Shown here: positions 1 to 64,000 of the stretch, in pieces | Numbering within the stretch: position 1 is the stretch's first letter | How the letters are laid out: each line of letters begins with the position of its first letter | Assembly: GCA_030248295.1 (NCBI GenBank) | Contig: JASANH010000499.1 | Coordinates: 1-64,000, forward strand | Reading direction: 5' to 3' | Length of the DNA: 64,000 nucleotides | Source: Mesodorylaimus sp. YZB2_4 | Taxonomy: Eukaryota > Nematoda > Enoplea > Dorylaimida > Dorylaimidae | Notes under the pieces: generated by a model | What the model was told of the DNA's origin: nothing | Database searches by the model: none | What the model saw: only the letters and a program-made list of their open reading frames with translations | Made by a program: the position numbers and the translations under genes

Positions 1-950
1 CGCCCGACCTACGACTCGCTGAACGTATTTTTAACAAACGATTGAGGACGAACTAGCGAAAGAAAAACAAAGACCGCGACAATTTTGAGATAGCATATAA
101 ATTGCGCAAGAATCAGCAGCCATGAAGTTAAATTAAAGTACAGCATGGCAGAATATGAATCTGCTGTTCGCGCTCAAAAAAAACTTTGCAGCGAAGAATT
201 GGGGTGCCGACCTTGCCTTGTGAGCTAATATCTAACTCAACCTTTCATCTGTGCACCGTCTGTGATCGGAACGGTATTTTGAATTTGAAGCTACAGTGCC
301 AGCTAGTTGACCTTTATTCCTTTTTGCTTGCTCAACCCAGTTTATCGAGCTCCCATCATCTGCTGTCTTTCTACATTCTACTGTGCTCTTAAGTCTGTTT
401 TTTTGTAATCGCTCAAAATACTTTCGAGTACTTATCATGTGACAAAGCACTGCCTTCCTACGACTACAAATTGCTGTCATTTCTGTATTTCCTGCGCCTG
501 CGGCATAACGGTTCTTATTTGATGACCCTGGAACGCTGCGTTTAAGCCAACTATTGCGGCTGCCACGATTTGACTTTTCATAAATTCGAAAGCCATGTTT
601 ACAGTAGAACACATGCAAGACTGACCATGCACTTTGCCATTGAGCCAATGGCATGAGTGACATGTCTTTGAAACCATGGCATATACCATGGCATTGAGCA
701 GTGCTGGTTTGACTGGTAAATGAGCTTCCAGAAACTTCGACAATCGACAAGCTTGTCACTGGTCCCGACAAGCAGTAGCAACTTGTCGAGCAAATGCATT
801 TCAGCGGTTTGGAAGTGGTCGGTCCCACCACTTGTCAATTAAAGCAGGTCTCGTCAGAACATTAAATAATTTAGACAACCCCCAATCAGCCTTGTTTGAG
901 CGTATAATAGCCGTAAAGTCGCTTTGACCACAATGGTTTTTCTTTAAAAA
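1..950. other. Left edge, no supportable gene
   Basis: I see no convincing coding exon here. Open frames on both strands are short or overlap each other and show no recognisable domain. The stretch lies directly upstream of the transposase relic at 951 and may be the 5' part of that element, but I could not identify a terminal inverted repeat. Confidence 0.4.
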
Positions 951-1985
951 ATGAATGCAATTGCTTTGAGTAGTAGTAGCGGAAGCGATGATGCTGAGAA
1001 AGATATGATTCCTGTTCGCAGAAGGAAAGTTTACTGTCCAAGAATCAATTTTGAAATCGACGACTGTATTGCCTGTTTTCGGCTTAGTCGGCGCCATGCA
1101 ACAGATTTTAATGGACATTGGACAACGCCTCCAGGAAATACAGAATATGTGAATATGGCTGTAACCAAGCCTGGCAGGCGTAGGAGGGAGGCGGCCGCCC
1201 GAAGTCGGCGGGACAAAAACTCCGACTGGAGCAGGATAGTCTTGCGACTATACCTACGGCTGAAACATCAACCCGAGGGGTTGACGTTTCCCAGCCAGGG
1301 GAGAGTATCGATTACTCTCTCCCACTCGCCATGGCCTACCAGGCGGGGGGTTACATGGCTTTGTCGCCAACTCAGCAGCTGCTTTTAGCTTTGCAATATC
1401 TCGTCAGTGAAGGATTTATGCTTACAGTCGGCGATGCCCATGGCCCTGCAAAATCGAGATATTCTACATACACTGAGTAGTCAACGATTTTTTTTCAACT
1501 CAGCAGTGAAATGGCCTGAGAATGTGGAATCGGTTGTTGCTGGATTTTATAAATTGGGAAGAATACCTTCGTACAATTAATAGATCCCACGTGAACATCA
1601 AGGCACGATCAGCTATCGATGAAAATCACTCTATCAATACCATGATGGGTGCTGGTCCAGATTATCGATTTTATTATGTCAGCACAAAACGAACAGGATC
1701 ATTGACCGATGCGCGGCATATTGATCAGCACATTAGCAGCTCGATTTGACGCTGGTTTGGGGCCCGTTTCCAAATGGCATCCTCTTGCGAGATTCTGGAT
1801 GTGGGCTTAGTGAATGGCATCACTCCTATCTTGCATCATGAAATGCCATTGGCAGAAGAGCGATTTAACAAAGCCCATAAAAGAAGAGATGCTTTATTGA
1901 ATTGAATGTGCTTTTGAAGTTCTAAAGAGATTTGTGTGCCTTGGAAATTGCTACTGAGCCCAGAATTCGCATTTTCAGATCTGAA
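951..1985 (+). pseudogene. PIF/Harbinger-type transposase relic, interrupted by a MITE
   Basis: Degenerate coding sequence of a DDE transposase resembling the PIF/Harbinger (HARBI1-like) nuclease family. Visible in order are an N-terminal FRLSRR-like segment (about 1076-1100), a TQQLLLALQYL helix followed by VGDAHGPAKS (about 1367-1465), an INRSHVNIKA segment where the family has a G-x-IDGTHI motif (about 1577-1605), HSIN (about 1629) and a PDYRF strand where the family has its D-x-RYRF motif (about 1657). Around 1785-1930, in shifted frames, come a GDSGY-like segment, the AEERFNKAHKR block and a VLKRRFVCL block. The relic is dead: the reading frame changes several times, stops interrupt it, catalytic aspartates are replaced, and a 194 bp element sits inside it at 1161-1354. 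With that insert and one copy of the 6-base target duplication removed, the frame reads straight through. Family assignment rests on motif order only. Confidence 0.7.
1161..1354. mobile_element. MITE family A, copy 1, with target-site duplication
   Basis: 194 bp non-autonomous element inserted in the transposase relic. It begins GTAACC and ends GGTTAC, and a CCTGG / CCAGG pair lies just inside, so the termini are short imperfect inverted repeats. The bases ATGGCT abut both ends and form a 6 bp direct repeat consistent with a target-site duplication. The interior contains the phrase 'tcttgcgactatacctacgg', shared with the copy at 2469. It has no coding capacity. Confidence 0.75.
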
Positions 1986-3222
1986 CTTAGCACGCAACTG
2001 ATTGCAGCTTTTTGACTACTACTACTCAGATAAGTGATTCGCTGAAAAGTACTGTACGTTTTTTTTTGGGGGACGCAAGTTCGACAAGACTAGTTCATAG
2101 TCACTTGTCACTCGCCAATTTGCAGCTTTTAGTGGGACAAGTCTGGGTGTCGTATTTTAATTACCTCTTACAGCGCATTTTCTTTGCTCACTGCGACGCA
2201 TCAGATGTTTTTCCATGACGTTTGGCAAACCTAACAACTACACGGGTCGCGAAGAAATGCCGCTTCCAAATTCGTGATCCCTGATCCCCTCGCACATCTG
2301 CCGGTGAATGCTTTTTGAAACCTACAGCAGCAGTGTAAAAACTCCAGATACTGTACACTCATCTACTGCAATATAGTCACTGTTGAGAGCTGCCGCTTCT
2401 GCAACCGCTAACTATTTTCTTCCGTGCGTTATATTCCATTTGAGTTAAGCCATTCATTTTCATTAATGCAGGAGGGAGGTGGCTGACCGAAGTTAGCGGG
2501 GCAAAAACTCCAAGTCTTGCGACTATACCTACGGTTGAAACATTAACACAAGGGTTTGACTTCTCCCAGCCAGGGGAAAGTATCGGTTACTCTCTCACTC
2601 GCCATGGCCAACCAGGCGGGTTACATTGAGGGAGGAAGGACATGCGTCCTAAGCAGAGCACCTAATCTTACAAATATGGACTGCCATACTTGGTCCAATC
2701 GATCCAGCCAATGTGTGAGGGTCCAACATAAAAACCGTGAATCAGACTTGACTTTTTGTCATTCTACGTCTCGTAGCCATAATTTCGGAAAGGCTGTTAC
2801 TGGTGTTTCATTAGTGTAGAGAAAATGGAGCAAAATTTTCAATGTGGGAAAAAAACGCAGTGCTTTGCGACGTCTTCGCTAAATTGAGGTTTGGCTCTTT
2901 TATGCGAAACAAATGTTTGAATAGCTACGAAATCGCTGCCCCGTTCAATCAGACATGCCTTGATATTTTCTTGTTCAATGCAAAAACTGAAAGAATATTT
3001 TTCCCGATAATGCACTACATAAAAAGAAAAAATTCTTTTCTGGTAAAATAATCATCTTATTTCATTCTTCTACCCGCTCTGAAGAGAGTGTTTCATTTTT
3101 CTTTTACGACAAAATACAAGCGTTTCGTCGGTTTTGATATCTCTGCAAGGCACCAAAAAGTTTAACTGTTCAGAAATGCGAGCAGTAGTGACCAGGGAAC
3201 GAACAGTCTTTCGTTCTTTTTT
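1986..3222. other. Intergenic stretch with one MITE, otherwise nothing recognised
   Basis: Apart from the family A MITE at 2469-2625, I see no gene or structured element. Small open frames such as 2842-3051 show no family resemblance and no splice context. Confidence 0.4.
2469..2625. mobile_element. MITE family A, copy 2 (5'-truncated)
   Basis: About 155 bp, closely similar to the interior and right end of the 1161-1354 element: the same 'cttgcgactatacctacgg' block, the 'cccagccaggggaaagtatcgg' equivalent, and the terminal CCAGGCGGGTTAC. The left end lacks the GTAACC terminus, so this copy looks truncated. Confidence 0.65.
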
Positions 3223-5650
3223 TTAAATTGTATAAGTCTCTTCATAAATTAAAGTATGGAAATAGCTGTCAGCTTCTACCTGAATAATGTGCGCACAAAT
3301 CAAGTATCAAGTTCAAGTATCAAGTTGACAGAAACATATTCCGTGCATTCTCAACCTTTTTTCTGTACTTACTCTACTGGACCTAACGGATGATGTTGAT
3401 CGAACGGATGATCTCGTGGCTGACCGTGACATAGTGCCGGTCAGCAAGGAATTCTTGAACTCATCTGGTTCCATCGATCGGCTGCGCGAGGGACTGACAA
3501 TGTCGTCGACGACTATGGATATGCCCTGAAGACAAGAATACAATTAAAAGATCGCATCTGTCGATGTCACACGCCAGAAATTAACCGCAGCATTTCTTGG
3601 AGTATGACCATCCGTGGCCTGAATTTGCAGAGTCTTTTGACACACTCCATGAATTTTTTGCGACAGCCTAAACAAAGATTAAGATTTTAATCTAAACCTT
3701 CGACCATGAAATCTCAAAGGACGTTCTAGAAAACAGTAGGTTATGCTTATAGATAGAGCTTAGAGCCTTACTCCATCTCGTATGATAACATCTTTTCCAA
3801 AGTTTTGATAGGGATAGCCTGAAAAAATCAATTAACAATGGCTCAAGTTTTTGGAGATGAAGTATCAAATACCGTCATTTTTCCTTTAGCCAAAAACTCA
3901 TGTATAGTTCGAAATCTACGCAGAATTTTTTCAAACTCTCGATTGATACGTTCCCGTTCCAGCCACCAATAAGTGTTGGCACCCGGCGCTGTTGGCTCTG
4001 GCGTCGCCATTAAGCGATTAACCAGAGGCAAAAGCTGATCCAAAAGAGCCGCCATTTCTTTCATTTTCAATCGAACTTCTTCGAGATCTTGCGCTTGGGG
4101 CAACAATCTAATTAGGCTGTCTATTGTCGACACTGTGAGGAAAAAATTGTTTAAAACAAGTTTGAGTCAGAAAGTTTTGCAAAATTTACCGCGTTCAGAC
4201 ATTTCTTGTAAAAGCGTATTGATATCTCGAAGAAGTTTAGCGGTTTCTGCCGCATAAATCGCAGCTGAAAATGAAAAATTGGAATAAATATTTGTGGCAC
4301 AAAGATTTAGTGAAACGTGATAACAATTGTAACAAATGAGTTTGCACATTGGAAGACGATGAGTGCAGACCTGAGGCTTTTTTTTATAAACGCCTCAGAG
4401 GTTATATTTATCAGGCAAGATGTAAATCCAAAACAGCAACTGTTATTCATAACCTTATCTCTATTAAGCCACGGTGTCTGTACAGATCGAGCAAGACCTT
4501 TCCAAGTGAAAATTTTAAAACCATGATTTATTGTGCCTAGTAATATTCACCCCTTCGCGACGCAAAAGTCAAAAATGTTTTTCACCTCTCCTCCCGCGGA
4601 AATACGCAACAACAGGGTGCTTGAGCGATACCTGGCCGCAGTTCCCAAACCCTTGGTCCTGGATTGACGTATTGTAGATTCAGAAAACATGCGTAAGTTA
4701 CTTTATACAGGGACGTTACCAGTGCATCGGAACGACATAATTGCAAATGAGGCAAATTTTTAAGCATCATTTTGCTATGCCTTTTTGGGTCACACTCGTC
4801 CATGAGGCGTGTAACTTCCAGCCGCCAGGAAGCTTAGGGCTTCTGACTTTGCCTGTTTTGTAAAGCAGAAAAAAGATACAAAAACAGCCCTGCCCCATGT
4901 TTAGAAGTCACAAGAAACCGCATACAGGACATGTATTTGTAAAGTGCGAGAATTGCAGCTCGTGAAGCGTCCGCGACTGTTTTTGAGGGTCTGGACGTCG
5001 CACATACTTTCGTTGCAGTCGCAAACAGTGAGCCGCACTGCCCCAGAAATAAAACACTTGACTGCAGAAGTAAACGTCCTGTACGCAGCTTATTGTGACT
5101 TTTGAAAATACACGGCTAATTTTGTAGCATTATTTCGCATACTGGGGGGCTTCAAAAATTTTCAAGCAATGTCATTTTTTAATTTCACTCACGACTCAGT
5201 TTCTTTGAGTCCTTGCTTTATCTAATGAAGATTCACAGATACAGTATTTACCGTAGATTTTTCGTGCCTGAGTACATATGTATATCACTCATTTATACAG
5301 TAGCTTCGAGGTTTATTGGTCCATGTGCACTTATCCCTCAGAATTTTTTTAAGTAATGAAAAAAATTGTTCACTCACATTGAGAGAAATTAGATGTAAGG
5401 CAAACATTACTGGGGGATCATAAACATAAAAACACAATTTTATTTTGATTAGTGCGAGGTCAGGTTGTGTCTGTTCCTCCAAAGCCACTGTAGCTACTTC
5501 TTGAGATCGAATTCAGTTTTAGAGCAATAAAGATAAATATTTTTAAAAATAGTCGAAGCAGAAAATTTTCTTACCAGCCAATGTATTGTAAGAAATATGT
5601 TTTTTCGGATCTTTACTGATAGTTTGAATTCGAGATTCGCGTTTCTGCAT
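3223..5650 (-). CDS. Seven-exon gene for a predicted helical protein, unidentified
   Basis: I assembled this gene by hand on the minus strand. Exons are 5650-5575, 4264-4190, 4132-3873, 3818-3772, 3667-3586, 3525-3373 and 3279-3223. They total 750 bases, 249 residues plus stop, with every junction phase-compatible. The start is an ATG at 5650. The protein is rich in Leu, Glu, Lys and Arg from about residue 25 to 175 (segments such as TAKLLRDINTLLQEMSER and KMKEMAALLDQLLPLVNRL), which suggests long amphipathic helices or coiled coil. A Ser/Arg-rich segment lies near residues 190-230 (SPSRSRS, SATRSSVRSTSSVRSS), followed by a short acidic C-terminus. No signal peptide or membrane segment is visible. 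I do not recognise the family; small complex subunits such as BORC/BLOC-type proteins have this look, but that is a guess. The third intron (3819-3872) is only 54 bases, and reading into it gives a short alternative C-terminus that stops at about 3846. Confidence 0.65.
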
Positions 5651-6572
5651 CTTTGACAATGTCTTTCTCAGAAGAAGCCGTTACAATCAATAAGAAGGCT
5701 GCAGCTGTGCTAAGATGGCTTGTACGCGCATTTGCGCCAAACAATCCACCCTTTTTATGCCTATCGTCCTCGTAAAGCCTTTTTAGAACGATCGAGAAGA
5801 CAATGAATTAATTTCGTTTGGCAATTGCTCTCAGCATAACACAAAAAGGCCACATTCCTTCCTTATATGGACTTCTTCCAACCGCGTGCTGGTCCGTCTT
5901 TCTTGAAAGAGTCCCTTCTCGAGCCAACTCAGCCGACCCAGTGGCCACACCAAAAAAGAAGCGTGATCAAGAAGCTGCGCCATTTAACTGATCCTCTTTT
6001 TGATGGATTGCAATTGCAACTGGGAATCGGATGAGCGGGCGTAGGAGGGCAGAAAAGGAGAAAAACTACGGGCACCAACAAGTTTTAGTCGAGGTCTAGC
6101 ACTGTTCTTGATTCAATCATTCCATACTGGCTTGTGTCAGAATTTTGATAAGAGACGGCCTTGGTCAGAGGTACTCGTACGAAGAGAGACAGACAAAGTA
6201 AGGAATCGAACGCATGCTTGAAATGAGAACATTTTTTTCAAAGAACATGACTCTCACAAAGCAGAGAACAAAGTTTCGCAATTGCTCTCAATAGAACCGC
6301 AAATTTATGGAGAAAATGGTTTTATCCTGCTTCAACCTGTGAAATGATCGAGTCCCTACCATAGGCTCTAGCGAGCGCAGTATCGGTTAATTTCCAAAAA
6401 AGCCTGTCATGTCAGACGACAAACTTTTTTACTAGCCAATGGGCACAGGATAGCTTGGGGGTGGCTGGCCTACTCGGCCATACAAATCCAAAGCCAAGCT
6501 TAGTTTCAACGCAAGCAGCATACAAAAAAATATTATATTATAGGACACGTCAATCAAAATAACAAGTGCTTC
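5651..6572. other. Intergenic, nothing recognised
   Basis: This lies between the start of the helical-protein gene and the 3' end of the F-box gene, both on the minus strand. It must hold the promoter and 5' UTR of the first gene and the 3' UTR of the second. I found no repeat family copy, no coding exon and no clear polyadenylation signal. Confidence 0.35.
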
Positions 6573-7760
6573 TTAAAAGCGATCGATGCGCACAACTGTA
6601 TTGCCCATATTTCTTAATGCTTCGACTGTTGTCTGACTCATTCCAGTACCCCGAAATCTTATCGTTATATTTCTTGCCAAAGGCACAATTCGTCGAAATG
6701 CTTCATTTGACACAACACAATCGATAATTTCTAAACATTTCAAATTCCCGCCACTTCTGATCAATCGCTCCAATATTTCATCGCTAATATGCATGCTTCT
6801 TCCGAGCACGGACAAGTGTTTCAATGTGAATTTCAAGACCTCAATCGAGCTTAAATCGGTTAATCTAGGACACATTTCCAAGTGAAGATGAGAAATATAT
6901 TTACAGTTTTGGCATATCGATTGGAAATCACCAATTGCGATCATTGATTGACGTAAAATTAGGACTGATAAATTTCTTAATTGCGCAACGGCATCGAATC
7001 GCAGAACACTAAGACAGGATGAAAGTTCTAAATATCGAATCGTCTCAGTATTGCATTGTATAATCTCTTCCAAATCCGCATATGTAATGTAGCATTCCAC
7101 TAAAACTAATTTTGTCAATTTTCCACCATTTTCTAACAAACTCTTCGAAAATTGTAATCTTCCACTCTTGATTCCGCGAAGATCAATTGTTTGTAAAGTA
7201 TTCGACGATTTTCCAATCACTTCCTCGATTATATTGCACCCATCAATCACAACCCATTGATCACAATCAATAAATGTACAGTGATCGATTAGTATCGATT
7301 TTAATCGATATTTATCATAAATCACTTTCAAAGCTGTGTCCATGATCAGACATCGACTAAAGTCCAGGGATGTGGTTTGATTAGCGTATACAGATATCAC
7401 ATTTAGAATTTCTGGTGTAACCAAACAAGCCAAATGGCAATTGGAATTGAAAACGACGCTTTTTAATGCTTTCCCAAATCGACTCAAGAAAAATATCAAA
7501 GCTTCCAATAAATAATACTGCGAAACATAAGTGCTCATATCCTGATCGCAATGAGCGCACGATCCGTGTCTGACTTGAACAGTTTGATATTGTTTCCATT
7601 TAATCAATGCTAAAATATCGAACCGCTCGATAATTTGATGACAATCGTGATAAGGCATGGTATTCATCCATTTTTTGCACACTTTTTCCAATTTTAGACG
7701 TTCAGAGAGATTAAAATAGGAAAATATAATTTTCAGGCAATCATGATTTAGTGTTTCCAT
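6573..7760 (-). CDS. F-box / leucine-rich-repeat protein (FBXL type), intronless
   Basis: Single uninterrupted frame of 395 residues starting at ATG 7760. An upstream in-frame TTG at 7772 is not needed. The N-terminus (about residues 3-40) has the F-box pattern: LNHDCLKIIFSYFNLSERLKLEKVCKKWM, shown here only for its key residues L, I-F-S-Y, L, V-C-K-W. From about residue 100 the protein shows irregular leucine-rich repeats of the Cys-containing FBXL type (for example LTKLVLVECYITYADLEEI, IRYLELSSCLSVL, LKCLEIIDCVVSNEAF). Such proteins are substrate receptors of SCF (Skp1-Cullin1-F-box) ubiquitin ligases: the F-box binds Skp1 and the repeats bind the target. The target cannot be read from the sequence. 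The lack of introns among multi-exon neighbours could mean a retrocopy or simply a naturally intronless member; the frame is intact. Confidence 0.85.
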   Translation of the reverse strand: METLNHDCLKIIFSYFNLSERLKLEKVCKKWMNTMPYHDCHQIIERFDILALIKWKQYQTVQVRHGSCAHCDQDMSTYVSQYYLLEALIFFLSRFGKALKSVVFNSNCHLACLVTPEILNVISVYANQTTSLDFSRCLIMDTALKVIYDKYRLKSILIDHCTFIDCDQWVVIDGCNIIEEVIGKSSNTLQTIDLRGIKSGRLQFSKSLLENGGKLTKLVLVECYITYADLEEIIQCNTETIRYLELSSCLSVLRFDAVAQLRNLSVLILRQSMIAIGDFQSICQNCKYISHLHLEMCPRLTDLSSIEVLKFTLKHLSVLGRSMHISDEILERLIRSGGNLKCLEIIDCVVSNEAFRRIVPLARNITIRFRGTGMSQTTVEALRNMGNTVVRIDRF

Positions 7761-8537
7761 TTTTTGGTCCAATGCCTATCAAATATTTGATGCACTGAAA
7801 TTTGAACTTCTTAGGCTCGAGCCTCACGCTCTCGAAAACGTGACACAACCAAACAAATGCAGACTCGTTGGAAACCGTTCAAAATTCGAAAAGTCGCCAC
7901 CACTCGATTGTGACATGAAGGAGCAGCGGCGGAGTAAAAATACAAAAACAGGATTTTCCATGGGCGTATTTTATTGAGAAAACAGCCAGTGTCTGGATCG
8001 AAGGGCGCCCAGTCGAATTTTGTTTATTGCGTCTATTCTTGTTGTATTGTGTGCTCAGACTATGCATTGGGCATTTTAGTAAATACAAATAGACCTTCAG
8101 CCGGGCACGACCTTGCGCAGAGGTTTATGAGAGAAAAGATACAAAAAATTCAAGTTTACCAACAGATGGTGTGCGTCTGGAAGGCTAGACACCGGATAGA
8201 ATTTGTTACTGACGGTAACAAAAAGGCCTTGGGTTAAATTACATTTCAAATGGGGCCCACTCAAAACAACTAAATTCAAAAATTTTAAATTCTAGTAAAT
8301 CCAAAAAATCTTCGCCGAACTGGTATACGTACATAATACTTTACATGTCAGTATCTGTATATTCTAAATCTGCTCTCTCAACTTGCTTTCAAAAGAATGT
8401 GAATTTCGATTATTCGATGGCTGATGTCATGAAGTTGTTTTGCTACTTCAAAATTTTTTGGGATCTAATCGTTTCATTTTTTATTTTTGTTGGCCGAAGC
8501 CCGTTTTGCCTGTCGCCGGCCAGCAGTCAAAGCTTAT
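7761..8537. other. Promoter side of the F-box gene, no other feature
   Basis: About 780 bases between the F-box start codon and the first SINE. Short open frames exist on both strands without domain content. I see no TATA box in a convincing position. Confidence 0.35.
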
Positions 8538-8960
8538 AAGCAGGGCTGTGCGGGGACCGGCACACACAGCAGCGGCCCTCTGCGTGTCTCCACTAGGAGC
8601 ACCGCCACGCGAGGGCGCGTCCTGGACTGAACACCAGCTTCGTCAGACGATGGCGGGTGGGCGCTGAGCCCTGTCGGTGTTCGACAAACGAGACTGTCTC
8701 CTCGTTTGGCTTCCGTCTCTCCACTCGGACCACCGTGGCCACGGTTACATCATTACCCGTGACCTTGGCGGCACCGGGTGAGTCACCCACGGTCTGGCGT
8801 GCAAGGTCAGCGAGGGTTTATGATTCGAAAACCGACCTCCGTCACCGGGGATCGAACCAGGGCGGAGTCCAGCCACTCGTTACCAAGCAATACGGAGAGA
8901 CGAATGCCAAGCCGCTGCACCACCACGGCCACCGCGGCCGCATCGAATCGTTTCGGCAAT
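8538..8960 (-). mobile_element. SINE family B, copy 1 (tRNA-derived)
   Basis: GC-rich repeat whose reverse complement carries a tRNA-like B-box (GGTTCGATCCC, near 8850). Recognisable blocks are 'ggctgtgcgggg', 'tgtctccactaggagcacc', 'cggtctggcgtgcaaggtcagcgagg' and a terminal run of short CCACCACGG-like units. The same blocks recur at 9012-9300, 21030-21400 and 39305-39610. Apparent open reading frames inside it are shadows of the repeat. Confidence 0.75.
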
Positions 8961-9011
8961 ACCGCATACAATACCATTTTACATTTTTTTGGGCTTGAGT
9001 TCGGTTAACTT

Positions 9012-9300
9012 TCTAAGCAAGGCTGTGCGGGGGCCTGCACGCACATCAGCGTCTCTCTACGTGTCTCCACTAGGAGCCCACTCCTCCCCCCCCCCCCCCG
9101 GCTTCCTCGGACTATGGCGGTGGGCTGTGAACCCTGCACGTGTTCGACAGTCGAGACTGTCTGATCGTTTGGCCCGCCTCTCCACTCGGAGCACCTCGGC
9201 GGTACCAGGTGAGTCACCAACGGCCCAGCGAGGGTTTATGGCTTGCAAACCGACCTCCATCAACGGGCATTGAACCCTGGAGGAGCCAGTCACTGAGTAA
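9012..9300 (-). mobile_element. SINE family B, copy 2
   Basis: Second copy, directly behind copy 1 in the same orientation. It shares 'ggctgtgcggggg', 'gtgtctccactaggagc', 'tgttcgaca-tcgagactgtct' and a degenerate B-box (near 9265, reverse strand). It contains a poly-C run of about 14 bases near 9085-9100. Confidence 0.7.
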
Positions 9301-9555
9301 ATAATGAGTAAAAGAGATGGCAATGCGAACTTGAAACTTCTACTTCCACGTGCATGCATGCATGTAGATGCGCATGTGCTAAAGTAACCGTAGGCACGAA
9401 CTTTCCTCTTTGCCTTTTCTTTTTATTTAACATTCGCACCAATTTCCCAAGATCTCCCCTTAGAATTTCTCGCGCTCACGCACTGAATCTGAATCTTATT
9501 TTTATAGTCACGGCTAACAAAATAACTACAAGTGCGCACCGCGCGCGCACGCGTA

Positions 9556-9685
9556 AAGGCGCATTTATAGTCGACAAAATTTCTTCTCCTACCCCTAGGG
9601 TCGATGTAATAGCATACGCTAGTATATGGCCATTACACCTACCCTAGGGGAAGAGTAGAAATTTTGTCGACTATAAATCCGCCTT
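9556..9685. repeat. Foldback element: two ~57 bp arms, ~14 bp loop
   Basis: The left arm (about 9556-9613) and right arm (about 9628-9685) are near-perfect reverse complements. Both contain 'atttatagtcgacaaaattt' in the corresponding orientation and a CCCTAGGG block. The loop is short and AT-rich (atacgctagtatat). This is a MITE-like palindrome with no coding capacity. Confidence 0.8.
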
Positions 9686-9734
9686 AAGGAGGGCAAAGTA
9701 AAAAAAAACCGATCCAGCCCGTAGTCTTCATTGT

Positions 9735-9815
9735 GGGCTAGGGGTGCCCGCTTCTTGGGCGGCTGGGACGCACTTACTGGCGGGAGTTCGACACGCGGCA
9801 GGGTGAATCATTCTG
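9735..9815 (+). repeat. tRNA-like sequence (SINE head or decayed tRNA)
   Basis: This stretch has an A-box-like GTGGGCTAGGGGTGCCC and, about 45 bases on, a B-box-like GAGTTCGACAC. The stems do not close into a functional cloverleaf by eye, so I treat it as a tRNA-derived repeat. Confidence 0.4.
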
Positions 9816-10159
9816 TGTATTGAGTCTCTTCTTCCTCAAGTGTGGCATTGCTGATCTGGTAAAACATGCGCATGAACACGAAGTTGAAACAAGGGGAGAA
9901 AAGATTGTTGAGATTGACTATCGAGGCATCTACAACATCTAATCATGACCCATTGTACTTTACAGTGCAATCACTCGAATTTTCGCAGCCTGCATCCTGC
10001 AGCTGCTCGATTATGTCACATTCGGGTTTTCGGGTTTCTGGCAGGCCTTTAGTTGAAACCCAACCCGACCCCAGGGTCCTGCACGGCTATGAAAGTCGTA
10101 CCCTACTCGTACCCGCTGGACGATCTCTGTACGATATAAATACAAACGTGACTGCTGTG

Positions 10160-10263
10160 TCACCCTAAGAGGAGTTGAATGGCGGGGGGTGGGGTGGGGT
10201 GTGAATACGGCCGGGCCGTATTCACCCTCTTGCTTTTCAGGTATCAAACTCCTCTTAAGGTGA
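10160..10263. repeat. Small inverted-repeat element with inner palindrome
   Basis: Outer arms 'tcaccctaagaggagttga' (10160-10178) and 'tcaaactcctcttaaggtga' (10244-10263) are inverted copies. An inner palindrome around 10200-10225 (gtgaatacggcc / ggccgtattcac) is perfect. Between them lies a G-rich run (about 10181-10200). The layout is MITE-like. Confidence 0.7.
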
Positions 10264-10439
10264 CTTTTCAGCAAAGTGTCCCTTTCAGCCATCACTTTTC
10301 AGCAGTGTCTTTTTCAGCCATCCATTCACTTTACACTGCCCTCGCTGGCCCACTGCACTGTTCACACTTTACACTGCCCTGGCAGCCAGTACATAAGCAC
10401 GCTGCTGGCCGTGTCTTGTCATTCCGATTGACTGCTCGT

Positions 10440-10610
10440 TCACGAATGATGGTCTTGGCTGCACAAATGTGGGTCTCGTTGCCCACGCCTGTCAGTCCGT
10501 TGCCATCGCCAGTGAGCCAGTTGCCAGCGAATGTGGGTCTTGTTGCCCACGCCGGCTGGTCTCGTTGCAGTCGCCCACGAATGTTGGTCTCGGCCAACGC
10601 CAGATGGGTC
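10440..10610. repeat. Imperfect tandem repeats built on 'tgggtctcgttgcccacg'
   Basis: Units such as 'aatgtgggtctcgttgcccacgcc', 'aatgtgggtcttgttgcccacgcc' and 'aatgttggtctcggccaacgcc' recur two to three times with spacers of roughly 50 bases. Each unit is itself partly palindromic. Open frames here on either strand are by-products of the repeat. Confidence 0.55.
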
Positions 10611-10808
10611 TGTGTATCGGAATGGCTGCGATGTGACGACCTCCCCGTGGTGCAGCTGGAAACTGGTCTCCCCGATCACGCCAACGTCACACAAGAAAGA
10701 ACAGTCGAATACAACGAGCGACGAAAGAGACCACGAACGGGGGCGAACTGCTGAGTAAGCTCCGTTTACTTAGCAGACTAACTTCTTAATGGACTCCTTA
10801 ACTTTCAG

Positions 10809-12241
10809 GCCCGACTTCCGATGCGAGTGGCATATGTCTGGATGATCAGGCCAGAGAAGATGAACTCGTTGGATTGATCTCCAACGTGCTGGCCGACAAT
10901 GACGGACTCGGTGAAGTGAGTTTGTTCTCTTGCACTCCCTTCTCGCTTCTAGCTGATCAACCTTGCTTTTCAGGTATCAAACCTCAAGTCTGCACTCGTT
11001 GTTGCGTCACGACGAGAACCCGAGCAGTCAAGCAGCGAATACAGACAAGAGTGAATCTGCGTACATGGCCAAACCAAACGATGAATCGAGCTCCAACTCT
11101 GCCGTCGACCATTGGGCGTCTCGGACGAAGTCGCAATCGTCGGTGTGACATCCAGTGATCTCGATCGTGACAACCTGTGTACGGCGTATCATGGCTTATA
11201 TTGATCATGGCCTTGTATGTGGTGGCTGTTGGGTTCCAAGGAGAAGGGTGGGTCATTGGAGCGACGAGATGACGATTCTGTGCCTCGAGAAGCATTTTAG
11301 CAAGCGAAATCATGTCGATGCCATGACATAGGTTATATGCAGTCACGAGTCATTCATGGTAGCGAGCGTCACAGGGCTCGCAGAATGGGGTGACTAAAGC
11401 GTACCATACCGTGATCTAGTGCAGTGTGGGATTGGTTGAGCAGTTGTTGTGCTCGTAAAGTTTTCTTTGGTGCTGCGCTATCGACTGTGAGCGTCCTTGA
11501 ATGGTATCGTTGTAAGTCCTCGTTTGTTCTCTTCGCTCCTTCTCTTTGGATTTCGCGCCGTATTTTCAAATCTCCCTTTCCTGAAAGGTACTATTCAAGT
11601 CCCTTCACGATGGGTGCTCTCGCGCATCCTTCCGAGTTCTTATTCGAGTGAAATGGAATTTATTCAAAACAATTTACATCGTTTCAGGGGTTTTATGGGG
11701 TGCTAAAATGATGCTATCACACATTTATGCTTATTTCACGCCCTGCTTTGTCTAGACGTGTCCGTACGATGATATAATTACGTATGATTTGCATGCCCAG
11801 GCAACTCATGCTCACTTCGATAAGTTCAAGTGCCTTGCATGGCCATGTGCCTGCGGAATCGTAAGACTATAAACCTGCATTCGCATAAGGTGATAGCTTG
11901 GATAAGCCGTCTCGCTCGTTCACGTTGATTCACGTTCATATCAACCCGATTAGGCCACTGGTGGGAATACTTTGGGGGTTATGACTCTGATGTTCCGTCA
12001 TCATCAGGCCGTGTTCACGACACCTGATCGCGAGTATAGTGCATAGTTGTCCCTCTTCTTTCCGCCCATCACCTTGCCTCTTCGAAATGCAGCCAAGGGA
12101 GCCCAGGCTAGTCATTTTCACACTACTGCTCAAAATATTGACTGACTCGGCCGTTTATCATAGTCCGCCCGATTTTGAGAGTGAAAGACCACATGTGGAA
12201 ATTCATGTGCCTCAATTGCCCGCTCGTGTGAATAGAAATGG
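10809..12241 (+). CDS. Candidate internal exons of an unidentified gene
   Basis: Three stretches look like linked exons. 10809-10915 follows 'actttcag' and ends at gtgagt; it encodes an acidic segment including LDDQAREDELVGLISNVLAD. 10974-11050 follows 'gcttttcag' and has a possible gtgaat donor. 12164-12241 follows 'atcatag', ends at gtaaga and encodes PDFESERPHVEIHVPQLPAR. Phases at the joins are compatible (0/0, then 2/2). I found no start exon, no end exon and no domain. An alternative frame of the second stretch runs to a stop at about 11148 and has a Ser/Asn-rich C-terminal look. Treat this as a lead, not a gene model. Confidence 0.3.
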
Positions 12242-12764
12242 GTAAGACATGAGATTCCGGGCTTTGATTGCTTGCAAGCTACAAGGTTTCTACTGACAAG
12301 TGCAACTTCTGTAACTGTCAGAAGCTGCATAAAACCCTGAAAAACCCAAAATGATAAACGATGCACAATGACAATAATTGCCCCTGCATTCCAATTTTGA
12401 TTGAAGCATAGTCTCAGACTTTCCACCTTCCCAACTTCGACCCCAACGTTTCAATCTGCAAGGTCATACACAAATCTCATATTAGCCTCAAATTTTGTAG
12501 TTTCTTTCTCAAACTGCACAATAGCTTGCCTATTCTTCACAAGCCGGTTTTAGCTTCTGGCTTCTTATTTCGACAAGATGACGAATCTCGTTTCGCCGAC
12601 GTTCGCCTTAGTTCGGCCAATTTGCAGTTGAGGAAATAATCGGTAGATAATCAATAATCGTGTACTCGGTGGGGGCTATAATTGGCATTAGCTAAGGGCC
12701 TCCCCACGTCCCAGTAGGTAGGGTCTCTCCTCTAGCAAGGGGCCCAGGGAGTAGACCATGGATC

Positions 12765-12830
12765 GGGTCGGGTATATTCGGGTCTGGTCAGGTCAGCTAA
12801 ATTTCGGGTCGGGTCGGGTCATTTTTTTGA
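12765..12830. repeat. CGGGT pentamer cluster 1
   Basis: Imperfect tandem copies of CGGGT (gggtcgggt, ttcgggtctggtc, ttcgggtcgggtcgggtc). Similar clusters lie at 10018-10075, 13815-13895 and, as ACCCG, near 18425-18442. Confidence 0.6.
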
Positions 12831-13814
12831 AGGATCGTGGCACACGAGGGTCAAAAATGAAGCAATTCTGCTAGTTTCTACTATTTGCAGTTACAAACAT
12901 TCTTTTCATAGCTGTCCAACTCCAGGATTTGCGGAATTTGCCTCATGCATTTGCATGCATGTAGAGCCCTGCATTACATCGTTTTAATTCTGCGTAACTT
13001 TTAAGAATGTCAGACAAATTGCAAGATGTGACAATGGGCGAATTTTCTGAGTAATTTCTGCGCCAGAAAAGGTCCATATCTCAGAGCTCCTATTAACAGT
13101 CTTAGCAATTCCGATAAATGAGTTGGGACTAGCCATAGTCTGAGGAGGACTTGATAATCTTTGATAACAGGTCGTTAGATTATATACAGTACAGTAACAT
13201 TTGATTCCTGAATGTGACAAGTAAAGTCTCGAGACCTGTCTGGGAAAGCCTGCAATTCAGTCTGAGCCCAAATCACCAATAATTTGCACTAAAAATTGTC
13301 CCCTCGACTACCATTCACGTTACCATTGCGAAACAGTTCGCTGTGTTCAAAAGTCTTAGCACCCTCCACTCCAATAGTAGCAAAGTTCTGACGAGCTCTA
13401 TGACTCGAGCACAATATTATGACTTTGTAAGCCAAAGCTTTTGTGAAGACTGGATGCATACTCTTGGGTGGGTTAATATCTATTTAGGTATTTCTATATT
13501 AAGCCAGTATAGTCTGTCTAATTGCAAAATTTATGCAAGGAAGTCAATATTATTTGGATTGATTGAAGCCTTGCTAAAGACTAGCAGACGGACTTTAGTC
13601 GCTCTTAGATCTACAAAGGTATTTTTCAAATAATTAGACTACTATAGTCGGAAATATGAAGGATGGAAGGTGTACTAGGGATAACAAAACAAGAAAATTC
13701 GGGTGCGTGTAATCAAAACACTTACATCACTTTTCACACAGTCACATTTACAGCAAAGTCACCGCAAGCTCTGAGGATTTGTGCAAGGTTTTTATCGCAA
13801 GGAACTTTGGCTGC

Positions 13815-13895
13815 TAGAGCGAATTCGGGTCAACCAGACCCGGAATTTCGGGTCATCGACTTTCGGGTCGGGTCGGGTTCACCCAACCTGATCCG
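13815..13895. repeat. CGGGT pentamer cluster 2
   Basis: Imperfect CGGGT tandem copies interspersed with inverted GACCCGG, so this short stretch can partly fold on itself. It lies about 1 kb downstream of cluster 1 in the same orientation. Confidence 0.6.
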
Positions 13896-14427
13896 GGGTC
13901 TACCCAGGAGTGTGCAGACCACACGCACTTTCTGGCGCGTGCTCGATCCTCCTCCATTCCTCAAGCTCTCTCCTTTTCGAGTGCCTTGATTTTTAGAATG
14001 TGGTAAAAAAGTAGGCATCATCATTTCGGTGCTGAATGTTTCAAAATCAAAAATCAAACAACATGCAACAAGAGTTCATTCGATTAAATCGAGAGACATT
14101 GAAATACAAAGAAACTGGAAAACAGAAGTCACAAAACTTTTACGTCTGCTATAGTCCTCCTGGATATTCTCTGTCGAGTGCGCTTAGGAACAGAATACCC
14201 GTTAGAGCAAACGAAAAGGAGACATCACGCCAACGCAAAGAGAGTTATTCTGCCTGAGAACGCAGAGATAACGTCTGCCATTATTCCAATTGTTCATAAA
14301 CCAGTTTTCACCTTCTTTTTCGTTCTCCATTATTCCATCGCTCGCAACTATGATAAGAGTATTTCTATAAGTTAGTACTGCGCAGTTGCCTTACCTTCTT
14401 TCGACGACCTGAAATAGTGTATAAAAA

Positions 14428-14631
14428 ATGAATGGCACCTTTGGCTGCGTATTTTTTGTTTTATTTTCGCTATATCTTTCTACGAACTGCGATTGTCCTG
14501 ATGATCTTGCAGATCAGAAAATATCCTGTCGCCCTGGAAAAGCTATTTCGAATTTAGAGTGGACTGGAAACCAAGGAAGCTGCAAAGAAATTAAAGTTCA
14601 GTGCCAAAATGCAACCAGTAGTTGTACAGAG
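14428..14631 (+). CDS. First exon of a candidate secreted Cys-rich protein (partial)
   Basis: The ATG at 14428 opens a 68-codon frame with a clear signal peptide (hydrophobic GCVFFVLFSLYLS, cleavage likely near residue 20). A mature segment with seven cysteines follows, and an Asn-Ala-Thr glycosylation site is present. The frame ends at a strong donor (GAG|gtgagt) in phase 0. 'gtataaaaaatg' immediately precedes the start. I could not place the next exon. The Cys-rich exons at 21.7-22.7 kb are in the right orientation, but the first begins in phase 2, so direct splicing is not possible unless another exon lies between. A family A MITE sits just inside the putative intron. Confidence 0.5.
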
Positions 14632-14689
14632 GTGAGTCTAGTTCAGTTGTCAGTGGATTTATTGGTTCACGGTTTTCGCGGGCACCGAA

Positions 14690-14880
14690 ACCTGGCCAGT
14701 GCAACCAAGCCTGCCAAGCGCAGGAGAGAATGGAACTTCGACTGGAGCAAGGCAAGTCTTGCGACTATAATTGCGGCTGAAACAACAACTCGAGGGGTTG
14801 ACTCATCCCTGCCAGGGGTGCGCGATAATTTCCTCCCAATCGCCACGACCCGCCAGGCTCAGGGTTATTCCACCTCGGGC
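14690..14880. mobile_element. MITE family A, copy 3 (diverged)
   Basis: This shares 'caaccaagcctgcca' at the left, 'caagtcttgcgactata' and 'ctgccaggggtgcgcg' inside, and 'cgccaggctcagggtta' at the right with the copies at 1161 and 2469. It is more diverged, and no target duplication is visible. Confidence 0.6.
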
Positions 14881-16844
14881 CAGGACAAATGACGACCAAG
14901 CTCCATAGACTAAGCCCCACTAGATTTCCAAGCGGTTTAACTTGTCGCATATCAGCAGTCATGATGGCACGAGTAAGCCATGAGATATCTCTGTTGTCTC
15001 CAGCCAGTTATCTGAAGCAACATCTGTCGGGGTACTGGCAGCAGAACCCAATCAAGGACCTCCCAGCTATGCAGTGCTCGAGGGCTAGTTTACCGAGTTT
15101 TTCATTTTGTTTTAGCGCTTGACGGTACTGGTTGAGTCACCCATGGTCTGATGCGCAAGGCCAACGAGGGGTACAGTTTTTGAAAAACGATCCTTGCTCC
15201 GGGTGTCTGCTTATCATTACTTCGGGATTGTGCAGGCTCTGTCTTCTGTATGTACAAAAGTAGAGGCAAAGGTATCCAAGCGGACCCAGAACCACTGCTC
15301 CACTGTCAGCTGACGTGGTGCTCATGTCGACCCGGCGTGTCTGTTCTGCTGTACTAGCTCTGGCTTCTCAGGGCTAGAGCCCTGATCTTTCAGAAGTCAC
15401 ATTGGCTTTAGTTTTCAGTCAGCTAGACTGGACTGGTTTGAGAGAGGGATCAAGTCAAGTCTTAATTACTCTTCTCTGAAAACAGCAAGGGGAGCAGCGT
15501 GGTGTTATTTGCGATAGGTACCACAGTTTTGAAGACCCAAGCAATTCCGTTGGTCTCAAAGACTATACGATCTTTCCTATCTTCCTGTTTGACATGTCTG
15601 ACACGATGACTGACAATGACTGCCTCAATAGGCACCGTCAAATAAACTCCATATACCCTTAGGGACAGCAGAAAACTTGAACTGGTGAGCATCTTGCTCC
15701 CATACTTTGTTAGCTTGCTTGACCCTATCATGGCTTAGATCGTTATCCGAAAGCATATTTTACCCATTGTTCAAGCAAGTGGGGGCAAGGTCAGGGGTAT
15801 GGTATACTTTTAAATATTCCTACTCCGGATGTGTAGAATATAGTTTCAGAAGAATAGTCGACGTCAGAATCTTCTTTTCTCGCTGCAACTGCTTGTGAGT
15901 CGCGAATTTTTTTCTCATCAAGTACTAACCTGTAAAATTGTATGAACTGTGCTCGTTCTGCGCCTCATAGCCATACTTTTGAGTGCTTTTCATAACAATA
16001 ACAAACATCAAACGGTCGAGCATGCTGTAAATCGGAGCACACAATGACGGGCAGGATGTCATGTGGCGAATGTCACGACTATTCGAAAGTGACATTTATC
16101 TGCATGTTTGTCAATACCACCAAGCATTTTCTCGACCTACCTTGAGTAAGCTACTTTCAATCAAGTCAAACACAACAACTTGCTGAGGATGCAATCTCTT
16201 GCACGCCTACATGCTCCTCTTTCTCGCGCGAAGAATGCGCCATGCGCCCCCTCCCCATATTTGGCATTTCTAAGCGACGATGGTATCATGATTTGCGACT
16301 TTCCGGTCTGCATTTACCTGTGGGAGGTTTTCTGTTTAAAAATGGATATAGAGTTACCATCATTGCTGGGCGTCGAAGTTTTCTTGCCATTTTTCTTCGT
16401 GACGTTTAGGTGAAAACATAAAAATCAATCAATGGTGTGCCTATGCGCCTATGAAAGTTTCGAATAGGGTGTTTTTCTGGCGAGTAAACCAGGAGGCGTT
16501 ATTGAACTATTAAGTTGAAAAAAGACTAGTTGCTCCAGTTTGGATGATTCTCGCGAACTTGACGAACAGGGCGTAAAGCCTAAGCTTGTGAGCGAAGAAT
16601 GGCTTTGACTGAACAGCTTTTAAGCAAAGTACTGCATGATTTTACAGACAGGACTCAGGACCATGTATCTAAAACCAATGTCCATTCTTGACAGGCAAGC
16701 CAATCTTTAAGTTGATCATAAAATTACAAAATACTCTAAAAATTCGAAGCATACAGTACCATATTCAAGGCTCTCCTCCGGAATACGTGTAGATACGTGG
16801 GGTGTTCTAAAAGTTCTTGCAACTGGCATATAAATGACAACGAA
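14881..16844. other. Repeat-derived intergenic or intronic DNA
   Basis: A short fragment of SINE family B (about 15125-15175, gagtcacccatggtctgatgcgcaaggccaacgaggg) is recognisable. I see no convincing exon. If 14428 and 21662 belong to one gene, this would be intron. Confidence 0.35.
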
Positions 16845-16990
16845 TCAGGCCAATACTTCACACTTTTCGACATAATCACCAGCTAAGTTATAAAATTTCT
16901 CCCATCTCTCTCGAAGCTCTTCCAGTAACTTTTTGACTTGCTCGAACCTCAAATTTGGAAGTTTCGGACATTTTTGAAAGTTGACCTGAT
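16845..16990 (-). pseudogene. C-terminal remnant of a mariner-like transposase
   Basis: On the minus strand the frame ending at the stop at 16845 reads VKKLLEELRERWEKFYNLAG followed by DYVEK. This is the style of mariner transposase C-termini (x-RW-x-KC-x-x-x-x-GDY). A stretch 'ttgcaagaacttttagaacacccc' just downstream looks like a mariner terminal region. No upstream catalytic part survives nearby. Family assignment is from this short motif only. Confidence 0.4.
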
Positions 16991-17290
16991 TCAAAGCTAG
17001 TTTTTTCCCGACTAACTCGACCTAGCCTTGTGCTGTTTTGCGCGTACACTTCCAAGATGTCAACGGCCATGTATATCAGATTTAAAGAGCAGCGATTTTA
17101 TATGCCAGCTGCTAGAACTTTTTGACTCCCCTCGTAATAGGTTCCGACTTGCAGGCCCACATGCGAGAACTGCACTAAATCAATACGGCACCTCACGATC
17201 AGGTGCTGAAGGATTTTATGGGGGTCTGGGCATGGAGTACAAGTGAAGGAGTGTACAATGTTTAGATGGGTTTGGTGGAATGGAGAGTCC

Positions 17291-17444
17291 AGAGGCTGTA
17301 TTCATGAACGCTCGCTGTAATTACGGTGAGGTGACCAGAAAGTCACCCTGAAAGTTTCATGAATGACAGAGTTTTGTCACCTTACTGAAAAACGGTTACC
17401 TCACCATAAAGCTCGCGAGGAAACGCTTCATGAAAACGGCCTCT
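17291..17444. repeat. Imperfect foldback element
   Basis: The left arm 17291-17336 (agaggctg...ttcatgaacg...ggtgaggtgacc) and right arm 17394-17444 (ggttacctcacc...cgcttcatga...cggcctct) are reverse complements with several mismatches, spaced by about 57 bases. Non-coding. Confidence 0.65.
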
Positions 17445-17449
17445 GATGG

Positions 17450-17740
17450 CGGGCGGTGGATAGCACGACAAGAATTACTCCCAGAGGCGCGGGTTCGAAT
17501 TTTGCTCTAGGCTCACGTCTTTGGTTATACTATACATTTTTAGTGCAACTCGCATGAGGCTTTTCCTATTCAAGGTTAAAGATGCCAAGTTTCGAAGAAG
17601 ACGCCGCGCTTGACCACTTGCATTTGACGACATGCGGTATGTTGCGGTGTTAAGAGTCTTGACAGTACTCAGTGATTAGGACACTGTTTTGAATATCACA
17701 GTCGCGGGTTCGAAACTCGCTCGAGGCTCGAGGTCTTGCA
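17450..17740 (+). repeat. Two tandem tRNA-like SINE heads
   Basis: Two B-box-like motifs, GGTTCGAATTT (about 17490) and GGTTCGAAACTC (about 17707), lie 215 bases apart. Each is followed by similar 'gctcnaggctc(g)aggtctt(g)' sequence and preceded by an A-box-like stretch. They look like two members of one tRNA-derived family, not working tRNA genes. Confidence 0.45.
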
Positions 17741-18614
17741 TATGATTTACAATACTTCTAAATGGTATGCTGGGCTTGATATAGTAATAGGCACTTTCAT
17801 GGTGATGACTAATCGTAATGATATGAGGGCGTGAAAAATAAGAAAAAAAAACAAAGATTGGCGGCGCAAAATGTTTCTGATGCTCAAATTTTACTTCGCG
17901 GTTTCAGCCCTTCCCCCCAAAGAGCAGGCACCAAATAGACCCGCCCCGAATTTGTTATAAGCAGCTGACATGAATAATGGCACTAATTATTATTGGTGCA
18001 GATTTGGTGTTTTCGAACAGAATAAATGGTTTCCACTGGCATACCTCTAAAGTTGCTTCTTCAAGTGATTTCTTCAAGGAATCAAGTGATTTCTACTCCT
18101 AGTAAGACCACTTAGCAAATTAAAGTCATGCACAGACAATGGTTTTCCCACCCATTAATCAGAGCTGCCAGAACTGTTAATGACAGCTTACTCAAAAATG
18201 CACCCCCACGCAGAAATAGCTCAGAAAATTTGGTCGCAGTCATACCTTGCAATTAACCTGCATGGCAATATTGGTAGTTATGCAGAATAAAAATGCTGGA
18301 ATGCAAGGCTTTTTGCATGCAAGCATTGAACAAATTCTGAAAAACCTGAATTTCAGGACAGATAGGAAAAAATTTTTGCATCTGTTGTATTTTTGACTCG
18401 TTCAGCCCAATCTTTTAAAAAATGACCCGACCCGACCCAACTTGGTGTCCCTAAGAGACATACAGTGAAAATGAGGAGGATACATTGCGGTATTTTATGA
18501 ACACCCGCATTAGAAGTAGGGACCTATACTGTAAATCAAGGGCCAAGAATGTGCCTGGCATGGCTGGGGCTTTCACAGAAATCTGTTTCGTGAATCCAAT
18601 TTTTAATATTAATC
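17741..18614. other. Intergenic, nothing but an ACCCG pentamer run
   Basis: I see no gene. A short ACCCG run (about 18425-18442) is the reverse complement of the CGGGT clusters further left. Confidence 0.35.
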
Positions 18615-18700
18615 GTATAAGCTCGGGTTGTGGCCTAGCGGGCGCCCATGCTGAATGCGCACTTACGGGGGAGGGTTCTAGTCCCGCCTGGGTACTCGAA
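18615..18700 (+). repeat. tRNA-like element family C, copy 1
   Basis: A-box-like TGTGGCCTAGCGGGCGCC, then 'atgcgcacttacgggggagggttctagtcccgcctgggt' with a B-box variant. A second copy lies in reverse orientation at 47055-47135 inside the nesprin gene. Arms do not close into a functional tRNA by eye. Confidence 0.5.
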
Positions 18701-20506
18701 ACGCATGTATGAATAAAGTATGACATGGGACATCAAATTTCCATAGCTTCTCATTGCGTCTATCCAGATGTGGCTTTTAGGCGTGTGATCTGCCATGCGG
18801 TCCTTACTTCACTTTGTGCGCACCTTTACTGTTGCACACTTTGTTTTTCTTCCATGCTATTAGTTTTATACTTTCACGCTATAATATGTTATTTTATACG
18901 AGACTGGTGCAGATATGAAAGCAAGAATTCCTGAGATTTTGAGACCTGGGCTACGTCAGCAATTTCAGTCATATTACCTGGAACCAACGGGTGTTTCCTG
19001 AAAGTCCGCACAAAGAAATTGACTGCGCAGATCACGAAGCCGTTCGTCACTACTTAAGACTACATGCACTAAAAGGTAGGCCTTGAAATTCTGCATCGGC
19101 AAGTTTCTTTTCTCGGTCTGTTTCATTTAGCTGTTTCTAGTAAAATGTCCTCAACTAACAAGTTGTAAGTTCAGTTGGAGATGAGGCGTGTGCAAGCTCT
19201 GTTCTCTGAAAATCTCGATCATGAGGTCATCATTCGCGATTCATAGAGCGGCGTTGGCTCAGTTGGTAGGCGTTGGTCCCGCATTGCTTGGGCCAGCAAG
19301 CCTGACCGGGAGGCCGCATTTCTGTTCGACTGTGGACGGCAGTTTAGTAAGCCCATTCTCAGCGCTTCTGAGCTAAAGATGTGCCGCGCCGTGCTACCTG
19401 CGATGTTTTACGAAGACGTAAGAAGGAATTACTAGCAGTTAGAAAGCTTGGATCGGGTTGTGGTTCGAACAGGCCCGCATACAGTAGAAGAAAATCTCGA
19501 ATCTCGGAAGCTCATTCGAATGGTATATCGTACTAACGGCGGGGCTTCAGCTGTGCGGATTTTTAGGAAACACCCTTTAGTAACAAGCACAGTACTTGAG
19601 TACCCATCCTTGAGCACTGACTATAACTGTGTTCTAGACATGCATTTGGCGTGACAAATGCGTAAACAAAGGCAGACGCAAGGTTGATTATGTTCGTGGA
19701 ATTCGTATCCTCTACGACCACTTTTCGAAAGATCAAAAGTGAGTAATATGCAGCATCTTCCGACCTTTTGAATTGACTGATGACTGCGAAGATTTATTAT
19801 CTAGATTTATGTTTCTTTGTTGCACCGTTGGCAAGGCATCGAGTGGATCGCATGAGTCACGCGAATCGCATGTATGTGATAGCGAATTGAAAAACATGGA
19901 TGGCAAACCAAGGCCGGACGATAATAGAGTGGTGATCAGACAGATCCAAGCCCAAGAGCAGTAAGTGTAATGAGCCGATCATCTAGCACGCTAGAATAAT
20001 TCAACCATGTCCAGACCCCATCGCATAAGCAGATCTTATTTATGCAGAGCATGCGCGGTGATAGGGAATATTTAAGTATCAAATATCTGTTAAAGTATCT
20101 TACAAGCGACTTTCAAAAAACTTGGAATCAGATCAGAATATTTAACCCTTTTAACGACTTTGCATGTTCAGCGCTAAAAGTGAGCTCCCTACACATCGAT
20201 CTAGCGCCATTTCACCCAGGAAGTACGAAACAGGGACTGCGAATCGAATTTGCTTGCCTTGGTTTTAATACCAATGCTAAATTCATGTGCAGAAGTCCAA
20301 GGCGGGCATTCTTAGGGTGATTTCGTTCCTCTTTCCTCTTTCTTACAAAGCTGGAAGGTAAGGTCTGCAGAGTTCTGATCTTTGGCAGGCAGGCCATACA
20401 AGTCTTAATGTCAAGTGACTTTGAACAGCACAATAATCTGTGTTATGCGCATGGATTAACAAATGGAAACATGTGAAATCGTTGAAGCTAACAAGGGAAC
20501 ATCGCA
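18701..20506. other. Intergenic, one tRNA-like repeat
   Basis: At 19244-19345 a tRNA-like stretch (GGCGTTGGCTCAGTTGGTAGGCG, followed by a B-box-like TGTTCGACT) is the only element I recognise. Short open frames such as 19773-19964 have no family resemblance. Confidence 0.35.
19244..19345 (+). repeat. tRNA-like sequence
   Basis: A near-consensus A-box (TGGCTCAGTTGG) is followed by a degenerate B-box about 80 bases on. The spacing is too long and the stems too weak for a functional tRNA, so a tRNA-derived SINE is the likelier source. Confidence 0.4.
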
Positions 20507-20907
20507 AACCGTTAAGTCGAATTTTGGAAAACCAAAAATCGTAAAATGTTCCTGGGTGCAAAAGAAAGCTCTGTGCAAAATATTAGAGGCGTCTGGTCAG
20601 CAGTGGTCAGCCCATGAAGTACAGTGAAATTCTCAAATTCTGCTGGATTTTTTGGGTTTTTCAGGAAAAAAAACCAAATTTGAGTGGGAAGCTTAAACTC
20701 GAAACCCCGAAGCCGAAAACTTAGTTTGGAAAAAACTCTGCGTGTTTTTCTCAACGCCCAGCTTCGTTAGAACACAAAAATTCCGAACTTTAGACGCTGA
20801 CCACTGCTGACCAGTAAGCCAGACGTCTCTGATATTTTGCACAGAGCTTCCTCTTTGCACCTAGGAACATGTTGCAATTTTTGGTTTCTCAAAGTTCGAC
20901 TTCACGG
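20507..20907. repeat. 400 bp inverted-repeat element with ~105 bp arms
   Basis: The left arm 20507-20611 and right arm 20796-20907 are reverse complements with scattered mismatches. Both contain AAGCTCTGTGCAAAATAT and GTCAGCAGTGGTCAGC in the matching orientation. The spacer of about 185 bases is AT-rich and non-coding. This is a foldback or MITE-type element. Confidence 0.8.
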
Positions 20908-21029
20908 TTGGCGACCCTTGTAAGATGAAACGTAACATGCGAATGTTACGTCCTCCTACGATCCATACCATCTACTCAAGCGTTACCGTAACTGACTGGT
21001 AGTCAAAATGGGTCTGTTGCGGGGAACTC

Positions 21030-21400
21030 TATTCGAGGATGAATGAGGTGGTGCAACGTTTGGCGTTGCTCGGTGGCTAGTGGCTGCATTCGTCGAGGGT
21101 TCGATCCCCGATGACGGAGGTCGGCTTGCGAGCCATTAATTCGCGCTGACCTTGCACGCCAAGTCGTGAGTGACACGCCCAGTACCCTAGAGGTGCTCGG
21201 AGTTGAGGGACGGAAGCCAAACGAGGAGACAGTCTCAACAGTCGAACACCAACAAGGTGCAAATCTCAGCCGCAATCAACCAAGGACGTCGGTGTCCTGT
21301 CCACGATGCCTCCATCGGGTGTACTCATAGTGTAGATGCACAGAGGGACGCCTCTGCCCGCGCTGGTCCTCGCACAGCCTTGCTTGGAAGGCTTCATGCA
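21030..21400 (+). mobile_element. SINE family B, copy 3
   Basis: Opposite orientation to the copies at 8538, 9012 and 39305. The tRNA-like promoter reads on the plus strand: an A-box-like GGTGGCTAGTGGC near 21072 and a consensus B-box GGTTCGATCCC at 21098-21108. Downstream come the shared blocks 'gcaccttg...', 'actgtctcctcg' equivalents and 'gctggtcctcgcacagcc' in reverse complement. Confidence 0.75.
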
Positions 21401-21661
21401 AAAAGGGGATTGAGCACAAAAAATAAATACGAAAATGTCAGGTCGGAAAACCACGGCGCACAGAATAAGTTGGCGAAGGTAAAAAATGTTTGCTCTTTTC
21501 TTTCTCGTAATCAAAACACCAACATGAACAATTTCCTTGGACTGTCTTCCGCATGCTGATCAGGGAAACTAAGGCACTGCAGTGCAGACCAAACTGGTCT
21601 CCCAAAAGCAACTACTAGGGGGCGACTAACTAAATGAGTAACATTCACGGTACTCTAGAAA

Positions 21662-22740
21662 ATGCGGTTCCTTTTTTCTTTCAGTCGCTTGCCATTATTT
21701 GCTGAAATATGTTCAAGTCACGGTGCGAACATTACGGTATGCCCGCTTGGAACTATGCGCTCAACTGTTACCGTTGATCCAGGGTTGGCCGGGCTAGCTG
21801 GTCTGGCTGGTTTGGCTGGTTTGGCAGGCTTGGCTCTCATCAAGAAGGAGTCAGCCTGCAATTGTTGCGCAAGTAAGATATTGAATCATTCATTAAAAAT
21901 TTGCTTGTAGTTTTTCTGAAGACAGCCTTTCCTACAGTGGTAACATTTGTTTGTTGTAAGGTTTAATTGCTAGCTGAGCACAGTGGATTTTATTGTCTTA
22001 AAATGTTGGGCCGTATCATAAGCACTGAAGGTCTCTTATACTCCCAAAAATGAGGCTTCTTTCTGGATTGCATCAACACGACCAAGGAACTACCCAATGC
22101 CACAATTCATAACGCCGTTTAGCGTTTTTTGGCTCTTAAGAAAAAATTTCCTGACTAGATAAAGCTACGCAACCTTGATGAGCTCAGTCAGTTGAGTAAT
22201 ACTGTACCCCAACGGATTCTGTGTTCACCGGGTATAAATCAACCCAAATTTCGCCCATAATACGGCTAGAAAATTTAAAATATTTACCAAAAATCTACTA
22301 TTTTCTACCAAAAACCTATCAGTCTGAGTCTTTTGATCCGCCGCTAACATGCACCAAAAATTTAGTTAGATGTATGCTGTGATCGGTTAGGGTAAAAGGT
22401 TTTGAATTTGTCGGTGCACAGTACGCCCGCAACATATGATCTACTGTTTTATGAAAATATCTAACGAAATTGGGCTTTCCAGTCCAATTTTCATTCATTT
22501 TTGTGTGAGTCGTGTGGGCACACTAAAAAGGCTGCCTGATTGAATCATAGAATGTTGCGTGGACAGGAGCTGCTTCTGTCAAGCAAGGCTTTGTGTTCAC
22601 TTTCAGGTGATGACAACACGGAATCTTGCCCAGTCGGTTGCACGGCATGCAATCCAACCGATGATCGTGGTCAATGTGAGCAAGGCGCACTGTGGACGTG
22701 TAGAGCCATAGGGACGTCTGGATTCTGCGGATGCCAATAA
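21662..22740 (+). CDS. Small secreted Cys-rich protein with a Gly-Leu-Ala repeat
   Basis: Two exons, 21662-21872 and 22607-22740 (donor gtaaga, acceptor ctttcag, phase 1), give 114 residues. The N-terminus MRFLFSFSRLPLFAEICS could serve as a signal peptide. A hydrophobic block of about six GLA triplets (codons about 21782-21838) ends in LIKKE. The C-terminal half has twelve cysteines within about 55 residues, including CNCC, CPVGCTAC and FCGC, so a disulfide-rich fold is likely. Alternatively the first exon starts at 21685 after 'tttctttcag' and is internal to a longer gene, possibly the one opening at 14428. I do not recognise the family and assign no function. The poly(A) signal overlaps the stop codon. 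Confidence 0.55.
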
Positions 22741-22741
22741 A
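22736..22741 (+). terminator. AATAAA poly(A) signal overlapping a stop codon
   Basis: The stop codon TAA at 22738-22740 lies inside AATAAA, so the 3' UTR of the Cys-rich gene would be very short. A T-rich stretch follows immediately. Confidence 0.5.
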
Positions 22742-23694
22742 ATTGTGTTTTTTATGGCTCAATCGTATCATCGGAATTATCGAAAATGATCTAAAAGGAG
22801 TGCTAGGATTTTTCTTAATTATGGGTTACTTAATTTGGTTTTCGTAGATTTATTATTGTGATGACATTGGGCGTGGGAAATATGCTGCCCGAGGCCAGCA
22901 AATGTCATTTTAGGGCAGAGACTTGTACTTTGGTAGACCTTTTATCGGAGTCTGTTTGTACCCATATTCTTTTGGTGTTAGCTTTACCAACTACGTCCTG
23001 TGTAATCTGCCACCCCGCTTACTGTGGTTGCTAATAAACACTTCTCATAGACTTCACGAGGGACTGATCGTCCCCAGACTCGCCCTCCGCCGCAAACTTT
23101 CGTGCATATGGCTCGCGGTTTGGACTTGAGGCGCAAAGCATGCGAGAATAGATTTTGATCCAATAAGAAGACTGACAATCGATCGTGGGCCAAAATCTCG
23201 GCAACATCCTGATCGTTTCCACAATCGATATGGGTAAGTTCCATAGGCGGGCACTATGAGTCTTATGTGAGTTGCGTGAAGTGAAGTGAAGATCAGGATC
23301 AGGTTGCCCAATATAGCCTAGTAGTTTGACCGAGCCACGATACCTCTTTTTCATTCAAGGCTACATTGTTTTTCAAAAAGTAAATTTTCAAAATGTGCTG
23401 ACAAACGTCGAGGTACACTCGAGCCAAGAGATGTTTGATTTGATTCAAATCTTTGAACGAGATGCAGATTTGTAGATCAAAACAGTGAGCGAAAGCTACG
23501 AGATTTGCTTTAGAGGATAAGTCAGAGAAAAAACCAAATACAAACTCCCGTTAAAACGGAATCTCGTGTTTCTTTGTTTCTTCACACTCGCGAATGTCAG
23601 CATGCCGGGGTCGATTGCGCATTTAAAGCCATTCTTACCCTGCTTTTCTGACAAGCGGTCGCATTTTTCCACAGTCCCAGTTCCACCGCGCCTC
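22742..23694. other. Intergenic, nothing recognised
   Basis: No exon, repeat family copy or hairpin found. Overlapping minus-strand open frames around 22984-23354 show no domain. Confidence 0.35.
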
Positions 23695-24545
23695 TAGCGA
23701 TGCCTCGTAAAAAGCAAAAAAAGCGCAAATCGTGATCCCCCAACAGAACCCATAGACCGACCGCACGAAGTCATACGGCCCTCGATTGGCAGCAATCTTC
23801 TCTGTTTCGACATCGATCGCCTAGACCTCATCGATCGGGAGAACAAGAGCGCTTGATAAAGGCAGACAACCGATGGCAGCTGTACGTGAATCGCAAATCC
23901 GCCGCGCCCACAAGGAAGGCACCCGCGAAAAAGCCTGTAAGTGATCGAGGCTCGCCAGAAACAAAAGATTTAAGAACCGCGGAAACCAGAGCCGAAAATG
24001 GCGGAACCTAAAAAAGCCGCATGGTCTCCTCAGACGGCCGAACCAAAACATGGTGTCTGCCTAATGAACTTCCCCGAGCGTCCACCTCTTCTTGTCAAAA
24101 GTCGCCTGAAATCGTCCGTGCACAACTACAGCAATTTCGGCGATTCCAAAGAACCTGTATGAGACTACATCAAATGCGATCCTTTTGCGACGAAGACTTC
24201 TCAGCTAAAAGCCGATACGCCGCCAACGAGAATGTCACCCGTCGTCGACAAACCGAAGAGTTTGTTGGAGGTTCCAGTCAAGTCCATTCCGCCGGAGGTA
24301 TCGCAGGGCCAAAGTTGTTTTTAGAAAATGAATGCGACAAAAATCTCCAAAGAATTTGATGAAAATGATCGACTTCCGTCAAACCATCGATATATCAATC
24401 GTTTGTCCAGATAAAAGCATTTTTGAGCACGGGAAAGGCAGTATTTTTTGGTGGAAAAACGCAGATGTTTCACATGTAGTTCTTAGATCATCTATTTGTC
24501 AGGTCTTCCGATGAAACTGTGGCTGTGAAATACATTAAAAGACAT
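23695..24545 (+). pseudogene. Decayed Lys/Pro-rich, kinase-like gene relic
   Basis: Coding-like sequence runs through this region but jumps between frames. It includes PRKKQKKRKS (about 23700), RKSAAPTRKAPAKKP (about 23895-23940), MAEPKKAAWSPQTAEPKHGV (about 23998), a DKPKSLLEVPVKSIPPEV block (about 24249-24300) and a short MNATKISKEFDENDRLP segment (about 24330). A segment at 24500-24545 then reads DETVAVKYIKRHQF, the pattern of protein kinase subdomain II with its catalytic lysine. Stops and frameshifts separate all the pieces, and no other kinase subdomain is visible. This could be a dead gene, or a live one with exons I have misread. The kinase link rests on one motif. Confidence 0.3.
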
Positions 24546-26412
24546 CAATTCGGTTTTCACGTTGGCTGCAGCAAAAATGCCACTTGAGAAATCATTGGCT
24601 GCGAGTATAGGTGTGATCCCGGCGGGGATTTTCGCACGATGCCCACCCAATTTCTGATTCTGAGAATTCCATCATGGTTCCACAGTGGATCCATGTATCC
24701 GCTGGCGCGACGCCTCGTGGATCCACATGGAAATACATGGATCCACAGGGACTTATCATGACAGGACCATTTTTCCCTCAGCGTTGACCTCTTGCCTTCG
24801 CTGCTCGCATTGTGATCATGGTTACTGATTGGCACTCGTTGCGAGCATGTGACTGATCCGAGCAAAACTCGCGATGCTTACTGTTTCGAAGGAACGTGCC
24901 TCTTCACCACTCCCGCTGACTCATCGATCATGACATTCGACGAATGCATTGCGAAGAAAACCATGAACGGAAAACAAATGTGATTTAATGCTGACACTAG
25001 CCTGAATTACTATATTCATTCTGCTCGTCCATTTTCAGCGAGTTCTGTGTTCAATGGCTGTATAAAGACTACCGACTGCGGTGAGATTGGATGTAGCGAG
25101 ACTGACAACCTGACGACAGCTCCTCCCGCAGGATTGGTGATCGGTGAAACAGGAATCATTTTTAGCGTTAGCATTTGCGGCAAAACTACATTTCCTTTTT
25201 TTGGCATTGATCCATGGCACCATTCTTGTTATCGATTTCCCTAGATACAAAATCGACGAACTGTAAAAAGACTTTCCGATGAAGAAAATCTAACGTCAAT
25301 CTCGCGAAAGCTTGCAAATGAAGTTACTGTCCTTGCGTCGACTCGCGTTGCACTAAGGCGAACGGTCCGTTGACAGCTCCTAGTGTTACAAGACTTGTTT
25401 CGGGAGCACTGGCACGTCTACGAGCAGTTTGGATACAAGTGAAGGGTCTCATTGAGCGCTGATGCGGTGTCCCTGCTTTTCGCGCAAAAAAATTAAAATT
25501 TGAGCGAAAACGCAGGGGCCTGTACTGTATCTATCGATTCGAAAAATCGATTTTGATGCTGCTGTCTAAAATTTTGATCCAAGTGGTAACTGATGCTTTT
25601 TATCGCTTCGATGAAAATTTAACAGTCAAAATTTTGATTCGAGCGCGATTTCAATCTGTTTTCCTTATTTTCCAAGCCTAGTTTTCAATCCTCAAGAACT
25701 CATTCTATGATGCTCAGCTCATTTGCCATAGTTGATTAGTTGATCATGTTGTGCGACTCGAGCAATTGATTCATCATTGTGATCAGTCACTCCGATCCGT
25801 CTGATCACTTTTATCAGTCGAATGGGTGATCGATTAATCAATCTTTGATTGCTTTACTCATCAGTATGATTGGCTGATCGATGATGCGCATCTCATATTG
25901 TGGACACAGCCTTCTGGTCATCAATTCTGTCTTGATAGCTCCCAAAAAAGAGTATTTTACTTGGGCCCTGATATAAACCACCTATTGTGGCTCCAATATA
26001 ATCGTCCTATATGCTCCGAGATAATATTTTCAATAGGCGTGCAAAAATTACTCGCCTTCTCACCTACGCGAAAATCGTTCAGTTAGATAATTCCTTTTTA
26101 TTCACTGCCGCGACTGTCACCATGGCTGGCTCGAACGACCGACTAAGAATAGTTTAACTCGGCTTTTAACTCCCTTGATCGACATACCAATTTCATTGCT
26201 CAATAACGTTCTCCCATTTGCGCTGTTGGAACTGATTGGATCTGAACTGAACGACGAGAAATGACCATTTTCGTATCCCTTGACAACGAAACTCGTTAGG
26301 CTTTTGCTGATTGATGTAACCATGACTAGTTGAAATTCACTTTGGCGGATGTGTTCATGAAAGACTGTCAGAGGTTTTCCAACCATGTCTCGAATTTGAG
26401 GCCTGTATCAAA
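24546..26412. other. Intergenic, weak exon-like Cys-rich stretches
   Basis: Two Cys-containing open stretches (about 24825-24975, with RCEHVTDPSKTRDAYCFEGTC; and 25040-25242 after 'cattttcag', with NGCIKTTDCGEIGC) look mildly coding but have no consistent splice partners. 25690-25880 is rich in TGATC/GATCGAT words. The right end must hold the promoter of the channel gene at 26413. Confidence 0.3.
24680..24765. repeat. Inverted repeats around GTGGATCCA
   Basis: GTGGATCCATGTATCC is followed by GTGGATCCACATGG and by ACATGGATCCAC. The three copies in both orientations can form alternative hairpins. Confidence 0.5.
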
Positions 26413-29400
26413 ATGGTATTCGGTAGCTGCATAGTGGTTCCAAACGAGAACGAAGTAGACGTGTATGACGATGATGATGAGGAAGAAGACAAGGATCCGC
26501 CCATGGCTTCCCTTGGAATTGGCGATGGGGAAGGATGGACATTGGATATACTGTTCAACTACGTCCACAGGGGCAGCATAATTTGGAAGGCGGCCTGGTG
26601 GTTGACGGATGTGGCCATGTTTACTGCTTGTACTTATTACGTGGTAATAGCAGTGATCGCATTCATACTTCCAGAGACCTTTACTAGCACTCGAGTAAAC
26701 TCAATTTTCTTATTTCTCTTTCGCAAATCCCTGCACTTGACTCTATTCCAGATGCAAGAACCGGCCATCAGGTTCCCAACAGTCACTATTTGCAATATAA
26801 ATCCATACAAATTAAAAGCGATAGAACAGTTTGCAATGGGCATGCTTGATGAGGTGAGGGGCTGGACGAGATATTACCTGGGTGTCTGCATTCTTATTTA
26901 CAGGACGAAACAGCGACTGCGACACAGCCCGATGCGGGTGAAATGCAAGATACTAGAAAGGGGAGTCCAGTTGACCAGCCATTGAATATTCCGAGCCGAA
27001 TCCCCATGACAGTACCTTTAAAAAGCGAAGACAACGCACACTCTGCATTTTCAAGCCGTTTTCTGTCAACTTCTTCTTTTGGTAGCATCCCTATTCGAAG
27101 CAGTGCGGCAACAAAATTAGCCATAGCGCCAGAAGAATCCACTGCTCAAAGCCGCCTATATAAATCTACCCATCCTGAATCAGGCAGTCGCTCTGCGAGA
27201 GATTCCACAAGTTCCATTCAAAGCCAAACAGTTTATGAGCTCAGGTCTGAAAGCAGCAGCGGGCAAGGAAACCCACATGAAAATCAGCCAGCAGCAATTT
27301 ATTATTATAACCCAGTCGGTGGTGAAGAAATACTGCACACCTCCCACGATCCAGGACACCTGACTTCTACAGTCCAGACTCTTGCTGCGACCAGTGGTTT
27401 TACTAACTCGACCAGCACCATTGATCCTGAGCTTTCAATATCTAGTACTAGGTCTAGACATATAGAGACAGGTTCACATACATCATCAACAGAGGTTGTA
27501 ACACCAACTCACACACCTTCAATGCACCCTGCATACAGAGAAAGTGCATCGCAGCAGGAGACAGCCCACTGGACCGCGCCAAATGAATCTGTCAGATCTA
27601 CCATAACCCAGGCATCGGCAGCTACTGCTGACAATGCGCTAGTATTATCATCAGCGTCGCCTCCATCATCAACTAAAGCAAACCACAATAAATCGGCCGA
27701 TCATACCAAGTTTGGCATTGATATACTCGAGCCAGAGGTCACATCGACTTCTACATCTTTCGACTCGAGTTTCCAGCAAACAGTCGAAATATATGACACC
27801 ATTGATTCACCTGCTGGAATACAACATGTTAAACCCCACAGGCGCCGCAGACCGAAGCGACAATCAGGCATGACAATTTTACTTGTTTATTGCACATTTC
27901 ATAGTAACTCTCAACTGTAAATTTATCGCAGGATGTTCTCAACCAGGTTGGAGTTCAGCTAGCAATTTCTGCTATTTCCAATACCCTGAGACAATGAACG
28001 ACACTTTTGAGAACGTGGGCCAGAAATGCTCGAGCACTGGGAGCAGTTTGCCAGTGTTTGATGATATATCTGACTCTAATCCTGACTATGCGGCGTTCAA
28101 AGCTTGGGTCAAGTATGAAAGCATCGTTTCTGCTCACATAAGCTGGCACCTTCTCTTGTAGGAATATGAACTTGTACGTATCATTTTATTATGTCGTTGT
28201 GGGGATGAAAAAAGCCAGTCCAACATCGTTAGTTAGATATGATACGAATACTGAAGTCGCTGGAGTTAACTGGCCTTTCAATTATGATTACCCAAAGGCA
28301 TCTGCCGAATGTGTGGCCCTAGTCAACCGAAAACTTTCAACTTCTAAAACTACGTATGATAATTTATATGGATACGATTGCAATGCATCCAAGTTTCCTC
28401 TGACCATAGTATGCCAAATGCCTATTATACGTAAGTCAGTGATTCTGTTGCAGAGGCAGCTTACGATTAGTGAAAGACTTTTGCGTAGGAACTACAACTG
28501 GAATGAGCTCTTTCACAAAAGTAACATCATCTTCCCTTCTCACAACTACTGCAACGACCACTTCAACAAGCTCATCGCTACCCTCAACCACATCGAACTC
28601 AACAGTGTCGACGACGTCTTCCACGACGTCTTTTATGGAGACGACAACGACGAAGTCGACCACATCATCCTCAACTACATCAGCATTTATCTCTTCAACC
28701 ATTACAACTACTGCAAGCACCTCAAGCCCATCTACACCATCAGCCACACCCACATTAATAGTGTCGACTATGTCTTCCTCGACATCGACGGAGACGACAA
28801 CAATGATATCCACTACATCATCCTCATCTTCATTGGCATCCATTTCTTCAATCATTCCCACGGCTACCGCAACGAGAACAAGCTCATCGCATTCTGCAAC
28901 CACACCCACATCAACAGTGTCAACTGCCTCTCATATGGCATCAATGACAACGACGAAACCAACTACATCATCCACAACTTTAATGATCACAAGCTCCTTG
29001 CCATCATTAACCACCACATCGACAGTTTCGACTTCACCTACTACGCCGATAGCAACTACGAAGTCCACTACACTATCCGCAACTTCAACAGAACCCCCAT
29101 TTTTTACGACTCCTGCAACTACTGTAACCGCCATTACTAGTTCCACTCTACTTCCATCAGCAGGACCAAGCTCTTTATCTTCCCCTAAAATTACAACACG
29201 AGTCGCCAATACAAACGCAACCTTTCAATCTACTAGCTCAACGTTTCCTACTACGACTAGACATTTAACTTCAACAACATCCTTGGTACCCTCAACAACA
29301 TCGACACAAGCCCTGGTGACAACTTCGTCAAACCACGAGACCACAAGGTCCACTAGCTCAACAGCAACCTCCCCATCGTCGGTTCCAACAACAACCCTGA

Positions 29401-32400
29401 AAACTATAATCAGCTCCTCGCAAGCCTCCGCGCCCACTTCAACATCCACCTCTACCACTACAGTTTCATTGGCGACTACTACATCAGTACCTGTGACCAT
29501 AAAGTCAACCGCGGGACCAAGCTTGAGTGGGTTGGCATCAACTTTCTCTTCTTCCCTTCCTGTAACAAAGCTGACAACCACTTCCGAACCAATGACCACA
29601 AAGACGTCATTTTCATCCAGCACATCATCATTCGTTCCCTCCACTGCTGATACAAGTGAGATGACAACTCCAGTTAGACCCTCTCTACCTTCCACCACGC
29701 ACCTGCTGAGTTCCACAACTGCGACGCCCATGACTACAAAATCGACTTTTCTCTCCAGCAGCTCATCAGCATCAACATTATCATCTACTACAGCGGCAAC
29801 TCTAACAGCCACTGAGGGTTCTTCGACAACTTTATCAACATCGTCTTCATCCTCTTCTTCAACCACTGCGACAGCAAAAAGTACATCGGAACTCCTGACC
29901 ACGAAACCAACTAGCTCAGCAGTAGACCTGTCCACGTTCATTTCCACCACAGATACGAGTACTCGTAAAATAACGTCAACAGGCCCCACGCCATCATCAG
30001 CAAGCCCGAGGTCGACTAGAGTCACAACGCCAGTGGCGCCTTCGTCAGCACACCTATCCACAGAACCAGCTCTTACATCAGCTAGATCACCCATCATCAC
30101 ACCGTCGAGCGACATGCCATCATTTTCATCCATAGAGCAATCATCACCTTCTGGGCATTCCCCGTCATCCATGGCATTGCATGTGACCACCCACGGCCTG
30201 AGCACTCCAACGGTAGCGCCCATCATCCCATCCTCACCAGTGCCGCCTCCATCGACGACAGCATCGACATCATTCGTGATATCCACACCCTCGCCTCTAT
30301 CTACCACCATGTCGGCCAAGGCCAGCACGTGGTCGCCATCCCCGCCTACAGACGTTACCTCTAAAAAACCAACTTGGGCACCTGCTGGATCTTCACCCGC
30401 TATCTCAGATCCAGTGGAAAGTCTCGCATCGTCTACTCCATCATCACGGTCTGAGACTGAAGCAACTCCACAACCAACGAAATTCCTACAAAGCATTTAC
30501 AAAGCTCCAGTGGACAAAGCTGTCTACGAGTTTCTAGACTACCTGGCTATAAGTAAGGATCCTTGCGTGGAGGGCCTAAACCTCTGTCACAGCGTTATAT
30601 GCTTCAACCGCCAAAGTTTTCAGAAGCGGGTAATCAAAATTTATCAGTTTTGTGTCTAATCGAAAAAATACGATACAGTGAGCTACCAAATTCATCCTGG
30701 TAAACTCTACCAAATTTCTGTCTTGTGCCAGTACAGTAGTTGAACTTAAAACGCCTATGCTCGTTCCCCAAGCCTAAAAACAGTTTCCAGGAATTTTTGC
30801 AAGACTTATCAGTCGGACGGTTCAGAATCATGAATTTAAGTATTTGCGCGTCACTTGTTTTAGGAAAGTGAGACTGTTCCCTGAGTCATGGAAGATGATT
30901 GAAAAACACGTATAAAAAGAAGATTTTTTAAGTTGGTTCTATATGAATGGTTAGGTAACATTTTTGTGTTGCAATAATTACTGTGCAACTAACCTTGCCT
31001 TCAAGCATTGAAAAGTGAGGTGGTTTGTGGCAGTAACAAAGATCCCACCCACTTTGCCATTTGTTAATTTTTCTGATTTTACAGCTGTGCAATCGTTTTT
31101 TGCAGTTTCTAATATAACCAAAGCGCAACTGATCGCAGATTTAGGATTAGAAGTAAGTCTTTCTTATTTTTTTTTTTGTCTTCTCACCTCGGATGTTTTA
31201 CTTCATTAGACTATGTCTGATGATACAGCGAAGATGGCGGCGATAAATGCGGCATTACCATTCATCCTGGCCGATTTGCCAGTGGAATTAAGAGAGAGCT
31301 TGGGTTATGACGATGTGCATGACCTGATTTTATTATGCTCGTTTTTGACGAAAGATTGCATGAAGTGAGTGACAATGGCTGTCTCGCTCAATGACCATGA
31401 TCCGCCCAAGTCCCGCAAGACACTCTTAAAATTTTTTAGAGACCTGTACAAATGGTATTCGAGCTCGATCGGCAATTGTTATTCCTTTAATCACGTTGAA
31501 TACGAGGAAAAAACCCTATATAAGTCCGGCCCAATTCAAGGTAAGAGCATGTCAATGTTAGGCTTTTCTTATTCATTCATGTTATTTGCCAAAATACTCA
31601 AAAAGTGAAATCGTTTTGGCGAGGTGCTGTGAAAATATTCAAGCTGTAAAAAACCAAAATAACAGAATGATATACTTCTCGGAAGTATTCTGGAATAATG
31701 AGACGAGACAGTATCTCCTGGCGAGCTGTCCCAATAATTTTTCTGAATATAAAAAATCTTGTTTACACGTATCTATGCACTGCCCATAATTGGATCTCTA
31801 TAACAGTTGCCCCTTGCATTTGTAACCAGGGCTCCGAATTTACTTTAATACACGGACAAGCACTTACATTCCCACCACTCAATCTGCTGGCGTCATGGTT
31901 TTAATTTCGGATCGTGCTTTGCCATTGTTGCCATCGATCAATGGTCGCATTGCATCTCCTGGTCTCGTCACATCAATTGCTCAGGAATACGTAAGCGAGG
32001 CCTCGATTGGCATTGCACTGTTTTAAGAGGACCCAGTCTTAAAACGCACCCTGCCAATTTCCCTGCCATGTGGTCTGTGGTGGACAGACCTTTACAAGTA
32101 GACTATACCTTGCCTCGCGAATAATTGTGGGACGACAAAATTAAGTGGACGTAGGGCGATCATCTGTTCCACCAGCATGGCAGAAAATCTTGGCCTAGAT
32201 CTGTTTTGTTCAGACTTTCCGGCAAACGAGGTCACCAGGAAATATATTTCTAACCATAATTTTCTGTAATAAACTAAAATCTGGCAGCACCATGTAAAAA
32301 CGAAGTGGGCTTCACAAAGTGAAGGTGCATCTTGAAGTGGATGTGAGCACGATCCAGAATGTGCGCTGATCGCCAAAGTATGTGCTTGGTGTTACCTTTC

Positions 32401-33777
32401 ATAAAATTTTAATGCAGAAGTTCCTTAACCCTCTCCATGTGAGTGAAGTGAATGACAATACCAGCCATTGTATGTTTCAGCAAGAATACGAAAGAATAGT
32501 CAATTGCTTCGATGGGAGTGAAAACATTGGGCAGGGAGCCGAAGAAAAATATTCGGCAGATGTAAGTATGATAACATGGTATTTTTAACACCATTATTTT
32601 CTGAAATGATTCTGATAATTTGCAAATTGCTTTCAGGCATGCTGGCAAAACTGCTTTCAAAATTTGGCTGTAGCATCATGCAAATGCATCGATCCGAGCC
32701 AAGATATCAACGCCAGCATACCCGCTCCTTTATGCACTTTCAAACAAAGTAAGTTTAAGGATCTGTGTGTGTCCTAATCGGAAGCTTCGAGTACTGTACA
32801 GTATACTCCACATTGGTAACCTGATCGTGAGTGCAATGTTCGTCTTGTGAAGGGGGTCCGGTAAAACTGATTAATTCTAGTAAATACCCTGGGCGGAAAA
32901 ATATTCAAGCTTCTTGAAGGCTTGGAGTTCGTGAGTAACACTTGACAACCACTACTGAAGAAGCGTGAGAAAAACAATGTTTCCAAAGCCTGTTCCTGCA
33001 CTGGAAACGAAGCATTCATTCAAACTTCAGACCAGATCAAACTTTTACACGAATTATTTGTTGTTTAGAACACTGTATCGATCGCCTGTTGATGACGCAA
33101 TGGAAGAGTTTGTCCAACTGCACCTGTTTGGATTCATGCCAAAGTCGAATTTATGATACAGTCGAGAGCCATTTACGAGTGTTCTCCAGAGGAGTAGGCC
33201 AGCAGTAACTGCGTTTACAGCGATTTTCACAAGGCGGATTGCATGATTTCAGGGGTATTTCTCCACGAGTAATTCAGTAGTCAACAGTACGAGCGTGAGA
33301 CCGTAAGTGCGTGCAAAAGTCGCATAAAATTAAGATCTGCTATTTGTGTCTTCACGAGTGGCACAAATAGCAGGACATAATACATGCAGGATATGAGGGA
33401 TGTCCTCATCAGGTATCAGACCAGTGACAGTGTACACATGGTCCTCTCTGTCCTTCGGTTACCATGCCTAGTGATGTTTCGAAATCTAAACTTACTGACC
33501 TTAAATGACTTGCTTTAGGCAAGATGTCGGAGTCCTTGAAGTCTATGCTTACGAGTGGCGATACGTTCTTTATTCCGAGGCGTTGGTGCCATCCGTAAGT
33601 TCCAGCTTCCAGTTCTCACAGTTCTGAATCGTTCAATCACTTGCACTGTAGCTGGAAGACCTCATATCCGAACTGGCGAATCAAGTGGGATTATGGTTGG
33701 GCTTTGGAGCCTTCTCCATCATTGAATTGCTAGTTTTGCCATATTTTATCGCCAAACGGAAACGTCGCAGGCAATAA
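26413..33777 (+). CDS. DEG/ENaC-family channel with C-type lectin and mucin-like insert
   Basis: Sixteen exons give 1,632 residues. Start ATG 26413; an acidic N-tail (DDDDEEED) precedes TM1 (about residues 67-87). FPTVTICNINPYK (102-114) is the family's hallmark first palm strand. Next come a 320-residue Ser/Thr-rich segment, RRRRPKR (441-447), a C-type lectin domain (451-599) and a mucin-like segment (600 to about 1265). Family sequence then resumes with LILLCSFLTKDC, GNCYSFNH, LRIYFNTRTSTYIPTT, the Cys-rich block ACWQNCFQNLAVASCKC, and CTCLDSC....Y. TM2 with GLWLGFGAFSIIEL (from 1604) precedes an 8-residue basic tail. DEG/ENaC proteins form trimeric sodium-permeable channels gated by force, peptides or protons. 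The insert suggests a ligand-tethered or matrix-tethered channel (inference). Oddities: HRG where the gating motif is HG, and GFG where the selectivity filter is usually G-x-S. Confidence 0.88.
27932..28430 (+). other. C-type lectin domain encoded by two exons
   Basis: The domain opens CSQPGW and continues with FCYF, VGQKC, AFKAWV, YVVVGMKK (the WIGL-like strand), NWP, AECVAL, YDCN and VCQM. The six cysteines sit as in long-form C-type lectin domains. The EPN/QPD calcium-sugar motif is absent and the WND motif is degenerate, so calcium-dependent sugar binding is doubtful and protein or other ligand binding is possible. Confidence 0.8.
28489..30480 (+). other. Mucin-like Ser/Thr-rich domain (about 660 residues)
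   Basis: One long exon encodes runs of Thr and Ser with Pro, Ala and Val (TTTATTTSTSSSLPSTTS style) and almost no Cys, Trp or aromatic residues. Heavy O-glycosylation and an extended rod-like shape are expected. Long antisense open frames across this exon are by-products of its skewed codons. Confidence 0.85.
33337..33373. repeat. Perfect 12-bp-stem hairpin in a channel intron
   Basis: CTGCTATTTGTG (33337-33348) and CACAAATAGCAG (33362-33373) flank a 13-base loop inside the intron between exons 14 and 15. Confidence 0.7.
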
Positions 33778-33874
33778 TCCCAAACTGATATGATATTCTG
33801 AATCATGAAGTCTTTATATCATCACATCGCAATTCAAAGCTGCGGGCAATTTGTCCGAAAACTGTCGCTGTCGC

Positions 33875-33880
33875 AATAAA
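33875..33880 (+). terminator. Poly(A) signal of the channel gene
   Basis: AATAAA about 100 bases after the stop, followed by a GT-rich stretch (gtgtgttattcttgggtctttgtgtcg). This is the classical layout of a cleavage and polyadenylation site. Confidence 0.6.
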
Positions 33881-34048
33881 AGTGTGTTATTCTTGGGTCT
33901 TTGTGTCGAAAAGTTTCTCAGCATGTCAAAGATTTGGTTCATGTGTAGTGGGGGTGTCAAGGGATGATCAGGGTTGCTTGTAAAATAGGCCACTAGTGTA
34001 GACTGCACGGGGTTCTAGACGAACAGAAGGAGACTTATGACAACGACG

Positions 34049-34769
34049 TCAAGTAGTAAGCTGGTGGGATATGACGTGACGAGATGTATCGGGAGACCAG
34101 GAAAGAGACCGCCGTAAAAGACGCCGATACGTGATTATCGCTGACAGTGAGTCAAATAATCGAACCACCCAATAATTCAGACATGTCTCACGTTCAAGCT
34201 CGCGCGAAACTCGAATTGACATTTCCTCTGCATGCACTGACAAAACAGGCTGCGCAAAGAACATCCCGTGATGGCCCAAATTAGAATCACGTTATCTGAA
34301 TAATCACCCTCAATATTTCAGCGTTTTAAATGCTCACGATCATGGACCAAACTGTGATGAAAAGAATTTGGTATAATAAACCCTTAGGTGAAGCTTTACT
34401 TCACTTTTCACTTCACTTTTTCAGTTAGCTTACAACGATTGCACTCGCAGCATAGAGTAGAGTTTTATCGATATCGATATAAGAGTTAATCATAATGCAG
34501 GCTGGGACAGAGAAACATAAAGTATCCAGCCAATACGCCGGACTTAAAGAAAGCTCCAGCACACAAATAAACACAGTGCTAAATGTAGTAAAAAATTGGC
34601 TTATCACATCACTGGTTAATCGATGACCATTCTGACCATTCATGAACACCTGCTCAGGTGTAGATGAAACTTTGCGAATACAGTAGTGCTCCTTTGTCTC
34701 TCCACTTTGACACTTTGGCACTTTAGCACAATTTTTCGATACCGGGAAAACCTCTTTTACACTACTCAT
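34049..34769 (-). CDS. Candidate two-exon membrane protein, unidentified
   Basis: Minus-strand exons 34769-34434 (ATG in the context aacaATG; donor GTT|gtaagc, phase 0) and 34249-34049 (acceptor gcgcag) give 178 residues and a stop. Residues 50-110 are strongly hydrophobic (DVISQFFTTFSTVFICVLEL; then TLCFSVPACIMI and LLYAASAIV), suggesting two or three membrane segments. The second exon is basic (YRRLLRRSLS). It converges on the channel gene. I recognise no family. The splice sites are good, but the whole could be chance. Confidence 0.35.
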
Positions 34770-36028
34770 TGTTTTACTTTATACAACATTCTTGTCAGTC
34801 GGACATGATAGTACTATTATAACAGCATATCCATATTCAGTTTCAATTTGCCATTCTTGTGCCACCTGTGGTAAATTTTAGTGTGACAGTTTGAAATAGG
34901 GTGGGTTCTTGGGATGACATGGATAGCCTACATCACGCCCATCACTCATTTGATGGTACTGTAATTGTCACTCATATTTCTCAAAGGAGCATGGTTTTGG
35001 TGCCACATTGAACGATATCCACCCACAGTCAGGGCGAACTGAATCAAGTAGTCAAGCGCCAAGCATGAGGTCACACGCATGCGTAAGACGTTTGTGTGAG
35101 TGTGTGACTGAACACGTCATAAAAGCTCTTATTACAGAGCAAATTTAGGCATGTCGAGGCCCCAAGGCAGGTATTGTTGCAGGGGGGAGTACCGATGTAC
35201 AGTAAATGGTTTGAATACCAGCAAAGCGTTTTTGCCCAAGTTATACAAACGGATCGGTTTGTCCTACCGAATTCCGCTGTGCAAAGTATTTTACATCGCT
35301 TACAATATTCACGATCATCCATAGCGTACAGCGTGCAGGTGCAAGTTCTATGAAAACCTGAATTTATTTGTGTCGTCGAGTTTTTCTAAGCATCAATACA
35401 TCTCTTTCACTGACGATGAGACGAGGCGACAAGGCCGACTTCCCCCAAACAGCTGTCTCCAACCTGGTCGACGGAGGGTGTGTACACAGCACCTTGCTCG
35501 TCCCGCCTGTTTCCTGTACTCGCACCCAGTTGGATTGTGAAAGGCGAGGCAGATTTTCTTCTGTTGAGATATTTGCGCTGCTGGTGCGCACCCCTCCCTG
35601 CCTGCGCACACATCAATGTATGCGGGGGGGGCAGCCTAGACACACGTTGCCAGTAGTCTTCCGTTGCAACCAGCCGATCGAAGAGAAAGCGTTTTGCCGC
35701 GTTCTCTATGGCTGGCTGGCCTGTTTGGAAAGGGGGTTGCCTAAATGTAGCGTCATCATCCTCCTAGTCTCGTCTTCGTCATTTCAAAACGGCACGCTGA
35801 CGTTGCTCATCGTCAGTGCATCGAGTCGCAGTGAAATAGTCATTCATATATTCTAGATACTTTGCATTTGGCGCCAAGAAATTTTAGAGTGAAATTTTTT
35901 TCGTCGAAGTTAAAGACATAGAAATTTTGGAAAACGATTGAAACTCTTATGCGAATACATTCAATTGTCCGTTAGTGAATTATAATTTGAACGAATTTCT
36001 TTGTACTCGATTCGAATAATCGAAACAA
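34770..36028. other. Intergenic / promoter region of the 36029 exon
   Basis: A 162-codon open frame at 35368-35856 overlaps equally long minus-strand frames and has no family resemblance, so I leave it uncalled. No repeat family copy was recognised. Confidence 0.35.
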
Positions 36029-36266
36029 ATGGACCGTTCATTAGGGCGCGGAAGCCGCAGTGGTGGCGGCGGTAATGCTAATCAACCGCCGCCCTCTGTG
36101 CCCCGTCTGCCCGTGACTAATATAAGTGGTCATCAAAGAATTGTCCTACCCACTTCCGGTCTCTCTCAAACTGCCAGTGGGGCTATGTCCAGCGAAGTTG
36201 AAGATCTTTCCAAAATCACTTTTGAAGAAGGAAAAGAAATCATGGAAACATTCAATATTTTGAAAA
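36029..36266 (+). CDS. Candidate start exon (alternative nesprin first exon?)
   Basis: The ATG at 36029 (context cgaaacaaATGG) opens a 79-codon frame ending at AAA A|gtaagc in phase 1. The product begins with a Gly/Ser/Arg-rich stretch (SLGRGSRSGGGG), then NQPPPSVPRLPV and an acidic helix (EVEDLSKITFEEGKEIMETF). The nesprin CH1 exon at 45230 starts in the matching phase, so this could be an upstream alternative first exon. It could equally be exon 1 of a separate gene whose later exons I did not find between 36.3 and 40.6 kb. Confidence 0.4.
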
Positions 36267-37782
36267 GTAAGCAAAAAAGGGTTTGAGTTTTTGATTCAGC
36301 GACCGTTTTGCTTAATTTAATTAACCACAAAATGCGATTTAATAAAGTCAAATTAGTCTCTTCGCCCTTTTGTCGGCTCAGTCTTCCAAGTCGTGATGGA
36401 CGATGTATGGCCTGTTCTTTGACTTCTTCTGTCAAACGGGTAGTTCTAGAATGTTGAGCTAAAACTGATAGCTGCCCTCTCATTTTCTTGGAGAGAAGGT
36501 TCAAGTTTTTTTGGATGGTAGTAGAGAAGAGCGGAGGTAAAACGGAACTTCAACAAGCTGGCTTTTGGAATCAAGGCAGTTGTCTTCAGTCGACATTGAG
36601 ATTCGAATAAATTGGACCTGCCCTCGACGTAAGAGTGGTCGAGGGCGGTTCTGTCGTTTTTAATGTGTAGACATGGTTAAAAACAGCGCAGACTCTAGAA
36701 AGCTGGTTTTTCGAGTGAGTGCGAAGCTTTGAGTGGTCTGGTAGAAATGCTAGCTAATGTTTTTGAGATGTCTGATATCCGAGCCTATGCGCCTACTTTG
36801 GTTTTGCTAATATCATTGGTTACGCAGACACTGATGAGGGTCCATTCGCATCAACACCAATAGCGAGCGGCCTGATTCGCTGAAAAACCTTCTTTACTTT
36901 GCATTTTCCTGCAAGGCGGCATGATGTGTTTCGACTGTACGACATTAGAAACAGCTCTTGCAAAACCAGCATTTGCAGTTTTAACTTATCAATGCCAGAC
37001 TATTGCTGCCTCTGGAAGTCGGCACACCCAATGCAAATTTCTGGCTCCCTGCCACCATTCTAGGCGGCAGCAAAACATTTCTGATAGCTCCAACAGCAAC
37101 AGAAAAATTCCTTTTTGGCTGGCAGTGCGATGTAAGCATTGATGATTCAACATACGATCAGTAATAATTCATGGATGGTCATTGGATCCAGTGATGTGCA
37201 AGGATTGCGCAATGGCTTGACACGTCAGCAGCACTGAAAACCTAGACTTTCTTGTTGCTCCCCTGGACTGACTCACGATCAGTTTGGAAAAACAATTGTT
37301 GAGTTACCGCGTAGGATTGGCAGCCTTAGCATTAGACACGAGGCCTTCTTTGAGGTTTTTGTAGTCAGCAACGTGTCTGTGCCGCCGGTTCAAAAACTTA
37401 AGTGAAGTAACTTTAAAACATGCAAAAACCTCCGTGATGCTGTTTTATTATAATGGCAGTAAAAGCCCGGAAGAACTCAGTGATTGATGCTGGCATTACT
37501 ACATATAAGCCGTATGGAACCATTAACAGTTAGATAAATGCAACAAATGTACAGCCACTCAGCTTAATTGTATTATCAGTCGATGCCATATTTGCGAAGT
37601 CGAGCTGCACCTGTGTTGTCTATCATCAATCGCTGCAGTTGTGTCCACAGCTAACAGACTGGAACTGTCCTTGTGCCATTGGCTTTTGGCATAGACAAGA
37701 AAATGCAATTTTTCTGGGTATCGATTATTAATGTTGTAAACTGCATGTTGGCAGTGATAATTTTATTCATGGCGTCAACGAT

Positions 37783-37814
37783 CGCTTATGCGCACTCGAG
37801 GGTGCGCATAAGCG
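37783..37814. repeat. Perfect 13-bp-stem hairpin
   Basis: CGCTTATGCGCAC and GTGCGCATAAGCG flank a 6-base loop (tcgagg). Confidence 0.7.
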
Positions 37815-39304
37815 TTTTGGTGATGTGGTAAAACATGAACATGAACGATCAGCAGCATTCTGACATGAGCATTCAGAACTGGCACCTGCTGACTCGCGCT
37901 GCAGCAAAACATATCTCTAGCTGAATAATGCCTGACCTGTCGCCTATCACGCTCGACCTTATCTCTTGACCTGATCTCTTGAACTGATCGCTTGACCGAT
38001 GCTGATACCAAAGTGTATTCAAATCCCACAATTTTAGTCGGTTACAGTGACAACGGTGCTTACTACGACCTAAGATGAGTATGATTGTGTTCGTTTCCAG
38101 GCTTGGCAGCCTGAAACCCCTGGTTGGGTGATTCTCCTGAGAAGTCTTAGAATAGATCAGGTTTGTTTCTTTGACTAGCCTTTCTTGGAATTTTATGATC
38201 TCAAAGAGTGGCAATTCGTGAGAATTTTCGACTATATTTGAATCACAGCTCGGACAGGCATACTCAATTATCGAGCATGCCTGCGCAGCAAAATTAGCAG
38301 CAAGTCAATAATTCACTTGCTGCGAATTACCCAGCAGGTCTTCGCTCCAGGAAATTTGTGTAAATTTTTTTGTGTCCCCTGAAGACTGTTGCAGCTCTAT
38401 ATTGCCATAATTCGCAGCACAGTGTATAGTGTAGATGTCTATCTTCTGGCCTCGTCGAGTTGATGCATTGATAAGGAAGTGATCCGATGATCACAACAAT
38501 CAGTCCAACGCAGCGTAAACCTGAAAAAAGTTAAGGGATCTTATCCCAGAGTGAAACAGTTTCTGTCACATATATTGCCAACTTGACTTACGACGGCTGC
38601 TCTGAGCAGTCTGCTGTTTCCCAACTGCTGTATAAATATACTAATTTTTCATCGTTATGGCGCCGGTCCAGAAATAATACAAATTAACTGCTTATCGCTA
38701 TTTTCTTTGAAGTTTTTGCCGTTTCTTACGTCAGAGCTCCTGAATGGCACACAACGGAATACTCCACTGCTTTTGGCATGTACGGACCATCTATAGTCTT
38801 CCTTAGCACCGCTATCGGAATGTCTTAACTGTCTGGTGTCCCAGAAAGAGTGATAGTCTCTGAAGGGCGCAGTTTTCTGTGGATAAATATGGGGCCAATT
38901 TATGAAAATGCGAGATGTGACATGCGAGCTACAACACTTAGACTCGATGATGATGCACAAACTGTGTCTTTAATTTCAACAAGAAACCAGGCAGAACGTT
39001 TTTGGAACTAGTTATGATAGCTTTATTTGAGCGACTTATATGCCCTCGCGCGGAGATGCTCCACAGGGACACTGCTGTGTAAGCTGGTCCCCCGCGCAAC
39101 CTGGTTTCACTGCTGGCCGATCGAAAGCAAATGCTTGAATCATATGGTTATCAGGCGATAATCATTCGGTAATTTGCCATTCGACCTTTGTGGTCCTGAG
39201 GCCGTTATATAATCAAAAGTACCCTCAATTAACTTACTCTCTCAATTTTTGGTCCTTTCATTACCTTTATTATTTTTTGGGTGCTTAAGCCCATCCCCCC
39301 CTTA

Positions 39305-39610
39305 CCTGCTGATCAGCCAGCAGGTGGGGGACCAGCACACACAGCAATGTCTCCACTAGGAGCACCTCCACGGGAGAACGTCTTGGACTGGACACCGACT
39401 TGCTCGGACGATGGCGGGTGGGCTGCAGCATGAACCCTGTCCTGTGTTCTACTTGGAACACCTCGGGGTACTGGGTGATTCACCCACAGTCCAGCGTGCA
39501 AGCTCAGCGAGGGATTCTGGTTCGCAAACCGATCTGTCACTGGGAATTGAACCTGGGACGAGCCTCGCTATCAAACTGCCTAATCGCTGCACCACCGCAC
39601 CCTCTCATTA
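39305..39610 (-). mobile_element. SINE family B, copy 4
   Basis: This shares 'ggaccagcacacacagca', 'tgtctccactaggagcacc', 'ggacgatggcgggtgggc', 'agcgagggattctggttcgcaaaccga' and a reverse-strand B-box variant with the copies at 8538 and 9012. It lies about 1 kb upstream of the nesprin first exon. Confidence 0.75.
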
Positions 39611-40673
39611 CTGTTGTTCAATGTTTGTATTCCAAATCGTTTATGCGATTTGAAAATATGGCTTTTTGCATCCACTTATTAGTCGAATAAGGTAAATTTC
39701 TGACCTTCCACTAAGCTTTTAACTTAATGCGCAGGAAATCACGTGAGGATTCTTTCTACCCGTAGCAATCTCTGAAACATAATTTTCGCGCATATATTGC
39801 CGACATTAGGCACGTTGCCAGTTTCTTTCGCTTCAATTGTTGCTCCAGTAAATACTTTGCCTAGCCTCGCCCAGATGCTATTTACTTTTATGACTCCTAG
39901 TTTCAAACCAGTTATGCTTGGTGGCGCCTTTTATGACACACTCCCACAGAGTACACTATGTTTAAATGCATATGGGAAAAGCGCGCTTTGCTTTCCTTTC
40001 ACACTCCATCTGGCGCATGTGCACTCACAACTTCGGTCACACTACGGCTGCTAAAAAATAAAGATTTCCCCTGTGCATTTTATTTGTAACTATTGCACCT
40101 TTTCTGCACTCGACATCTGCATTTTTCCATGGACTGTCTGCTCACGACATTTTTGTACTGTCTGAGCCTATTTGGGTTTGAATTTTCAAATGCACATGTC
40201 GACTCTGGTCTTATCTGTACTTAATCTGGCTCGCTTATTTTCTAGTTAACTCTTTTTTGTCAACAGTGGACCAACATGATTTTTGGGTTTTACGAACTGT
40301 AAACTGTACAGGCCGTCATTTTGGCGTAGCTGTGTCATTGTTAGCTTTCGACTAGCGCTAGCCTCTTTTTACAACCTTGTGCGTGAGCAGGTGAATAGTC
40401 AACCCTTTAGTTCGGCTTGGACTGCTGTTGGCGACCAAATGTTTACGTAGTGCTCGGCACTATGCTTCTTTCGACGAAAATGACTTTCGCGTTTTATAGC
40501 TAGGACCAGGAGAATTTTCGACTGTTGCTACTCACAGCCGGTTGTAGGCCTATCTGCGTATTAGCAGAGTCCGAAACTGCTGTTCTGACGTCAACTGGAA
40601 GTGCCAAAAAGTACAATTCGTCATTCTTGTGAATTTTTTTAAAAAAAAGGTCGATTTTCTTAGATTTTCGAAA

Positions 40674-43600
40674 ATGGAATCGTCTGGTAAATGGACGAAT
40701 CCTCTTTTGAACCCAGCGCATTCGCCTGGTAGACAGCGACGATTCGTAGACGAAGAATTAACTAGAGACCCCTTTTCGGAATATGTACGGAATTTAGTTG
40801 CCAAAGCTGGTAGGTAATCTTGTTTTATTGACTTAGTTAAGACAATAAGGCAAGTTCAGGAGTCAAGGCGACTCGTGTTTGTTGGCAATTGCTCGACCGT
40901 GTTGACCCTGCTATGGCTAGTTGAGTTGCGGATTCGCGGTCAAGTGTGCGCTTGAGCATCGGAAAGTGACTCTTGTCTTTTCGACTTTTCACCATCTGCA
41001 ATACACAAAACGCGCCTCGGACTACTTTTATTTAAGGTATCAATGACTAGAAAGTCAACCCCAGCCATCGAAATATGCGCTCACGCTACTGTATTTGGTT
41101 CTGTGGACAACAAAAATCTGGCCGTGGTCTTTGCCTCACAGGGCATGTTTACCAATGGCGAGGTGGTTACCTCGTTTGAAAGGCACATAATCGATGACCC
41201 GTGGTTTCGGCCTTGGTCTTAAATAGGCAGACCGACAGGCCCTTGTTCCCACTGGACGGCAGTTGCCAATTAAATAAGGCAACGAGCCCTAATATAATAC
41301 GGAGCCTAATGAGGTCGCGTGTCCCGGCTTTAGTCAGTCAAAACGAGCCAGCTATGTGATTTCAAGGAAGTAAATAATAAATCTGCATTTATTACCGCAT
41401 CTGCTGTTTTCTGATTCCACAAATCAAACATCCACGCAAACACGGCATGTTTAGAAAAAGGGGCCAGCTGGTTCTGGCTCGTTGTCCTTGGATTGAAGGA
41501 TATTGAATCGAGTGTTGATAGACGTCCATTTCACCACACCCTATCACACCTCCCTGTGGTCTGGTTCAGACGAGAAAAACTAGGCGATCGTTTTTCACCT
41601 GTCTCGTTCGTCGCGTACGTTTTGTGCCGCTTGAATGAATATTCCATTTTGGCAATGGTCTGGAGAATAAGTGGCATTTCGACAATGCGAAGGCAAATGA
41701 CACTAAATGCGATTAAACACGTCACGCTATGTTGCATACGGCTTCAGGCTTCGCGAGCAGGTTGGTAGGTTTTATGTGGAAGTGTAAAAATCAATAATTA
41801 CTTTATCGATTTTTCATTCCCTGGTTCTTCGATCAGACGGAAAGCTTAAGAAGCACGCTCGAGCTTGAAGCGCCTTACACTGCAAATCAGGTTGCATAGA
41901 TTACATTGTAAGTGCGCTAATCCTTTCTTGCTTTGGCTGGAAGAAGGCAGACACGACGCAGAAGTCACAGGAATCAGGTTACGACCCTCTCCGTGCAAAA
42001 TTAATAACAATATGACTGTTTTCTTCGCGTTTTGGCCGTTTGACTGTAGATTTCTTTTCCACATCACACTACAGTATGGAAAAATGGGTTCGTACTTATT
42101 GCACAATGTAGAAGCCTTGACAGCACCAAAAAACTATTGCTTTGAATAGTGCGGAACCTGCTGTGACCGACACCACCTTTGTTCTTCCCTCTCGCTCTTC
42201 CTCCCGCCATCCGTTTCCACTTCACGCTAAGTGATCAGTCAAATGCTAACCTATTGGCATTGAGCTAATCTTACGCCATGCACCTCACTCACTCGTAAAA
42301 CCACTCGTATTCGCCCTGCCGTGACCTACACGCTGGCTAACTCCAGTCAGATGCTTCTTGTTCAACGATGCGTTAGGTTGGTATTAGCCTTTTGAGATTA
42401 GGTACACCCTGTTTTTGATGTAGACTATAAACTTATTTTCCCCACACACTGACATTATTTGATTATCTGTGAGCAAATTTTTGTGCTGTCTGCTGTAAAT
42501 GTTGTTTTGCATTGAGTAAGCAAATTCGAGTAAGCCCCGGCTTCTGTTTGACCTTCCCCAGTCCGTCGTGTGCACATTCGGGCCACCGATTATTCACGCA
42601 TTAGCACACCATCGCCTCCAATGCGAGCACGTGGATTGTGACACTGTCCGACTATTGGTATTATGCACAGGATGGAAATGGCCTCGAATTCCCACAACGT
42701 CCATGATTGATGGTGTAACGCCCGTGTGTTGGGCGACAGCGTAAAATGGCCTCCGTTATTTATGGGAATATCAAATAAGGCGACACAAACGACTCAAATC
42801 AAGCGCATACATTTCGTCGCGCCACCAAAATCGTGTACAACTTGGAAACGAATAAAAATTCTTATTGGCACTTGACATTTTTTAGTTGTGACCCCTTTAA
42901 TTCGTCATCAATTCTTTCCCGACACCTTCATCATTGCTGGGTAAAGGACAGGTGTCGGTCGACTCTACAAACATTCTCGCCGAGGGTAATCGGAGACTGG
43001 CAGCCCAGGACGTCCCTTGGCTTCTTTCTTCGTCAGGTCTCTACCTACTAGAATTCGGGTCGATTTCTTTCAGCAAACACAAAATGTGGCGGCTGTTTTT
43101 TTTCTTTCGTCAAAACTAGGCTTTTCTAGCTTCATTTTCGCTGATGATGACAAATTTTTGGTCCTTTTATTCTTTCAAATTTCGACACCTCACCTAACCT
43201 AAGATTATGGTTGTACACTGGCGAGGATTGGAAGCGCGCGTTTGATTGGTTTTGGATGACGCGCGCGCCAGCGATTGCCTTCTAGGCCAGTATGTGGAAA
43301 GAATGGAATAGAAGAGCTCGTTCTCGCTGCACATTCGCTTTCCGGGCGGATCCGCCTATATAGGACGAGAGTAAGGTGGATAGGGGCTGTTCTCCTCTTT
43401 TTCACTACGACTGACGCTGCTTCGTAACGATCGCAAGCTGGGTGGTCGTTGAAACGTTCTCTCCTTCTACGGCCTAGTCTGCGTGTTACACATTTGCCGA
43501 GCTTCGATCGCCACGGCGTACATGAACCACCAGCATGTGATATAAGCGGACACTGGACTCCTGGACGGCAGTCTTCAGTTTGGACGTGCGCAATGGTGAC

Positions 43601-46600
43601 GAGTCGATCCATAAGCTTACATCAGCTGATGACAAATAACTTAGTCAAAAATGATCGTGAAAGGATTTTATTAAAATATCATTTCATCACTATTACTTTG
43701 GACTATCAAACATATTGGACGTGTCAGACTTTGTAACATTTCAGAAATCTCGAATATAAAATTCTTTTCGCAACGAGATTTCAACATTTTTATCCAAAAA
43801 ATTTTCAAGCATTGCGCATTCACTATTGGATTTAAAAAATTAGAATTTTTCAATTGGAACGATGTCAAAATGCTGTGCTTGTCCGTGCTTCCATCCATTA
43901 GCCAAGCGTAAAAGTAAGGCGAGGAAATGAGGTGTCGTGCGTGCTACTACTTTCTTATCAATTGGAAAACAGCAGTTATTTCGGGCGGGGTCTTCTCCTG
44001 GGCTCACAGAGTTGATAAGACTAGCCATGTGCTAAATTTTATGGGTTCTGTGCAGCCGTTTTCAAATCGATGCTTATTGCTTGAGACGCTTTACAATGGG
44101 TTTTTATGGCTTTCACCCATTCCGCAGGATTTTTAGCGGGCAGCACTGGTTTTTGAAGAAGTTTCACCATTACCGCTGCTTTACACTCTATTAATGTCAT
44201 CATGTTTTCTTCGCATTCTCTAAATCGATATCTAGTGCAGTGCGTGGGAGCAACTTAAATGCCGCGGCTTGAAGAACACACGACTTAGACGCCCGGTTGC
44301 TAATGTTCTACAGTAAATGTCAGTTCACAAAGGTGGGGTCCATTATCCTTTCCCCATTGATTTTCTTTCCCCTTTTGAAATTTTTCTTTAGCAGTCAATA
44401 AAAATGCTGGTTTATAAGTTTTTCAAGTCCCAGATCATGTCTTTATCTTCTAACCTTCATCAGATCGAATTAGGATTGATGGCGAGTTTATATGTTGGCT
44501 CAGCTAAGATTTCTCATCGCAGTCACTGACTGTCCAGGCGCAAAGAGGCCTGATGCATTTAGTTGCCGTCTAGGCAGGCATCGAATTAATGCGATTTCCG
44601 CTCCCTCATAAATGCACATCAAAAGGACCCGACCAAGGCGTGCTTCGGCAGTCAGCTCCGTGCCAACAAATAGCGCGTATTTCCTCCGCATCATCCGGAC
44701 AACATTCGTGCCTTAAAAGGACATTTTTAATGTGAGGCAGAAAATGAAGAAATAGATTTTGGCACGAGGCACAACAACATAGTGTGCGCATCCGTGAGAT
44801 TTGGCCTCTTACAGCCAAGAGTACCCTTCATATAGTACTAGAACCTGTTTCGCACGAGGGTGGTACTACACTAGAAGAAAGTGTGTCGTGTCGTGGTGCA
44901 AGTTTTGTAATATTACTCGCAGCTCATACTTGGTTAGTTGACTGACAAGTTCGTAGGTGGCACCATATTTGTGTCGGCCAAGTACTTTTTCTTCGTCTTT
45001 CCACAGACTGACAGGAACGTAGTATAAGTCTAAACAATAGAATTTTTGTGAGGTTTATGTATCGAAATTATTATGAACGTGGATGTTATTGTACTAAAAA
45101 GAGAAGTAAGCTCCAATTTGGGCTACGGAGAGAGTGGCTAGGACAGGCAGGAAACAAATGTTTGTTTAGTTTTTGCCAAAATCGCTCGATTTAAAAGGCA
45201 ATCTTTCTGAGTGATGCTTGTCATTTCAGATGAACACGAGAAAATTCAAAAACGGACTTTTACGAAATGGGTGAATTCTCACTTAGCTCATGTAAGTAAT
45301 GCATTTGAATTGTTGCCGCTGTCCAAGTCTGTGTCTGGAACTTCGATGCCAGCCTCTATTTGCTAAGCTGTGGGCGAATCTTTGCAGCAGCATTTTTTTG
45401 CTCGATTGTACTGCTGATCGAAAAATCTCTTCAAATCTTTGGCTCAGTTTTCTTCAGCGAACATTTGAAAGTCATGCTTTTGCGCAAGGATTTATCATTC
45501 ATTTTCCTAAGAAAGCGAAAATTGAATTTTGGCTTGCCAAAATCACTGTCAAAGCGCATACCACTTTGCTGTTGCAATTTTGTGCATCTGCAACTCTGAA
45601 TCATAGCGTCACTTTGATACTGACCAGGGAATACATACCGTATCTGTATGATTTTAGCATGAATCAGCAACAGAAATCGATGATTTATACGAAGATATCA
45701 AGGATGGTATTCGGTTGTGCTATTTGTTGGAGGTTTTATCCGGTGAAAAATTGGTAAGCAGACGAGTCCTGATTCTTGACGTGTGTGTGTGACAGAGTGA
45801 ACGTCTTTGAGTGATTGCTGCTCAAAATTCCAGTGACTTTTCTAAAGTACATTTTCGCCGTCTTTTTTAGCTTGTGAGCCGAGGTCGGCGACTAAATCGA
45901 GTTCATCACGAAAGCAACATACGCACAGCTTTGACATTTTTGCAAAAGCGAGGAGTAAGTTGGTGCGAGTTAAGATGAAGAAAAGTTTGCAAGTTCTCAA
46001 CCACATGTCATCACATGTCAATCAAAATTCTGTCTTCTGCCTCTGACCCTGCTGGTGTGGTTTTAGGTTCGACTGATCAATAACAATGTCAGCGATATTG
46101 CTGATGGAAAACCAACGATCGTACTTGGATTGATTTGGCAAATTATTTTGCATTTTCAAGTACTTACCCAAATACTTTCGAATTTCCCGCTTTTTTGTTA
46201 TTGTGCTCTATTTTGAAATGTACTTAATTTTGTGCAGATCGAATCCAATGCGGAGTTACTTCACGATTGGGGTCTTACTGTTGGTGCATCAACCGCGGCC
46301 AGCAGTACGAGTAGTTTGGATTCGGTTGGGCTGGTCAGCCCGGGCGGAGTTGCCATTCGATCTGGTCCAGCCACCCCGACATCCAAGCAAGCACGATTCC
46401 GACCATCGGCCAATAGCGGTAATGGAACATCGACCGGAGCTTCGGCCACATCAGCTCAAGCGGGAAAAGCTGGAGCGAAAAAGTTGCTGCTGGCCTGGGT
46501 GAAGAAAGTGATCAGCGAGTAAGAGGCAGTTGATTGAGGATGAATTGTGTTTTTGCATCTCCTTTTCCAGCAAATATGGCATCGCTGTCAAGGATTTCGG

Positions 46601-49600
46601 AGCCAGCTGGCGAGATGGTGTTTTGTTCAACGCCATGGTACATACGGTTAGACCGGACTTGATCGATATGGATCGTGTCAGGCAGACATCACGTCCTGGT
46701 GCGGCCAGAGAGAATCTACAACAAGCCTTCAATGTAGCTTTCGAGCAATTGGGCATTCCAAGATTGTTGGATCCTGAAGGTAAATTTGTCATTTTTAAAA
46801 TATTTCTAATGCAAATTTTTTGTTTTTCAGATGTTCTGGTTGATCAGCCAGATGAAAAATCGATTGTCACTTACGTTGCGCAGTTTATCAAAAAATATCC
46901 ATCGCCCAAGTGCGCCAAGGTAAGTCATTAGATTCGATACACTGGCGATTCTGTGACTTTTGAGTCTAAAGAGATGTCATGCCATACGTTATTCACAGCC
47001 AAGCACTATACAGCGCACTCGAGGGCTAAGGAACACATATTTGACAACCATTTTTCACCGAGGCGGGAGTCGAACCCTCTCCTGTAAATGCGCACCCAGC
47101 GTGACAGGCAGTCGGCTTAACCGCTAGGCCACGATCTGGTGTCAGAAGTCACGACAAGCAATTTAGACTTTCTTCTTCTCCTCCCCTCGAACGAGTTTAG
47201 CATCCAGTGCTATGAGAATTTGCTGGTGAATCTGCCTGGATATCACCGTGAAACTTTTCTTTCAGCTCCAATACACCGTTTCGCAAGCCTTGGAGATGGC
47301 GAAGGAGGAACGCGCAAAATACGAGCAGCTGACATCTTGGCTGAATGTAGCCAATAAAATGGTGTCCGAGAAATTGGAGCATCCATCAAAAGACTTTTAT
47401 TCCGAATTTCAAGTATGTCATTGGTTTTGTAGTTTTCTTAGGTTTCTAACTTTAATTTCATCTTTGTAGCACCTTCTGGTCATTCGACGCGAGTATTTAG
47501 AGTACATCGAGATTTACAAGTATTTCTTTGAAAGATGGCGAACTGGCGCAGCATTGACTTTGACCGAGGAGACGTGGACTTCGTTGGATGAATCGTGGCG
47601 AAGATTCAGTTCAAATTTGACTGACTGGAATCATCGATTGGAAGAGAATTTACCGGGTCGGCTAAGAATGATCTATTTGTGGTTGGAACAAGCGGAAATT
47701 TTGTTAAAAGAGCCTTCACCCCAAATGCATAAAATAACTGAGGATACTGAGAATGTTGGAGAAAAGTACGGGTCGATGGTGGTCGAATTAGAGGATGCTT
47801 TATCCAGATTGCGGGTAAGGCCCACATGGAATTTCCGTTTCGGCAGCTTACTTGTCTGTCTTTCACCCGCCGCAACCGTTTTCCCTAGCTTTTTGAGCCT
47901 AGAAGTGTGAATGCTTGCGCAGAGTAGTGCAGCCGAGTCAAACAGTGATTCATGCAACATAAGTGTAAAGGCAAGATATTTCAAAAATTTTCTTTCCTGG
48001 GTTGGAGTTGAACTCGCATCTTTTATGACTCAGTTGATGTTGTACCATTTACACCAGCCAACTCTCCACGCAACCTGTTGTCTTTATTCCTGCATCACCT
48101 AAGCTAAATAATTATGTACTACAAGATAACGGCCGTTCTTCCCTGTTTTAGGCGCACTTCGCTGAGTACAGTACGGTGTACAGCGATTTCTGCGATGTCT
48201 ATCGTTCGAGACGGGTCTCCAAATCACACTTACGCGATGGCAGCCTGGAAAGTTTGGGTGAAGCTGAGCAAGTGCTTCTTGAATCCATCGAGGAGATACC
48301 GGGCGAATTTCTCGAACCATTAGCATTGCGGTTCCAAGCAGCCGCTGAGAATGAAGCTAATCGAAGAAGATATTTGGAATATTTGGTAGCAAAATACAAG
48401 TTTTTGGAACGGGTTTATCGATTGAAGGAAAGATTGATCATTTGGAGGCGATTACCCGATTGCGTTATTACATTGAAGGAGATATGCGAGCAGATGGAAA
48501 AAGAAACGTCGATAATTTTGACAAAACAGGCGGGAAAGGCGTCAGTGGACGCTTGCAAACAATTACTGCCCCATGTTATAGCGAATGGTAAGTACAATCA
48601 GTGATGTTGCATTAACTTATGCTTGAGGATATTGTCTGATCGAGGGTCAATTTCTGGCTGTCTTCGAGGTGATGACATGACAGGGTTGATGTGATGCGAT
48701 CGATATGGCTGACTATCGATCTGTTATTGTTGACGGACATATAATTGTCAGTTCTGTGATTATTGATCGATCGATCGGCTAATCGAATGATCGATGCACA
48801 TCATGTGCGTGACTGACAATCGATTGGCTCGCATACCAAACACATAATCGGTTAATTAATTGTCATAGATAGTGCACAATCAGCATGATTGATTTTGATA
48901 TGAGCAATCTGATTTTTAAGTGACTGTCTTCATCAGTCCAACACAGATCGAACAGGATCAATTTTTTCCGACCATCATTAGGATTCATCACTGAACACCA
49001 TCATTCCCTTGAACACAGACTTGTCATATTCAAATCGCACTGACCCACTTTCTGTTTTCAGTTGACGAATCCATTGAAGAAAAATTACTGGACGAAACCT
49101 TATCGCAATCCGATCAATTTCGGGCTGAATTCGATCAGCTTCACCGTCGTTTGCCCATCCTTTACTCCAACTGGATGGAAGTTATTGAATTACACGCTTC
49201 CCTGAACAAATGGTTGAACGAGGCCTTGACTCGTGTCCTCAAGGAGAGAAGACAATTCGGTGTGGTGCAGCGTGAAATGCGCGATATGTGGGAGGCACGG
49301 TATCGACGATACGAGGAATTAGTGCAGTCAGTCTTGACGCAGATTGGTGCCAGACCCGCGGAGTTGGTCAAAAATGAGAGGCAAGAGATCAAGCGGAAAT
49401 GGGACCAGCTGAAAGCTAAGGTAAAAGAAAGATTAGCTTTAGCCAAGAGTAGAATGCATCAGCACTGCTAGACTGCATATATTAAAATCAGCGGGGGGGG
49501 GGGGTAGTTTTCCACGCGTCAGCCTATTATATCTGAGTGACTTACATTCAATAGCAGGGGTGGTCGGTCACGACTGAGCTAACACGAATTACGCATGAAA

Positions 49601-52600
49601 TCGGTGCCTGGAATAACTAGTTTACAAAGCATGAGTCTTCTGACTAGTTGGTTGCGGACTACCAGCTACCTATACCCAGGCCACCTGCCTTGTTCTCTTG
49701 CTCCGCACTGCTAAGTCTGTGATCAGGCATTATCAGGTAACCGAACCTAGTGCAACCGTTTTCAGTGTGGTTACGTGGAAAGCCATAAAGTTACCAGTTC
49801 GGCCGTCTCCCCACCATCGCATGTCATCGTTACAACAACCATGACTTCTCCAACAGTCAGTTTGGCCACATCAGCCGACACATCGGCCACGTCGGCATTG
49901 AAATTAAGCGGAATATTGACTTGGGTCGAAGAAGCGGAAATTTTATTACGAAGGCGGGTATCGCAAACCAGTGAATTAGCGAATTTGGAATCTGAAATTT
50001 CAGTAAGTTCAAAGAAGTTTCTTTTTTTATCGCCACCGGGTATATGACTTTCGCTTTTTCAGAAATATCAATCGGAAATGAGTAAAATTGAGCAAGAACT
50101 TAAAAAGCACATGCCTTCTGTGAAATCAAAGGCAGCGGGCGGGCTAGCTCCAAGTGCTGGCCTAGAAAAGGCGGTGGCTGATTTACAGAAACGATATCAG
50201 GATGTTCGATTGGGTGCTCCAAATAAGACAAAGGCGCTGAAACTGGTGAGCTTGCAGATTAAAGTGATTTTTAGGGCTTGAGCATTTTGCATGCGGAGGG
50301 CCTCTCCAAATCCTTGCGACCGATCTACGCCCTGCTTGGGCCTCCAAAGTGTGTTCGCTGCTGTAAACTGCGTGAGATGCGTCTAACCGACCCTTTTCAT
50401 TCCAAAACCTGCCCCGTTATGCCAAAGTGCAGCGCATTCAGCACTGGCACACTGGCGCTGTTACGCACACTGTTTTACCATTCGACTTCTAATCATGCAG
50501 GCATTTGACATACCCTATTTTTTAGATATCACCCTATTTTAACCCTATTTTTTAGATATCACCCCAACTGACGTCGCTGGAAACGAAATTTGCAGAAATC
50601 GATTGTTGGCTAAAACAAGTCGAATCGATTTTCTCCCAACGCACTGATGATCAACAAAAAGATCGAATTCGTTCCGAAACTCCTAAACTTAATGAAAAGT
50701 TCAACATGTGCAAAGTGGTATTAGCCAGCGTTTGCAAACCGACGAATGCTGATCATATCGATTCGGAAAAATTACATGACCATTACCGCGCTTTGATGCA
50801 TCGATTCGAAGCTATCAAAGCGTTCTTAGATGGCAAGCAGCCCACGTTAGTGGTGGCCGCGAGCAAGGACGAGGACAAGGAGGATGAACAGTTGCGATCA
50901 CTCGTTTTGGAATACGAAGCAGAATTGAGGGAAGAGCACGATTTACTGAAGCAACCTGGCGGCGTCGATGATTATTGTCGGCTTTTATTGAAGAGGCACA
51001 AGGTAAGATTTCGGACTCGCTAAAATGCTTAGGATAAAAGTCACCAAAATTCTATTCTTGCTAAAAAACATCTTTTTTCCGAAAAATGCTTGTTTTACGC
51101 CGCTCTTCTCATTTTTCAGGATATCTTCGAGACCAGCCAAATGAACGAAATTATTCGAAACATTGAAACGAGCGCAGCGACTAGCCCCGAGTCGCCGGCG
51201 TGGCGATCAGGGGATGCCAGTGGCGAGTCACTTTCCACAAGTCAGAAATGGAAAGAACTTATTGAACGGGTCGAAAGGACGCGTATCCTGCTCGAACGTC
51301 TGGCCACATTGGAACAGACGCTGACCACACTCAAAGAACGTTCACTCGACACTGAACAGAAAGCCAATATGTTGAAAATACGCGTAAACGAAGAACTGCA
51401 AATTCAATCTGCTGCTGCACCCAGTTCGGCCCATGATGGCACGAATGCGAGCATATTGTTACAAGACGCGCGATCGCTGATTTTGGCCTTGGATGTTATC
51501 GAAAGTCAGCTAGAGACTTCGAACGAGGACTTATTAGCTTGTCCCCCGCACTCGAATTGCGTGAGGATATTTGGAGGCTTGCGCGAGAGTAATGCACAAG
51601 TAAGAAATGGATTGGAAGATGCCATAAGTGCACTGAGATCCAGATACGGCAGCGTGGTGATCACGAGCCACAGGATCGAATATTTGACAGAATGGATACG
51701 AACTGTGAAAGTTACGATGACTACGAAACAAGGAGCAGTGGATGAGGTGAGAGGCAGCTGTTTTTCCAGTCGATGTTTTACATTACGTGCTTGGCGACGT
51801 GTAGTATTAGCATACAATACTAGGCGAAGCCTTTCAGGCCTATTCACTGTCACACCAGCTGCTACTGTAGTTGCGAATACCCGTAGGCACTAGATGCTCT
51901 GCTCTGCGTGTGAGTGTCTGTGCAGTAAGAACTCTGCTGTTTTACAGCGTGAATGCACAGAAGCTGAGACTGTGTACAACTTACAACGGGGGGGGGGGGC
52001 GTCTGCAGCGATGCATTGTACTGAATACAGTAAGAATATTTCCAGTCTAAAAATTTGCGGAAAAGGATGCACCAGGTTGGCCATTTGTACTCTCACGTCG
52101 GACCAATAGGTCAGAGGCCAGTATGATTTGCAAGCACGTTACAATACGCACAATGCAAATCTTCACCACAATTTTCATTGCCATCTTTGGATTGGAGGGT
52201 TGTGGACAATACACAAGCCGCAGAGGGTGTGTTGATAGGCTAGCTAGTATTTTCTATGGCTTCTAATGACTTGTGAAGCAAACCCACCGCCTTTTCAGAA
52301 CATCCGTGAAGAGATCGAACACCGAAGTGCAGAAATCGAAGCTCTTAAACATCAAGCAGTGACTCAGTCAGCCACTGACGAAAATCTGTTTCGTCTGCTA
52401 CAGGATATCGAATCTGACCTTGCTCATTTACGCTCTCAATTATCGGAATTGGATGGTCAGGAAATCAGCCTATCTACATTGTCACATGAACCATCGGGTC
52501 TTGTAGAAACCATCGTTCAATTGCAGCACCCATTGATTTCTGACGAACTGAATCAACTGGTCATGGAACTTGAATCAATTTTGTCCCTTTTGCGAGCCCC

Positions 52601-55600
52601 ATCTCAAGGTGTTTACGACGATGAATTCGACGCAGAAGAGTTTTCATTGACGAGTTTAGAATCGGAATTAGAATTACGGAAAGGGCAGATCATGGAGTTG
52701 GAGTCGGGCAATGTGATTGCACAGCCAGCGTTAGAATCTGTAAAAGAGCAATTGAAATATTGCACGGACTCGTTATCATCAAGGAGGAATGCGTTGAGGA
52801 CTGCCTTGGATAGAAAAATGAAATGCAGCGAAATCAGAGATCGGAACGTGGAAGGATTCAGGAAAAGAATCGAAGAATTACGCATGTGCAATTTGGATAA
52901 AGCGATTGAAAGCGCAGTCGAACTGGAGGTAAGCCAAATATACTGTAGAAATGTTTCGTATTTTTCTATCTGACATTTGACACTGAACATCTTTGCTCTG
53001 CATACACGTTAGGTTCAGTCAAGCAAATTTATGACTCCTGCTGTTAACAACTTGTACCCATTTAGACTAAATTTTTTGTGTATGCAATGATGTGCGTGGG
53101 CAGCGAAGTTCTTTGTGACCAAAATTGAATTTGCACACTTCATGGCACTTTTTGAAGTCGTGGCTCTGATAAGTCTGGATCGCGAGAAATGTGGACACCA
53201 AGAGAGACCCTACATGCCGATGTCATGGGATCGAACATGGTCAACATGCCTTGATGCACGTCACGTGCGCACAAGGCGTCAACATCCTCTTTATCGAGCT
53301 TTCAATTTTTCCAACTTCCTGGGCAAGGCTTACGCGCTATTTGAGTGCAAAAGGGTTCCACTCACCCGCTAATCATACCATTGCAGGTTTCCAATCCGCA
53401 CGGCTATCCGGCTCTGTCCACTGCGTCTTCGCGTACCTTAGTAGACGAGCGTCTGCTTACTTGAATCAGTCACTATGCATTTTCTTGAAGTTAAAAGACC
53501 TAACGCAACTCACGTCATCCCCTTTGACCACTGTCTTGACCCCTGAAAAGTGGTCAGGCGGTTCCATCAAACACTCTGATTCCACCTGGACAATTGTTAC
53601 TCAACCCCCATTCTTGCACGAGAGTACTTCTGGTTCTGAACTTGACAAGCGGCTAGTTAATGACACCGGCTGTTGCCATTTCGAATTGCCCATTTCACCT
53701 TTTCTCATTCCATTCCTCTAAGCATCTTAACTTTTCGACAACACGCGCTTTTGTTCCTTTTCGTTAGAAATTTGTTCATAAATCTTCGTTTTTCGATGAG
53801 TTCGCTTCATTTCGTCTTGTTTGCCATGCCCGGATCTTCTTTTTCCCAAGGTGGTCTATTGCTTCTTTAGGATCACCCCGTGTTGTCATAAAAAACTTTT
53901 TGACGTTCCGGTCCGTCTTTTAGAACTTCCCATTCGTCATTGTCGTTCGTGTTATTTTTGTCCGCAGACGGGGACATTTCTGATGACATTTCGTTGGCAA
54001 CTTTGCTCCCACTTTAAGTCACTAAAACTTCGAGCTGGTTTTTAAACTTTGAGAAAATTTACGACTTTTGGCACAAAAGGGCCGTCGAATCGAATTTGAT
54101 CGCTCCAGTTAATTGTTTATGGTGTTGGTGCAGTGAGGAGGGCGAAGGTGATAAGCCAACATATTTTATCAAGTGCAGCTAAGTTTTTCTTGCCTGAAAC
54201 TCCTTCTGTGCACATGTATGGTGCATCAATGAAGGAAGTCCGCATCGTCAGTCGATTGTTGGGGTCGGATGGGGTGAGCTAGTGTGTAGCTTCTTTGCTT
54301 CTGCCGCCTTGCTAGTTGCTAACTGGGATAGGCTGACCTTGGCAACCTAGTTTGTTAGCTTATAAATTGGTTTTTTTGCTTTCCCGTTATCGCAATCGTC
54401 GCTTCTACTTTTGCGCAACTTTCGCCAGCATCACCCAGGAGAATGTTTGTAGTATGAGTGGGGTCAGTAGTGTCTAGTTTGATAGTGGCTTCGACTATAC
54501 TTAGGCAGACAGCGGCAACAGATTTTGTTACGGAGGCATTGTACGAAGTTTTAAACTGGTTTTTAAAAGGTAGGTTAAAAATTCTAGTTCAGTATTACAA
54601 GTAGAAGTTTTTACTTTTTAAATTCTGTTCGTCTTGGAAGGTGCTAGTGCAAGGCATTCGCTTGATTCCTCACTTCCGTCAGCTTTTTACACATCATCGT
54701 CAGCTGCGTTTTGTGCTCGACTTTTCTCTCATTCACTGTTTCGTTTTCGTAGTGGGCGGCAAAAAGCTTTGGAATGGGGAAAAAATGTTGAGCAAAAGGT
54801 TCCAATCGTTCTTAGATTTTTTCTACGCTAAGTTTTGTCGCGAATGGTGAGAGTGCAATCGATCGCATTCTGGGCGGTCTGTTGGACTTTATTCAGGTAG
54901 ATGAGAGAACTGGAAGAAATAGGTTAGTGTTTTCATCGACGTGAGATGTGACTATTGTCCTCATGAATACCTCTTACGTAATTCTAGCTAGGGTTTTGTG
55001 CTAGACGAGCACATTCGTTCTGTATCTCCGGTTTACATCCTGTTTTACTTGACGCAAATTTTTCTCAACTTTAGCATTTGTCATCGACCACATGAGCATC
55101 CTCTGTGCACGAATCTTCTTCGTCATATCCTGCATTCTTGCGATATGAAGCTCTTAGGCTATTGCTCACTGGAAAAAACTGTATTTTCAAAACTTGGCTA
55201 GGTTTGCAGCGATTTGTTAACTTTGAACTTTTCCTACCGTACCGAGAAGGGATTCGAGTGTTTGCGATTTCCTTTTTGCAATCAAATAGTTCGGTATTTT
55301 TATCGAAGTTTCTCGAGTGAACGAGGTAAGAGTATCAGATGCTTTTTTTACTGATAGTGCTTCATTGCGCATTCCCTGTCAGTGCGGTGACTCATATTTT
55401 GCGATGCTGACAAGTTTCATTTTTCATTGCGCAAATCACAAGGTGCAGCCTACTTCATATCGCGGGAATTCAACATATCACTTTCACCTGACGTTGACTT
55501 TGCACTTGCGCTTAGCTTCTCTAGCTTCTCGTCTTGCTAGGCTACCGTTTTGTGATAAAAGGGTGTTCAAGTTAAAGTTTATGACATCTATGCTGTTTAT

Positions 55601-58600
55601 TAGCCCTGGGTGTCAGGTGATTAGGGAAATTAGAAAAATGGATCTGCTAAAGAGGCCTGTTTGAAATCAACGAATGTCAAAAAAAACTGGGACTGCAAGC
55701 TGCATACTGTACTGTAGATACTTGATTAACATGCAGTGCAATAGTCAGATGTTGTAGCGGGAATGCTTGATATACACACTGTAGTCGTCAAGGCAGAGAT
55801 CCAGGTGCAGCAATATAATTTCGCATGCACCTGCTTATATATACAGTATGTATATGAAATTATATACCTCGACATAACTACTCTAAATATATCCACTGCT
55901 GTTCACACTCTTCTAACTTGTACTGCTCCATTTTTTGTGAGCCATTATAATAGGGATACATAAAACATGGCATCATGCGCCCAGGTTAGACTCCATAATT
56001 GTGATCCCATACGCGCATCATACAGTAATTACGGTATGGAAGAGATAGGCTAATACAAGAATCAAGTCTGATTCTTTTACTTCACGTAGCTTACAGTAGT
56101 TGTTGTTGGCGAATCAAAAAACTTGATTCACGGATCTCCAGCAGTCGCCGACAAAACGTTGGACAACGTTAAAAAAAAATTGATTTTTGCAAAAATACAA
56201 AAATAGTCTGCAGTTTGCAATATTTTTGTCAAGTTATTTATGCATTTTCCCTTTTACATGCTGCATTTTGACTCCTCATGCTTGCATTCGATAAACAGTA
56301 TGATCAGAGCAAAATCATGGAACAGCTAAATGCAATGCGAAAAATCTGATACAAAAATTTCGAGCAGTATTATCAAAAACTTTTTCAGAAACTGCGCGAA
56401 GAAATAATCGATAATCGAAATCAATTTTTATTATTCACCAAGGAGTGGTCGATACCACCAAACGCACAATTATCGCGTGATATCGCATCATTTTATCCTC
56501 AATTCGCTTATAATCTTTCCACAGACGTCACTGATGTTAGTTTGCAACACGATCGATTATTAAACGAGACACTAGCTCAAGCGTCCTACGTGCTAAAAGA
56601 GAAAATGGATTTATTCCGTCGATTGGAAGCATTTTGCGAATGGAGCGAGTCCGAGGCGAGCGGGATGCTGAATGAATGCGCTATCGTTCGAGCATCGAAA
56701 GTCAACGAAGCTCGTGCAACCAATTCCACTTTATGTCAGCAATGTGATCATCTGAAATCGGAGTCGGAAGATTTGAATCGATTGGTTACTAATTTGAAAG
56801 GTCGTTTTTTCGATGTGGAAGTTCATCAAATCAAGGAAAAATTCGCGAGTGTGCTTGTTCGATACAAAGAAATTTGTCGATTAGCCGAATCTCGTCGAAT
56901 TTTTATGGAAGAATTTATCAATGAATTTTGGACACCTTTGAAAATCGTTGAACAAACAATCGAACGATTGGCCGCTGAGGCTCAAAGTCACCCGGAACAA
57001 TTGAATATTATTGAAGAACGATTAGTTGTGTGTGCATCAGATTTGGACAACATTTTGTCAAAAATCGATCGATTAGAGCAACTAAGAACTAATGCACAAA
57101 TGATGATTATTGGTGATCAGGATGACAAGACAATTCAAATCGATTGGCGTCAATTGGTCGACGAAAAACGCGAGTCCTGGATCAAGTTAAGCATGGATGT
57201 GAAACGTACTCAGTCTATTTTATCGCTCTATGATGAATTACGATCGAAGTTGAAAAGTGTGGAAAAATGTATTGATGAAACTGCACCAAGTTTGGAGGAG
57301 ATCATAAAAGGACGATTTGGAGAGAAGATTGATGAAGCAAATAAGAAATTGGAACTTGTCAAGGTAAGGAGAATTCAGCCTAAATATTTTAGCGGGAAAT
57401 TTGAAAACTTAGATTATTTATTTGCTGAACCTGTTTTTCAGAGCCAAAACAGCGCTCTTCTCGCTGAATGCGATCAAATCGCGCAACAATTATTAAACGA
57501 TACGTCGGAAGGAGCGCGTCAATTAGTTCGTGGTGCCGAGCTGGCCAAAAATCGTGTCGAACACGTGAGTATATGCAAAAACATTTGAGATAATGCTTAT
57601 GTTTGTAAAAGGTTTCAACCGGAACTTGCAAATATCCACGTCCTTGAAATTTTGTTGAAAGCTTCCCCATCCTGTGTAGGGAAGGGAACAATGGGGAATG
57701 ATATATGAGGACTCTTGAGCTTCTTGCTTCTGAGTTAGAGGCTGTCTTCGCTAGCACCAAGCGGTTGGCTTGGTGCTAGCTTTAGCTGTTAGTAGTTAGC
57801 ATTGCGTAAGACGAGGCTGCTTTTGCCACCTGACTCTGAAGCGACCGATTGAACTCCTTGATATTAGCTTTCGCAAAAGAACGATTCTTTTGCGCAATTA
57901 AGAAGAATCTGAATTTTGATTTAGCTAAATCAACGGGCCAACGATTCAGCGGTGAAATCTTTGCATTTGTGCAAGACAATGGAGAAACTGAAAGAGAAAT
58001 TGGAGAATGCTAGACAAGGACTGGAGAAATTGGAGACGGAACGTTTGGGTTGTGTAGAAGAACCGACATCATCTCAAGCAGCTTTGGATTTAGCGCAGCT
58101 TTACAAGGTTTGTATTAGTTTTTGTAGTCTTGTCTTGGGTTTTTTTGCTAAGAATACTTCTCACGTTTTTCTTAAATAGCTACCGTGAGGAAGTCGCAGT
58201 CTTTCGGAATCCTTGGATTCCTAGCTGTCTATTAGATTTTGCATGATTGTCAATATATGAATAGTCTTAAGACATTGAAAAATTTTTGTTAAGCTTCTCC
58301 AGATTCTAAGAAGATTTGCCGCTTCAGAAACTTTAAAAACAACTTGAATTTTCACCTGAATCTTTTTTTAGACCTCTGAGTCGGAGCTCAAGCAGTACAT
58401 CAACGATATTAGCACAATTCAACAATCATTGACCGCCTTGTGCAATGATTTTCCGCTCTTCGATGCCTCAAATATTTGCCAGCAGATCGATGAATCCAAA
58501 TCAATTATCGATCGGTTGAATACAAATTTATCCAGGTTCCAAAATGGCGTGGCTGATGGCACTCTAAGTTTACTCGATTCTGAACTGTCTATGTTGGAGT

Positions 58601-61600
58601 CACGGATGGATAGCCTGGCCAATGAAGGGGCCAAAGAGAGTGATCAGCCCAGGCAACGGGAATTGGTAGAACAATTGTTGGCTATAGAGCAGCAAGATTT
58701 GCCTCAATGGTCGCGAAGAGAAGATTCCTTAAAGAAATGGATGGAAGAACGACACGTGCTTCAACCACAGCCAGTCTCTTCTGAAATGAAAAAGGCGTAT
58801 AAAAAATCTTTAGAAGCTGGGCATAAGTTGAGAAAACGAGCAGCCCAGTTGCGTTCGAAAACGATGAAAATGAGGCAGCAATTTGAAGGAAGAATGAGCG
58901 ATTTGGGAAAATTAGAAGCGCGAATAAACACTTTCGAACAGTGGCTGGCCGATATGGAAGAGAATGTGATGAGAATCACCCCAATGGCGGCTAGTGCCAC
59001 TGAAAAGTGGCATTTGCATAATATGGTCAAGGTGAGCTGGGTTGCTTTCACAGTTTTGTTTCAGGCTGGGTGAAACTTTCTTCAAAGACTCAATCCTCCA
59101 TGGTAGCATTTGGTGTGCCCATAAAAATGTTACATGGACCATATTTTAGACGTGGCTAAATATCTTGGCTTTTTAAATCTACAAAATCTTTCTTTGACTC
59201 ACACTTTGGTACTTACAACCTGGTTTCTTTGGGAATATTCCCGCCCGTCACGTGTCGCGTGCCGCGTGCCGCGTGCACATTCCCAAAGATGATACATTAA
59301 GCATGTCCATGTCAGACTTGATGTAATTCTCTCGAACTCCCAATAAATGACTTTTCTATTTAGCAATACCTGGACTCGACCCTATCCCATGAAACCTTGG
59401 TTGTGAAAGGCCTTCAAGGGAAGCAAACCAGCCAATTATCACCAGAAGCCCAACAGCGACTCAAGCTGCTGAATGAACGATTTTACATTGTACTGGAGCA
59501 ACTAAAGGTAGGAATTCAGTGAGGTTGCTGACCTGGCTGATTAATTTTACCATTTGTTCTCAGAAACTTGCATCCGACACCAGAGTGGGCGCCGAGCGCC
59601 ATGACCAATTCGATCAGCTTTTATCAAGTTGCCAATCGAAACTTAGCGAACATGAGAAAAAGTGGGCCAGCGTTGTTGAACAAAGGCCCAAGGACATCAA
59701 AGGCATCAAAATCTTATTGGACACAATTGAGGTATTCGAAGCGTTTTCACGTTCAGACTTCTATTATGTAACTATTTTAATTGTTTTTAGTCCATCTCGA
59801 CGGAAACCGATCGTTTGCGAGAAGCTTCTAGTCGCTTGGACTCAGTCGCGGAAGAAATCTCGATATCGACGTCGATCGATGGACGACAGGCACTGAGGGA
59901 CCAAGTTGACAATGTGAAACAAAAGCATGGGCTTTTGGTGGATAAACTATATTCGTCCAGGTAAAATAGTCTAAAGTATTTTCATCCCTTTTCAATTTTC
60001 CCGCACTTTTCACATTTTAGAGATCAATTTCGAAAACTATCTGACTCACTGACGATTGGGCAGCAGCTTTACGACTCCTTATTCGCGTGGTTGGCTTCTT
60101 GTGCCAAAACTAAAGTAGAATTGGACAAACAGCATTCGGAATCGAAAGAAAAAGTGCATCTTGTGAGGACGGCGGAAGATCTTTATGAACAGTTTGAGCA
60201 GAAATCGTCCGAAATCGTGCAGTTGCAAACTGCCTTGATGTCCTTGCCAGACGACCATGAACTTGTCCTGAAAGGAAAACAACTTACAGCCGATTTCGAC
60301 GCTGCTTCTGGCGCATTGAGAGTGAGTTGGGATTCAGTTTTGTTTGTAGCCGAGGCACGACACGCAATGATTTTAGGAGCGTCTACCAGTCCTGAAATTA
60401 CAAGCGGACAATCACATAAATTTCGAAGCAGGTTGCCACGGACTGCAAGAAATTTTAACAGACAGTGAGGAAATAGTGGTCACACTGGAACAGGACGTGA
60501 AGACTGACATTGCTGTGGATATATTGGAGAGGAAAATGGAAGTACGTGGAATTTTAGTCATTTTTTTTGCTAGAATTTGCGGCTGCGTTGCCCGAGCTTG
60601 GAAAAATTTTGAAGACAAAAACATTGCGCAAGACTTCTGTTTAAAAAGTCTTTTTTGTCGAAAATTTTAACGAATACTCCGGCTCAGGCTTTTTATTTTA
60701 ATGCTCTGAACTCTGCTGTTTGGTAGACTTGGCCAATGCTGACTTTTTCGCTTCAGGAACTCGACGCGTTTCTTCACCTGGCCGACAACAAATTTACTGA
60801 ACTTCAACGTCTCGGTGATGCGGTCCATGAAGACAGCGGCAAAAAAGGAAAAGACCATGTCCAGAAACAAATCAAGTATAATTTTTTCGCTGGTTTGCTG
60901 TAAATCCCTTTACAAAGCTTTGACTTTTTGCAGAGCTCTTCAAAAACTGTTGGACAAAAAACATCGCCGCGCTGAAGAAATTCGAAATGCTATTAAAGCT
61001 AAACGGGTACAAGCAGACGTGTTATTCGATAGAATGCTTTCGATTCAGACAGCTTTGGACGACATTCGTGATAGACTGGCGGCAAATGTCGGTCCAGTGA
61101 CAAGTTTGGACGATAAGCGGGAAAAATTAGAACTGTTGAATGTAAGATTTTGCTAAAAAGAGGACAATACATTTTATAAAACTAAAAACGATTTTTTTCA
61201 CAGGACCTGCTAACGTGCCTGACCGATTGCTCCTCCTCAATTCAGCGTGTAGACGAAAAAGCGAGAGAACAAAATTTGACGCTTTCTGAGTTGGATACAC
61301 TATCGAATACGTTGGATAATCTTCAAGCCGGTGTCCAAGATCAGCATAGAAAATTAGACAAGGCCGTTCGCGATCATGAGCAATTCGAATTACATTTGGA
61401 TGAAGTTGAACGGAAATTAGGCAAAATGGTGGCAGAAATTTCTGAATTAAACGAACAAGAGAAAACGCCATCCAGTCTTAGCGATCTTGAAGAAATTTTA
61501 CGTGTTTTGAAATCGATCGAAGAACGGAAAGATGGATTGAAATCTCGTTTGAATGAAACCGTCGAGCTGGTACATTCCGCCTCGGTCGGCCTGGACGAAG

Positions 61601-63869
61601 AAGGAAAACGTCATGTGGAAGCGAAAGCAGAATCTTTGGAAAATCATTGGAGTCGATTTTTATCCATCCTAAATCTCTCAAAGACATCTTGGGCCGAAAT
61701 TTATTTCGTGGCACGGGAATTCGAACTGGCCCGTTCCGATTGGCTGGAGAAAATCAATGATTGCAAGCGATATGTGCACGAAAACTTTGCCCTTATAGAT
61801 TTGGATTTGGCGAAGAAGAAAGCAAAGTTGTTGGCTTTAAATGAAGTCGAGGAACAGGCTAATACATTGGGTGAAGAAAATATGGGTGCCCTGAGACGAA
61901 AAGCCGACAGTGTAATTGATAAAATAGATGTGCCATACGTTTCTGCTCAGTATAACGAAACGATGCAAACCTACCAACAGCTGCTAATTTTTATTCAAGT
62001 GAGCATGACCACAATTTTTTTTTCGATTCAATTAACTCTACGTAAATCTTTTCAGAGTCGAGTCGAAGAGTGGTCGAGGGCGATCGATGAACATTCTGCA
62101 TACATTGAGAAACAGCAAGGATTGCGCATCTGGTTAGATCAGCAGCTGTTTGAGGATGCGCCAGATCACGCAGGACGATTAGAGGAGAGACCAGTGGCTC
62201 TGGAAAGCCCAACAGAAGCTAGCGGCCGTGTGGAGGACCTACAGGTACAGTCTTACCATCTGTCTCTCATACTGGTACCCGTCTGGTGGCCAGGACAGCT
62301 GGCTGGGACACGTGGGTAATGTGTTAAATCTATCCAATCTCATTGATTACATAATCCATGTCAACCCCACTCAACGTCAGAATATCTATGCAGATTTCTT
62401 TTTGCAGTCGAAACGCAAAGAACTTCTGGGCATGGAAACGAATCTTCAAGAATTAGAAATCATGCTGACACCCATCCTCAAGCAAATGGGCACCGAGACA
62501 GTGAATCAAGTCCGCCAAGATTACGAATCGCTGAAATCCGATTTCGAAAGTTTACGTCGAACATTGGACGAACGTTTATCTGAGGCCAGGACGGAACAGA
62601 AATTAGTAATTGAATTAGAAAAGAAAGCGGAAGTTAGCGGGTGGGAATTGAAGAGTATCCGTGACTATTTGGACACTTTCCGTTTGCCTGCTACGATCGA
62701 GCAATGTGAGTCGTCTTTGGTCGACCTGGAGGCGCATTTGGCGACGTTAATAAAGCAAAAAGGAGAACTGGAGGACTTGCCAGAGCCTGCACGAAGTCGA
62801 AGTCGCATTATCTCTATCAAGACAGAGTATGAAGAGTTGATCACGATTACACAGGTGAGTGATTTTTACGGGATTTTTTTATGCAGTCCTTTAATCACGA
62901 AATAATCCTGCAATCACGATTTCACCATCCAGGACTCCTTTTTAACCGTATTTGAGCCATATGAGCAGCCCAGTTCTGAATACTCATTCTGCGCCATCAT
63001 CATCTAAGCATTGACCCAGCCTGTGTTTCAGGAATCCATAACAAAGGTCAAGTCTGCCACGATGATACAACAACGCGTGGCTGTGCACTTGCACACAATC
63101 AGCACTGAATTGGACCTTATCAAAGGCAAACTACGAGAGATCAACGACATCACCACTGGAGAGGATGTCCAGGATGCCATGCAAACAGTGCAGGTATGTT
63201 TAAATTGTTACATCTGCAAAACGTATTTTGGAACATGCAATAGCGCAATTTCAGAACCGCTTAAACAGACTGAGCTTATAAAAAAGTTAAGGTTTGCTGT
63301 TATTTTTACGAGTAAAGCTTCTTAAGGACTGACTATCTGTTTGGTCTCATTGACGCTGATGCAAATTATTTATATCCCCAGATAACTTGAGTGGGGATCG
63401 AGTGGATGTTTCACAAACACTCGATTTTACAAATTATAATAAAGCAGCTTCGTATGCCCTAAAATGGTTGATCGGCATCACATCTTTTCTTTGGCCGTTT
63501 TTTATTTGCTGAGTTTAACCTGATAACCTTGCTAACAGCTTTTTGGAAACCATTTTTGATTTTCTTTTGTAGTCGCTGACGTTGCGATTGCAAAACTTGA
63601 ACGCGATTTTTAACGAATTACGTCGGGATGTCCCGTTATTGCCTTCACAGATCCGACAGATGCCCGCTGAACAGGTTTCAAAGGCCGAAGTGGAATTTAA
63701 TGGAGTCGTAGAGAGCGTGGAGGAAAGCAAGAGGCGACTGCAAGGAATCCATGCTTTCTATGAACGAAGTCAGAAACTACGCATCGTTTTGGAACGTTTG
63801 GAAGGACAGTACGCTCGATCGGCTGGGAAGGATGAGGCGGCTATAGGAGAAAGGCTGGATGCCCTGAGG
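40674..63869 (+). CDS. Nesprin-family giant protein, N-terminal part (continues off the window)
   Basis: Orthologue-level match to nesprin (SYNE1/2, insect MSP-300, nematode ANC-1), the outer-nuclear-membrane protein that links actin to the nucleus. I placed 33 exons, 3,189 codons, all phase-consistent; KASH and C-terminal parts lie beyond the edge. Start ATG 40674. CH1 (about residues 46-160) has KRTFTKWVNSHL, DIKDGIRLCYLLEVLSGEKL, RGRRLNRVH and DIADGKPTIVLGLIWQII. A Ser/Ala/Thr-rich linker follows. CH2 (about 235-345) has LLLAWV, VKDFGASWRDG, LGIPRLLDPEDV and PDEKSIVTYVAQF. Both match nesprin's actin-binding pair more closely than spectrin or dystrophin as I recall them. From about residue 355 to the edge runs helical, Leu/Glu/Lys-rich sequence with a Trp every 100 or so residues (for example KWMEE, LTSWLN, AWLAS-like), typical of spectrin repeats; about 25 would fit the length. 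Confidence 0.92.
40810..45229 (+). other. Nesprin intron 1 (4.4 kb)
   Basis: Bounded by GCTG|gtaggt and tttcag|ATGAAC. I saw no exon with a good frame inside. A minus-strand open frame at 43205-43612 shows no recognisable domain and is not called. Confidence 0.55.
47055..47135 (-). repeat. tRNA-like element family C, copy 2, in a nesprin intron
   Basis: The reverse complement reads GTGGCCTAGCGGTTAAGCC (A-box-like), then 'gcgcatttacaggagagggttcgactcccgcctcgg' (B-box). It matches the 18615 element over the distal 35 bases with few changes. The T-stem is imperfect, so a working tRNA gene is unlikely. Confidence 0.5.
50512..50571 (+). repeat. 30-bp tandem duplication of a 3' splice site
   Basis: The unit 'accctattttttagatatc' occurs at 50512-50530 and again at 50542-50560, directly at the start of nesprin exon 15. 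Only the second acceptor gives an open frame. Confidence 0.85.
52929..56388 (+). other. Large nesprin intron 17 (3.5 kb)
   Basis: Bounded by GAG|gtaagc and tttttcag|AAACTG, both phase 0. The middle (about 53650-55650) is T-rich on the plus strand. Open frames there lack spectrin-like composition, so I placed no exon. Confidence 0.5.
57750..57780. repeat. Perfect 13-bp-stem hairpin in nesprin intron 19
   Basis: GCTAGCACCAAGC (57750-57762) and GCTTGGTGCTAGC (57768-57780) flank the 5-base loop ggttg. Confidence 0.75.
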
Positions 63870-64000
63870 GTGAGTTCTAGCAATTACTTGCCATAAAAGG
63901 AGCAAGTTCAAGCCCCATATGCTCTCTGCTCTTTGGCGTGGATTCCTAACAGTAAGTCGTATGCGTTTAAAATGCAGTTGTAACCAGCGCACTCAGGCGG

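Follow-up and report, generated by a model that had tools for sequence, protein, structure and literature searches.

How DEG/ENaC channels get pulled open is an open question, on which a head and a rod built into a channel subunit would bear. In the case of the nematode MEC-4 touch channel complex, a DEG/ENaC channel is described together with a postulated extracellular tether (PMC10148893), which would be provided by separate matrix proteins such as MEC-5. Tethers joining DEG/ENaC channels to the matrix are presented as postulated and scarcely known, and lectins are named among the possible force transmitters (PMC7958617; PMC10148893); a paper that names both a degenerin and a C-type lectin treats them as two separate proteins (PMC8144518). 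EGAS-1 to EGAS-4 of C. elegans are nematode DEG/ENaC proteins with an extra extracellular module, an EGF module. The α and γ subunits of vertebrate ENaC carry the GRIP domain, a short β-strand domain that includes an inhibitory tract and is cleaved at two sites (PMC8791634, PMC6197857), which is located between α1 and α2 of the finger (PMC6197857). Only ENaC is said to possess GRIP, and ENaC activation is said to require two cuts in one subunit (PMC8791634).

The gene reported here lies in the window, the whole 64,000-nucleotide stretch of Mesodorylaimus sp. YZB2_4 DNA that was analysed, and occupies positions 26413-33777 of the plus strand. In the model predicted from the DNA, 16 phase-matched exons encode 1631 aa, arranged as TM1, a Ser-rich segment, a six-cysteine lectin-like domain, a 662-aa rod, the rest of the DEG/ENaC ectodomain and TM2. 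That one gene encodes one channel subunit, with the lectin-like domain and the mucin-like rod both part of it, is well supported by four paralogous loci that share this order. In contrast with MEC-4, the tether would belong to the subunit itself, and the extra module would be lectin-like with a mucin-like rod instead of the EGF module of the EGAS proteins, a comparison of module content made without alignment of any EGAS sequence. Like GRIP, the insert is an added tract that follows the post-TM1 region, precedes the conserved finger helices and holds a furin-type site; it differs in being more than 1100 aa long, with a single furin-type site, the lectin-like module and the rod, and we claim no common descent. 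The Polycystin-1 family differs by an unrelated membrane part, another mode of cleavage and the lack of a DEG/ENaC core. The features of the gene are as follows.

26413..26694, plus strand: exon 1, start codon, acidic N-terminus and TM1 (aa 64-91 hydrophobic); 67% identity to the C10 copy across 91 codons
26752..26853, plus strand: exon 2, FPTVTICNINPYK, the post-TM1 signature of DEG/ENaC
26904..27867, plus strand: exon 3, Ser/Thr-rich segment of 321 aa (S+T 30%), ending RRRRPKR-QS, then a GC donor
27849..27860, plus strand: codons of the furin-type motif RPKR (aa 444-447), then QS; read from the sequence and the spliced model
27932..28112, plus strand: exon 4, used in the gene model, the alignment of lectin-like domains and the dN/dS set
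28162..28430, plus strand: exon 5, used in the gene model, the alignment of lectin-like domains and the dN/dS set
28489..30552, plus strand: exon 6, mucin-like rod, then the beginning of the channel finger region (TKFLQSIYKAPV...)
31106..31152, plus strand: exon 7, finger region; start placed at the second acceptor on comparison with C10
31210..31364, plus strand: exon 8, finger region
31440..31540, plus strand: exon 9, GNCYSFN signature
31830..31990, plus strand: exon 10, ectodomain core; 94% identity to C10
32418..32438, plus strand: doubtful 21-nt exon (KFLNPLH), outside the 16-exon model; no counterpart seen in C10 or C537b
32481..32561, plus strand: exon 11 of the 16-exon model
32637..32748, plus strand: exon 12, cysteine-rich stretch (ACWQNCFQN..CKC)
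33069..33193, plus strand: exon 13 (exon 14 in the 17-exon numbering), end reset on comparison with C10
33253..33302, plus strand: exon 14, GYFSTSNS..., present in C10 too
33519..33594, plus strand: exon 15, from the gene model
33652..33777, plus strand: exon 16, TM2, Gly-Phe-Gly at the GAS-belt place, basic tail and stop
33875..33880, plus strand: AATAAA, poly(A)-signal-like, 98 bases past the stop

The initial model had 17 exons. The start of one exon and the end of another were moved after visual comparison with C10, and the 21-nt exon was dropped for want of a counterpart. The splice junctions are GT-AG throughout, with the exception of intron 3, which is GC-AG and whose counterpart in C10 has GT. 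Exons 4-5 taken together and exon 6 are each phase 1-1, so that isoforms lacking them would stay in frame. The first-pass annotation of this DNA had read, in this order and with matching phases, TM1 with FPTVTICN, a Ser/Thr segment, a six-cysteine domain, a mucin-like exon and the remainder of the channel, and our model recovers the same arrangement; its sixteen exons are also reached once the 21-nt exon is omitted, an agreement at least in number.

The same order is present in four other loci of the genome (C10, C537a, C537b and C612), which its cuticle collagens mark as that of a nematode, giving five with the focal gene and upholding the earlier proposal of a single subunit with a lectin-like domain and a rod. 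The lectin-like domains of these four loci are 23-74% identical to the focal one, and intron places and phases agree between loci wherever the junctions were read by eye. Between the focal gene and C10 (595 codons in 13 segments, with exon 3, the rod, exon 7, the 21-nt exon and exon 14 excluded), dN/dS is 0.06 for the module, 0.05 for the C-terminal part of the channel and 0.12 for the TM1 part, with dS saturated. The module alone gives about 0.13 between C537b and C612 (dN 0.30, dS 2.31), again with dS saturated. These ratios indicate that the lectin-like module is under purifying selection, and that TM1, TM2 and the ectodomain core are so as well.

The channel core is recognized by the Pfam ASC model (PF00858) on both sides of the insert, above the cut-off of 23.6 bits: 33.6 bits over model positions 11-104 and 143.2 bits over positions 136-454. 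The query was an older model, with the old exon 7 start, the 21-nt exon included and a short exon 13, which affects few residues. As had been claimed, neither half is complete as a channel, the ASC match being divided across the insert. Within the 1631 aa, a mean hydropathy of 1.6 over 19 residues is reached by TM1 and TM2 alone, and no hydrophobic stretch reaches this threshold in the middle part of the protein, which thus has the DEG/ENaC layout of two membrane helices and one large loop.

The lectin-like module shows the six-cysteine pattern of the long form together with the G-W and LPxF landmarks in an alignment of the five copies. Five cysteines occupy invariant columns in every copy; the first is also present in all five, shifted one residue later in three, and the C537a module has two additional cysteines. 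Domain scanning of the joined protein, which had been suggested as a check, gave ASC above the cut-off on both sides and Lectin_C below it: 16.3-16.4 bits against a cut-off of 22.6, with a match at E ≤10 in one copy of five. An unrelated family, GMC_oxred_C_1st, scores similarly on the focal module (15.9 bits, E 0.012, under its own cut-off of 27), and one other copy has a sub-threshold CBM49 match (E 0.0039). Comparison of a profile of the module with solved sequences gave 18 matches at E ≤1, all 18 of which we take, from their names, to be CTLD proteins; the best E, 0.00023, is the sum of several weak domains, and the best single-domain match has an i-E of 0.003. The profile match to five ordinary CTLDs of the same genome is 95.1% across 75 columns, in the N-terminal half only. 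Searched alone, the focal module found four sequences at E ≤10, namely three CTLDs (best E 0.0073) and one cytidylyltransferase (E 1.5). We consider the assignment of a C-type-lectin-like fold, made from these comparisons, as fair. The EPN/QPD and WND motifs for Ca2+ and sugar are absent at the site in all five modules; the QPN of C537b adjoins the third cysteine and the EPS of C537a lies in the N-terminal part, neither being at the Ca2+/sugar site. Since the module scores below the Pfam cut-off and is devoid of these motifs, sugar binding should not be assumed. The idea that a lectin catches a ligand is less well supported than the architecture: its fold is fairly assigned, but the Ca2+/sugar motifs are missing in five of five copies and Lectin_C gives a sub-threshold match in one.

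The rod is a long Ser/Thr/Pro-rich region of mucin-like composition (S 27.5%, T 27.9%, thus S+T 55%; P 9%; no cysteine). A fully glycosylated mucin-like chain spans about 0.2-0.25 nm per residue, from which we estimate a length of about 130-165 nm for the 662 aa if fully glycosylated. Rod length varies strongly between copies, with 662 aa in the focal gene and 1575 aa in C10, a variation that agrees no less with a spacer than with a force-bearing tether. A recent repeat expansion of the rod was considered and rejected, no tandem repeat being reported within 26413-33777 at score 50.

Ahead of the module, a furin-type RxKR followed by Gln is found in all five CTLD-bearing loci, and in each of them the furin motif R-X-K/R-R falls within the insert, past the post-TM1 region. 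The extracellular part of the focal protein has one furin-type cluster; C612, C537b and C537a have further RxKR-type motifs, among which we selected the motif that stands in an open frame and is followed by Gln and a phase-1 donor. Across the whole of exon 3, identity between the focal gene and C10 is 26% (79/306), yet RxKR-Q is retained. The best solved relative is human γ-ENaC, matched over residues 71-133 (weakly, i-E 0.011) and 237-552, skipping 134-236, with a query model in which only exon 7 had been corrected (few residues are affected). The furin site of γ-ENaC ends at R138 (PMC8791634), and the weak alignment puts the insert about 12-15 residues ahead of this site, not exactly on it. 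The insert lies at or beside the place of the protease-cut GRIP domain of ENaC. The conserved furin-type site, the nearness of the insert to the GRIP slot and the altered pore motifs given below are additions to the first-pass annotation.

The model we propose as the most likely is that of a DEG/ENaC-family subunit whose extracellular finger region is enlarged, at or beside the GRIP place, by the Ser-rich segment, the furin-type site, the module and the rod. A proprotein convertase would cut after RPKR during secretion, and the folded ectodomain would then keep the two chains of the mature subunit together. The lectin-like head would form the beginning of the TM2-bearing chain and sit on a rod based at the finger, and the rod would also hold the head beyond the cell coat. 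Binding or pulling of the head by the matrix, the cuticle or a neighbouring cell would exert force on the finger and alter channel opening. Such a role fits the position of the insert near the finger, and the same build in four more genes makes the design look real, possibly as a tether that is part of the protein and senses contact or pull. The structure is well supported, and the function we infer from sequence. Indeed, we are nearly certain of the architecture alone; once a role as tether or contact sensor, broadly understood, is added to it, the chances appear even. The full scheme, a self-tethered channel family in which a furin-like cut frees the lectin-like tip of a rod planted in the gating finger, contact or pull gates the channel and rod lengths differ by member, is unlikely as a complete description. 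Counted against the tether mechanism are the lack of Ca2+/sugar motifs in the five modules, the altered pore motifs, the single furin-type site seen, the 12-15 residues between the insert and the ENaC site, the strong differences in rod length, and the rods of two related loci, C15 and C233, in which no module was found. If the scheme were true, receptor, tether and channel would be one gene product, with a rod length differing among family members. A channel with its own head and rod would also show that, next to the slot through which proteases control vertebrate ENaC, a nematode has accommodated other modules. With five copies whose rods differ, single cDNAs would suffice to test tether length, binding by the head and cutting by proteases.

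Could the insert be a coat or a spacer only? The rod would then shield the channel or set its distance to the cuticle or matrix, and the module would act in adhesion or in sorting and be uninvolved in gating. The wide variation of rod length would agree with this, and C15 and C233 carry a Ser/Thr-rich insert at the corresponding position, where tblastn with four CTLD queries found no module and matched only stretches that are of low complexity or contain stops (best E 0.017 and 0.006, respectively); a rod can thus exist without a head. However, the insert is rooted near the finger, to which, along with the thumb, a major role in gating is ascribed (PMC6197857), and the furin-type site is retained in the five copies. 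We regard a coat or spacer as possible, though somewhat unlikely.

A regulatory, weakly conducting subunit, which would join heteromers and control its partners with the insert as regulatory part, is suggested by the pore motifs. The His-Gly motif ahead of TM1, read by eye, is absent in all five copies, and the GAS place is GFG in two of them (the focal gene and C10) and GFS in the other three; we take both motifs as typical of the DEG/ENaC family without counting them as defining. A pore with such motifs may be a poor conductor, may conduct in another way or may depend on partners, and ordinary Na+ conduction is not to be taken for granted. Furthermore, 19 C. elegans constructs, including all four EGAS, are listed as giving no significant current alone in oocytes (PMC10424705). 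However, absence of oocyte current may have other causes, and TM1, TM2 and the ectodomain core are under purifying selection; we consider this subunit type quite unlikely as the explanation. The alternative of distinct genes taken for one, a short one with TM1, one for the lectin and mucin parts and one for the channel, is highly improbable and is rejected because the four other loci have the same order, with the same intron places and phases where read by eye, neither half being a complete channel and the middle part having no hydrophobic stretch at the threshold used, although three poly(A)-signal-like hexamers lie inside the gene (ATTAAA at 26811 in exon 2, AATAAA at 27687 in exon 3 and AATAAA at 32268 in an intron), contrary to the earlier statement that no poly(A) signal lies between the halves. 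The shared order, the similar modules and the purifying selection on the module also make mis-joined neighbouring genes very unlikely.

This domain order was not seen in eight further places of the genome, where open frames of at least 110 aa were read by eye (within 10,000 bases for one of them) and which are not among the loci counted here. When 90 Pfam CTLD places were compared by eye with 114 ASC places in the genome, two CTLDs lay upstream of a same-strand ASC match at a distance of at most 15 kb: C1:2480163 ahead of C1:2487133, and C24:685206 ahead of C24:677444 (minus strand).

The order of TM1, lectin-like module, mucin-like rod and remaining channel found in the DEG/ENaC-type gene of the window recurs on a single strand at four more loci of the same genome, which were collected by searches with the channel part, the module and the TM1 part and by reading of the retrieved DNA. 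The assembly, of which the window occupies part of contig C51, comprises 145 Mb in 1067 contigs, and the cuticle-collagen family Col_cuticle_N, which is typical of nematodes, has 133 matches in it against none in the 14 control genomes, in keeping with a nematode source. A long Ser/Thr-rich open frame fills the insert region in all seven subfamily loci read, the window counted (Ser+Thr of the insert frames 29-55% by count, C537a judged by eye only), and the module is present in five of them; possible further members, for example on C11, C1, C114, C387 and C89, stand outside this count. The loci, named by contig, are the following.

C10, 1252137 to 1242724: TM1, module, rod and channel rest on one strand
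C537b, 36508 to 25875, minus strand: TM1, module, rod and channel rest
C612, 10161 to 1602: TM1, module, rod and channel rest on one strand
C537a, 875 to 15049: TM1, module, rod and channel rest on one strand
C15, G000:C15:1079345-1092400: Ser/Thr-rich open frame of 1669 aa in the same slot, module not found
C233 (L066), G000:C233:40900-49400: Ser/Thr-rich open frame of 2087 aa in the same slot, module not found

In C15 and C233, whose exon 1 was not identified, tblastn with four CTLD queries found no module, and a much diverged one may be present. Both are more distant members, and the rod could predate the lectin-like head. R-x-K/R-R motifs also occur within these two loci.

Queried without the insert, the channel part of the window protein matches 25 distinct sequences of solved structures at E <=0.001, each named as an ENaC, an ASIC or a FMRFamide-gated channel, with human gamma-ENaC ranking first. 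Residues 237-552 of gamma-ENaC align with it at 40.6 bits and residues 71-133 weakly (17.9 bits, i-E 0.011), residues 134-236 being unaligned. The insert enters at a point aligned with residues 120-123, about 12-15 residues upstream of R138, the end of the gamma-ENaC furin site (PMC8791634). From this alignment, and because GRIP, the protease-cut finger domain of vertebrate ENaC, is located in the finger between alpha1 and alpha2 (PMC6197857), the insert lies at or beside the GRIP slot, its exact place uncertain, the first gamma-ENaC stretch being weak. No descent from GRIP is claimed.

Exon 3 of the window gene is 30% Ser/Thr and its C-terminal end reads RRRRPKR-QS. At all five loci a furin-type R-x-K-R followed by Gln closes this segment upstream of the module (RPKR in the window, RQKR in C10, RNKR in C612, REKR in C537b and RKKR in C537a). 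The last three held further R-x-K/R-R matches, several in C537a, and the motif was picked there by its open frame, the Gln and a phase-1 donor after it; in C537a and C537b its exon lies 3 to 5 kb upstream of the module, a place in the gene that we infer. Only 0.18% of 20,000 shuffled versions of the window exon 3 carry R-x-K/R-R within the last 12 residues. Exon 3 is overall only 26% identical between the window and C10, and the furin-type motif is therefore conserved amid drift. The window rod spans 662 aa, with 55% Ser+Thr and no Cys; no tandem repeats were reported in it, unlike the rod start of C537b (G000:C537:25875-36508, minus strand), where many near-identical short TSSGPPSSASSILTST-like units are seen by eye.

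In the model we propose, the window subunit would be cut into two chains and would carry a mucin rod tipped by a lectin-like head; the rod would be rooted near the gating finger, and head and rod would together act as a contact or tension sensor. Such a sensor role, taken broadly, is the most likely reading, to which we give an even chance; the full version, with a cut two-chain subunit and the head on its rod as sensor, we consider rather unlikely.

The module, which starts at aa 450 of the window protein, shows the long-form pattern of six cysteines. Across the five copies, five of the Cys columns do not vary, and the first Cys, present in each copy, is shifted one residue on in three. Identity to the window copy is 74% in C10, 23% in C537b, 26% in C612 and 28% in C537a. 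The five-copy profile retrieves 18 solved sequences at E <=1, all 18 being C-type-lectin-domain proteins by name; compared with a profile of five ordinary CTLDs of the same genome it reaches 95.1%, the match covering 75 columns, all in the N-terminal half. The Ca2+/sugar motifs are absent from their site in all five copies. That the insert is instead a spacer or coat is a minority possibility which we take seriously.

As for the pore, the His-Gly before TM1 is absent from all five copies, Trp-Thr-Leu-Asp being read at that place, and the GAS belt is GFG in the window and C10 and GFS in C537a, C537b and C612. GAS is highly conserved and interacts with the HG motif, stabilising the pore (PMC10424705). 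Judged from these motifs, conduction by the window-type channel may be unusual or partner-dependent. As a rival reading, a regulatory, weakly conducting subunit seems rather improbable.

The window-gene exons, linked by splice signals and phase and then amended against the C10 copy, give a 16-exon model of 1631 aa with a single stop, at its end; one intron has a GC donor (window 27868), the C10 counterpart having GT. No stretch other than TM1 and TM2 exceeds the hydropathy threshold. Phase-1 introns, which on both sides are a usual mark of shuffled extracellular modules, flank the module exon pair and also the rod exon. The first-pass annotation had joined DEG/ENaC halves around a C-type lectin domain, and the domain scan bears out the halves, Pfam ASC scoring 33.6 bits before the insert and 143.2 bits after it (cut-off 23.6); Lectin_C reaches 16.3 bits, below its cut-off of 22.6 and beside an unrelated family at 15.9. 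Any Lectin_C match is confined to one of the five module copies, and a different copy has a sub-threshold CBM49 match. With the same order on one strand at five loci, separate genes at the window locus are highly improbable.

Between the window and C10, dN/dS is ~0.12 for 125 codons of the TM1 part, ~0.06 for 147 codons of the module and ~0.05 for 323 codons of the C-terminal part of the channel; pS in these parts is 0.63-0.73. Between C537b and C612, dN/dS is ~0.13 for the module (124 codons; dN 0.30, dS 2.31). All these ratios are rough because dS is saturated.

Nematode DEG/ENaC channels with an added module are a known theme, as the EGAS channels show with their EGF module. The combination with a lectin-like module and a mucin rod had no report in the literature searched, and, protein databases, subscription papers and other nematode genomes lying outside that search, the window protein may already be annotated somewhere. 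One paper that contains both 'degenerin' and 'C-type lectin' uses the terms for two separate proteins (PMC8144518). The DEG/ENaC family seems large in the Mesodorylaimus genome, since ASC is found at no fewer than 114 places (at least that many pieces, not genes, many within one long open frame) against 30 members in C. elegans (PMC10424705). A Pfam C-type lectin lies ~7 kb upstream of ASC on the same strand at G000:C1:2480163-2488275 (plus) and G000:C24:677444-685565 (minus), these pairs being either neighbours or other fusions.

Elsewhere in the window, long open frames follow one another over positions 46512-62900 (plus strand). The first contains a calponin-homology domain (Pfam CH, 64.7 bits); the later ones look rich in coiled-coil-like sequence by eye, and a Pfam scan of the first 260 aa of one of them found nothing. 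Together they may encode a giant protein of the nesprin or plakin type, the name being a guess. At 6576-7775 (minus strand) a 400-aa open frame, scanned over its first 260 aa, carries an F-box (24.7 bits, cut-off 20.5).
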